A stretch of 32,204 nucleotides of DNA from a virus: positions 1 to 32,204 of IMG/VR virus record IMGVR_UViG_3300025118_000079; one strand, 5' to 3'. The position numbers were made by a program, and so were the translations under genes. This document shows positions 1 through 32,204 of this stretch, in pieces; positions within the stretch are counted from its first letter, which is position 1; each line of letters begins with the position of its first letter. The notes under the pieces were generated by a model. The model had not been told where the DNA came from and ran no database searches. It worked only from the letters and a program-made list of their open reading frames with translations.

Positions 1-142
1 TACCAATCATATTAAGATTTTCAACTTGCAAAATTGTATTTTTTGCAACAGTTGAGTTATAAACACCAGCTTTCATTTTAGCAAGTATTCTATCAACATT
101 TTTTTCGGCTGTATCTTCAGCCCATTGTTTCACTTTACCCAT
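1..142 (-). CDS. Hypothetical phage protein, 3' part cut off by window edge
   Basis: Reading starts at the ATG whose complement is at 140-142 and stays open for 47 codons to the left edge, so the C-terminus is missing. A purine-rich ribosome site (AAGGAAA) lies about seven bases upstream, which supports this start. The visible part begins MGKVKQWAEDTAEKNVDRIL and is charged and probably helical, with no signal peptide. Short proteins that begin this way are common among marine T4-like phages, but I cannot name a family or function. The 200-bp non-coding stretch before it holds one copy of a repeated promoter-like element, so it is probably the first gene of its transcript. Confidence 0.75.
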   Translation of the reverse strand, partial: MGKVKQWAEDTAEKNVDRILAKMKAGVYNSTVAKNTILQVENLNMIG

Positions 143-206
143 AATGTATTTCCTTTTTCTTTCATTGTTAATATACTACTATTCTATCAAAAAAAGGCAT
201 ACATTA

Positions 207-305
207 CAAGCATTATTCCAGTTATTTTGTCCGTTAGTTTTATTATATATCAAGGGTTTTGGGGTGGGACACTTTGTACTTTTAAAATGTTCTACTTTTG
301 TTCTC
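207..305 (-). repeat. Intergenic element, copy A: 20-bp core plus upstream block, possible promoter
   Basis: The gap 143-349 shares two blocks with the gap at 7266-7335. The core at 207-226 is identical over 20 bases to 7266-7285. A second block at 285-305 matches 7315-7335 at 19 of 21 bases. Read on the minus strand, the core contains TGGAATAAT, which resembles an extended -10 box (-10 hexamer complement at 212-217). A start about 7 bases further would give a leader of roughly 63 bases before the ATG at 142. No good -35 is visible. The distance between blocks differs between copies (58 versus 29 bases). The gap also has distant inverted arms, GGGGTG at 261-266 and CACCCC at 305-310. The promoter role is inferred. 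Confidence 0.55.
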
Positions 306-349
306 ACCCCTAGGTTGTATATTATAGAATCAATATACTACTATTTATC

Positions 350-826
350 TTATGCTGTTTTGTAATTATCGTTCCAACCAAAAGCCTCTTTAACTACTGC
401 GTCCGTAAGACCTTTATAAACTTTATTTAATGATTTGTCTTTAACATTAACTAAAAGCTTCGCTTCATCAGCGTGTAATCCTTCTAGGATTTGTATAAAC
501 ATAGTTTCTTTTTTAGTTTTGGATATTTTGGTATCAGCACCTGTTACAAAGTGCCATAATCTTTTGGTTTCACTTGCAAGTAAAGTATGTTCTGTACCTG
601 CTGGTGCGTCATTTTCTTTATATGGTGGAATACCTTCTGGTAAATCCCATTTGATACTTGGATCAAATGCACCTTTTAAAATTTGTCTTAATGATACAGA
701 ATCATTTTGTTGTAATATTTCAATTTTTTTAGGTTTGTCTTTTGCATTATTTACTTTAGTCAAAATTTCACTAAGCAAGACAGCACCTGAACCTTCATAA
801 TTTAAACTTTGTGATGTTATAGGCAT
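350..826 (-). CDS. DUF6433-like phage protein
   Basis: This is a soluble 158-aa protein with no signal peptide or membrane segment. Its sequence resembles the DUF6433 family of T4-like marine phages: an N-terminal SLNYEG/LSEIL region, a central proline- and charge-rich stretch, and a C-terminal segment ending AVVKEAFGWNDNYKTA. The family has no established function that I know of. The start is supported by a very strong ribosome site (GAGGAGGG) a few bases upstream. It stands alone: a terminator hairpin separates it from the gene upstream in transcription (914-1255), and a 207-bp gap follows it. A CATAAATA sequence on the minus strand near 896-903 resembles the T4-type late promoter TATAAATA, but such sequences are common in AT-rich DNA. 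Confidence 0.7.
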   Translation of the reverse strand: MPITSQSLNYEGSGAVLLSEILTKVNNAKDKPKKIEILQQNDSVSLRQILKGAFDPSIKWDLPEGIPPYKENDAPAGTEHTLLASETKRLWHFVTGADTKISKTKKETMFIQILEGLHADEAKLLVNVKDKSLNKVYKGLTDAVVKEAFGWNDNYKTA

Positions 827-858
827 ATCGCCCTCCTCATTTTGTTATATAACTTTTA

Positions 859-896
859 AATAAGGGCGGTTTGAGTCTCCCGCTGCCGCCCTTATT
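859..896 (-). terminator. Hairpin terminator after gene 914-1255
   Basis: A perfect 11-bp inverted repeat has arms AATAAGGGCGG at 859-869 and CCGCCCTTATT at 886-896, separated by a 16-base loop. It begins 18 bases beyond the stop of the upstream gene and is followed on the minus strand by TTAAAAGTT-type sequence. The U-tract is only moderate, but this is the strongest GC-rich stem in the left part of the window. Confidence 0.8.
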
Positions 897-913
897 ATTT
901 ATGCGTGTGTTAA

Positions 914-1255
914 TTACGCACTTCTGTAAGCATACGGCGTACCGTATAGTTTTTTAATACCAGCAGCGACTATCGCTCTAGTAGGGGTTCCAAGTCTGTA
1001 AGATGTACCTCTAGCAGATTTATTTACATAAATCATATTGCCTTCAGCTCTTAAAGTATCAACCAACGCTCTAGGTGAGGTTAGGTCGAATCTGTTTCTT
1101 AAAACTTTCCAAGAAATTGGATCGCCTTTAGATAAAAGGTTCATAACCTTTCTTCGTTTTGACAATCTCTTTCTACCTCTGGTAGAGGTTCTTTTGTGTT
1201 TGCTAACTACTTTTAATTCGTCTTTTGCAAACATTTTGTTAAATAATTTAAACAT
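914..1255 (-). CDS. Small basic protein, possible winged-helix DNA-binding
   Basis: The 113-aa product is strongly basic, with an Arg/Lys-rich patch at about residues 20-37 (KRTSTRGRKRLSKRRKV). What follows (MNLLSKGDPISWKVLRNRF, then SPRALVDTLRAEGNMIYVN) looks like the helix-turn-helix and wing of a small winged-helix domain. The C-terminus ends in a tyrosine-rich YGTPYAYRSA. Proteins of this look are conserved in T4-like marine phages, but I know of no assigned role; a transcription or DNA-packaging accessory function would fit the charge. A good ribosome site (GGAGTAAATA) precedes the ATG, and a perfect-stem terminator follows the stop, so the gene seems to be transcribed as its own unit or as the last gene after the cold-shock gene. 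Confidence 0.7.
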   Translation of the reverse strand: MFKLFNKMFAKDELKVVSKHKRTSTRGRKRLSKRRKVMNLLSKGDPISWKVLRNRFDLTSPRALVDTLRAEGNMIYVNKSARGTSYRLGTPTRAIVAAGIKKLYGTPYAYRSA

Positions 1256-1355
1256 TATTTACTCCTTATTTGTATCATTAATTCAAATATTATATGTTGA
1301 TACAACAAACTATATAATATATTCCAAATTGCTTTATGGAATTCGTATAATATTG

Positions 1356-1565
1356 TTAGATGTTCTTTTGTAAATTGATAGCAGATAATCCTTTTGCGGT
1401 TTCTTCAGTATCAAATAAAATATCATCACCTTCATTTAAATCTTGCAATCCAGCGGCTCTAACTGCTGTAGAATGGATAAATACATCTTTTTCTTTGTCT
1501 TCTCTTTCAATAAACCCAAATCCTTTGGTAGGGTTAAACCATTTTACTTTTCCTTTTATACTCAT
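1356..1565 (-). CDS. csp: Cold-shock domain protein (CspA family)
   Basis: The 69-aa product is a single cold-shock domain of the usual bacterial length. It has the nucleic-acid-binding motifs RNP1 (KGFGFI, residues 14-19) and RNP2 (VFIH, residues 28-31) and the expected VKWFNPTKGFGFIE opening. Family members bind single-stranded RNA or DNA and melt RNA structure in the cytoplasm. In a phage the likely use is to help translation or antitermination of viral transcripts, though that is inferred. It follows gene 1575-2009 by nine bases. I see no missing key residue; family identity is secure, function in the phage is not. Confidence 0.95.
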   Translation of the reverse strand: MSIKGKVKWFNPTKGFGFIEREDKEKDVFIHSTAVRAAGLQDLNEGDDILFDTEETAKGLSAINLQKNI

Positions 1566-1574
1566 ATTTGTCTT

Positions 1575-2009
1575 TTACTTTTCCTTTTCTTTTTCTTTTT
1601 TTGGGAATAGATTGCTGTAATCAATTTCGACAGCATACAAACTTTTCCCCTTCTTTGTTGTCTTAATATTTTTGTCAACCCATTTATGTAATGGATGTAA
1701 CACTTTAAATTTTCTCATTAATAAAGACCGTAATCCTTCTGCAACTAATTTATAATCTTTTAAAAAATGTTCATTAGTAACATCAATACCTTCACTTGTA
1801 AATTCAACTAATAATTTAGCAGCAATATCATCACATACGTGCTGAATATAAATTTTATTATGTTGAAGTTTAATTCTTTCCTGTGTGGATGGATGGATAT
1901 TTACACCTGTTCTTTTAACTATTTCAAGTGGGAAATATAATATGTTATTTTTCTTTTTTCCTTTTTTCTTGTCTTTATCGTTATTATTATCTATTTTGTC
2001 TACCATCAT
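1575..2009 (-). CDS. Hypothetical lysine-rich phage protein
   Basis: This 144-aa protein is not recognised. It has lysine-rich low-complexity ends (KDKKKGKKK near residues 12-20 and KKEKEKEK at the C-terminus) around a central region of about 100 residues that looks folded and helical. There is no signal peptide or membrane segment. Its ATG overlaps the stop codon of the glutaredoxin gene by one base (TAATG), pointing to coupled translation. The highly basic ends suggest contact with nucleic acid, but that is only inference. A second Met directly follows the first, so the start could be one codon later. Confidence 0.7.
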   Translation of the reverse strand: MMVDKIDNNNDKDKKKGKKKNNILYFPLEIVKRTGVNIHPSTQERIKLQHNKIYIQHVCDDIAAKLLVEFTSEGIDVTNEHFLKDYKLVAEGLRSLLMRKFKVLHPLHKWVDKNIKTTKKGKSLYAVEIDYSNLFPKKEKEKEK

Positions 2010-2293
2010 TATTTATTAATTACTTCACCTTTAAAGTTAACTTTACCTTTATCAACAAAATACTCTACTAATTGATTATATCCGCCAATGACTTCTTCGT
2101 CAATTTTAATTTGTGGCATTGTTCTAACTTGTTTTCCTAATTCCTTAAATAATTCTTCTGGTGTCTTAAATTCTTTTCCATACATTTTTTCTGTATAGTT
2201 CAGGCCAAGGCGTTTTAACAACGCCTTTGCCTTATCACAATAAATACAATTGTCTTTACTAAAAACAATTAATTTAATTTGTTGTGATTTCAT
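2009..2293 (-). CDS. grx: Glutaredoxin
   Basis: The 94-aa product has a thioredoxin fold signature of the glutaredoxin type: a redox motif CIYC at residues 16-19, the cis-proline loop TMP at 58-60, and the GG pair at 70-71 in the glutathione-binding region. It would reduce disulfides using glutathione. Its natural partner in phages of this kind is the class Ia ribonucleotide reductase, which is encoded at 21.9-25.9 kb. The gene overlaps the preceding lipoprotein gene by 20 bases and the following gene by one base (TAATG). Length and motifs are complete. Confidence 0.94.
   Translation of the reverse strand: MKSQQIKLIVFSKDNCIYCDKAKALLKRLGLNYTEKMYGKEFKTPEELFKELGKQVRTMPQIKIDEEVIGGYNQLVEYFVDKGKVNFKGEVINK
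2075..2103 (-). promoter_or_regulatory. Possible sigma70-like promoter inside glutaredoxin gene
   Basis: On the minus strand TTGACG (complement 2098-2103) and TATAAT (complement 2075-2080) are separated by exactly 17 bases, an 11 of 12 match to the sigma70 consensus. It lies in coding sequence where the -10 encodes part of the conserved GGYN motif, so it may be chance. If real it would serve gene 1575-2009 and the cold-shock gene. Confidence 0.3.
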
Positions 2294-2900
2294 TTTTATT
2301 CTCTACTACTATCTCTAAATCGTTGTAGGATTTTTCTGCTAATTTCTTTAGCTCAAAAGCATCCACAACTGTAGCGATTGAATAATTGTACATTTTATTA
2401 AACTCACCTAAAGGTAATCTTAATCCAATCCACGCCCTATAATAACCATTTTTTGTCATAGTTACTTCTTGAGCAAAGATTTCATAACCTCTTACTTGAG
2501 TTTGTTTGATATGATTTACAAGAGCAGATTCAACATCCGTAATTATACTTTTCTGATTAGTTTTACCTAATTCAGTTATGAATATTTTAATCTTCTTATT
2601 CATCTCCCCCTTGATAATATCGGCAAGTTCTGCTTTTGCAACCATTTTAGCCTTGTCTATTGCAAGTTCTAATGATGGAGAAACAGCAGTTCCTGTACCA
2701 AAAATACATTCTTTATTTTTAGTTTTTCCGAACCTTTTTTTGCCACACGCCTTTTTCTCAGCGATGTCAGCCATATACCAAGCTGGAACTTTAGTAACGG
2801 TTTTACCGCCTTCTTTTTTTATATTATAACTGTTACTTGAACAATTACTCAATAAAAGACCTAAAGTTAATATCATTATGTATTTCAATAACATATTCAT
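2274..2900 (-). CDS. LPP20-family outer-membrane lipoprotein
   Basis: The 208-aa protein starts with a lipoprotein signal (hydrophobic residues 4-18, lipobox LSNC with the lipidated Cys at 20). The mature part carries the pattern FGTGTAVSPSLELAIDKAKM followed by AKAELAD, typical of the LPP20 lipoprotein family, and a later AWIGLRLPLGEFNKM strand-helix segment. It should sit in the periplasmic leaflet of the outer membrane or at the surface. Function in the family is poorly known; LPP20-like proteins often occur with envelope assembly genes. A ribosome site (AAGGAG) lies upstream and a perfect-consensus promoter lies in the gene before it. A phage-encoded LPP20 protein fits the cluster of envelope proteins that follows. 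Confidence 0.8.
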   Translation of the reverse strand: MNMLLKYIMILTLGLLLSNCSSNSYNIKKEGGKTVTKVPAWYMADIAEKKACGKKRFGKTKNKECIFGTGTAVSPSLELAIDKAKMVAKAELADIIKGEMNKKIKIFITELGKTNQKSIITDVESALVNHIKQTQVRGYEIFAQEVTMTKNGYYRAWIGLRLPLGEFNKMYNYSIATVVDAFELKKLAEKSYNDLEIVVENKNEITTN

Positions 2901-3064
2901 TATTTTTTAGTCTCCTTCACCTTATTATACATATTATAAACTAATTGCTTTGTTTTGTCAACAAGCTGAGTCTTCTCAATTGTTGTTGTAATAGGAACAT
3001 ACGAAAAAGCAATCAAAATCCATACAATCCCTAATGTAAATAGTGTTTTTATCAAACTTAACAT
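2900..3064 (-). CDS. 54-aa single-span membrane protein
   Basis: This short gene reads MLSLIKTLFTLGIVWILIAF, a clear membrane segment at about residues 3-24, followed by a polar, lysine-rich tail ending KVKETKK. Both ends are fixed by one-base TAATG overlaps with its neighbours: its ATG shares a base with the stop of the 184-aa gene, and its stop shares a base with the start of the LPP20 gene. That arrangement is strong evidence that it is translated. The tail might lie in the periplasm or cytoplasm; topology is uncertain. It is not recognised. A consensus promoter for the downstream genes is embedded in its coding sequence. Confidence 0.72.
   Translation of the reverse strand: MLSLIKTLFTLGIVWILIAFSYVPITTTIEKTQLVDKTKQLVYNMYNKVKETKK
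2933..2961 (-). promoter_or_regulatory. Perfect sigma70-consensus promoter inside the 54-aa gene
   Basis: Minus-strand TTGACA (complement 2956-2961) and TATAAT (complement 2933-2938) are separated by exactly 17 bases, a 12 of 12 match. The expected start is near 2926, about 26 bases before the LPP20 start codon, and the AAGGAG ribosome site lies between. It would let the host polymerase transcribe LPP20, glutaredoxin and the genes beyond separately from the rest of the operon. Confidence 0.72.
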
Positions 3065-3618
3065 TATCTAATTACCTCCCATTTACCTGTTGGTGTTAAA
3101 CACACGGTTCCTGGTCTTTTAAAAAGACTATCAGGTTTTGCATATTTTCTGCAATATAGAGGTGCGTTTATATCTCTATAATAGAACTCGGCAAATAACT
3201 CCCAGTAACCTGGTTTCTTTGCCTTCTCTAATTCAATTTGTTTTTTTAATTTTTCAATTTCTTCATTTTTAGTAACACCGTGTTTTGTATCAGCACAATG
3301 TAATACTTCTTTTTTAGTTATGGTATCGCCTTCTTGTTTTATAACAACAGTAACAAAGCACCATTGTCCGTCTGGTGTAACCCAACGTTCTTTAACATCA
3401 CTTTTTAATACGTTCTCATCATCATTGGTCATTTTAATAAGTTCAACTTCGTATTTTTCTATTCCTGTATCAACTTGTATTGTGTCTGTTTTTTTAAATA
3501 TATCATCCTTTTTATTTAAATCACAATCAACACAAGCGTGGCCTTTTGTAGAAAAAAATATAAAAAATAATACAATCATTATTCCTGTTATCCAATAAAA
3601 ATATCTATCTGGTCTCAT
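3064..3618 (-). CDS. Exported or membrane-anchored Cys-containing protein
   Basis: The 184-aa protein begins with basic residues and a strong hydrophobic segment (about residues 8-24, WITGIMIVLFFIFFS). It is then either cleaved or anchored, with CVDCD just after. The periplasmic part has a motif VTPDGQWCFVTVV in the middle, a short charged helix (EEIEKLKKQIELEKAKK), and ends GTVCLTPTGKWEVIR. That ending resembles the end of the neighbouring lipoprotein (GVACILPDGRVMIKEL). Several cysteines suggest disulfides, which the exported thioredoxin-like protein at 10.6 kb could handle. The family is not recognised. An inner-membrane spanin role was considered but the coil is short. The stop overlaps the next ATG by one base. 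Confidence 0.7.
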   Translation of the reverse strand: MRPDRYFYWITGIMIVLFFIFFSTKGHACVDCDLNKKDDIFKKTDTIQVDTGIEKYEVELIKMTNDDENVLKSDVKERWVTPDGQWCFVTVVIKQEGDTITKKEVLHCADTKHGVTKNEEIEKLKKQIELEKAKKPGYWELFAEFYYRDINAPLYCRKYAKPDSLFKRPGTVCLTPTGKWEVIR

Positions 3619-3619
3619 T

Positions 3620-4102
3620 TTAAAGCTCTTTAATCATTACTCGTCCATCTGGCAATATGCAAGCAACTCCCTTGTTTGTATTTCTTACAGGTCCACTTGA
3701 AAAGACAGCAACTGGCCAAGACGGTGTTATATTAATCGTACTATCAAAACTTCTACATTTAATTGGACCTTCGTACCAAGTTCTTGTAGTTTTAATACTT
3801 CCTGAATTGTTTGTGTTTGGATTAAACCAATTTGTTATATTCGGTTCATTTGGTGCTCCTATTAAATGGTCTACAAAATATTTCTTATGAGTATTAAAAT
3901 CATCATTCCATACTGCGTCAGCACCTACAACTGCTCCAATAGAAGCACAAGCGGCAATCACATATGGATCATTAATTACACCTGCACAAGTACCACCAGC
4001 CGTTACTGCACCGATACTAGAACCTGATGTATCAATTGCGGCTTGTTTAACTGCACAATTTGTTAAAAATAAAAAACTAATTAAAAGTAATATTTTTTGC
4101 AC
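3620..4102 (-). CDS. Exported lipoprotein with glycine-rich N-terminal region
   Basis: The 160-aa product has a lipoprotein signal with lipobox LTNC (lipidated Cys at residue 16). Next comes a Gly/Ala-rich stretch (about 28-62, including GAVTAGGTCAGV and ASIGAVVGADAV) like the glycine-zipper segments of some outer-membrane lipoproteins. The rest is probably beta-rich and ends CILPDGRVMIKEL, which resembles the end of the next gene's product. The start is a GTG, chosen because a good GGAG ribosome site lies eight bases upstream and the signal begins there; the gene overlaps the previous one by 26 bases. Function unknown; likely outer membrane. Confidence 0.75.
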   Translation of the reverse strand: MQKILLLISFLFLTNCAVKQAAIDTSGSSIGAVTAGGTCAGVINDPYVIAACASIGAVVGADAVWNDDFNTHKKYFVDHLIGAPNEPNITNWFNPNTNNSGSIKTTRTWYEGPIKCRSFDSTINITPSWPVAVFSSGPVRNTNKGVACILPDGRVMIKEL

Positions 4103-4454
4103 TACTAACTCCTGATGGAGAAGAATCTTTTTTAGATTTAATCACAGACTTTTTTTCTCTTTCTTCATCTTCTTCTCGTTTTTGTTTCATCCAATATGGT
4201 TCTATACCTAACACATCCCAATTATACTGTTCGGGTCCTGTTGGATATTGATACATCTTAATTAAATTTTTGAAATTTATACTTAAATGATTATAAGCAT
4301 TAGGTTTTGCTTCTTTTGCTTTTGCATGGTCTTGTAAGTATTTAATTCTATTAACGAATTGTTCCTTACCTTTATATTTTTTAAACTTTGAGAGTTTTAA
4401 ATCTTTTATTTCCTCAACTTTAAAATCTTCAAATATTTGTTCTTTTGTTTGCAC
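4077..4454 (-). CDS. Hypothetical charged cytoplasmic protein
   Basis: This 125-aa protein is highly charged, with no signal peptide or membrane segment. Its start is a GTG, supported by a GGAGG ribosome site seven bases upstream and by a consensus promoter that ends just before it. The central part contains YQYPTGPEQYNWDVLGIEPY, and the C-terminal 40 residues are Lys/Glu/Ser-rich and probably disordered. It is the first gene after the promoter at 4476-4504, so it heads a transcript that continues into the exported proteins. The family is not recognised. Confidence 0.65.
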   Translation of the reverse strand: MQTKEQIFEDFKVEEIKDLKLSKFKKYKGKEQFVNRIKYLQDHAKAKEAKPNAYNHLSINFKNLIKMYQYPTGPEQYNWDVLGIEPYWMKQKREEDEEREKKSVIKSKKDSSPSGVSSAKNITFN

Positions 4455-4475
4455 TTATTCCTCCACATTATAGCT

Positions 4476-4504
4476 ATTATCGCATAATTTATTAGTTTTG
4501 TCAA
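4476..4504 (-). promoter_or_regulatory. Strong sigma70-like promoter with extended -10
   Basis: Minus-strand TTGACA (complement 4499-4504) is followed after exactly 17 bases by GATAAT (complement 4476-4481), with TGC just before it, which also gives an extended -10. The match is 11 of 12 plus the TG. It lies in the 86-bp gap between the genes at 4541-4747 and 4077-4454, with a start expected near 4469, just before a GGAGG ribosome site. It is the best-placed promoter in the window and probably drives the run of envelope genes to the left. Confidence 0.85.
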
Positions 4505-4540
4505 CCCTAAAAAAGTCAATGAAATCAACATTTTTTAAGT

Positions 4541-4747
4541 TTAACTTGTAAAATCCATACCGTTTTTTCTTATTTTATCACATATTGTCGGTCCATCAAC
4601 GGACTTTATTACATAAAAATCTTCGGTATTATCTACAACATATTTTATTATGTTGTTTTCTTTAAACCAAGTTTCTGCTCTAGCAGTTATTGGTCGGATT
4701 AAACTAGTGCCATCATTGGCACTAGTATAAGTAAAATCACCAGACAT
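4541..4747 (-). CDS. Hypothetical 68-aa protein
   Basis: The product starts MSGDFTYTSANDG and has no signal or membrane segment. An open frame extends 13 codons further upstream, but the ATG at 4747 shares one base with the preceding gene's stop (TAATG), as at many junctions here, so this is the preferred start. The body reads as a mix of strands and helices with ENNIIKYVVDNTEDFYVIKS and a C-terminal GPTICDKIRKNGMDFTS. The family is not recognised. Its stop is followed by the promoter of the next transcript, so it seems to be the last gene of the upstream unit. Confidence 0.62.
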   Translation of the reverse strand: MSGDFTYTSANDGTSLIRPITARAETWFKENNIIKYVVDNTEDFYVIKSVDGPTICDKIRKNGMDFTS

Positions 4748-4956
4748 TATTGTATCCTTACAAATAATGCTTTGATTTGTTTCCAATTGTTGAGTAATTG
4801 CTTTTTGCCATCAGCCCAACCTCTTTTCTGAAATTCTATTGTCTTTTGTTTCTCAATAGAAAACCAGTTTGTTATAGCGTCTGCTGTACTTTTAGCATCC
4901 GCATTAGCTGCACTTGTAAATAATACAAGAGCAAGCATTGGTAATAGTTTTTTCAT
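4747..4956 (-). CDS. 69-aa exported protein
   Basis: A textbook signal peptide (MKKLLPMLALVLFTSAANA, cleavage expected after residue 19) precedes about 50 mature residues that are Lys/Trp-rich and probably helical (TADAITNWFSIEKQKTIEFQ and beyond). The mature protein should be periplasmic. It is small, basic and amphipathic, so it could act on the membrane or cell wall, but I recognise no family. It lies one base after the membrane protein at 4958-5122 and overlaps the following ATG by one base. Confidence 0.72.
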   Translation of the reverse strand: MKKLLPMLALVLFTSAANADAKSTADAITNWFSIEKQKTIEFQKRGWADGKKQLLNNWKQIKALFVRIQ

Positions 4957-4957
4957 A

Positions 4958-5122
4958 CTATTTTCCTCCCTTATCTTTTATCTTTTTTATCATACTATCA
5001 CAAATATCCATCATTTTTTTAGTGTGGTATTTCATTGATATTATAATTTCTTTTGAATCGCCAATTGTAGCGATTGCATATCCTAATAATAGGATAATAA
5101 TTACTAATAAAGTCATTTCCAT
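4958..5122 (-). CDS. 54-aa single-span membrane protein
   Basis: The product begins MEMTLLVIIILLLGYAIATI, a membrane segment at about residues 3-20, followed by a basic tail ending KKIKDKGGK. A longer frame starts 12 codons upstream but would overlap the previous gene by 35 bases. The ATG at 5122 starts one base after that gene's stop and has GGAGG about 12 bases upstream. The family is not recognised. It is one of a row of small membrane proteins. Confidence 0.65.
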   Translation of the reverse strand: MEMTLLVIIILLLGYAIATIGDSKEIIISMKYHTKKMMDICDSMIKKIKDKGGK

Positions 5123-5123
5123 A

Positions 5124-5408
5124 TTACGGCGAACCTCCCCATCCAAATACATTAGCAAGTAAAATTAATAGTATCATCGCTGGTATCACTATACTCAATG
5201 GCCAAAAATCTAAAAACTCTAAAATTGCTTCTTTAGTTGTATATTTTTTGTTTCTCATAATTTGTCTTTTAATTTCCATAACTAAATTGTAAAGTGGTTC
5301 ACCTTTTTGAAAATTAGGAAAATCCAACTTATTTAAAAGTTTAATTTGATTGTATGCTGATTGAATTGTTTTTTTCTTTATATCAACATTTATAGTTTTT
5401 GTTTTCAT
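5124..5408 (-). CDS. 94-aa protein with C-terminal membrane segment
   Basis: About 65 residues of charged, helical sequence (starting MKTKTINVDIKKKTIQSAYN) precede one hydrophobic span near the C-terminus (about residues 70-88, LSIVIPAMILLILLANVFGW). This is a tail-anchored arrangement with the soluble part probably in the cytoplasm. The region TTKEAILEFLDFWPLS resembles a short amphipathic helix leading into the membrane. It overlaps the previous gene's stop by one base (TAATG). The family is not recognised. Confidence 0.65.
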   Translation of the reverse strand: MKTKTINVDIKKKTIQSAYNQIKLLNKLDFPNFQKGEPLYNLVMEIKRQIMRNKKYTTKEAILEFLDFWPLSIVIPAMILLILLANVFGWGGSP

Positions 5409-5566
5409 TAAAATATTTTTATTATAATTATTGTTTGCATGATTAACAAAATAATTGGAAGTATAGTTCTAATTAATTCCATTGTATGATTATATTTGTC
5501 TAAAAATCTTTCCAACTTATTTCTCTTACTTTGTTTCTTCATATGTTCTGAATAAAAATCACTCAT
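5408..5566 (-). CDS. 52-aa tail-anchored membrane protein
   Basis: The short frame begins MSDFYSEHMKKQSKRNKLER and ends in a strong hydrophobic stretch (about residues 32-52, RTILPIILLIMQTIIIIKIF). It is bounded on both sides by one-base TAATG overlaps (5566 and 5408), the same coupling seen throughout the cluster, which is the main reason to accept it. The N-terminus is very basic and should stay in the cytoplasm. No family is recognised. Confidence 0.7.
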   Translation of the reverse strand: MSDFYSEHMKKQSKRNKLERFLDKYNHTMELIRTILPIILLIMQTIIIIKIF

Positions 5567-5862
5567 TATGCTCTATACCCACTTCCATATTTTCTTTCAT
5601 ATATAGCAAAACTATCTGCAAATTCTTTATGTACAAATGCCCAAGGTCTATCATAATTAGGTTTTGATTTACCTCTATATCTAAATCTTAAAGGTGAAAC
5701 CTTTTTAGAATATTGATATAAAAGTTTTAACCACGCCATCGGTATCCCTTTTGCAAGTGATAATTCATTTTTATGGGATGGATATAATCTAATAAGTTCA
5801 TCACCCATTACTTTCAATTTTTTGTAAGTTCCACTTACCATAATTTTATCTGCGTTCAACAT
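5566..5862 (-). CDS. Hypothetical basic 98-aa protein
   Basis: A soluble, basic protein without signal or membrane segment. It reads as helical (GTYKKLKVMGDELIRLYPSH) followed by a region rich in Arg, Tyr and Lys (VSPLRFRYRGKSKPNYDRPW). The C-terminus, FADSFAIYERKYGSGYRA, also looks helical. It sits between membrane proteins with one-base overlaps on both sides. I do not recognise the family and propose no function. Confidence 0.65.
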   Translation of the reverse strand: MLNADKIMVSGTYKKLKVMGDELIRLYPSHKNELSLAKGIPMAWLKLLYQYSKKVSPLRFRYRGKSKPNYDRPWAFVHKEFADSFAIYERKYGSGYRA

Positions 5863-6095
5863 TATTTACCTAAACTCATTTCATTTTCTAATTGTAACAA
5901 TGTATCAATTTTAGAATCTTCAGGTTCTTCTAAAGGTAGTTCCATTTGTGTAGGTTCTACTAATTTATATTTACCTAAAGGATTTAATGCTTCTTCAATA
6001 TTTTCAAGTCTAGTTATTCTTTGTTCTAACTTGTCCACAATTTTATATAAGTTTTTTTTATCTTCTTGTAGTTCTTCAATTTGTTTTGTACTCAT
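5862..6095 (-). CDS. 77-aa coiled-coil protein
   Basis: Residues 3-37 form a clear heptad coiled coil (including KKNLYKIVDKLEQRITRLEN). A proline- and glutamate-rich section (EPTQMELPLEEPEDS) and a short acidic helix follow. There is no signal peptide. The segment QMELPLEEPEDS resembles the short linear beta-clamp-binding motifs found in DNA-replication partners (QxLxLF-like), but the match is loose. It is coupled on both sides by TAATG junctions. The family is not recognised. Confidence 0.66.
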   Translation of the reverse strand: MSTKQIEELQEDKKNLYKIVDKLEQRITRLENIEEALNPLGKYKLVEPTQMELPLEEPEDSKIDTLLQLENEMSLGK

Positions 6096-6268
6096 TATTT
6101 TACTCCTCCTTGTAAGATTATGCTAATAAACATTGAACTCACACCCATAATCATATATGTAAATCCAAGTAACCATTGGTCTGTTTCTACAGCACCAGTA
6201 GCGCCAACTAATAACAATACTCCTAATACAGAAAATATTGTCATCATAATTTCTTTAAAATTTGTCAT
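6095..6268 (-). CDS. 57-aa double-span membrane protein
   Basis: The frame begins MTNFKEIMMTIFSVLGVLLL and contains two hydrophobic segments, at about residues 8-27 and 33-52, joined by a short loop AVETDQW. This predicts a small hairpin in the inner membrane, with both ends on the same side. It is bounded by TAATG overlaps at 6268 and 6095, and the ribosome site of the next gene (AAGGAGGAG) lies in its last codons. Size and double span recall small holins or antiholins, but many phage membrane proteins look like this and no lysis gene is nearby. Confidence 0.7.
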   Translation of the reverse strand: MTNFKEIMMTIFSVLGVLLLVGATGAVETDQWLLGFTYMIMGVSSMFISIILQGGVK

Positions 6269-6774
6269 TAAAATGGTATCCCTTCATCTTTTATAGGTTT
6301 GCTACTATCAACAATTTCTTTCAAATCGCCTAAAGGATCCATTTCTTTTTCTTCTTCTTCTTTTAAAGAAAGTCCTACAGCAACTGCATTATCAACTGCC
6401 GATACAACTTCACCTTTGTCATTAATAACATCGGTTTCTGAAACAAGAGAATCTATTTCAACATCTCCATTTTCAACAGCATTTTCTAAGCCGTCATATT
6501 CATCATATACAACTTTACCAATAAATTCAGTTTTCCCTGAATCTGAATAGTTAGCGTCAACCATATAGGTTTCAACTCCATCTTTCATTTCTGTAAGGTC
6601 TTTATTGATTTTATCATACTCAATTCCACAATCACTTAATTTAGTGTCTGCTTCATCTTTATCTTTTGCCAAAACATCCTGTTCTATGCAAAGTGTATAG
6701 TAAGTTTTCTTTCTATAAAGATTTTTACCTATATCCTCTTTAAATGGATATACATCTGTTTGTTTTATACTCAT
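6268..6774 (-). CDS. Hypothetical acidic 168-aa protein
   Basis: The protein starts MSIKQTDVYPFKEDIGKNLY and has no signal or membrane segment. The first 80 residues look folded. The second half is very acidic and Val/Asp/Glu-rich, with a run of glutamates (EEEEKE), and ends KPIKDEGIPF. The acidity might mimic nucleic acid or bind a basic host protein, but this is speculation. It overlaps the preceding gene by four bases (ATGA) and the next by one base. Confidence 0.65.
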   Translation of the reverse strand: MSIKQTDVYPFKEDIGKNLYRKKTYYTLCIEQDVLAKDKDEADTKLSDCGIEYDKINKDLTEMKDGVETYMVDANYSDSGKTEFIGKVVYDEYDGLENAVENGDVEIDSLVSETDVINDKGEVVSAVDNAVAVGLSLKEEEEKEMDPLGDLKEIVDSSKPIKDEGIPF

Positions 6775-7214
6775 AGCGTTTTTTCTCCTTTTTTATATTT
6801 GTTTGTTAATTCTGTATTATAGTCTTTTTTAAAGAATTGTCTTCCATTAAATAATTGTCCATAGTCATTATATAAACTCATAAAATCATCTTCTTTTGAA
6901 TCTAAATCGTATTCGTCTCCGAAAGTCCAATAATATTCATCTCCGAATACTATTTTTAATTCTGTCTTACCTGTAAAATTTTCACCTTTTTCAACATAAT
7001 TCTTATCAAAATAAGCTTTCATTTCAGGGAATTTAGATTCTAATTTTTTCTTATTAACTAATGATATATTCATATTTCTATAGATAGTAGAATATGAATA
7101 AAAATATGGTTCTGAAACAGATTCGTCATCTGTATATTCTCTTCCATATACAAGATTCATAGTATTTTTAGATTGTTCTTTTAACAATTTCATATCTGAA
7201 TTTTCAATTTTCAT
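6771..7214 (-). CDS. Hypothetical 147-aa protein, first gene after the long gap
   Basis: The frame is open from a TTG at 7268, but the likely start is the ATG at 7214 (MKIENSDMKLLKEQ), because the bases at 7266-7285 belong to the repeated promoter-like element and a transcript starting there would begin near 7264. No strong ribosome site precedes either choice, so the start is uncertain. The protein is rich in Tyr, Asp and Lys with segments KFPEMKAYFDKNY and FGDEYYWTFGDEYDLDSKED, soluble and acidic. The family is not recognised. It heads the long leftward run of coupled genes. Confidence 0.62.
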   Translation of the reverse strand: MKIENSDMKLLKEQSKNTMNLVYGREYTDDESVSEPYFYSYSTIYRNMNISLVNKKKLESKFPEMKAYFDKNYVEKGENFTGKTELKIVFGDEYYWTFGDEYDLDSKEDDFMSLYNDYGQLFNGRQFFKKDYNTELTNKYKKGEKTL

Positions 7215-7265
7215 AGTGTTTTTTTCAATTTCTACTGCTATCTTATCAGTTTTACCTGAAGTTTG

Positions 7266-7335
7266 CAAGCATTATTCCAGTTATTCCATCGCATAAACAC
7301 TAGGTTTTTTGGATAAATGTTCTTATTTTGTTCTC
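7266..7335 (-). repeat. Intergenic element, copy B: 20-bp core plus upstream block, possible promoter
   Basis: The core at 7266-7285 is identical over 20 bases to 207-226, and 7315-7335 matches 285-305 at 19 of 21 positions. On the minus strand the core gives TGGAATAAT (complement 7271-7279), an extended -10-like sequence. A start near 7264 would give a leader of about 50 bases before the ATG at 7214, similar to copy A. The two copies occupy the two largest gaps of the window, each directly before a gene run, which supports a promoter or regulatory role. Confidence 0.58.
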
Positions 7336-7340
7336 TTTTT

Positions 7341-7366
7341 CAATAATTTTTGCCGAAAAATTGTTG
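7341..7366. other. AT-rich hairpin in the long intergenic region
   Basis: Arms CAATAATTTTT (7341-7351) and AAAAATTGTTG (7356-7366) pair over 11 positions around a GCCG loop, with one G-T pair. On the minus strand that pair becomes a C-A mismatch. It lies between the glycosyltransferase gene and element copy B. It could end transcription coming from the right, although no clean U-tract follows on the minus strand, or it could be part of a larger folded leader. Confidence 0.5.
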
Positions 7367-7386
7367 CTATGTCTAGGGTATTTAAT

Positions 7387-7480
7387 GAATCGCACTTGAT
7401 TCGTCTATTTTAAACACACATAGCCGCCTCCTACCACGGATAGAAGTATCACTTGATAGTTCGTACTGCGTCTATTTTTT
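7387..7480 (-). ncRNA. Candidate structured RNA with two related hairpins
   Basis: On the minus strand the sequence AAATAGAC occurs twice (complement near 7403-7410 and 7470-7477), each time followed by a small hairpin with an AAGT loop. One is GAATC-AAGTGC-GATTC (complement 7387-7402); the other is TATC-AAGT-GATA (complement 7447-7458). Between them lies a GC-richer stretch with a strong ribosome-site-like GTAGGAGGCGG, then ATG, two codons and a stop. No gene covers this region. It could be an untranslated RNA, a leader with a minimal peptide, or remnants of a tandem duplication. The strand is assigned from the neighbouring genes. Confidence 0.35.
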
Positions 7481-7501
7481 AGAAATGGTTGATTTTACTA
7501 G

Positions 7502-8197
7502 TTATTTCCAGTAGTCTTTAATCCACTCTCCACTCTCATATTTGATAGCATAGTCTGGATTAGGGTGTCCGTGAAACACACATATTTTAGCATCCTTTTT
7601 TCTAGGATGTTCTTTAGGTTTATACTTTTGATATTGTTTGGGTTTACCTCTTGTCGGCCATTTAAAAGAATATGTCCAATCATCTGGTAAGAATTGTGTT
7701 TGTTTATGTCTAAACATTAAATCAGTTATCATATTTTGGTCACCGTGTAAAGCGTCAATCTCTTTTCTATTTTTCATATACGATTCAAATATATGTGAAT
7801 GGTGTTTTAAATTATATCTTAAAACACTCGTATTGATTGTACTAGTAGGTTGACCAAAATCTCTTATAACGCAAAAATCATCTGGTTGGTATTGTTTAAA
7901 AAAATCATCTAAACTATCTATAACAACTACATCTAAATCCATATATAATATATTACCTTCTATGCCTAGTTCAGGATTATATAAATGTACTTTATTCCAC
8001 CAAGTCTTTAATTGAGGTTCTGGTATTTTTATAGTTTTAATTGCTGGATTAAATGGGTCTTCTAAATTATCTGTTAAACAATAGAAATCAAAAGGTATTG
8101 ATATGTTCCTTTTACACATACTATAAAGTGTGTTAGGATACTTTACTTTATATTTGTCTCCCGAATATACACAAATAACATTATTTTTTGGCGTCAT
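7502..8197 (-). CDS. Glycosyltransferase, DxD type (GT8-like)
   Basis: The 231-aa protein has the GT-A pattern: an N-terminal NVICVYSGDKYKVKYPNTL strand-helix, the metal and nucleotide-sugar motif DLD at residues 87-89 (ILYMDLDVVVID), and a late LHGDQNMI segment typical of GT8-type enzymes that use a retaining mechanism. It should transfer a sugar from a nucleotide donor in the cytoplasm. It is the last gene of the glycan cassette; after it comes the long non-coding region. It overlaps the previous gene by 17 bases. The acceptor is unknown. Confidence 0.8.
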   Translation of the reverse strand: MTPKNNVICVYSGDKYKVKYPNTLYSMCKRNISIPFDFYCLTDNLEDPFNPAIKTIKIPEPQLKTWWNKVHLYNPELGIEGNILYMDLDVVVIDSLDDFFKQYQPDDFCVIRDFGQPTSTINTSVLRYNLKHHSHIFESYMKNRKEIDALHGDQNMITDLMFRHKQTQFLPDDWTYSFKWPTRGKPKQYQKYKPKEHPRKKDAKICVFHGHPNPDYAIKYESGEWIKDYWK

Positions 8198-8999
8198 ATT
8201 GTTCCTTTAAGGTTCTATATGCTATACCATTTTCTATTTCTTTTATTGTAAATTGATGTTCAGCCATCCATTTCATCCATTCATCTACAGTTTTTCTTCC
8301 TGGTTTTAAAGGTTTCTCTACAAACTTTAATTCTCTACTTGATACAGGCCAAGCTACATTTTTTGCGTCTGCAATTACAGGTACATAATTTAAAATTGCG
8401 TCAATTGAAGCCAAACTCATATTAGTTACCAAACAATGGCAACCTTTTAAGTCTTCTAAAAGATTTCTATCCCACCATTCATTTCCTGGTCTAGGTTTAT
8501 TTCTTATTTTAATAGGTCTATCTGTATATTTTCTTACTTCTTCACCCACTTGTTTTATCCAATCTTCCTGGGACATACCATTAATATGGAAAGTAACTGT
8601 TGGTGATGATGGACATAACAATATATGATTTGTATTTGTAGTCCAACCATTAAATCTGACATTAATACCTTTATGTTCTAATTCTCTTAATCTAATACCT
8701 TTACCTACTTTACCTTTTATGCTATGAATACCACCTTTAACTATTCTAAAATATGTTTTATCATAATCATGGATTTCAGGTTCTGGATATCTAGTAATTT
8801 GTTGAGTTAAATAACCTACATCAACATACCAGTATTCTTCCTTCTTCTCAATACACTTTCTAATCTCATTAATATTTCTACCTGCTAATCCCCAAAAAAA
8901 ATGTATGTTCTTATCTTCATCTTGCCAACCCTTTTTAATAGCAGGCCATATTTGATGAGATAGACATTTTTGCCAATCCATTGTATGTGTTATAATCAT
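8181..8999 (-). CDS. Glycosyltransferase-like protein (GT-B or capsule type)
   Basis: This 272-aa protein has a C-terminal domain with the order: strand HILLCPSSPTVTF, helix, TDRPIKIRNKPRPG, then LKGCHCLVTNMSLASIDAIL and a final basic segment. This is the pattern of GT-B-type capsule or Kdo-like transferases where the sugar donor binds between domains. It is a clear paralogue of the gene at 16583-17485: both share TDR-(P/K)I--R-K, a (V/I)EKP(L/I)-P-R segment, a QFT-x-x-(E/D) helix and an AYR ending. The left member lacks part of the N-terminal region seen in the other. It overlaps the previous gene by four bases (ATGA). Confidence 0.65.
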   Translation of the reverse strand: MIITHTMDWQKCLSHQIWPAIKKGWQDEDKNIHFFWGLAGRNINEIRKCIEKKEEYWYVDVGYLTQQITRYPEPEIHDYDKTYFRIVKGGIHSIKGKVGKGIRLRELEHKGINVRFNGWTTNTNHILLCPSSPTVTFHINGMSQEDWIKQVGEEVRKYTDRPIKIRNKPRPGNEWWDRNLLEDLKGCHCLVTNMSLASIDAILNYVPVIADAKNVAWPVSSRELKFVEKPLKPGRKTVDEWMKWMAEHQFTIKEIENGIAYRTLKEQYDAKK

Positions 9000-9670
9000 A
9001 AGTCTATTTTAGTTAAATCCTCATATATGTTAAACCATTCATCTGAATAATCACAATCTTTATAATCTTTAAAATATGGACCACCCAAAGTAAAATGAAC
9101 ATTTTTTGCCTCTGGATTATAATCATATTCATCTACTAACCAATTCCACTCTAAAGGTAATGCTCCTATTTGATGGTCATTATGTAACCATTTAAATTGA
9201 TGTAATTCTAAACCACTTTTGGTATTTACATATTCAGGAGTTAATGTTCTACATTGTTTGTTATTAATTAGCATAAAAGATGACCAATTCTTTTTCTCAA
9301 ATGTTTGGTTTACAGCACCTCTAAATTTGATACTTGTTTTTGGTTCGTAATTATGCTGACAACACATTACAGCATATTTTTCTTCAGCTAATTTAAACAC
9401 TTCGTTTATATCATTTCTAACCATCATATCACAATCCATAAATAAAGACCACCCCTTATAATCACTTAAATATGGAACTAAAAATCTGCTAAATGCAAAT
9501 TCTGTAGATTGATTTTTCTGTTTCTGTCTTTGAAATGGAGTATTTCTTAAACCGCTTAAAGCTACTGGTATAATAGATACTGGCTTGCTTGCATATTTTC
9601 TAATACTTTCAGCCAGAACATAATAGGCAATCTTTTCACCTTCATCATATCCAATAAAAACCTTATTCAT
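8996..9670 (-). CDS. Glycosyltransferase with DCD motif
   Basis: The 224-aa protein starts [20 protein letters not shown], has the motif DCD at residues 79-81 ([14 protein letters not shown]), then [31 protein letters not shown] and [16 protein letters not shown]. This is a GT-A protein of the GT8-like kind found in marine phages and bacteria. It is a paralogue of the gene at 18172-18990, with the same motifs in the same order. The recipient sugar is unknown. It overlaps the groES gene by eight bases and the next gene by four. Confidence 0.82.
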
Positions 9671-9965
9671 ATGTACCGATTATATCACTTTCTTTCATTA
9701 TAGTATATTCTACTTGATTAACTTTTATTTCACTACCTGCATATCTACCAAATAAAACTTTGTCACCAACTTTAACATCCATTGGAATTCTTTTTCCATC
9801 TTCAGTTTTCGCTCCTTTACCTATAGCAACAACTGTACCTTCTTGTGGTTTTTCTTTGGCTACATCAGCAATTATAATTCCACCTTTAGTTGTTTCTTCT
9901 ACATCCATTGATTTAATTAATACCCTATTATGCAAAGGTTCAAAATCTAATTTATCTTTTGTCAT
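9663..9965 (-). CDS. groES: Co-chaperonin GroES
   Basis: The 100-aa product matches GroES along its whole length: the [20 protein letters not shown] opening with the mobile loop that binds GroEL, the GTVVAIGKG segment, [18 protein letters not shown] and the final [14 protein letters not shown]. It caps the host GroEL ring; no groEL is in this window. T4 uses gp31 for this job, which is distant in sequence, so a recognisable GroES here points to acquisition from a bacterium. It sits between glycosyltransferase and small unknown genes rather than near structural genes. Identity is secure. Confidence 0.95.
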
Positions 9966-9974
9966 ATAATTTAC

Positions 9975-10232
9975 CTACTTTATATCTGTTCTAACAATAT
10001 GTTTTCTTAAAGCTCTTACCAATCGTTCAACATTATCTATAATATCAATTAAAGTTTTACTGGTTATATAATTTTTTTGCTCTTGCAATTTATCATATTC
10101 CCTTAAAGGGATTGTAACCGTTCTTTGAATTGCTGACTCATTTTCATATGTCAATGCGTGTGCTTCATCTTGTGGTTGCCCATTCGCTTCAACACCAAAA
10201 TCTGAACCTGTACCTTCTAGGTCTCTAATCAT
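9975..10232 (-). CDS. Hypothetical 85-aa protein
   Basis: The N-terminal 35 residues are polar and probably disordered (MIRDLEGTGSDFGVEANGQP). The rest is helical (REYDKLQEQKNYITSKTLID, then VERLVRALRKHIVRTDIK) and may form a short coiled coil. There is no signal or membrane segment. It overlaps the cupin gene's stop by four bases and ends nine bases before the groES start. The family is not recognised. Confidence 0.62.
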   Translation of the reverse strand: MIRDLEGTGSDFGVEANGQPQDEAHALTYENESAIQRTVTIPLREYDKLQEQKNYITSKTLIDIIDNVERLVRALRKHIVRTDIK

Positions 10233-10576
10233 TTTATTTTCCTTCCTACTGACTCTCTAACTATATCGTTATGGTCAAATTTTGCCCAATATAATTCAAA
10301 AGCTACACCATCTTCTAATCCTTCAAACTGGTGGAACTCTCCAGGTCTCACTTGGGTAAATTCACCTGCATTTAAAATTGTTTCATCAACTAAATCATAA
10401 TCATTTTTCCATACTCTTACAATCAATTTACCTGACTCAACAAAAAATCCATTCCATTTATATTTGTGTTTATGTTTGGAACATTGGATTCCTTTTTTAA
10501 ATTCTATTCTATGAAATTCTAACACTCCATTGGCGTGTATTAATTCTGTTGAACCCCATATTTTTCCTGATTTCAT
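10229..10576 (-). CDS. Cupin-fold sugar isomerase-like protein
   Basis: The 115-aa product is one cupin beta barrel. The first cupin motif is seen as CSKHKHKYKWNGFFVESGKL (metal-binding His-x-His around residues 34-36 and a downstream Glu), and the second as VRPGEFHQFEGL with its His near 82. Single-domain cupins of this size in glycan loci often resemble mannose-6-phosphate isomerase or sugar-nucleotide epimerase domains. The place between glycan genes fits, but the substrate cannot be told. Four-base overlaps on both sides show it is part of the operon. Confidence 0.78.
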   Translation of the reverse strand: MKSGKIWGSTELIHANGVLEFHRIEFKKGIQCSKHKHKYKWNGFFVESGKLIVRVWKNDYDLVDETILNAGEFTQVRPGEFHQFEGLEDGVAFELYWAKFDHNDIVRESVGRKIK

Positions 10577-10911
10577 TTTATTATCTCCTTTAAATCTTCA
10601 TAAAACGATTCTTTATCATAATAACCAGCAATTCTTGCTAATTCTTTTCTACCATTCCATACAATAAATGTTGGCGTTCCTCTAATAGGTTTAATTCTTC
10701 CTTCTTTGTATGCTTCTTTAAACCATTCAGGTTGTTTATATAAATTAATAATAATTAAAGGTAACTCTTTATTATCATAATCAACTGCTACCTCTTTCAA
10801 AAATTTTTGACATATACCACACATAGGGTTATGTCCCATTAATAGTTCTAAAGCATTAGCTTGAACATTAAAAAATAAAATAAAAATAAATGTTAATAAT
10901 ATTCTAATCAT
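10573..10911 (-). CDS. Exported thioredoxin-like protein
   Basis: The 112-aa protein begins with a signal peptide (MIRILLTFIFILFFNVQANA, cleavage expected after residue 20). The mature part is a small thioredoxin fold with CGIC at residues 31-34 and the cis-proline loop GTPTF (78-82). It would act in the periplasm as a thiol reductase or oxidase, like SoxW or DsbE-type proteins. Possible clients in this window are the exported Cys-containing proteins (3064-3618 and 27485-29635). It overlaps neighbours by four bases on each side. Confidence 0.83.
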   Translation of the reverse strand: MIRILLTFIFILFFNVQANALELLMGHNPMCGICQKFLKEVAVDYDNKELPLIIINLYKQPEWFKEAYKEGRIKPIRGTPTFIVWNGRKELARIAGYYDKESFYEDLKEIIK

Positions 10912-11603
10912 ATTCTAGCCTCTGGACTCTTCCCTTTTATTTTTCTTTGACCTTTTGTATGGTCATATATTGGTCCTAATACTGACCTTGCTTGTACATG
11001 GCCAACCTTATCATCACCAATATTATAATTCTTAACTCCTCTTTTCTCAAATCTTTTTCTAACTACATCCCAAATATATGAATCGTGTTGTTCTTTTTCT
11101 TTGTATATTAAATCATGGTTATACATATCTTGCATTTCTTTAGCAAATTCTATCGTTAAAGGGTGCATTAAATTAAAATATAAAAAACCACACTCACTAT
11201 AATTTGGTCTTCCTAAATAAGTCATCATACAATCGTCCCTATGTATATGTTTTTTTACCCAATCTTCATCAATAGATTTATAAAATACACTATCAGCGTC
11301 TATACAAATTAAACCATCAGCGTCTTCTGTCATTATAGAATATGTATAAGAATATACTTTATAACAAAATCTTACACCATCTTTTATAAAATCATTTGTT
11401 CTTTCTTCCCAGCTTGTATATTTGTATCTATCTTTATTTCTATCTACAAATGCTTTACATTGTGGTATCTTATCAAATAAATCTTTATCTTCATTATATA
11501 CTTTTAATTCAAAAGGCCATTTATAAGTCTTTTCAAATCTATGAGCATAACCTTTGTATAAATTATTATTCCAGGTCGTTATCGTCTTTATCTTCATCTT
11601 CAT
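10908..11603 (-). CDS. Glycosyltransferase with DAD motif
   Basis: The product (231 aa from the ATG at 11603; the frame is open 12 codons further) starts MKMKIKTITTWNNNLYKGYA, and the metal-binding DAD is at about residues 102-104 (GLICIDADSVFYKS). Later segments NYSECGFLYFNLMHPLT and EQHDSYIWDVV fit a GT-A glycosyltransferase of the kind found in phage and bacterial glycan loci. The start is not certain; the Met two codons later is also possible. Any of these starts overlaps the FkbM gene upstream by at least 32 bases. Confidence 0.72.
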   Translation of the reverse strand: MKMKIKTITTWNNNLYKGYAHRFEKTYKWPFELKVYNEDKDLFDKIPQCKAFVDRNKDRYKYTSWEERTNDFIKDGVRFCYKVYSYTYSIMTEDADGLICIDADSVFYKSIDEDWVKKHIHRDDCMMTYLGRPNYSECGFLYFNLMHPLTIEFAKEMQDMYNHDLIYKEKEQHDSYIWDVVRKRFEKRGVKNYNIGDDKVGHVQARSVLGPIYDHTKGQRKIKGKSPEARI

Positions 11604-12441
11604 AAATTCTATAAGCAGAGTTTCCATCAGACAAAACATCTGGTCCAGAAAATTCTTTTTTATCTTCGTATTGGCTATAATCAGGATCCAATTGAGGTCG
11701 TAACGGATCCTCTTTTCGTTGTTGTTTTTTACCTTTGTCCCAATCTCTTTTTATATTATATCTATGTACAAATATTGTTTCTGACTCAATAGAATTATCT
11801 ATTTTATAACCCCACTTATATAATAAATGTTTTGCTGTAACAAAAGCAGAATAACCCATTTTATTAGCTTTACTTTCCATAACTATTATAGGTTTGTTTA
11901 TTTGTATAGTTTTTCTTGCACCATATATTATAGATAATTCAGAACCTTCACAATCTATTTTTATATAATCAACTCCATCAAATTTAAACGAATCTAATTT
12001 TTTCATTAATACTTTTATATGTCCATCAGAAGCTATATGAGTTGCACCTGTATTATGTTTATCTATCGTCATCCTAACTTCCTTTTCTTCTTTTCCCAAA
12101 GCATTAGGATGAATAGCATATCCTTCAACATCTATTTTATTTTCTTTTAAATTTTGTTTTAAACAATCTCTAAACAATGGTATTGGTTCAAAGCATTCTA
12201 CTCTTCGGAAATATCTACAAAGGTCAACTGTCCATAATCCAACGTGAGCTCCAATATCTATTGCTCTTCTGGACCTAGAAAAATAAGTATTTGCTAAATG
12301 AATTGAATAATCTCTTTGTTGTGTTTGATAATCAAAACCTCTACTTAACCAAGTAGGTTTTTCTACTGCACGGCTTAAATGTTCATCACTATTTGGAAAC
12401 CACCAATCTTTAACTTTTTTCATTTTATTTTTATTATCCAT
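11566..12441 (-). CDS. FkbM-family methyltransferase, first of three
   Basis: The 291-aa product has a class I SAM-binding fold: AIDIGAHVGLW at residues 60-70 (motif I), ECFEPIPLF with the acidic residue for the ribose, and KIDCEGSE at 161-168, the FkbM signature following the catalytic region. FkbM-type enzymes O-methylate hydroxyl groups on sugars and polyketides. The last 60 residues are a polar, acidic tail not typical of the family. It is the longest of three adjacent FkbM-like genes (with 12434-13120 and 13124-13672). Confidence 0.85.
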   Translation of the reverse strand: MDNKNKMKKVKDWWFPNSDEHLSRAVEKPTWLSRGFDYQTQQRDYSIHLANTYFSRSRRAIDIGAHVGLWTVDLCRYFRRVECFEPIPLFRDCLKQNLKENKIDVEGYAIHPNALGKEEKEVRMTIDKHNTGATHIASDGHIKVLMKKLDSFKFDGVDYIKIDCEGSELSIIYGARKTIQINKPIIVMESKANKMGYSAFVTAKHLLYKWGYKIDNSIESETIFVHRYNIKRDWDKGKKQQRKEDPLRPQLDPDYSQYEDKKEFSGPDVLSDGNSAYRIYEDEDKDDNDLE

Positions 12442-13120
12442 TATCTTTTAATATAATCGCTTCACTTAATATTTTATTTCTTGGTCTATTCAAGTAAAGT
12501 TTATAACCTTTCTCTTTAAATTCTTTTAATAAATTTTCATATCTCAAAATACTTTCCTCATTATCAATAAGTTTAACTTCAAATTCAATTAGAAAGGCTT
12601 TAAAATCTATATTGTTATCTAATATCTCTCTACATATTTCATACCATACACCTTCAATATCTGCTTTAATAATATCTACTTGTGGCATATGTTCAGCCAT
12701 AATGTTAGTTAAGTTATCAGCGTCCACTTCCATATAAGCGTCTCCCCCTAATTGAGGTAGTGGTAATAAAGAATAACATTTACTTAAATCATTTTTATTA
12801 AAGTAAAATTTCATCTTACCTTTTTTATCCATATAAGCAACATTATGAAATGTCATATTTTCTTTATGTCTAAAATCTGTTTCAAATAATGTAATACTAT
12901 CAGGTGTAGGGTCAAAACAATGTATATTTAAATTAGGATTTAAATCACACATCGCTTGTTCCCAACCTACATCTCTATGGACACCAAATGATAAAACATT
13001 TGTACTCTCTTGTACTATTTCTTTTGGCAACCAATAATTTTTAAATTGTTGAAATTCGTGTGGCTTTAAATATTCTGCCTCAATTAATTTCATTTTTTTA
13101 TATAGTTCGTGTTCTTTCAT
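12434..13120 (-). CDS. FkbM-like methyltransferase, diverged
   Basis: This 228-aa protein has the same layout as its neighbours: VLSFGVHRDVGWEQAM in place of motif I, HCFDPTPDS for the ribose-binding strand, and VDIIKADIEGVWYEI for the FkbM IKxDIEG segment. Motif I is changed (GVHRDVG rather than GxGxG), so SAM binding may be altered, but the other signatures remain. It is probably a methyltransferase of glycan hydroxyls. It overlaps the next gene by eight bases. A ribosome site AAGGT precedes the ATG. Confidence 0.75.
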   Translation of the reverse strand: MKEHELYKKMKLIEAEYLKPHEFQQFKNYWLPKEIVQESTNVLSFGVHRDVGWEQAMCDLNPNLNIHCFDPTPDSITLFETDFRHKENMTFHNVAYMDKKGKMKFYFNKNDLSKCYSLLPLPQLGGDAYMEVDADNLTNIMAEHMPQVDIIKADIEGVWYEICREILDNNIDFKAFLIEFEVKLIDNEESILRYENLLKEFKEKGYKLYLNRPRNKILSEAIILKDNG

Positions 13121-13123
13121 TTT

Positions 13124-13672
13124 TTACCTTATTAATATTATATCCAAAGGATTAGGTAATTCCATTTTTTCAACTACCTTATAACCAATAGACAACAAAT
13201 AATTTAATGCGTCATTTTTAACACCTTTTTTCCATAATACTTGCGAACCATTTTCTTCTATCACAATTAATGGACTACAGCGTTCAATTGTATCTATGGC
13301 ACCTTTTAAAACTTTTAATTCGTGTCCTTCTACATCTACTTTTAAATAATCAACATCTAATAAATGGTAATCGTCTAACTTTTTTTGTTGTACTACTAAT
13401 TTACCATATTCAACTATAACACCAGCATTTGCTTTAACTCTTATATCTTCATCGCCTAATGCTACTTGATGATATATTAATCTTTTACTTTCAATTATCA
13501 TACTTGGTCTATAATCAAACGCATAAACTTTTTTAAAGTCAATAAGAAGTGGTATAGTAAATTCACCTCTTCTACAACCTATATCAACTGCTGTTCTATA
13601 ATTATGTATAAAAGGTTTAGAAGCATTATAAGTTTCTAAACACCAATCAAAATTACTGTACTGACCAATCAT
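13124..13672 (-). CDS. FkbM-family methyltransferase, short
   Basis: The product (182 aa from the ATG at 13672; a TTG four codons upstream is also open) has AVDIGCRRGEFT at about 28-39, YAFDYRPSM for the ribose-binding acid, and YLKVDVEGHELKVL at about 109-122, the FkbM signature. It is shorter than its two neighbours but keeps the core. The ATG overlaps the previous gene's TGA by four bases (ATGA), and a GGAAAG lies upstream, so this start is preferred. Role: probable sugar O-methylation. Confidence 0.82.
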   Translation of the reverse strand: MIGQYSNFDWCLETYNASKPFIHNYRTAVDIGCRRGEFTIPLLIDFKKVYAFDYRPSMIIESKRLIYHQVALGDEDIRVKANAGVIVEYGKLVVQQKKLDDYHLLDVDYLKVDVEGHELKVLKGAIDTIERCSPLIVIEENGSQVLWKKGVKNDALNYLLSIGYKVVEKMELPNPLDIILIR

Positions 13673-14304
13673 ATTACTTTCCAATCCGTTTCAAAAGTAA
13701 CATAATTTATTTGTATACCTCTTCGTTCAACTTGTATTTCTTTTCCTTTTTCCATTCCGTGCCACTTATTAGGTCCGTGAAATATATATCCAAAGTTATG
13801 GTGAAAAGGAACAGTATGCACTAACTCTAATTTTTCATTATATAAATCTGTCCCTAATGTTAAATTTTCGGCTGTTTGATTAACATAAATTAAACTTGAT
13901 ATTAATTTTTCTGGTATATCACAATGAGGTTTTAACCAGAAACCTTGCGTATCATTTAAAACTTCTAATCTCACATATGCACCATCAAAATCATCTTTTC
14001 TTCCCATTAATTTTCCTATCATACTTCTAATGGGTTTTCTCCTCATTTCATCTATAAATTTTCTTAAAGCAGGATACCTATGAGAATTTTCTTTAGTTAC
14101 ATATTCTCTAAATTTATGATTAACTCTATCTTGTCCTTCTGTATAACCAGACCTTGTACCATCAAAAATATGCTTTGATTTATCTATATCTGCATTTCTA
14201 ATTTCTTCCACTTGGTCTTCTGTTAAACAGTTACCAAAAATATAATAATCCCACGGCTCAGTTTCTAATTTAGCTCTATATAAACTTTCTGTTAATTTAC
14301 TCAT
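13669..14304 (-). CDS. 2OG-Fe(II) oxygenase-like protein
   Basis: The 211-aa protein (start chosen at the ATG MSKLTES; an upstream TTG is also open) has the double-stranded beta-helix pattern of non-haem iron dioxygenases. HCD at about residues 127-129 supplies the His-x-Asp of the iron site, WHG at 181-183 the distal His, and ERRGIQINYV at 193-202 the Arg that binds 2-oxoglutarate. Such phage enzymes often hydroxylate sugars, peptides or nucleobases. Its place among glycan-modifying genes suggests a sugar or lipid target, but DNA or protein is possible. Confidence 0.8.
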   Translation of the reverse strand: MSKLTESLYRAKLETEPWDYYIFGNCLTEDQVEEIRNADIDKSKHIFDGTRSGYTEGQDRVNHKFREYVTKENSHRYPALRKFIDEMRRKPIRSMIGKLMGRKDDFDGAYVRLEVLNDTQGFWLKPHCDIPEKLISSLIYVNQTAENLTLGTDLYNEKLELVHTVPFHHNFGYIFHGPNKWHGMEKGKEIQVERRGIQINYVTFETDWKVI

Positions 14305-15100
14305 TATCAATATTTATCCATTGTTTAAATCCTTCAAACCAATTTCTATATGCTTGTTGATTAGGATGTGAATCATCATCAGCAACCATAAACTCTGGTC
14401 TCTTTAACACATCTTCCCACATATTATTATTTGGTTTATAATAATATGTTAATGAAATTTTATCTTTTAATTTTTGTACTTCCCAATTTGTACTTTGTTT
14501 TGGCATAACAGATTCAACTGAATTGTACATATAATAAGGCATATTCATTTCTTTTAATCTTGCTTGTATTAAAACTATATTTTTAAAAATATGGTAAGAT
14601 TGTTGCTCATCTATATCAATATTATGTGCATTTAATAAATGCCATCTATTTGTACAAAACATATCTTTAGGTATTTCTGGCCCTTTACTAAAAGCTAATT
14701 TTCTTGCTTGTGTTGCCCCAATTGGTGCACCAGAAGAAGCACGAGCTTCTTCACCTTGTAATTTTGATACTAGTCTTTTAATAATACCATCATCAAATGT
14801 CTTATCTACTTTGTATGGATTTCTTTCTTTATTCTGTCTTCGTTCTTTTGTAGAAGCAACTTGAAATCTATTTGAATGTGGCACACCTATTAATACAACA
14901 CCGTCCTTAAATTCGTGTGTGTATAATCTTTTTAAAACAGTATCTATACCTGCTCCAGGACTTGCGTAATTAACTTCTTTTAATTCTAAATGTTTTGCTA
15001 AAAGTGTACCTGGTGAAAGGTGAGTATCGCATATATGATTCTTTTTATCTGCACAATTACCAAATGCAAAACTACAACCCATATTATATAAGTATTTCAT
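14297..15100 (-). CDS. SGNH-hydrolase-like protein
   Basis: The 267-aa protein has a GCSFAFG motif at residues 8-14, the block I serine region of SGNH/GDSL hydrolases, and a DDSHPN segment near residue 242-247 that would carry the catalytic Asp and His. Between them VVLIGVPHSNRFQV could give the Asn block. In glycan loci, proteins of this type add or remove acyl groups on sugars. No signal peptide is visible, so it acts in the cytoplasm. It overlaps the carbamoyltransferase stop by one base (TAATG). Confidence 0.75.
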   Translation of the reverse strand: MKYLYNMGCSFAFGNCADKKNHICDTHLSPGTLLAKHLELKEVNYASPGAGIDTVLKRLYTHEFKDGVVLIGVPHSNRFQVASTKERRQNKERNPYKVDKTFDDGIIKRLVSKLQGEEARASSGAPIGATQARKLAFSKGPEIPKDMFCTNRWHLLNAHNIDIDEQQSYHIFKNIVLIQARLKEMNMPYYMYNSVESVMPKQSTNWEVQKLKDKISLTYYYKPNNNMWEDVLKRPEFMVADDDSHPNQQAYRNWFEGFKQWINIDNE

Positions 15101-16506
15101 TAATAAACTACAACTCCATATTTTGCCTCAAAAGAAAGGGCGTCTTTTCTATCATTAACAATAGGTTGACCTTTAATATTTAAAGATGTATTTAATAACA
15201 TAGGACATCCTGTTTTATCTTTCCAAGTTTTTAGTAAATTATAAAACCCTGGATTATCTTTTTCTGAAACTGTTTGTACTCTACTTGTACCATCTATGTG
15301 TACAATAGCAGGAAAATCTTTTGGATATTTACATTTTGCTACAAATTGCATATATGGACTTTTTTCAACTGACATTTCAAAAAATTCTTTTGCGTCTTCT
15401 TCTAATATTGCAGGTGCAAAAGGTCTAAACATTTCTCTTTTCTTAATTTGATTTACTAAATCTTTTATTTCATCTCCTCGTGGATCTGCTAATAAACTTC
15501 TATTACCTAATGCTCTAGGTCCATATTCTGCTCTACCATTTGCAACACCAACTATTTGACTATTTCTTAATTCACTAATTAAACTATCAATTGGATATTC
15601 ACCTTCTATATTATGTCCTAAAAAAGGTCCTTCCCAATCTAAATGTTGTTGGCTTACAGCTGCAATACAACCCAATGCTGAACCTGAATCACTTGGGTTT
15701 GGTATAATCCATATATTATTTTTTGGATATTTTTTTGCGGCTACTGTATTAGCAACACAATTCAAAGCACAACCACCACTTATAACAAGATTTTCTTTTT
15801 GTGAAAAACACTCATCAACTAATTCTATAAATTTTCTTGTATAACAATTTTGTATAGCTAATGCAATATCTTCCTTTTTATAACCATCCAAGTTATTACC
15901 AAAACCTTTATGATTATTTCGCTCCAATAAATAATCTACATCATATATTCCACCTGGGTGACCATATGCAGCCATCCCCATTGTAATATATTCTTCTTCA
16001 TTAGCTTTAAGACCTATTTTATCTGTAGCAGCTGAATAAAATAATCCTAACGAATAAGGATACTTCCAAAATCTTTTTTTATTCATATTATCACTTATAG
16101 TCATTGTTTCCCACTCACCTATTGCGTCAATAGTAAGCACCATACTATCTTTAAAAGGTGCTGTATAATATCCTGCGGCTGCGTGTGATTTATGATGTTC
16201 AACATATTCATCTATTTTTATATTAAATTGTTTTAAATAAACTGATGGCAATTCTTTATAATCAAATGCATATCTAAATTGACCTGCTCTTAATTGTCTT
16301 AACTTTTTTAACCAAGGTCTTTCATAATATATAACCGTATCAAAAGGTCCATAACTTAATGCTTCATTAACAATCTCCCAATTTAAAAATTGGTCATTTT
16401 TTCTTTTAGAATATCGCTCGGAATGAGCAGCCCATAATATTTTATTATTATCAACTACTGCCATAGCACCATCGTGGTTCAAACAATTAATTCCTAAATA
16501 TCTCAT
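15100..16506 (-). CDS. Carbamoyltransferase, NodU/TobZ type
   Basis: The 468-aa product starts MRYLGINCLNHDGAMAVVDN and contains HHKSHAAAGYY at residues 104-114, whose histidines bind metal in TobZ. Later come DSMVLTIDAIGEWET, GGCALNCVAN and FRPFAPAILEEDA, then a C-terminal domain ending LNTSLNIKGQPI and AKYGVVVY. This is the Kae1-like plus carbamoyltransferase C-terminal arrangement, slightly shorter than many bacterial members. It transfers a carbamoyl group from carbamoyl phosphate to a sugar hydroxyl. All expected motifs are present. It overlaps the 27-aa gene upstream by four bases. Confidence 0.92.
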   Translation of the reverse strand: MRYLGINCLNHDGAMAVVDNNKILWAAHSERYSKRKNDQFLNWEIVNEALSYGPFDTVIYYERPWLKKLRQLRAGQFRYAFDYKELPSVYLKQFNIKIDEYVEHHKSHAAAGYYTAPFKDSMVLTIDAIGEWETMTISDNMNKKRFWKYPYSLGLFYSAATDKIGLKANEEEYITMGMAAYGHPGGIYDVDYLLERNNHKGFGNNLDGYKKEDIALAIQNCYTRKFIELVDECFSQKENLVISGGCALNCVANTVAAKKYPKNNIWIIPNPSDSGSALGCIAAVSQQHLDWEGPFLGHNIEGEYPIDSLISELRNSQIVGVANGRAEYGPRALGNRSLLADPRGDEIKDLVNQIKKREMFRPFAPAILEEDAKEFFEMSVEKSPYMQFVAKCKYPKDFPAIVHIDGTSRVQTVSEKDNPGFYNLLKTWKDKTGCPMLLNTSLNIKGQPIVNDRKDALSFEAKYGVVVY

Positions 16507-16586
16507 TTATATATAAATGGATCCTTTTTATCGTATTTTCTTTTTTTAAAGTAATTCTTAATCCAATTTATAAATTTTTTTATCAT
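16503..16586 (-). CDS. 27-aa basic micropeptide gene
   Basis: A short frame reads MIKKFINWIKNYFKKRKYDK and ends DPFIYK. It has a strong ribosome site (GGAGGAG) directly upstream and ATGA overlaps with both neighbours, the glycosyltransferase (16583-17485) and the carbamoyltransferase (15100-16506). That fit is unlikely by chance. The peptide is strongly basic, amphipathic and aromatic, so it may bind membrane or act as a translation-coupling leader. No family is recognised. Confidence 0.6.
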   Translation of the reverse strand: MIKKFINWIKNYFKKRKYDKKDPFIYK

Positions 16587-17485
16587 AACTCCTCCTTTAC
16601 ATACCTATATGCTGTCCCACCTCTCATATCTTGGAATGTGAATTGAGAACCAACTAATGACCATAACCATTTTTCTCTATCAGGCACAATTGGTTTTTCT
16701 ATCATACTTAATTTATTTAATCTTAAACTTACAGGTGCAGCTGGGGAATGCTCACTTGTAAAACAAGGTATACCCTTCACAATGGCTTCTGAAGCACACA
16801 TTGAATGCCAACTCACCATTGCCCAACAATCTTTTAAATCTTTACTTAATGGTCTCTTTTCTTTCTCACCCCAATCTTTATTCTCCATATATTTTGGTCT
16901 CACCAATATTTTTCTATCTGTATATGTTTTTAATCGACTCACTATATTTTTTGTCCATATATGTCTATCAATACCATACCATCTTGCTGTGTGAAAACTA
17001 GGTGGAATAACTAATATATGCTTATGATTACCTCCAGTTCTCCAATCTCTTAATCTAATTTGTTCCTGTGCTTGTCTGTTTTCTAAACTAGCATATATTC
17101 TTTTAAACCTATGTTCGTGTTTAGGATCTAAACTAATATAAGTTTTTTGTACATTATTTTTACAAATACGATACCAACTATCTCTAAAATCTGGATGGTC
17201 TGCATAACCTGTATAGAAAAAATAAGGTTGGTCAAAATAATAAAATGGAATATTATTTTTAATACAACAATCATAAACTGTTTTTGTATTACGAATTATA
17301 CCTTGGAATGCTACTTCTATAACTCTATCTGTATCTTCTAACTTTCCATTCCATTCAGGCCATCTATTTCTATAATATTGTTCTCCTTCCATTTCTTCTG
17401 TTTCAAAAAACTTATGTGAGTATTGTCTAACAAAAGCTTTTAAATATCTATCAGATGACCATTTAGTTTGAAATATATAAATCAT
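16583..17485 (-). CDS. Glycosyltransferase-like protein (GT-B or capsule type)
   Basis: The 300-aa protein has an N-terminal half with VIEVAFQGIIRNTKTVYDCC and FYYFDQPYFFYTGYAD, then a C-terminal half with HILVIPPSFHTARWYG, YTDRKILVRPKY, LKDCWAMVSWHSMCASEAIV and GIPCFTSEHSPAAPVS. The latter resembles the donor-binding domain of capsule-type GT-B enzymes, with the SEAI helix in the expected place. It is a paralogue of 8181-8999 and keeps the N-terminal domain better. It overlaps the next gene by four bases and the previous one by four. Confidence 0.68.
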   Translation of the reverse strand: MIYIFQTKWSSDRYLKAFVRQYSHKFFETEEMEGEQYYRNRWPEWNGKLEDTDRVIEVAFQGIIRNTKTVYDCCIKNNIPFYYFDQPYFFYTGYADHPDFRDSWYRICKNNVQKTYISLDPKHEHRFKRIYASLENRQAQEQIRLRDWRTGGNHKHILVIPPSFHTARWYGIDRHIWTKNIVSRLKTYTDRKILVRPKYMENKDWGEKEKRPLSKDLKDCWAMVSWHSMCASEAIVKGIPCFTSEHSPAAPVSLRLNKLSMIEKPIVPDREKWLWSLVGSQFTFQDMRGGTAYRYVKEEL

Positions 17486-17799
17486 AAATCAATTTTATCT
17501 ATTTCTAATTCAATACCTATTAATTCATCTGGTTTGCCTTTAGGGTATGTTGGCCATACTTGGAATTCTTCTCTTGTATCATCATTTTTACAACCTGCAA
17601 CCAACCAATCCCATTTAAACTCTCCATCTATAACAAACTCGTTCATTACTTCATATCTTCCATCAGGTTTCTGTTTAAGTAATTCTTCTTTACAAGCCTC
17701 CATAGTAGGATACCAACCTTGCATTTGAAAAGTCTGTTGTGTATCTATTGGACTATTACCAATTAGATATGCTAATATTAATATTTTAAATGGTCCCAT
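17482..17799 (-). CDS. Hypothetical 105-aa protein, perhaps exported
   Basis: The first 15 residues are mildly hydrophobic (MGPFKILILAYLIGNSPIDT) and could be a weak signal peptide, followed by a region with two cysteines (MEACKEELL and LVAGCKND) that might pair outside the cytoplasm. The segment KWDWLVAGCKNDDTREEFQV resembles short domains in phage proteins of unknown role. The stop overlaps the glycosyltransferase start by four bases; the start overlaps the previous stop by one. The family is not recognised. Confidence 0.62.
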   Translation of the reverse strand: MGPFKILILAYLIGNSPIDTQQTFQMQGWYPTMEACKEELLKQKPDGRYEVMNEFVIDGEFKWDWLVAGCKNDDTREEFQVWPTYPKGKPDELIGIELEIDKIDL

Positions 17800-17951
17800 T
17801 ATGGATAATTCAACATTTCTTTATTCTGTCTTCGTTCTTCTTTTAATTTCTTTTTTAATTTAATATTTTCTTTTTCAAGGTCTTCAATTCGTCTAGTCAA
17901 ATCTAAAGGACCTCTATCATCTTTTATCTTAATCTTTCTTTTTATTGCCAT
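17799..17951 (-). CDS. 50-aa basic coiled-coil protein
   Basis: The preferred start is the ATG at 17951 (MAIKRKIKIKDDRG); a longer frame exists but runs into the previous gene. The product is a single basic helix or coiled coil, with DLTRRIEDLEKENIKLKKKL at residues 17-36, and no signal peptide. It shares a TAATG junction with the 105-aa gene. The family is not recognised. Confidence 0.58.
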   Translation of the reverse strand: MAIKRKIKIKDDRGPLDLTRRIEDLEKENIKLKKKLKEERRQNKEMLNYP

Positions 17952-18061
17952 AATACCATCCCTATTACTATACCTATTACTATACCTTCCAGCCAGAATG
18001 CCCACCTATGCGATCCTTTTGCTGTATGTTTTTTGATGAAAGTAAGTGTCCAATGTTTCAT
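17942..18061 (-). CDS. 39-aa single-span membrane protein
   Basis: The frame begins MKHWTLTFIKKHTAKGSHRW and ends with a hydrophobic span (about residues 20-38, AFWLEGIVIGIVIGMVLWQ). An ATGA overlap joins it to the upstream gene (18058-18171), and it has a GGAG ribosome site. It overlaps the next gene by ten bases. The sequence of the span contains a short internal DNA repeat (GGTATAGTAATA twice near 17970-17990). No family is recognised. Confidence 0.58.
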   Translation of the reverse strand: MKHWTLTFIKKHTAKGSHRWAFWLEGIVIGIVIGMVLWQ

Positions 18062-18171
18062 ATAACTTTCTCCTTTAATATTCTACCATAATTAGGCCAC
18101 CCAAATTTATCAGGTGACTCATTTATATATCTCCAACGAATAACACCATTACAGTTCTTACAATTTTCCAT
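18058..18171 (-). CDS. 37-aa protein with CxxC pair
   Basis: The short frame begins MENCKNCNGVIRWRYINESP. Cys4 and Cys7 form one CxxC, enough for half of a zinc site; no second pair is present, so it may dimerise or bind nothing. It begins one base after the stop of the glycosyltransferase and overlaps the next gene by four (ATGA). Phage genomes often hold such mini zinc-ribbon proteins. Function unknown. Confidence 0.55.
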   Translation of the reverse strand: MENCKNCNGVIRWRYINESPDKFGWPNYGRILKEKVI

Positions 18172-19170
18172 TTATTTTGATTCAATTTCATCTCTTAATT
18201 TTTCCCATTCCTGAGCATATATTTCGTCCTGTTCATTTAGTGGTTCCCATATTTGTCCTCTGAACCACGGACCACCTCTTGTGAAGTGAACATTTTTAGC
18301 ATCAATATCTGCTGAACTATGTCCATCTAACCAGTTCCATTCTTCTGGTAGATTGCCTATAAGGTCATCAAACTTAAAATTGTTTACACGAGCATAGTCT
18401 TTAATCCATTCAAATCCATGTAACCATGACCCTGATTTTGTGCTGACATCATCAACAGTAAGACTATTATGTGCTTTATGTCCGCAATTAAACAAAACAA
18501 CGGATGACCAGTTTTTGTGAATGAGAGGATATTGCTCATTACCATACATTTTGATTGTTTCTGTGGGATTGTAGTTATGCTTCACGCAATACATGGCATA
18601 TTTTGGGTCATTATATTTTTCAAATAACTCTAAAGGATCACTTCTAAAATACATATCACAGTCCATAAACACTGCCCAACCTTCTAATCTATGTAAAAAT
18701 GGTGTTAAAAATCTTGAAAATGAAAAGTCAGTAGCAAATGGTTTTCCGTCAAATATATCACGATGCTGAATGTCAGAATCATTATTTGGTTTGGGAAGAG
18801 AAGAGCTTCCGAGTGTCCATGCACGTCTATATAACCCTATTCGTCTTAATAAATCCTGTTTAATTGGATATATATTAATCGGACCAGATGCGTGTTTATG
18901 TGCTGAATATTTTAGGACTCTATATGCTAGGTCCTCTCGTGGATCATAACCAACATAAATTGTTGGAATATCTAATTCTAATTTAAACATATATTGTTTC
19001 TCCTTGTTAATGTGATTACCTCTTTGGATATTTTTGCTTTTTCTTTTATCTTCTTTTTTAAAGTAGGTTTTTTTACCGAAGATTTCATCATAATTCTCCT
19101 TATATTGTTGTGTTGGTATTCTGGATTTCCCATCCCACATTCTACCTTTATTTTCATTTTTTAAAGACAT
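18172..19170 (-). CDS. Glycosyltransferase with DCD motif and AT-rich N-terminal extension
   Basis: From the ATG at 19170 the product is 332 aa. The last 272 residues (from an internal ATG at 18990) are a GT-A glycosyltransferase with FMDCDMYF, VKHNYNP, HKNWSSVVLFN, LPEEWNWLDG and NVHFTRGGPWF, paralogous to 8996-9670. The first 60 residues are polar and basic (MWDGKSRIPTQQYKENYDEI) and look like a separate small phage protein. A strong ribosome site AAGGAG lies before the internal ATG, so the glycosyltransferase may also be made alone. Base composition changes at that point: the glycosyltransferase part is about 40% GC in sampled stretches, the extension much more AT-rich. Two genes may have merged in frame. 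Confidence 0.72.
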   Translation of the reverse strand: MSLKNENKGRMWDGKSRIPTQQYKENYDEIFGKKTYFKKEDKRKSKNIQRGNHINKEKQYMFKLELDIPTIYVGYDPREDLAYRVLKYSAHKHASGPINIYPIKQDLLRRIGLYRRAWTLGSSSLPKPNNDSDIQHRDIFDGKPFATDFSFSRFLTPFLHRLEGWAVFMDCDMYFRSDPLELFEKYNDPKYAMYCVKHNYNPTETIKMYGNEQYPLIHKNWSSVVLFNCGHKAHNSLTVDDVSTKSGSWLHGFEWIKDYARVNNFKFDDLIGNLPEEWNWLDGHSSADIDAKNVHFTRGGPWFRGQIWEPLNEQDEIYAQEWEKLRDEIESK

Positions 19171-20278
19171 AGTATTGCCTTTTACCACTCTTTCTAGCAT
19201 TACCATTTTTATATTCAAATCCAAATCTATCTCTAAAAGCTGCTAACATTTTATCTACGTGAGATTGATTTAAAGGACGAGATTCTAATTTTTGAGTTTC
19301 ATAAATCATTATACCTCCAGGTGTAACTAAATTATAATGTCCTAATGCTATTTCATCTTCATTTAATTTATCAACATCTCTAACTTGTATTGTCATAGCA
19401 AAAGAAAAAACTACATCAAATACATCTTCATTTTCTGCTATAAAATCTTTAAATCCTTTTTTAATCCATTTCATATTATCAGGTAGTTTTGGAGATTCTA
19501 CAAAAGGCTCTACTGCTGTAATATATTTAAAATCGTTCTGAAGTTCTACACCAAACTCACCGTGATTAGCACCTAAATCTAAAAGTGTTTTATTTTTTCC
19601 TGCATATTGTTTTAAATCTAAATTATCAATTCGCCACTTAGCACTATTACCTTCATTTGATTTTTGATAATTATTCCATTCATTTTTTACCATATCGTTT
19701 GCCTTCTTTAGTTCTTCTTCATATTTATTTCTATTTCTTTTAGTCATTAATATACCATTGACTAATAATATTTTCATTCTGTTTTCAAATATACTAGGGT
19801 CCCAAGACTCTCTAATATGTTTATAAAATCTATCTTCATATTCATATTTACTATTTTCTGGTAATGCATATTCAAAATCTATTATTTTTATAATGTCATC
19901 ATGGAGCATAATATTTTTAGATTGTAAATTATAACCATATAATTTTATATCTGCTTCTTCTAAAGCTTCTGATATTTCCCAGACTTGTGGAAGTAATTTA
20001 GTTCTAGGTTTTTTATCATATGGAAATTGCTCACCACAATAACTCATTTTAATTTCTAATTTATTGTCATCATAACTTGTCATTTGAGGAAAATGTATAT
20101 TACCTTTCAATCTTTCTAAACACTCTTTCTCTCTTTGATAACATTGAGTAGCTGAACCTCTATAACCTTTTTCTTCCTTCCAACTATCTCTAATAAATCT
20201 TTTAAGAACTTGACCTTTATGTACCAAAGCAGTATCTATATAAACTTTACTTACTTTTCCTATTAGAGATTTTTTCAT
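19154..20278 (-). CDS. Kinase-like and methyltransferase fusion protein
   Basis: The 374-aa product joins two domains. Residues 1-180 look like a protein-kinase fold: QVLKRFI with the ATP-binding Lys near 26, an alphaC-like REKECLERL, YGYNLQSKNIML at 114-125 as catalytic loop, and IIDFE (133-137) as the DFG-like metal loop. In the loop the usual Asp is Asn117, so kinase activity may be reduced or changed. Residues about 215-374 are a class I methyltransferase with LLDLGANHGEFG (232-243), a VEPF ribose strand and VTPGGIMIYE. WbdD, which ends O-antigen chains, combines the same activities in the opposite order, so chain capping is a fair guess. Confidence 0.72.
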   Translation of the reverse strand: MKKSLIGKVSKVYIDTALVHKGQVLKRFIRDSWKEEKGYRGSATQCYQREKECLERLKGNIHFPQMTSYDDNKLEIKMSYCGEQFPYDKKPRTKLLPQVWEISEALEEADIKLYGYNLQSKNIMLHDDIIKIIDFEYALPENSKYEYEDRFYKHIRESWDPSIFENRMKILLVNGILMTKRNRNKYEEELKKANDMVKNEWNNYQKSNEGNSAKWRIDNLDLKQYAGKNKTLLDLGANHGEFGVELQNDFKYITAVEPFVESPKLPDNMKWIKKGFKDFIAENEDVFDVVFSFAMTIQVRDVDKLNEDEIALGHYNLVTPGGIMIYETQKLESRPLNQSHVDKMLAAFRDRFGFEYKNGNARKSGKRQYYVFKK

Positions 20279-20478
20279 TAAAATAATTTACCTAACAATT
20301 TAAGTCCATACAATATACCTATAACAGAAAGAGTACCTGTGATACCTTGGTCTATAAATGCAAGTATTGAACCAACAATTAATAACGCATAGAACACATA
20401 AGTTTTCCAGTTCCAAACATAATAGAACCAACCGTGGTCTTTCTTTGTAGGTCCAAAATCTAATTTAGGTTTTTTCAT
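20278..20478 (-). CDS. 66-aa double-span membrane protein
   Basis: The N-terminal 25 residues are polar and aromatic (MKKPKLDFGPTKKDHGWFYY), followed by two hydrophobic segments (about 30-43 and 48-62) with a short loop FIDQGITG. It should be in the inner membrane. It shares a TAATG junction with the kinase-methyltransferase gene. GGAGAAC serves as a weak ribosome site. The family is not recognised. Confidence 0.68.
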   Translation of the reverse strand: MKKPKLDFGPTKKDHGWFYYVWNWKTYVFYALLIVGSILAFIDQGITGTLSVIGILYGLKLLGKLF

Positions 20479-20495
20479 TATTGTTCTCCATAATA

Positions 20496-20579
20496 TTACA
20501 GTCTCCGACTTTTACAGACTAAAAAGCTCTCCGCGCTTGGAGCGACATCTTTTGGATGGACCTGTTTTAGTTTAATCAT
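20496..20579 (-). CDS. 27-aa reading frame coupled to thyX, perhaps a gene remnant
   Basis: An ATG overlaps the TGA of thyX by four bases (ATGA), and the frame runs 27 codons: MIKLKQVHPKDVAPSAESFL, then VCKSRRL. The opening V-HPKDV resembles the start of phage GNAT-type acetyltransferase proteins, so this may be what is left of a longer gene. The same DNA also holds short inverted repeats (CTCC/GGAG near 20529-20542 and AGTCT/AGACT near 20501-20520), the first followed on the minus strand by CTTTTT, so it could instead be a terminator-like stretch. Coding status is uncertain. Confidence 0.4.
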   Translation of the reverse strand: MIKLKQVHPKDVAPSAESFLVCKSRRL

Positions 20580-21202
20580 AAAGGCTCTCCATAGTTTGTT
20601 AGATACTTCCAACTTATAGGAAAATGGTCTTTTACATTACCAGAAATTTCTTGTGCCACTACTCTTGTTTCTGCTTGAGCATCATCTTGTATTCTTAAAT
20701 TACATACTCTAGCAAACGCATATAAAGTTCCTGACCAATACCATTCTGTCATCATACATTGTGGTAATATCATACGAGCCATTTCTGGTGCAATACCTTC
20801 CTCAATCATATCATTATAAGTTTCTTTTGCTACTTTAACCATATGCATAATATCATATTCTACTTCTTCTTTACTTGAGCCTTGCTTTTTATTTTCTGCT
20901 CTTTTACGCCACATAAAAGGAATATAAAACTCTGGTTTAGAATCTACATATCTCCTACTAACTTCATTCCAAACTAAACCTACTTGATGTTTAACTAATT
21001 GTCTTGCTACAAATACTGGTGCTTTAATTCTAAATTGTAATGAAGCGTGGCCAAATGGTGACCAATGATTATGTTTTGCTAAATATTTAATTAACTTTTC
21101 ATCACTTTCATCCCAGGCAAATTTTCTTTTTGAAAATGATACTCTAGCTGCATTGACTACTGTTAAATCATTACCCATTTTATTAATTAATTCAACTTCC
21201 AT
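20576..21202 (-). CDS. thyX: Flavin-dependent thymidylate synthase ThyX
   Basis: The 208-aa protein is of normal ThyX length. It has the FGHASLQFRIKAPVFVARQL substrate region and the signature KHQVGLVWNEVSRRYV (residues 71-86), the phage variant of the family's RHR-x7-S motif with Lys-His-Gln in place of Arg-His-Arg. The C-terminal half contains ARMILPQCMMTEWYWSG and LRIQDDAQAETRVVAQEI, which bind dUMP and the flavin. It makes dTMP from dUMP with methylenetetrahydrofolate and NADPH. It acts with NrdAB and glutaredoxin for DNA precursors. It overlaps the RuvC-like gene by 11 bases. Confidence 0.95.
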   Translation of the reverse strand: MEVELINKMGNDLTVVNAARVSFSKRKFAWDESDEKLIKYLAKHNHWSPFGHASLQFRIKAPVFVARQLVKHQVGLVWNEVSRRYVDSKPEFYIPFMWRKRAENKKQGSSKEEVEYDIMHMVKVAKETYNDMIEEGIAPEMARMILPQCMMTEWYWSGTLYAFARVCNLRIQDDAQAETRVVAQEISGNVKDHFPISWKYLTNYGEPL

Positions 21203-21737
21203 AACCTGCCTTTACAATATAATAAGAATCAACTATATCAGTAACTGGATTGTTTAATTTTTTTTGGTCAAATACTTTCATTAAATCAATACCTGTATCT
21301 TTCACAAATTGCTCATACATTTTTAATTTATCTGCATTACCTTTACCTGTTGCTTTTTTCTTTATAACTCCTGGAACTATCACTTCAAATTTTTGTTTCT
21401 TACTATAAAGTTTGTGTTTTAATATGCCCATATTTTCTGCCAGATTAAATACAAGACCTTTACTACCATAACTATATCCTTCTATAAAAATATTATTATT
21501 AGTATTAGGAATAACACGAAGCGCCCAACTGGAAATTTGGTCGTGTCGCTCTGTCTGGGAGGTATAGGGTAAATGAAATCTACCATTAATTTTGCCTTTT
21601 AAATAATCACCTTCATATTTTTTCACACTCGTTAAATAATATATAGTACAATTCTTCCACTCAAATTTAGAACCTTTATGTACACAAATTGCTGGAGTAG
21701 TTAAACTATAATCAATCCCAATTAGTATCTTCATCAT
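21192..21737 (-). CDS. RuvC-like nuclease (RNase H fold)
   Basis: The 181-aa product has the acidic residues of the RNase H/RuvC fold: Asp9 in GIDYSLTTP, Glu86 in IFIEGYSYG, and Asp167/Asp170 in TDIVDSYYI. T4-like marine phages often carry such a protein near replication genes. It may resolve Holliday junctions or branched DNA. The middle of the protein (GVIKKKATGKGNADKLKMYE) resembles the RuvC K-K-x-x-xG-x-x-x-K substrate loop. It overlaps the zinc-ribbon gene by 26 bases and thyX by 11. Confidence 0.83.
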   Translation of the reverse strand: MMKILIGIDYSLTTPAICVHKGSKFEWKNCTIYYLTSVKKYEGDYLKGKINGRFHLPYTSQTERHDQISSWALRVIPNTNNNIFIEGYSYGSKGLVFNLAENMGILKHKLYSKKQKFEVIVPGVIKKKATGKGNADKLKMYEQFVKDTGIDLMKVFDQKKLNNPVTDIVDSYYIVKAGYGS

Positions 21738-21891
21738 CTACATTACCATTATCTACAAATATACCTTCATCTTCTTCTACACCAGATTCTCCTCCACAAA
21801 ATGGACAAGTATCAGGTTCAATTTCTTCTTCCCATTTAATCCAATATTCAACTTCACAATAGGTACATTTAAATTTTGTGCTCTTAGCCAT
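21712..21891 (-). CDS. 59-aa zinc-ribbon protein
   Basis: The frame begins MAKSTKFKCTYCEVEYWIKW and continues to CPFCGG, so two CxxC pairs (Cys9/Cys12 and Cys29/Cys32) form a complete zinc ribbon. The rest is acidic, with a Glu/Asp-rich tail ending DDEDTNWD. It shares a TAATG junction with nrdB and overlaps the RuvC-like gene. Such small ribbons bind nucleic acid or another protein; I cannot tell which. No paralogue is visible. Confidence 0.75.
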   Translation of the reverse strand: MAKSTKFKCTYCEVEYWIKWEEEIEPDTCPFCGGESGVEEDEGIFVDNGNVDDEDTNWD

Positions 21892-22997
21892 TAAAGTTTA
21901 AAAGTTTTAAACTGATCCTTCTTAACATCTTGTTTAATTCCTCCGACTACATAACTTTCTATTTCTGTTTCTTGTGGAGCGTTTTGTAGTGAGCGACTGT
22001 TTAACCAATGGTCAGTCCAAGGTAAAGGATTTATACTTATAGATTGTTCATATTTAGGTTTTAAACCTATTGTTTTCATTCTTCTATTAGCAATATATTC
22101 AACATAATTATGTAATAATTTTTCTGATAATCCTATCATTGATCCAGTAGAAAATAAATAAGTTGCCCAACGCTTTTCTTCCTGTACAGCTTCATCATAT
22201 AATTTATAAACTTCATTTTCTGTATCTTTTATAACTTTACTCATTACTCTATCTTTTTCAGGACCTTTATAGTTATTAATAATTCTTTGTGATATTACTA
22301 AATGTAAACTTTCATCCCTAGCAATCAATGATAATATCTTTGCACTTCCTTCCATTAATTTAAGTTCACCAAAAGCAAATGAACAAGCAAATGATACATA
22401 GAATCTTAAACCTTCTAATATATTAACTGTAATTAATGCTAAATAGAATTTTTTCTTTAACTCATATTCATCAACTTTATCAGGATTTAATTTATACTTA
22501 TATCCTAATTCTATTAACTCATTATACTTTTCAGTTACCGATTTAGCTCTACTTTGTATTCTTTCATCTTCTGTAATAGTATCAAAAACATCTGAAGGAT
22601 TTGGATATAAATTTTTAACAATGTATGTATAACTTCTACTATGGATTGTTTCAAAAAAATCCCAAGTAACTATACAACCTTCTAATTCAGGTAAAGAAAC
22701 AAAAGGTAAAAATGCTAAACAAGGACCTCTACCTTGTACACTATCTAACATTGTTTGATATTTTAAATTAGATGTAAAGATAAACTTTTGACTAGCAGAT
22801 AGTTCGTTATAATCGTTTCTATCTTTTTGTAAAGATACTTCTTCTGGTCTCCAAAAATATCCTAATTGTTGTTGTATTAATTTATCAAATAAAGGATATT
22901 TAAATGTATCATATCTTTGCACCTGCAAATCTTCACCAAAAAACATTGGTTGTTTTGTAAAATCTATACCTTTTGTCTTATTAAATACAGTTTTCAT
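21891..22997 (-). CDS. nrdB: Ribonucleotide reductase class Ia, small subunit
   Basis: The 368-aa product has the di-iron ligands in order: Asp85 (MLDSVQG), Glu116 and His119 (FETIHSRSY), Glu195 (LEGLRFY), Glu229 and His232 (RDESLHL), and the radical Tyr123, four residues after His119 as in E. coli. The C-terminal tail KDQFKTFKL would bind NrdA. It makes the tyrosyl radical used by NrdA. It overlaps the gene at 22994-23635 by four bases. Complete and without missing residues. Confidence 0.97.
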   Translation of the reverse strand: MKTVFNKTKGIDFTKQPMFFGEDLQVQRYDTFKYPLFDKLIQQQLGYFWRPEEVSLQKDRNDYNELSASQKFIFTSNLKYQTMLDSVQGRGPCLAFLPFVSLPELEGCIVTWDFFETIHSRSYTYIVKNLYPNPSDVFDTITEDERIQSRAKSVTEKYNELIELGYKYKLNPDKVDEYELKKKFYLALITVNILEGLRFYVSFACSFAFGELKLMEGSAKILSLIARDESLHLVISQRIINNYKGPEKDRVMSKVIKDTENEVYKLYDEAVQEEKRWATYLFSTGSMIGLSEKLLHNYVEYIANRRMKTIGLKPKYEQSISINPLPWTDHWLNSRSLQNAPQETEIESYVVGGIKQDVKKDQFKTFKL

Positions 22998-23635
22998 CTT
23001 TTCTTTTCCTCATAAAAATAATCATCTGAATCTCCAAATGCCCACTTTGATTCTTGTTCAGAATGAAAATATCTAGTTGAAGTTTTAAAATCAGGCTTCT
23101 TTAATTCTTTAGGATTCAAGGATTGTTCGTACCATAACATACGGTTGTTAGGTTGAGCAAAAAATTGCCCATTGTCTAGTTTACCAAAATTAAATTGTTT
23201 ATGTTCATCTGGTACTTCAGCAACTCCACTATTTATTAAGTTTGGATCACTATGGCAACTATCAATAGTAAATAAATATACACCAGGCATTTTCTTTCCC
23301 CCTGGCAACCATACTGACACATCACAATTTTTTAAAAGTTTTTTAGTCCAAATATGTATATCATAACTGTAACAATCCCATAAACATAACTCGTTTAATG
23401 ATAATTGTTCCTCTTGTTTAATATCTTTCTTCCAAACAAGTGCTGTTATAGGAAGTTTGTCATAACAGGCTCCATATTCAGGAAGATATGCTTCAAATAA
23501 TAAAGCTCTACCTTGTATAGATTTAACTGCTACCAATACACAAGATTCAAACTCTCCATGACCATCAATTAAATCTCTTAAATATTCTTTCTTAACCCAA
23601 CATTTCATATAGGGTATATTTACTACAAAGTTCAT
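22994..23635 (-). CDS. Conserved protein between nrdA and nrdB
   Basis: This 213-aa protein starts MNFVVNIPYMKCWVKKEYLR, is soluble and rich in aromatic residues and cysteines, and has VWLPGGKKMPGVYLFTIDSC in the middle and an acidic C-terminus (GDSDDYFYEEKKR). Proteins of this kind are found between nrdA and nrdB in other T4-like marine phages, so it is probably linked to nucleotide reduction or DNA synthesis. No domain is recognised. It follows nrdA without a gap and overlaps nrdB by four bases. Confidence 0.75.
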   Translation of the reverse strand: MNFVVNIPYMKCWVKKEYLRDLIDGHGEFESCVLVAVKSIQGRALLFEAYLPEYGACYDKLPITALVWKKDIKQEEQLSLNELCLWDCYSYDIHIWTKKLLKNCDVSVWLPGGKKMPGVYLFTIDSCHSDPNLINSGVAEVPDEHKQFNFGKLDNGQFFAQPNNRMLWYEQSLNPKELKKPDFKTSTRYFHSEQESKWAFGDSDDYFYEEKKR

Positions 23636-25933
23636 CTATATTTCACACGAGTCGCAATCCTCGTCCTCCTCTTTTATTTCATCTGTCCACGCTATCGGGT
23701 GTACAGGTTCTTCAAATTCTTTCTTACTATCATATGTATTCTGATAATAACTTGTCTTCCATCCTAATCTATATGTTGTTAATAAATCCTGCACCATTAC
23801 TGATAATGGTACTTGGCCATTTTCATAATGTTCAGGATTATAAGACCAATTGCTTGAAATAGCTTGGTCAAAATATTTTTGCATAACTGCAACTACATTT
23901 ATATAACCATCATTTGATTTCATATCCCAAAGTAATGTATAAAAGTTTTTCAATCTTACATATTCAGGTACTATTTGTTTTAAAGGTCCTTTTTTAGATT
24001 TTTTAACAGACAAATAATCTCTTGGTGGTTCAATACCATTTGTTTCATTTGATACAACCGATGAAGATTCAGATGGCATTTGTGCTGATAATGTACTGTG
24101 TCTTAATCCATGTTTCTTTATATCTTTTCTTAATTCTTTCCAATCATAAGTCAATTCTCTACTAACTATTTCATCAACCTCTTTTTTATATGTATCAATA
24201 GGTAAAATACCTTCAGCGTATTTTGTTCTATCAAAGGCAGTACACTTACCTTTTTCTTTTGCTAATTCAACACTTGCTTTTAATAGATAGTATTGGAATG
24301 CTTCTGTTAATTTATCTACTTGTCTCCAAGCTAATTTCTGTTCATATGAATAACCTTTTTTAGCAAGATAATGAGCTAAACCAATATAACCTATCCCTAA
24401 ACTTCTTCTTGCTTTTGTAGATAATTCTGCTGCTTTAATAGGATATTTCTGATGGTCAATAACTTCATCTAAAGCTCTTACTGTAAGGTCACATAAAGGT
24501 TCTAATTCATCCCTTCTGTTTATTTGACCCACATTGATAGCAGATAAAATGCATAAAGCTATTTCACCTTCACCATCAATGTGTTGTAGTGGTTTGGTTG
24601 GGAGTGTAATTTCTTGGCATAGATTTGACATACTAATTTTATCTTTAAAAGAGGAGTGTTCATTACAATGGTCTATATTCATAATGTAAATACGACCTGT
24701 TTCAGCTCTCTCTTTTAATATACTCATAAACAAATCCTGAGCTTTAACTTTCTTTTTCTGTATTGACCTTTTTGATTCTGCTGTTTCATATAACTTATCA
24801 AAATCTTTCGTACCCCACGCTTCATATAATTCAGGAACTTCGTGTGGTGAAAATAAAGTTATATCATCATCTTTAATAAATCTTTCATAAAATAACTTTG
24901 ATAATTGAATTGAATAATCTAATTTTCTTACTCGGTTGTCTTCGGTACCCTTGTTATTTTTGAGTACAATAATATCTTCAATCTCTTTGTGCCAAATCGG
25001 GAAATGAACCGTAGCAGAGCCACCTCGTACACCGTTTTGAGTACAGCACTTGACTGTCGCCTCAAATTTTTTAAGGAACGGGATAACTCCTGTATGTTGG
25101 ACTTCACCACCACGAATGCGTGAGTTAATACCACGGATTCTACCTGCGTTAATCCCAATGCCAGCCCTTTGAGCAATATAGCGTCCAATGGCCATATCAC
25201 TAGAAAAAATACTAGGTAAAGTATCATCAATGTCAACCAGAACACAACTAGCGTACTGACGCATAGGAGTCCTGACACCAGCCATAACGGGAGTAGGTAT
25301 ATTAATTTTAAATGTTGAAATAGCGTCATAATATTTTTTAACATATGTCATCCTTTTGTTCTTTGGATAATTTGAAAATAAAACAGCTGCAATCATCATA
25401 TACATAAACTGTGGTGTTTCATATATAATTCCTGTAGACCTGTCTTGTACTAGGTACTTATCTATTACTTGTCTTAATCCTGCGTAAGTAAAATCATAAT
25501 CTCGGTCGTGCTTTATCCAATATTCCATTCTGTCAAATTCTGATTTATTATATAAAGATAAAATATTTTCATCATAATGCCCTTTATCAATAACTGCTTT
25601 AAGATGGTCATAAAAGTGTGGGTGGTCCCATAATTTGTGAAATATTTGTTTTCTTAAACTGAATAAAAGTAGGCGGGAAGCAACATAGGTATAATTTGGA
25701 GTGTCTAATGAAATTAAATCTGAAGCTGACTTAATCATTATTTGTTGAATTTCATCCGTAGAAATTCCATCATAAAATTGTAAGCCACTATTCATCTCAA
25801 CTTGTGATGAAGATACACCTGCTATATCTTCACAAGCATACTCAACCATAGCATGGATTTTTTCAATATCTAATTTTTCTAAACCACGACCATTTCTTTT
25901 TTTAACATTTATAGACTCATTATTGGACACCAT
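23636..25933 (-). CDS. nrdA: Ribonucleotide reductase class Ia, large subunit
   Basis: The 765-aa product has an ATP cone-like start (VKKRNGRGLEKLDIEKIHAM). Its active site shows Cys230 (QYASCVLVD), the triad Asn437, Cys439 and Glu441 (SNLCQEITLP), Cys461 (ALCILSAI), and the radical-path tyrosines in TSYYQNT. The C-terminal CDSC (760-763) is the pair reduced by glutaredoxin. It converts ribonucleotides to deoxyribonucleotides with NrdB. A very strong ribosome site AGGAGGT precedes the ATG. Residues about 215-324 are coded by DNA that is much richer in GC than the rest of the gene. Confidence 0.97.
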   Translation of the reverse strand: MVSNNESINVKKRNGRGLEKLDIEKIHAMVEYACEDIAGVSSSQVEMNSGLQFYDGISTDEIQQIMIKSASDLISLDTPNYTYVASRLLLFSLRKQIFHKLWDHPHFYDHLKAVIDKGHYDENILSLYNKSEFDRMEYWIKHDRDYDFTYAGLRQVIDKYLVQDRSTGIIYETPQFMYMMIAAVLFSNYPKNKRMTYVKKYYDAISTFKINIPTPVMAGVRTPMRQYASCVLVDIDDTLPSIFSSDMAIGRYIAQRAGIGINAGRIRGINSRIRGGEVQHTGVIPFLKKFEATVKCCTQNGVRGGSATVHFPIWHKEIEDIIVLKNNKGTEDNRVRKLDYSIQLSKLFYERFIKDDDITLFSPHEVPELYEAWGTKDFDKLYETAESKRSIQKKKVKAQDLFMSILKERAETGRIYIMNIDHCNEHSSFKDKISMSNLCQEITLPTKPLQHIDGEGEIALCILSAINVGQINRRDELEPLCDLTVRALDEVIDHQKYPIKAAELSTKARRSLGIGYIGLAHYLAKKGYSYEQKLAWRQVDKLTEAFQYYLLKASVELAKEKGKCTAFDRTKYAEGILPIDTYKKEVDEIVSRELTYDWKELRKDIKKHGLRHSTLSAQMPSESSSVVSNETNGIEPPRDYLSVKKSKKGPLKQIVPEYVRLKNFYTLLWDMKSNDGYINVVAVMQKYFDQAISSNWSYNPEHYENGQVPLSVMVQDLLTTYRLGWKTSYYQNTYDSKKEFEEPVHPIAWTDEIKEEDEDCDSCEI

Positions 25934-25937
25934 ATGA

Positions 25938-25944
25938 CCTCCTG
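25938..25944 (-). promoter_or_regulatory. Strong ribosome binding site of nrdA
   Basis: The minus strand reads AGGAGGT four bases before the nrdA ATG, an almost complete complement of the 16S rRNA 3' end. It is stronger than at most genes here, which use overlapping stop/start junctions, and fits a need for much NrdA. Confidence 0.75.
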
Positions 25945-25945
25945 C

Positions 25946-26959
25946 CTAACAACGCTTGTAAGAATTTATTTTGGTTAATGCTGATAAACCTGAATAGGTA
26001 TTATCTGATATAATTTGTTGTACTTGAGATTTTGTTTTGCCTTTAATTATCATTTCGTTAATATCTTTTTCCCTTATGTTATCTGGCCAAATTATTAAAC
26101 TATAATCTTTATCTATCACTTTATACATCCTATCAATAATATGCTTATTTCTAGGCTCATTATCAAAGACAAATACAACGTCTTTTGTTTCTACTGGTAA
26201 TACTAAATCAGCGCCAGCAGCCGCTATACAATTATCAAGGAATAAACTATCTAGTGGACCTTCTACTATGTATAATCGTTTATGAAGATTGATAGTATTA
26301 AGTCCATAAATTTTCTGTTTATTCTCCTGAAGTTTAATTGTTATATATTTTGGTTGTTCTTTACCAAAAGCTCTACCTTGGATTGCAAACACTTCATCAT
26401 CTACATCATAAAAAGGTATGACTAAACGTGGGTGTTCATATTGTTTATTTAGTTCATTGAAAGTCCCTGGTCGTATGGTATTTACATACGCTTGGAACCT
26501 ATCAGTATAAAATAATTTACCAAAAAATTCTTCAGGTATTTTTCTTTTTACCAAATATTTTTTGGCAGGATGTTTATCATCTAAACTATTAAAAGATTTA
26601 AGTCCTTGTAGAGGCGTAGATTTAAGCTTCTCTTTAGTAGTATTTTTAAACTGCTTAAATAAATCAGGTTTAATTGAAGTTTTATTTCCTTTATATTTCT
26701 CCAAAATATATTGGTCATATAATTGTCTATCAATACTCTTTATAAAATTTGCCAAATTATGGGAAGACCCACAATTATGACACTTAAAAAACATATCTAC
26801 TTTAACTCGATATAGATATGCTCTTGCTTTTGTTTTACTCTTTTTAGAGTCACCACAAATTGGACATCTAAAATTAAAGAGATAATCTCTTTTCTTTTTA
26901 AACTGTTGTAATCTAGGTTGAATTTTATTAATATAATTTAAATCTACATAACCACTCAT
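25946..26959 (-). CDS. DNA primase, T4 gp61-like
   Basis: The 337-aa protein starts MSGYVDLNYINKIQPRLQQF, followed by a zinc-binding domain with Cys32 and Cys35 (FRCPICGDSK) and Cys60 and Cys63 (CHNCGSS). The Toprim part has LYIVEGPLDSLF and DVVFVFDNEPRNK, whose acidic residues bind the catalytic metals, and ends with a WPDN-containing segment. It makes RNA primers for lagging-strand synthesis with the replicative helicase. A GTG two codons upstream is also open, but the promoter's expected start falls on the ATG at 26959, so the mRNA may be leaderless. Confidence 0.92.
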   Translation of the reverse strand: MSGYVDLNYINKIQPRLQQFKKKRDYLFNFRCPICGDSKKSKTKARAYLYRVKVDMFFKCHNCGSSHNLANFIKSIDRQLYDQYILEKYKGNKTSIKPDLFKQFKNTTKEKLKSTPLQGLKSFNSLDDKHPAKKYLVKRKIPEEFFGKLFYTDRFQAYVNTIRPGTFNELNKQYEHPRLVIPFYDVDDEVFAIQGRAFGKEQPKYITIKLQENKQKIYGLNTINLHKRLYIVEGPLDSLFLDNCIAAAGADLVLPVETKDVVFVFDNEPRNKHIIDRMYKVIDKDYSLIIWPDNIREKDINEMIIKGKTKSQVQQIISDNTYSGLSALTKINSYKRC

Positions 26960-26965
26960 ATACAC

Positions 26966-26994
26966 ATTATATTATATATATCAAAAAATGTCAA
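26966..26994 (-). promoter_or_regulatory. Perfect sigma70-consensus promoter of the primase gene
   Basis: Minus-strand TTGACA (complement 26989-26994) and TATAAT (complement 26966-26971) are separated by exactly 17 bases. The -10 is six bases from the ATG at 26959, so transcription would begin at or within a base or two of the start codon. The site lies in the 46-bp gap between the primase and gene 27006-27476. Confidence 0.82.
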
Positions 26995-27005
26995 GCTTTT
27001 CAGTA

Positions 27006-27476
27006 TTAACCGAAGTGTTTAAATATTGCCTCAAAATTGCCAGATAACACCAGCCCTGCTATAATACAACCCCCTAAAATCAAGTATCTCCATCTCTCTA
27101 ATACACCTACTCGTTCAGCAAATCCATTTTTCATTGACCTAATTTCTATCATTAATTTTTGCTCTGTTAAATATAATAATTCTTTAAATTCTTTTGATGT
27201 AGTATTAATTCTACTATGTACTTCCTTTATATTATCGTCTGTTTCAGCTCGCCTATTTTCAACTAAATCATATAAATTTTTATCAGCTACTTCTTGTTTA
27301 ATAATTCTTTCTTCGTGTACAGCCAACATTTGTTTAATACTTGTTGAAACATCTGTAAGCTTTTCAATAGCATTATCAATTCTACTATGTATATCTCTAG
27401 CATTCTTTACATCTTTTTTTAAAGAAGCAATATCTACTTTTAATTCTGTTTGATTACTTTCTGGCATTGATGGCAT
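27006..27476 (-). CDS. Coiled-coil protein with C-terminal membrane anchor
   Basis: The 156-aa protein is helical over about 125 residues (KVDIASLKKDVKNARDIHSR and on), rich in heptads, and ends with one membrane segment (about residues 130-147, WRYLILGGCIIAGLVLSG). Very similar proteins, beginning with a MPxxPESNxTEL-type opening, occur in T4-like marine phages. The soluble part probably faces the cytoplasm. Its role is unknown. It is the last gene after the curli-like cluster and is separated from the primase by that gene's own promoter. Confidence 0.75.
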   Translation of the reverse strand: MPSMPESNQTELKVDIASLKKDVKNARDIHSRIDNAIEKLTDVSTSIKQMLAVHEERIIKQEVADKNLYDLVENRRAETDDNIKEVHSRINTTSKEFKELLYLTEQKLMIEIRSMKNGFAERVGVLERWRYLILGGCIIAGLVLSGNFEAIFKHFG

Positions 27477-27484
27477 ATCTTATC

Positions 27485-29635
27485 TTAATCCGTTTGTATA
27501 ATTGTTATATTTTGTTGGCTGGAACTACTGCCAATATCAAAGTGTTGAGCTTCTGTATCTTGTATAATTTGAACATCTGCCTCATCAGCAGTTTCAATTT
27601 TTAGATATGCCCTATGACTATCATTATATCTATTTATAATTGAGTACCCACTAACAGATGTATCAATATCAACATCAAATTCATTATTTAATGTTGACGC
27701 TCTTCCTGTTGAAGTGGTACTTGTAGATACTCCATCAACTGTTGTAGTTAAAGTTTGAGTAATATCTCCTGTAGTATAATTTAAAATTTCTCCACTAGCA
27801 GTTACCGTTGTTTCAGAACCACTATTGTCAACCCATTCGGTACCACAACTAGAATTAGCATTGTTCCAATAGTAACCATAGTATTCACAATCCCACTCAT
27901 TATCTACGGTTGCTAACCATTGCGTTAATTCTGAATCTTGGTCATAATCATCCTCATAACCATATTCTTCTTCCAATGTTGTAGAATCATCTCCTGAATC
28001 GTCATATGTTCCTGTATAGTACCAACTAGATGTATTGTCATAAAATTTACCCCAATCTTCATTGGTCCATTCGGAAACATATTTGTCTTTTAATCCTTCC
28101 ATCTTCCAAGGTTTAGGTTGTCCAGAACACCACTCTGGATTATCCCAAGTACCACACCAACCATACCATTTTTTAAATAATTTTCTAGCATCTTTTTCCC
28201 AACTAGTATAATCTTTAAACAATGACCAGTCATCTTTGTACCATTCATTTAAGTAATCTAAATATGGTTGGTCACACCAAGAACCCCAACCATTATAATC
28301 ACAGAAATTTTCCATTGTTAAAGTTGGTGGTCCACCAGCAGCAATATAATCTGCATTACCATAATAGGTTGATGGTGTGTTTATATCAAAATCATCCCAA
28401 TCATATCCAACAAATGTTGATGTAGCTTCATCTTCAACCTCATCGGTTATATCATCCTCTTTTACTTCTACATTGTAAGAAGTTAATCCATATTTTTCTA
28501 AAGCAGCATTATAATCATCATAATAAGCATCCCAATCAACCTCTTCCCAATCAACCTCGTCCCAATTAATTGTGTCCCAAGTACAATCTGAACAACCAAT
28601 GGCGTCAAAGTATGCTTGGTCCATTTCTGAATACATCTGTTTAGCGTCATCCCAATCCATAGTCTTTTCACCTTCAGCATCCCATACTGATACTTGATTG
28701 TCTTCGTCAATATATCCCCAATCTTTTAAATCGTCTTCCCATTCATCATAATAGGAAGTATCAACATCCGATTCTACATTTGCTTGGTCTACTGCGGTTT
28801 CTTCTACTGATTTTGAATCTAATATTGTTTCTGTTCCAGAAGTACCTAAATCGGAAGTAGCGTCATATGTTTCTGCTGTTTCTGTAATTGTAACCTCTTC
28901 AGAAATAATAGCTTCTTCCATCTTCTGGATTTCTTCCTGCATTACTTCATTATTTTCTGCTCTATCAAATTGTTGGTCGTGCTTTTCTTTTATATCATCA
29001 TCAATACTATCAATATCAAACAAATTCTTTTTCTGGATTCTATTTAATGCCGATGGAGTTTTAATCATAATATCAGAACCAACTACGGTTACGGAAGTAT
29101 ATACATTGGTTAATGTTTGAGAACCTGCCTCATTGGTTACGGTTACTTGTCCTACATCACCAGAACTATCTGGTAATAATGTGATTGTTGTTTGACCTGA
29201 ACTATCTACTGTACCTGAAAAAGCAGTACCTTGCATAGTTATAGTTGCTGTTGGTGTAACTAATTCAACCTCACCACCTAAAGTAGATACCTGTCCTGAC
29301 TCGTATGTAAATGTACCAACATTAACTGATATGTTCATAGCAATTTCTATTGGTATAACAGAAGTATCAAAAGCAAATTCATCAATAATTAATTCTGTAT
29401 TCGGACCCATTGTAAATTTAGTATCATCTTTATAATGTAAAATCATACCACCATCTTCTCCTGTTTGGAGAAAGTCGTTCATTTCTAAAAGATAACCTTT
29501 AATTACTGTTTCAGTTTGTCCATCTCTTTCGTTCCAAGTTTGACCCATTTTATCTGCAACTGAACCAATGGTTACAGCAAGCGCACTAGTACAAAAAAGT
29601 ACCAGAAAGGATACTAAAAATAATAACTTTCTCAT
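27485..29635 (-). CDS. Exported FecR-domain protein with Trp/Asp-rich region
   Basis: The 716-aa product (start at the ATG MRKLLFLVSF; an upstream GTG is also open) has a signal peptide ending at about residue 20. A FecR-type domain follows at about 32-187, seen as DFLQTGEDGGMILHYKDDTK, GTFTYESGQ and TPTATITMQGTAFSG. Next comes a helical acidic region, then about 300 residues rich in Trp, Asp, Tyr and Gly with several Cys pairs, including tandem units WDTIN-WDEVD-WEEVD-WDAYY. The last 60 residues (AYLKIETADEADVQIIQD, then QQNITIIQTD) resemble curlin-type strands. It is probably a surface or fibre protein exported with the CsgG/CsgF pair encoded upstream. Confidence 0.78.
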   Translation of the reverse strand: MRKLLFLVSFLVLFCTSALAVTIGSVADKMGQTWNERDGQTETVIKGYLLEMNDFLQTGEDGGMILHYKDDTKFTMGPNTELIIDEFAFDTSVIPIEIAMNISVNVGTFTYESGQVSTLGGEVELVTPTATITMQGTAFSGTVDSSGQTTITLLPDSSGDVGQVTVTNEAGSQTLTNVYTSVTVVGSDIMIKTPSALNRIQKKNLFDIDSIDDDIKEKHDQQFDRAENNEVMQEEIQKMEEAIISEEVTITETAETYDATSDLGTSGTETILDSKSVEETAVDQANVESDVDTSYYDEWEDDLKDWGYIDEDNQVSVWDAEGEKTMDWDDAKQMYSEMDQAYFDAIGCSDCTWDTINWDEVDWEEVDWDAYYDDYNAALEKYGLTSYNVEVKEDDITDEVEDEATSTFVGYDWDDFDINTPSTYYGNADYIAAGGPPTLTMENFCDYNGWGSWCDQPYLDYLNEWYKDDWSLFKDYTSWEKDARKLFKKWYGWCGTWDNPEWCSGQPKPWKMEGLKDKYVSEWTNEDWGKFYDNTSSWYYTGTYDDSGDDSTTLEEEYGYEDDYDQDSELTQWLATVDNEWDCEYYGYYWNNANSSCGTEWVDNSGSETTVTASGEILNYTTGDITQTLTTTVDGVSTSTTSTGRASTLNNEFDVDIDTSVSGYSIINRYNDSHRAYLKIETADEADVQIIQDTEAQHFDIGSSSSQQNITIIQTD
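28530..28589 (-). repeat. Tandem 15-bp repeat inside the FecR-domain gene
   Basis: About four 15-base units start TCCCAA on the plus strand at 28530, 28545, 28560 and 28575; the first two differ at one base. On the minus strand each codes for a five-residue unit of the form W-(D/E)-x-(V/I)-(D/N). It marks local slippage or duplication in a Trp/Asp-rich segment. Confidence 0.75.
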
Positions 29636-29637
29636 TT

Positions 29638-30726
29638 TTAACACCCGCCAGTTATCGTATTAGTATAATCTGCTGTTTGATTGTTTCTGTTATATGAATA
29701 ATTACAACTATCATTACCGTCTTGATTCACGTGTAAAGTATAGTCGTATATTGAATCACCTGATACATAAAGGTAAGCATAGTTGTCATCATTAAGTTGT
29801 TTAAGATTAACATTTGCGTCATCTGTATAAAGATAAACATATGCTTTATTGTCATCACCATTTGCATAGTAAGTAAATGTATTATCGTTTCCACTTGTAA
29901 CCGTTTTCAACCAATTGTCATCACCTCTTTGTATCATCCTTACGTGGCTGCTTGTACAACAGGAATGAACATCTAAAATATTTGAATTACCTATGACATC
30001 ATGGACCATATAATTGCTTTCGCCCCAAATTCCTGCGTGGACAGTATTAGAATTTCCTACAATGTAAAAATCTATTGTTGCACCTTCATCACCTGAATCA
30101 TCTGCAAAGACACCGTGAGAAGCAACATCAGGACCTATCATTACATTTGCTTTAGATGAACCAACCATACCTTTTGATTCTGCTTTGTTACTATAAAACT
30201 CAACATCATTAGAATCTCCACTAATCAACACATATAAGAAGTGTGAATCACCGTGGCTATTCATCCAAAAATCATTTGAGTCTCCTACTATATCTAAATC
30301 AACATGGGTGTCCTGTACATCATCACTTGTATTTGTATCTATTTCTACTATGTTTGAACCACCTGTAATATCAATATCATAATAGTGTCCATCTGCACCT
30401 ACATCATCTAAATCTAATCTTAATACATTAGAATTACCTGTTGCTAAGTAATCAAAGGTCATATTAGAACCCATAAATGCCCTATGGTTACTATCAGTTG
30501 CAATATTACTATTACCTATTTGTTTTATGATAAGTGTAAGATTATCTCCATTGATTAAAAATGGATATGATGTACTTATACCAAAAGAATTGCTTGCACC
30601 GTCCTGTTTTATATAGACAGAACCATCTGCGTCTTGGTTAACTTGCCATATATAAATTGAATTTCCTGCCCAACAGCTAATCGTTGTTGTTAGAAGAATC
30701 ACCAGAGTCATTATTAGTTTCTTCAT
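29638..30726 (-). CDS. Exported curlin-like repeat protein
   Basis: The 362-aa protein has a signal peptide (MKKLIMTLVILLTTTISCWA, cleavage near residue 20). The rest is built of repeating strands with G-(N/D)-(S/D)-N turns about every 20-25 residues (TGNSNVLRL, VGDSNDFW, SGDSNDVEF, VGNSNTVHA, IGNSNILDV, SGNDNTFTY, NGDDNKAYV). Near the ends are curlin-like phrases such as IYIWQVNQDADGSVYIKQDG and IIKQIGNSNIA. This fits the beta-solenoid of CsgA/CsgB-type amyloid subunits, but it is longer and richer in Asp. It lies just after csgG, whose end it overlaps by 50 bases. It is probably the cargo of the CsgG channel. Confidence 0.8.
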   Translation of the reverse strand: MKKLIMTLVILLTTTISCWAGNSIYIWQVNQDADGSVYIKQDGASNSFGISTSYPFLINGDNLTLIIKQIGNSNIATDSNHRAFMGSNMTFDYLATGNSNVLRLDLDDVGADGHYYDIDITGGSNIVEIDTNTSDDVQDTHVDLDIVGDSNDFWMNSHGDSHFLYVLISGDSNDVEFYSNKAESKGMVGSSKANVMIGPDVASHGVFADDSGDEGATIDFYIVGNSNTVHAGIWGESNYMVHDVIGNSNILDVHSCCTSSHVRMIQRGDDNWLKTVTSGNDNTFTYYANGDDNKAYVYLYTDDANVNLKQLNDDNYAYLYVSGDSIYDYTLHVNQDGNDSCNYSYNRNNQTADYTNTITGGC

Positions 30727-31780
30727 TTGTGTTCTCCTCTACTTCTGCGTCCTTATCTACGTCTGCCCAATCTTTTTCATCAATTAATTCTGTACACTCT
30801 TTAGATACTTTACCTTGTGGATTAGGGTTTTTATCACAAGCTATTTTTATTTGTATTAATTTTTTTCGTTCTTCTTTTTTAGCTTCTTTTTCTGCTAAAT
30901 AATCTTCGTATGTTTTCTCTACATTAGGCTCTTGTTGTTCTATAACTACATTAACCTTTTCTTCTGTAATAACTTCTGCGTCTGATTCTTCAACAACTAC
31001 TGGTTCAGGTGGTAGTTTAATTTTCCATAAACCTTTTTCATCACCTTCTTTTATTAATTCTACTATACCTTTTTCTATTGCTTTTCTTACTGCATAGGTA
31101 ACTGGTTCGTTTCTTGCTGTACCAACTTCTGTTTCTAATAACATTGTATCAGCGTCAAAATATTTAAATACATCTCCACCAGTTTCACCTGAAAATATAG
31201 TTTTCTCAACCACTATTGATAATATTACTTCACCACTTTGTACATTAACTAATCTTAAAATAATAGTAACTATATCTTGTCGGTATTGTTTATGTGCTTG
31301 AATACCTAAAATTCTTGCACCAATACCACCTGACTTTACATCACTATCATAACCTATAATACCACCTGTAAGATATGCACCTGCAAATAATAATGGTGGT
31401 AAAGGTTCTGCTTTATCTCCATCAACTTGTTGTCTTGTGGAACGAATTAATTTTCTTTCTTGTAATAAACTTGGGAGACTTGCTCTCTCAACAACTCTAA
31501 ACCAACTACCATCACCTGCGTCTTGTAATGCTTTAATTAATATTTGATATGCACCTTGGGTTACTGCCGTACTCATTGTAGCATAATTGCCACCAGGTTT
31601 CTTTTGACCTGTCATATCAATAAAATCATACACAGCAATTATAATAGATTCACCTACAGGTGCTTCTATTGTAGTTAAAGTTTTAACTACTGGTACTTGT
31701 TTTCTAACATCAAAGTCTGGTTTACCTGCACAACTAACTAGCAATAATGTTAGTAAAAAAACTGCTATACTTTTAAACAT
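30677..31780 (-). CDS. csgG: CsgG-like outer-membrane curli secretion channel
   Basis: The 367-aa product is a lipoprotein (lipobox LVSC, lipidated Cys17). Its CsgG region has APVGESIIIAVYDFIDMTGQ, WFRVVERASLPSLLQERKLI, GGIIGYDSDVKSGGIGARIL and QYRQDIVTIILRLVNVQSGE, closely following E. coli CsgG. CsgG forms a nine-fold ring channel for curli subunits. The narrow-loop segment is KPGGNYATMSTAV where E. coli has KPYPASNFSTAV, so the constriction residues differ. After about residue 255 there is a 110-residue Glu/Lys/Asn-rich extension that E. coli CsgG lacks; its last codons overlap the next gene by 50 bases. The ATG shares one base with the csgF stop. Confidence 0.95.
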   Translation of the reverse strand: MFKSIAVFLLTLLLVSCAGKPDFDVRKQVPVVKTLTTIEAPVGESIIIAVYDFIDMTGQKKPGGNYATMSTAVTQGAYQILIKALQDAGDGSWFRVVERASLPSLLQERKLIRSTRQQVDGDKAEPLPPLLFAGAYLTGGIIGYDSDVKSGGIGARILGIQAHKQYRQDIVTIILRLVNVQSGEVILSIVVEKTIFSGETGGDVFKYFDADTMLLETEVGTARNEPVTYAVRKAIEKGIVELIKEGDEKGLWKIKLPPEPVVVEESDAEVITEEKVNVVIEQQEPNVEKTYEDYLAEKEAKKEERKKLIQIKIACDKNPNPQGKVSKECTELIDEKDWADVDKDAEVEENTNEETNNDSGDSSNNND

Positions 31781-32204
31781 TATGAATTATCTTCCTTAGG
31801 TAAAGTATATGTTGTCACGGTGCCATCTGTTTCTGTGACAACTACGGTAACGGTATCTGGTGACTCACCAGATGTTGTTGTCCAAGTTATTACTTCACCA
31901 CCAATTGGTGATGTAAATGTACCAGAGTCTTGTTGTAGACCATCTGAACCAAATACATTATCAGTAATTTGTTTTGCTAAAGCAGTATAAAATCTTGCTT
32001 CTAAATTTGCTTTAAATTTGTTGACCGCTAGTGCCTTCTTATCTGCTATGACTTTATCAGCCGCAGCTTTTTCAGCAGCTTTTATTGCGTCTTTACGAGT
32101 TTTCTCAATATTCTCTACGGTTAAATAATGTGATGATTTTCCTTCCCCACTAAAGGATGGGCTATCAAAATCAAAAGTTAACTCACTTGCATTTGCGATA
32201 GAAT
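31780..32204 (-). CDS. csgF: CsgF-like curli assembly factor, 5' end beyond window
   Basis: 141 codons are visible; the start and most of the signal peptide lie beyond the right edge. The first residues (SIANASELTFDFDSPSFSGE) match the end of a signal peptide and the N-terminal CsgF segment that plugs the CsgG channel (E. coli TMTFQFRNPNFGG). An Ala/Lys helix not seen in E. coli follows, then FYTALAKQITDNVFG, corresponding to the CsgF helix, and a C-terminal strand region VITWTTTSGESPDTVTVVVT ending with TYTLP. CsgF couples the channel to nucleation of fibres. It overlaps csgG by one base. Confidence 0.88.
   Translation of the reverse strand, partial: SIANASELTFDFDSPSFSGEGKSSHYLTVENIEKTRKDAIKAAEKAAADKVIADKKALAVNKFKANLEARFYTALAKQITDNVFGSDGLQQDSGTFTSPIGGEVITWTTTSGESPDTVTVVVTETDGTVTTYTLPKEDNS

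Follow-up and report, generated by a model that had tools for sequence, protein, structure and literature searches.

A conserved early-type gene cluster of pelagimyophages is predicted to act on the host envelope

Composition of the gene cluster

We analyzed a stretch of viral DNA of 32,204 nucleotides (IMG/VR record IMGVR_UViG_3300025118_000079; the whole stretch is referred to as the window) and found that 13 minus-strand genes at positions 2274-6268 include an envelope-directed set that is conserved in pelagimyophages, which infect SAR11, the most abundant bacteria of the ocean. We tentatively interpret the cluster as an early-type host-envelope operon of these phages, in which a conserved core is accompanied by upstream, interchangeable genes for small membrane proteins, and which would most likely serve exclusion. 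Judging from the sequence, the outer layers of infected cells are probably remodeled by this conserved SAR11-phage cluster, which is preceded by strong early-type promoters.

Of the 13 genes, nine code for envelope-directed products, namely two lipoproteins, two exported proteins and five small membrane proteins. An initial annotation had claimed two lipoproteins, an exported 69-aa protein, an exported or anchored 184-aa protein and five small membrane proteins, and every one of these frames was recovered in place on the minus strand. The one-base overlaps (TAATG type) by which the genes were said to be joined are present at eight junctions (2900, 3064, 4747, 5408, 5566, 5862, 6095 and 6268), whereas the others consist of single-base gaps at 3619, 4957 and 5123, a longer overlap of 26 bases (4077-4102) and a gap of 86 bases (4455-4540) that contains a promoter, P_A. 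The frames of 52, 54 and 57 aa had been described as lying below annotation cut-offs, which was only partly right, as equivalents of 38-57 aa are annotated in the phages Mosig and HTVC008M. Under one hydropathy rule, membrane or exported genes made up 8 of 13 genes in the cluster, compared with 6 of 37 elsewhere in the window (Fisher test, P = 0.0035), whereas a scan statistic that allowed the cluster to fall anywhere gave P = 0.057. The gene density by itself is thus only moderately unusual, and conservation constitutes the stronger evidence.

A conserved core and a variable upstream block

The core consists, in order, of a 17-kDa-antigen-like lipoprotein, an exported Cys-rich protein, a membrane peptide of approximately 50 aa, an LPP20-family lipoprotein and a glutaredoxin. 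It was complete in 88 of the 94 testable loci, and the same order was observed in the cultured phages Mosig and HTVC008M. Its final gene, g5 (2009-2293; minus strand, like all features described below), encodes a CxxC thioredoxin-fold sequence whose homologues in Mosig and HTVC008M are annotated as glutaredoxin; g5 overlaps g6 by 20 bases and adjoins it in 92 of 94 testable loci. The module is widespread, with 384 stretches of viral contigs matched for g6 alone, and the pN/pS values of the ten families tested (0.36-0.71) indicate purifying selection.

Upstream of the core lie further genes, including a block of swappable small ones. Homologues of g10 (4077-4454; predicted cytoplasmic, 125 aa) were close to the core in 76 of 94 loci (pN/pS 0.62), and those of g11 (4541-4747; predicted cytoplasmic, 68 aa, with a likely start at the ATG at 4747 rather than at an upstream TTG) in 55 of 94 (pN/pS 0.46). 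For g12 (4747-4956), which encodes an exported protein of 69 aa with a signal peptide and a conserved W..GK.Q motif, tblastn returned 62 relatives within the fetched loci (pN/pS 0.71). The tail-anchored membrane proteins g14 (5124-5408; 94 aa) and g15 (5408-5566; 52 aa) behave as cassettes: relatives of g14 were found in 115 stretches of viral contigs at varying positions (pN/pS 0.40), and those of g15 in 190 (pN/pS 0.41), including contigs without the core. The variable block further comprises g13 (4958-5122; N-terminal TM, 54 aa), with few relatives (67% in locus L109 and 64% in locus L251), g16 and g17 (5566-6095; predicted cytoplasmic, 98 and 77 aa), also with few relatives, and g18 (6095-6268; a two-TM hairpin of 57 aa), with relatives at 11 loci in viral contigs (pN/pS 0.59). 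Among phage records, tblastn gave no match to g14 or g15, even when the g15 core was used, and megablast of the first 12 kb of the window matched none. A scan of bacterial genomes returned four contigs, all with the phage gene order of this cluster; their appearance is therefore that of phage sequence included in MAGs or in a single-cell genome.

A lack of the small frames in related phages had been named as grounds for rejecting the initial proposal, but the frames recurred 11 to 190 times in viral contigs where they were searched, under purifying selection. The earlier proposal of one programme stands insofar as an envelope-directed set is conserved in pelagimyophages. However, the cluster is not a single block: the order of the core is kept, whereas the upstream block is reshuffled and its small genes also occur in unrelated contexts.

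Family assignments of the envelope proteins

Pfam and PHROGs scans of single window proteins yielded nothing usable, and families were assigned only through alignments of relatives; in addition, PADLOC gave no match for ten proteins and Rfam none in the window. The lipoprotein g6 (2274-2900; 208 aa) carries the lipobox LSNC with Cys20. The PF02169 (LPP20) profile matched 31 of 53 members of its family at E ≤ 0.1 (best 2.5e-4), and the window protein itself gave no PF02169 match, so that its LPP20 membership is assigned via its relatives. A lipobox was present in 83 of 86 distinct family sequences, Cys20 was invariant in the alignment, and the residue after the lipidated Cys was A, S or T, never Asp, in the relatives scored. 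We accordingly predict g6 to be an outer-membrane lipoprotein; it had a pN/pS of 0.36. For the low-confidence g6 model (mean pLDDT only 55.5), H. pylori Lpp20 (5ok8_B) was first in the list (VIA-align Z 7.5, 108/115 residues), with Tip-alpha and dodecins lower, and Foldseek gave no match below E 1e-3; searches of the g6 and g9 profiles against sequences of solved structures returned nothing. The likeness of g6 to the LPP20 family and H. pylori Lpp20, with which FlgP and FlgT share an SHS2-like fold, would comprise the profile match, the lipoprotein nature and a predicted beta-long alpha-beta-beta core. Unlike Lpp20, g6 comes from lytic phages, in which its gene neighbors those for a membrane peptide and a glutaredoxin. 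The low-confidence model contains no beta-hairpin insert between the SHS2 helix and the second strand, a feature associated with ring formation in FlgP (PMC12222027).

The neighboring g7 (2900-3064) encodes a bitopic membrane peptide of 54 aa with an N-terminal TM and a predicted periplasmic amphipathic tail. At 125 of 126 loci, g6 was directly preceded by a TM-bearing ORF of 43-59 aa, with approximately 25-30 residues after the TM (pN/pS 0.59-0.69), and the pair of membrane peptide and LPP20 lipoprotein was also observed in the OM43 phage Melnitz and its relatives.

The lipoprotein g9 (3620-4102; 160 aa, lipobox LTNC, Cys16) is a relative of the 17-kDa surface antigen of the outer membrane. 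PF16998 (17kDa_Anti_2) matched 48 of 57 family members at E ≤ 0.1 (best 3.3e-5), the match of the window protein (E 0.041) being below the curated cut-off, and the homologue in HTVC008M is annotated 'putative outer membrane protein / surface antigen'. In addition to the profile match and its lipoprotein nature, g9 shares with the antigen a conserved C...GTAC..PDGRW ending; it differs in being phage-borne and in lying beside the possibly related exported g8. The latter (3064-3618; exported or N-anchored, 184 aa) has four invariant cysteines (C87, C108, C156 and C173) and a 17-kDa-antigen-like C-terminus. PF16998 matched 7 of 63 g8 family members weakly, and comparison of the g8 and g9 family profiles using hhalign gave a probability of 61% (E 8e-5). 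The g8 model (pLDDT 71.6, pTM 0.28) had no credible Foldseek match and no PDB fold match.

Promoters and timing of transcription

Two strong sigma-70-type promoter sites were identified in the cluster. P_A (4476-4504; TTGACA-17-GATAAT), located in the 86-base gap before g10, the first gene behind it, matches the consensus at 11 of 12 bases and has a TG ahead of the -10 element. In loci with g10, matches of at least 11/12 were found in 45% and of at least 10/12 in 82%, compared with 1.6% and 5.7% of random windows. P_B (2933-2961; TTGACA-17-TATAAT) is a perfect consensus (12/12) within the coding sequence of g7, 32 bases ahead of the g6 start, and was kept at 11/12 bases or more in 83% of 72 loci, compared with 1.6% of random windows. 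The Asp codon in the motif was GAC in all 74 motif-bearing g7 peptide genes (background 28%). A perfect sigma-70 promoter embedded in a gene of approximately 50 aa just ahead of the LPP20 gene is new here and, being constrained at the codon level, shows cleanly how a compact phage genome can put one sequence to two uses.

No T4-type late promoter was found near the cluster, and the late motif TATAAATA occurred once in the window, compared with 11 expected occurrences. When calibrated on Mosig, TATAAATA was found shortly upstream of virion genes, whereas the module-bearing region lacked it. The conserved consensus promoters and the missing late motif thus make early transcription of the cluster a well-supported prediction, and the early timing that was initially suggested is backed at the sequence level. 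However, the g7-internal promoter was absent in HTVC008M, a divergent clade and the Melnitz lineage, and the promoter evidence for early timing does not extend to these phages.

Possible roles of the cluster

In the reading that we prefer, P_A and P_B are positioned such that host RNA polymerase could transcribe the core soon after infection, with P_B providing a separate start for the genes of the LPP20 lipoprotein and the glutaredoxin. The lipoproteins g6 and g9 would carry a lipid anchor and be targeted to the periplasmic face of the outer membrane, g8 and g12 would be exported, and g8 and g9 are probably disulfide-bonded. The g7 peptide would be anchored in the inner membrane, its tail facing the periplasm, and may act with g6, as the two genes remain paired across divergent phages. 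The altered envelope of the infected cell would then stop further phages from adsorbing or delivering DNA. The core would be the shared element of the set, and the swappable tail-anchored peptides would contribute inner-membrane components that vary.

Superinfection exclusion is our first choice of purpose, although held with reserve. It is established that early periplasmic phage lipoproteins can block further infection, as in the case of T5 Llp (PMC9586334). However, lipoproteins that act by blocking receptors, Llp and Cor among them, are small and receptor-specific, and the receptor-binding gene adjoins Llp (PMC9586334), whereas g6 has a larger LPP20 domain, is not beside a receptor-binding gene and is paired with a membrane peptide. 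Moreover, the LPP20 protein is well conserved and common to phages of different host classes, which counts against exclusion. No homology of g6 to Llp or Cor was found: the window protein matched neither, and the match of one relative to phrog_1119 (Cor; E 0.053) was limited to residues 1-32. Beyond the signal peptide, g6 matched no known exclusion family.

We also considered that g7 and g6 might act at lysis as a spanin-like pair, joining or disrupting the membranes, with other small TM proteins as holin or antiholin. A gene for a small inner-membrane protein beside one for an outer-membrane lipoprotein is the Rz/Rz1 arrangement, an exported SleB-type cell-wall hydrolase directly follows g6 in many Melnitz relatives, and in Melnitz itself gp67 is the only lysin-like gene named, curli pores having been proposed for lysis control (PMC9004378). 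Nevertheless, we regard this as unlikely: the early-type promoter and the missing late promoter fit lysis poorly, g6 is apparently a globular LPP20 domain, g7 has only a short periplasmic tail without a long coiled coil, and Rz-like spanin profile matches were confined to residues 3-61 in one relative, which span the signal peptide and linker, and to residues 1-25 in HTVC008M. Similarly improbable is a role in maintenance, in which the proteins would preserve the integrity of the outer membrane or periplasm during the redirection of synthesis by the phage and would not exclude other phages. Strong conservation and a wide host range suit such a housekeeping task, LPP20/FlgP-type proteins are associated with the outer membrane, and Lpp20 of H. 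pylori has been found together with FapH, a protector of the outer-membrane barrier (PMC11756786); the conserved cysteines, the glutaredoxin and an exported thioredoxin-like protein at 10573-10911 are also consistent with it. The reshuffled tail-anchored peptides would, however, be left unexplained.

The window also contains a phage curli/T8SS pore (CsgG, E 1e-49, and partners; 27485-31780), and the outer-membrane lipoproteins of the same genome might be its accessory proteins. This is very unlikely, since Mosig carries the core but yielded no match to CsgG, which indicates that the module does not depend on curli; in the window, moreover, the two gene sets are approximately 20 kb apart. Nutrient capture by the infected cell, as initially suggested, finds agreement only in the envelope location of the proteins and is scarcely credible, as none of the members matched a transporter, porin or binding-protein family in profile searches. 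Exclusion, lysis and maintenance are directly testable, because the module is present in the cultured phages Mosig, HTVC008M and Melnitz.

A broader reading, which we consider rather doubtful, is that the cluster represents a previously undescribed early system of envelope takeover, common to T4-like phages that infect SAR11, OM43 and perhaps a marine gammaproteobacterium. Here, the partnership of an inner-membrane peptide and an LPP20-family outer-membrane lipoprotein would guard the infected cell, and the peptide coding sequence would, in phages of the SAR11 lineage, double as the lipoprotein promoter. The hypervariable region described for pelagimyophages (Zaragoza-Solas et al. 2020, PMC7029224) concerns the same phage group, whereas the core reported here is conserved rather than hypervariable. 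That article mentions coinfection avoidance, attributed to other genes, and the terms lipoprotein and surface antigen are absent from its text. As far as a limited literature search shows, the LPP20 and 17-kDa-antigen families have apparently not been named before in these phages, the surface-antigen label in HTVC008M being the exception.

Organization and conservation of the envelope gene cluster

All genes considered in this 32,204-base virus record are encoded on the minus strand, where they run in descending number from g20 to g5 (7268-2009). The initial annotation had described a dense cluster of envelope proteins at 2274-6268, and the reading frames, the transmembrane (TM), signal-peptide and lipoprotein calls and one-base overlaps at eight gene junctions bore this out. 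The cluster contains g18 (57 aa, two TM), the tail-anchored g15 (52 aa) and g14 (94 aa), g13 (54 aa, N-terminal TM), g12 (69 aa, signal peptide), the lipoprotein g9 (160 aa), g8 (184 aa, exported or anchored), g7 (54 aa, N-terminal TM) and the lipoprotein g6 (208 aa), which is followed by a glutaredoxin gene, g5. A hydropathy rule was met by 8/13 genes in this interval compared with 6/37 in the rest of the window, and the membrane or exported tally reached 9/13 once g12 was included; by itself, this density is moderately improbable and no more (scan P = 0.057).

Searches of viral contigs confirmed 384 stretches encoding relatives of g6 (80 were kept), 115 of g14, 190 of g15 and 11 of g18. Pairwise pN/pS was below 1 in 10/10 families tested (g13, g16 and g17 had too few relatives), including g6 (0.36), g14 (0.40), g15 (0.41), g18 (0.59) and g7 (0.59; 0.69 in a wider set), which is the pattern expected of translated genes. 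The small frames tested are thus conserved in related phages, the opposite of the outcome that the initial annotation had named as refuting its reading.

The core g9-g8-g7-g6-g5 was whole in 88 of the 94 loci with sufficient flank, a non-random phage sample obtained by g6, g14, g15 or g18 searches. The cultured pelagiphages Mosig and HTVC008M retain the core order with additional small genes inserted. The OM43 phage Melnitz and its relatives encode a TM frame (~45-59 aa) ahead of an LPP20-like lipoprotein gene, and in many of them a SleB-type hydrolase takes the place of glutaredoxin after it. This hydrolase, exported and of the cell-wall type (L084:12525-13052 and relatives such as L261-L325), contrasts with the statement that Melnitz has no lysin-like genes beyond gp67 (PMC9004378).

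Upstream of the core, the identity and order of small genes vary. Within 6.5 kb of g6, g14 was found in 46 and g15 in 26 of the 94 loci; at one locus (L164), g14 lies between g9 and g8. In a divergent clade (L125, L136, L139, L230 and L253), g14 (or g15) lies a short way before the core. The L253 contig belongs to SCGC AAA168-P09, the single-cell genome of a gammaproteobacterium, which may point to a further host class. Module-bearing phage contigs (L250, L251 and L252) were binned in MAGs labelled Porticoccaceae, Planctomycetota and Rickettsiales, so such labels tell little of the host. The g15 family also occurs on contigs without any core gene (L168, L172, L182, L200 and L231), near genes resembling, by eye, those for the DNA polymerase, clamp and clamp loader of T4-type phages; the relative in L168 is 87% identical, and that contig has no further gene in common with the window.

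Protein families and predicted location

Scanning of alignment members assigned the g6 family to LPP20 (31/53 members, best 2.5e-4) and the g9 family to 17kDa_Anti_2 (48/57, best 3.3e-5); the C-terminal relation between g8 and g9 is weak. The low-confidence AlphaFold2 model of g6 (pLDDT 55.5) aligned best with H. pylori Lpp20 (Z 7.5, 108 residues, 3.1 A). Because a Z below 8 can mean just a common arrangement, we place most weight on the sequence evidence.

In E. coli, lipoproteins with a residue other than Asp next to their lipidated cysteine tend to be sorted to the outer membrane. Asp occurred at this position in none of the sequences scored, which would favour outer-membrane sorting if the E. 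coli rule applies in SAR11; the lipidation, sorting and topology of the cluster proteins are likewise predictions. A thioredoxin-like protein with a signal peptide and a CGIC motif (10573-10911, minus strand; Thioredoxin_2, 6e-9) may serve the disulfides of the Cys-rich exported g8 and g9. A bacterial-type GroES-like co-chaperonin, recognized by eye (9663-9965, minus strand), was present in just four of the first locus set.

Promoter sites and probable timing

The single perfect (12/12) sigma-70 site of positions 1-16600 lies within g7 (2961-2933, minus strand), 32 bases ahead of the g6 start. Among 72 distinct loci, 83% have a site of at least 11/12 ahead of g6, always with a 17-base spacer; the figure for random windows is 1.6%. 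The -35 element shares bases with the [L/V/I]-Asp codons of g7, and the -10 element starts at the Tyr codon. NTT-GAC and TAT were used by 74/74 distinct g7 frames with this motif (by common ancestry, not 74 independent events), against codon backgrounds of 28% for GAC and 72% for TAT. Divergent g7 sequences without the amino-acid motif are also without the embedded promoter, which is missing from HTVC008M, from the divergent clade and from the Melnitz lineage. Promoter selection may therefore account for part of the amino-acid conservation of the g7 tail. A second sigma-70 site precedes g10 (4504-4476; at least 10/12 in 82% of loci).

A single copy of the T4-type late motif TATAAATA is present in the whole window (27631-27638), against an expectation of 11, as if late-promoter look-alikes were avoided in an early region. 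In Mosig, used for calibration, the motif occurs shortly before virion genes (e.g. 28405, 50552, 82259, 84874, 89816, 101449 and 106683), with no copy in the module-bearing stretch (117.8-133.5 kb). The sigma-70 sites, the scarcity of the motif in the window and its distribution in Mosig suggest early expression of the core; the pelagiphage transcriptome study found in the literature searched concerns other phages.

Possible function of the core

The genes, their conservation, family relations, module order and conserved promoter sites were observed directly. If made early, the predicted outer-membrane lipoproteins, with g7 as a putative inner-membrane partner of g6, would locate the core to the envelope of a cell still alive after infection. 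The way the g7 and g6 genes are paired would suit a spanin-like role, to which the presumed early timing, the shortness of the g7 tail and the LPP20 domain of g6 are ill matched; the spanin profile matches were limited to signal peptide and linker. We consider superinfection exclusion the leading candidate function by analogy, the best precedent being early lipoprotein-mediated exclusion by T5 Llp (PMC9586334). The LPP20 protein, which lacks homology to Llp and Cor, is kept across hosts and its gene has no receptor-binding neighbour; a receptor-specific plug is therefore less likely than a general envelope change, which would hinder adsorption or DNA delivery. By sequence, exclusion is inseparable from envelope maintenance. 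Nutrient capture, which the initial annotation had raised beside exclusion, found no support.

Elsewhere in the window, 27485-31780 (minus strand) encodes a CsgG match (E 1e-49) with a curlin-repeat-like protein and a FecR-like 719-aa protein, both assigned by position and eye. CsgG was matched in HTVC008M and Melnitz, with no match in Mosig. An odd 1,499-base record named Salmonella phage S.Kent 1-2-1 (OR851715.1) carries at 256-951 a CsgG piece 43% identical to that of the window.

Follow-up and report, generated by a model that had tools for sequence, protein, structure and literature searches.

Why should a marine phage carry the genes of a curli-type (type VIII) secretion system, and what is a FecR-domain protein, elsewhere read as an iron regulator, doing among them? 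The window in which this question arises is the whole stretch of DNA analysed, 32,204 nucleotides of IMG/VR virus record IMGVR_UViG_3300025118_000079. At positions 27485-32204 it encodes four adjacent same-strand genes, csgF-csgG-CurA-FecR, and the open reading frames confirm the arrangement given in the preliminary description of this DNA:

31780..32204, minus strand: csgF, last 140 codons, the 5' end being cut at the window edge (PF10614)
30677..31780, minus strand: csgG, 367 aa, outer-membrane lipoprotein channel (PF03783, family profile)
29638..30726, minus strand: CurA, 362 aa, exported curlin-repeat protein, predicted beta-solenoid and probable fibre subunit
27485..29644, minus strand: FecR/Trp-Asp (FecR/WD) protein, 719 aa from a GTG start
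30677..30726, minus strand: overlap of the csgG and CurA reading frames, 50 nt

The same description implied that the full set was novel, a suggestion that does not survive comparison with the literature: PMC9599517 described all of it in 2022, cargo and FecR as well, with CsgA/B, FecR and cyclase together, and a phage curli system also figures in PMC7029224 and PMC9004378. As a system, then, the module was already known.

The operon and its channel

Neighbouring reading frames of the window operon overlap one another, and the csgG/CurA overlap is 47-56 nt among the 23 long-FecR loci measured. The start of FecR/WD is less uniform, many relatives aligning from a Met three codons downstream of the window GTG. 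The profile searches called for by the preliminary description gave a graded result: in the window, CsgF (3.6e-10; 40.6 bits against a cut-off of 25.8) and CsgG (1e-49) pass their Pfam models, while the curlin and FecR models are matched in family members only. The CsgG family profile also matches the E. coli CsgG structures (1.3e-68), and the CsgF profile found no match among PDB sequences at E up to 0.1. CsgE is the periplasmic gate of curli secretion, although it is not universal; PF10627 matched in none of nine phage records, two of them complete genomes, and the E. coli control was positive. A CsgG homologue, a CsgF with its plug peptide and a curlin-repeat subunit, by which type VIII secretion is recognised, are thus all present, and CsgE was not found in those records.

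The overall identity of phage and E. coli CsgF is only 18%, and the mature N-terminus retains the E. coli F-x-x-P-x-F-x-G, with F26, P29, F31 and G33 invariant in the alignment. In the E. coli complex of known structure, this N-terminal peptide lines the lumen of CsgG (PMC7304575). The E. coli constriction residues Tyr66, Asn70 and Phe71 (PMC7304575 numbering) are not conserved in phage CsgG, where the loop is one residue longer, and the window CsgG bears a C-terminal hydrophilic extension that is absent from the aligned HTVC008M, Melnitz and E. coli proteins.

The curlin-repeat protein, its conservation and the promoter motif

Taken alone, the window CurA matched no relevant Pfam model; Curlin_rpt matched in 4/16 family members (E up to 0.1). 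Searched against PDB sequences with a limit of E 1, the CurA profile matched E. coli CsgA 8enq and nothing else, at 6.3e-5 for the whole sequence and at 0.011 and 0.7 for its two stretches taken singly. CurA contains 12 GxxN motifs against 3.5 expected, a number reached by none of 20000 shuffles, and its self-match peaks most strongly at lags of 11 and 22 residues. Of the 114 CurA-class proteins, 106 contain the published curlin kernel, versus 33 of 1038 other proteins of the same loci, which are shorter on average. CurA scored 97.8% in hhalign against the first curlin of HTVC008M/Melnitz, and its profile gave only a weak alignment (69.7%) to E. coli CsgA/CsgB. A chance origin of the curli-like features was ruled out by the Pfam matches, the repeat shuffles and conservation.

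The AlphaFold2 model of CurA is all-beta (pLDDT 71.9, pTM 0.75). With Foldseek no PDB entry reached E 0.001 for it. VIA-align listed numerous beta-helix rows, the best being 3p4g (Z 17.9, rmsd 2.8, 237 aligned), with no curlin chain in the best 50, and for the modelled protein these rows support a solenoid shape only. The preliminary description had made its case depend in part on a beta-solenoid prediction for this protein, and the model supplies one.

It had depended equally on relatives retaining the exported genes, and related csgG loci generally do. Gene calling found CurA, whole or partial, in 28 of 46 such loci, and ten others of the 46 are cut too close behind csgG to show it; CurA was also read in L011, L013, L020 and L021, and L012, L014 and L022 show the same 1033-nt gap. 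FecR, whole or partial, is present in 31/46, and the csgG of L031 is intact. Only L047 has enough sequence and yet shows no exported genes; its csgG runs into a region to which we assign, presumptively, a scaffold/capsid-like function, and because of this junction it is probably an assembly chimera. Loss of the exported genes was rejected for the related loci with enough sequence, L047 excepted. Among eight chosen locus pairs dN/dS was below 1 in all 38 comparisons (range 0.063-0.608). The reading put forward in the preliminary description, a curli-type secretion operon with two exported proteins of its own, is supported: the set is conserved, and dN/dS stays below 1 in the pairs compared.

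The 5' end missing from the window is supplied by a contig, L002, whose CsgG is identical to that of the window:

L002 9537-10001: complete csgF, 154 aa
L002 7847-9487: CHASE2-adenylate cyclase, divergent, 49 bp upstream of csgF and outside the window

This contig also carries the late-type promoter motif TATAAATA, which lies at most 80 nt upstream of 26/32 csgF genes versus 50/493 other genes, and of none of 103 CsgG, CurA, FecR and cyclase genes. A late-type motif before csgF is what would be expected if, as Buchholz (2022) envisaged, CsgG-CsgF had been turned into a gated pore in the outer membrane or a pinholin analogue, setting the time of virion release, with the other genes as accessories. 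That reading was put forward for Melnitz (PMC9004378), and spanin-like genes do lie about 2.6-4.5 kb upstream of csgF in L002. These, however, include two Rz-like spanin matches already in the contig, and a bare pore needs neither a conserved, curlin-like CurA nor a FecR of the same kind, both with dN/dS below 1. We consider a lysis function improbable.

The FecR protein and its curlin-like tail

The long FecR/WD protein can be divided as follows:

N-terminus of the 719-aa protein: signal-peptide-like start
about residues 25-190: FecR domain
about residues 295-545: helical W/D-rich region with paired Cys (Cys columns, AF2)
about residues 690-717: curlin-like repeat, in which the C-terminal beta region ends

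The window FecR alone had no relevant Pfam match; PF04773 was matched in 14 of 18 family members (E up to 0.1), the window copy not among them, and the profile match of the long family to the short phage FecR is 2.4e-23. In the AF2 model the FecR-domain part is of low confidence, and a Foldseek search of the PDB gave no match reaching E 0.001. A crude rule for N-terminal hydrophobic segments picks out all 83 distinct complete FecR proteins, but also 293/1025 other reading frames.

FecR anti-sigma regulators carry a cytoplasmic anti-sigma domain N-terminal to the membrane segment. In alignments of the phage proteins the hydrophobic export-type segment directly precedes the FecR domain, so that no space is left for a cytoplasmic anti-sigma part, and none was found in the 83 N-termini or the alignments. 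No Sigma70_r4_2 match to an ECF sigma partner exceeded the cut-off in nine records, mostly fragments that may not reach such a gene; two hits were weak and sub-threshold. Of what defines such a regulator we thus find the periplasmic FecR domain, and neither the anti-sigma domain nor the ECF partner. PMC9599517 nonetheless presents FecR as the operon's regulator, an iron-dependent FecR-type signal protein acting with the cyclase rather than as a structural component. The Pfam FecR domain in relatives favours this, as does the adjacency of bacterial FecR-domain genes to CHASE2-type cyclase genes in Ruegeria, Rhizobium and Sinorhizobium and in Campylobacterota (PMC9239204). In seven of nine bacterial FecR loci a neighbouring gene matches the phage cyclase profile, and in two of them Pfam confirmed CHASE2; the nine are not independent, as two have identical tails and two nearly identical ones. 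None of these nine homologues, however, has the curlin-like tail of the phage proteins; their tails are acidic, His- or Lys-rich, or unrelated. Given also the position of the export-type segment and the missing sigma match, a purely regulatory FecR seems rather unlikely.

Every one of 73 distinct phage FecR C-termini ends in a curlin-type strand, hydrophobic-x-hydrophobic-x-Gln, and a second strand lies 20-27 residues upstream in 70 of them, at a spacing of exactly 21-22 in 64. As the sequences are mutually related, the 73 tails do not represent 73 independent events. A curlin-type C-terminal strand on an exported protein, the mark of a CsgB-like nucleator, is accordingly found in 73/73, and the strict kernel N-x-psi-x-psi-x-Q falls within the last 12 residues in 59/73: 54 of 55 short FecR and 5 of 18 long ones, the window tail failing it like 13/18 long FecR overall. 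No CurA (0/114) has the strict kernel in its last 12 residues.

The looser terminal motif is followed by 0-3 residues in all 73 FecR and in 83/114 CurA-class termini (L001 and L050 excluded from the pooled count); the tolerance was at first 0-2 residues, giving 20/20 and then 52/53 FecR, and was widened after the one miss, L096. The motif was absent from 69 CsgF, 79 CsgG and 65 cyclase termini (0/213 pooled) and present in 6 of 1038 other termini, five of the six curlin-like; shuffled 40-residue FecR tails matched in 591/14600 (about 4%). Many curlins of HTVC008M-type modules share it (in a smaller initial set it was found in 3/23 CurA termini, all from HTVC008M or Melnitz), and window-type CurA never does (0/19, L002-L047). 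Its strictly terminal position in FecR and CurA-class proteins could suggest that CsgG/CsgF read it as a C-terminal signal for export or quality control, with no amyloid strand involved. A signal of this kind would not account for the second FecR strand, mostly at curlin spacing, and the window CurA, which ends in Gly-Cys, would lack it, as would all 19 window-type CurA; we regard this explanation as unlikely. For the second protein, the preliminary description's "own putative cargo" is here refined: it is a FecR protein that carries a curlin-like tail. The pairing of a FecR domain with a curlin was not found in the literature searched, and within that limit the tail is a new element.

A proposed fibre module and its possible sensor

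The closest known system is the HTVC008M-type pelagimyophage cluster (PMC7029224 and PMC9599517), with the same CsgF-CsgG-curlin-FecR order, a same-family adenylate cyclase and a FecR ending in the same curlin-like strand. In HTVC008M the FecR is 368 aa long, there is a second curlin gene and the cyclase lies downstream; in the window type the FecR has 719 aa, W/D domain included, the cyclase is upstream and divergent, and no second curlin was found. Methylophilales phage Melnitz (PMC9004378) has the same gene set as the window type; its FecR is short (about 370 aa), there are two curlin genes, and the authors favour a lysis role. E. coli csgBAC/csgDEFG shares CsgG, CsgF and curlin repeats, and its CsgB has a comparable terminal strand, but no FecR or CHASE2 cyclase is annotated in the 4.5-kb stretch, and the phage records searched are without CsgE. 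The alphaproteobacterial curli operon of the Azospirillum TSA2s plasmid runs csgF-csgG and then two curlin-repeat genes, with no FecR or cyclase annotated within 14.8 kb. Relatives of the short FecR are encoded in at least 551 virus-contig stretches by sequence scan. The only locus given by a genome-contig scan with the short FecR was L051, a fragment of phage-like character from a Flavobacteriaceae bin, so that no bacterial curli-FecR neighbourhood was found.

The gene set and its order, the export-type starts, the repeats, the FecR tail, the late-type promoter motif and dN/dS below 1 are established at the level of sequence. On balance we lean towards a late-expressed phage curli (type VIII) module in which FecR is an exported CsgB-like part working with the CHASE2 cyclase or the pore. 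CsgG would form the pore in the outer membrane, with CsgF as its plug and cap; CurA would leave unfolded through it, fold outside as a beta-solenoid and stack into a curli-type fibre on the infected cell. FecR/WD would likewise be exported, and would not act in the cytoplasm as an iron or sigma regulator. By pairing with CurA through its curlin-like C-terminal repeat it may act like CsgB, as nucleator or anchor, and its FecR domain may engage either the pore or the CHASE2 sensor of the adenylate cyclase next to it. We propose, then, that FecR is a CsgB-like nucleator/adaptor coupling fibre assembly to the CHASE2 sensor. The fibres would probably alter the infected-cell surface, favouring aggregation with new hosts or the exclusion of competitors; the preliminary description had put forward a coat on infected cells, cell-cell contact, a block on superinfection or help with release as possible roles. 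Melnitz infections showed no clumping (PMC9004378). SAR11, host of the cultured relatives, is reported to lack curli (PMC7029224, PMC9599517).

A bolder possibility, which we hold only tentatively, is a fibre-sensing circuit that combines an alphaproteobacterial-type curli exporter with a FecR/CHASE2-cyclase pair. If FecR, having gained its curlin tail, nucleates the fibre and also signals export or assembly to the cyclase, cAMP in the infected cell would track the amyloid coat; no bacterial description of such a circuit was found in the literature searched.

Virus contigs with curli modules are very numerous. A supposed "iron regulator" that looks exported and ends in a fibre-subunit-like tail may belong to the fibre machine itself, and if FecR is seen as a structural or adaptor protein with a curlin tail, the published reading gives way to a testable one. 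Were FecR such an adaptor, this would account for FecR and the cyclase travelling with the fibre genes.

The curli operon and its surroundings

The preliminary description of a curli-type operon in this 32.2-kb virus record is correct, and the system is one that is already known. Four successive, overlapping genes run from 32204 to 27485, and a fifth gene separates them from the primase gene:

31780-32204, minus strand: csgF, 5' end cut
30677-31780, minus strand: csgG
29638-30726, minus strand: CurA, putative exported curlin-repeat protein (362 aa)
27485-29644, minus strand: FecR/WD, putative exported FecR/Trp-Asp-rich protein (719 aa)
27006-27476: DUF7201 coiled-coil protein with a C-terminal hydrophobic segment

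The window's csgF and csgG lie far over the Pfam threshold; its CurA and FecR/WD gave no relevant Pfam match. A near-identity search of phage records ranked the Pelagibacter phage HTVC008M first (76% nucleotide identity in the ribonucleotide reductase genes, spanning 27% of a 12.2-kb query). A second IMG/VR contig, L002, whose CsgG is identical to the window's, completes csgF (154 aa). Divergent from csgF and 49 bp upstream of it, this contig has a gene for a CHASE2-adenylate cyclase. Just beyond the window edge, 32 nt ahead of csgF in L002, begins TATAAATA, which we take to be a T4-type late promoter sequence. Some 2.6-4.5 kb upstream of csgF, L002 also has two Rz-like spanin matches (4605-5075 and 6531-6896; phrog_739, 2.7e-7, and phrog_812, 8.6e-8), and thus encodes spanin-type lysis genes close to the curli operon.

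Phage CsgG retains the conserved core; the constriction residues of E. coli CsgG are not kept, and the loop has one extra residue. The N-terminus of E. coli CsgF plugs CsgG, as a section of PMC7304575 describes, and its Phe/Pro/Phe/Gly positions are kept in the mature N-terminus of phage CsgF. CsgE was found in none of the nine records searched, seven of which are virus contigs and possibly fragments. In loci with a long FecR of the window's type, the C-terminal third of CsgG is a long, variable, charged extension, encoded partly by DNA overlapping the CurA start and absent from HTVC008M and the Methylophilales phage Melnitz; in the long-type loci measured, 23 in all, csgG and CurA share 47-56 nt. 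OR851715.1, a "Salmonella phage" record of 1499 bp, matches csgG at 42.6% identity and is perhaps host DNA.

The probable curlin subunit and the curlin-like end of FecR

We take CurA to be a curlin-type subunit. Although the window's copy alone has no Pfam match, 4 of 16 relatives match Curlin_rpt at E up to 0.1, and exactly one PDB sequence, E. coli CsgA, was found by the family profile (E up to 1). Profile comparison with the first curlin of HTVC008M and Melnitz gave 97.8%; the Melnitz protein passes Curlin_rpt, whereas its HTVC008M counterpart fails. CurA holds 12 GxxN motifs against 3.5 expected, with periodicities of 11 and 22 residues, and most of them fall at the turns of the short strands that make up its structure model, for which beta-helices form the bulk of the VIA-align matches listed. 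The curlin kernel N-x-psi-x-psi-x-Q, taken from part of PMC10192328 and counted in strict form, occurs in 106/114 CurA-class proteins versus 33/1038 other same-locus proteins, which are shorter on average.

The C-terminus of the FecR protein is curlin-like. All 73 distinct sequences close on a hydrophobic-x-hydrophobic-x-Gln motif, and 70 have a second such strand 20-27 residues upstream (in 64 of them at 21 or 22). This terminal motif is also found in 83/114 CurA-class proteins of these loci (0/19 of the window type), in 0/213 CsgF, CsgG and cyclase proteins, and in 6/1038 others, five of them curlin-like and one unrelated. The strict kernel lies within the last 12 residues of 59/73 FecR sequences, comprising 54/55 of the short type (about 370 aa, as in HTVC008M and Melnitz) and only 5/18 of the long, the window's copy not among them, and of no CurA (0/114). 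E. coli CsgB has a comparable C-terminal strand. The FecR model places strands at residues 613-717 (block pLDDT 70-86), with an overall pTM of only 0.28 and a poorly modelled FecR domain. Within the literature searched, supplements aside, neither this curlin-like tail nor the long W/D variant is described.

Phage FecR is named an iron-dependent regulator in a portion of PMC9599517; its sequence argues otherwise. An N-terminal hydrophobic segment is present in all 83 distinct complete proteins by a simple hydropathy rule that 293/1025 other ORFs also satisfy; the FecR domain comes straight after it. Long FecR has six invariant cysteines (18/18) and two further in 13/18, arranged as close pairs, as would be expected for an oxidising compartment.

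Variation, origin and possible role of the module

The full order CsgF-CsgG-CurA-FecR-CurA-cyclase occurs in 22 of the best 80 loci of a short-FecR scan, the remainder being truncated or varied versions. Of the 46 related loci, 21 have the cyclase divergent and immediately upstream of csgF and 11 have it downstream; it was not seen in 14, most of these cut. In three loci (L020-L022) a further cyclase-like gene lies beyond FecR on the other strand, in addition to the upstream one. In eight chosen locus pairs all 38 dN/dS values were below 1 (0.063-0.608). Divergence in some pairs is discordant between genes (L037/L038: cyclase dN 0.294 versus CsgG 0.003), which suggests gene-level recombination inside the module; in L036/L037 too, the cyclase is strongly out of step with the other genes. 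In L047 (1-4226), probably a chimeric assembly, csgG is joined in frame to what is presumably a phage scaffold/capsid-like region, and a phage-like module fragment deposited within a Flavobacteriaceae MAG (L051) is likely a mis-binned virus.

Bacterial plasmid homologues of FecR were found by tblastn, and in 7 of the 9 loci examined (from 31 matched records) they adjoin a gene hit by the profile of the phage cyclase, with CHASE2 confirmed by Pfam in two; their tails are acidic, His-rich, Lys-rich or unrelated. A curli operon annotated in the alphaproteobacterium Azospirillum, the only such operon viewed, reads csgF-csgG-curlin-curlin, without FecR or cyclase. The clustering of a CHASE2 cyclase with a gene for a FecR-domain outer-membrane protein in Campylobacterota (passages of PMC9239204), together with the presence of one for a FecR-domain protein in the set of genes that cAMP controls in Sinorhizobium meliloti, where one cyclase has CHASE2 (passages of PMC5498481), suggest a place for the FecR domain in the cyclase pathway. 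The simplest history would be that a FecR-cyclase pair and a curli exporter were combined and that FecR acquired a curlin tail.

Most likely, a working exporter would act late in infection to form a curli-like coat, with FecR as a CsgB-like nucleator or adaptor. According to part of PMC10192328, CsgA of E. coli is nucleated by CsgB, which also contacts CsgF on the cell surface; nucleation is reportedly directed by the C-terminal repeats of CsgB, to judge by what a 2012 article cited there is called. For Melnitz, an extract of PMC9004378 records that clumping was not seen.
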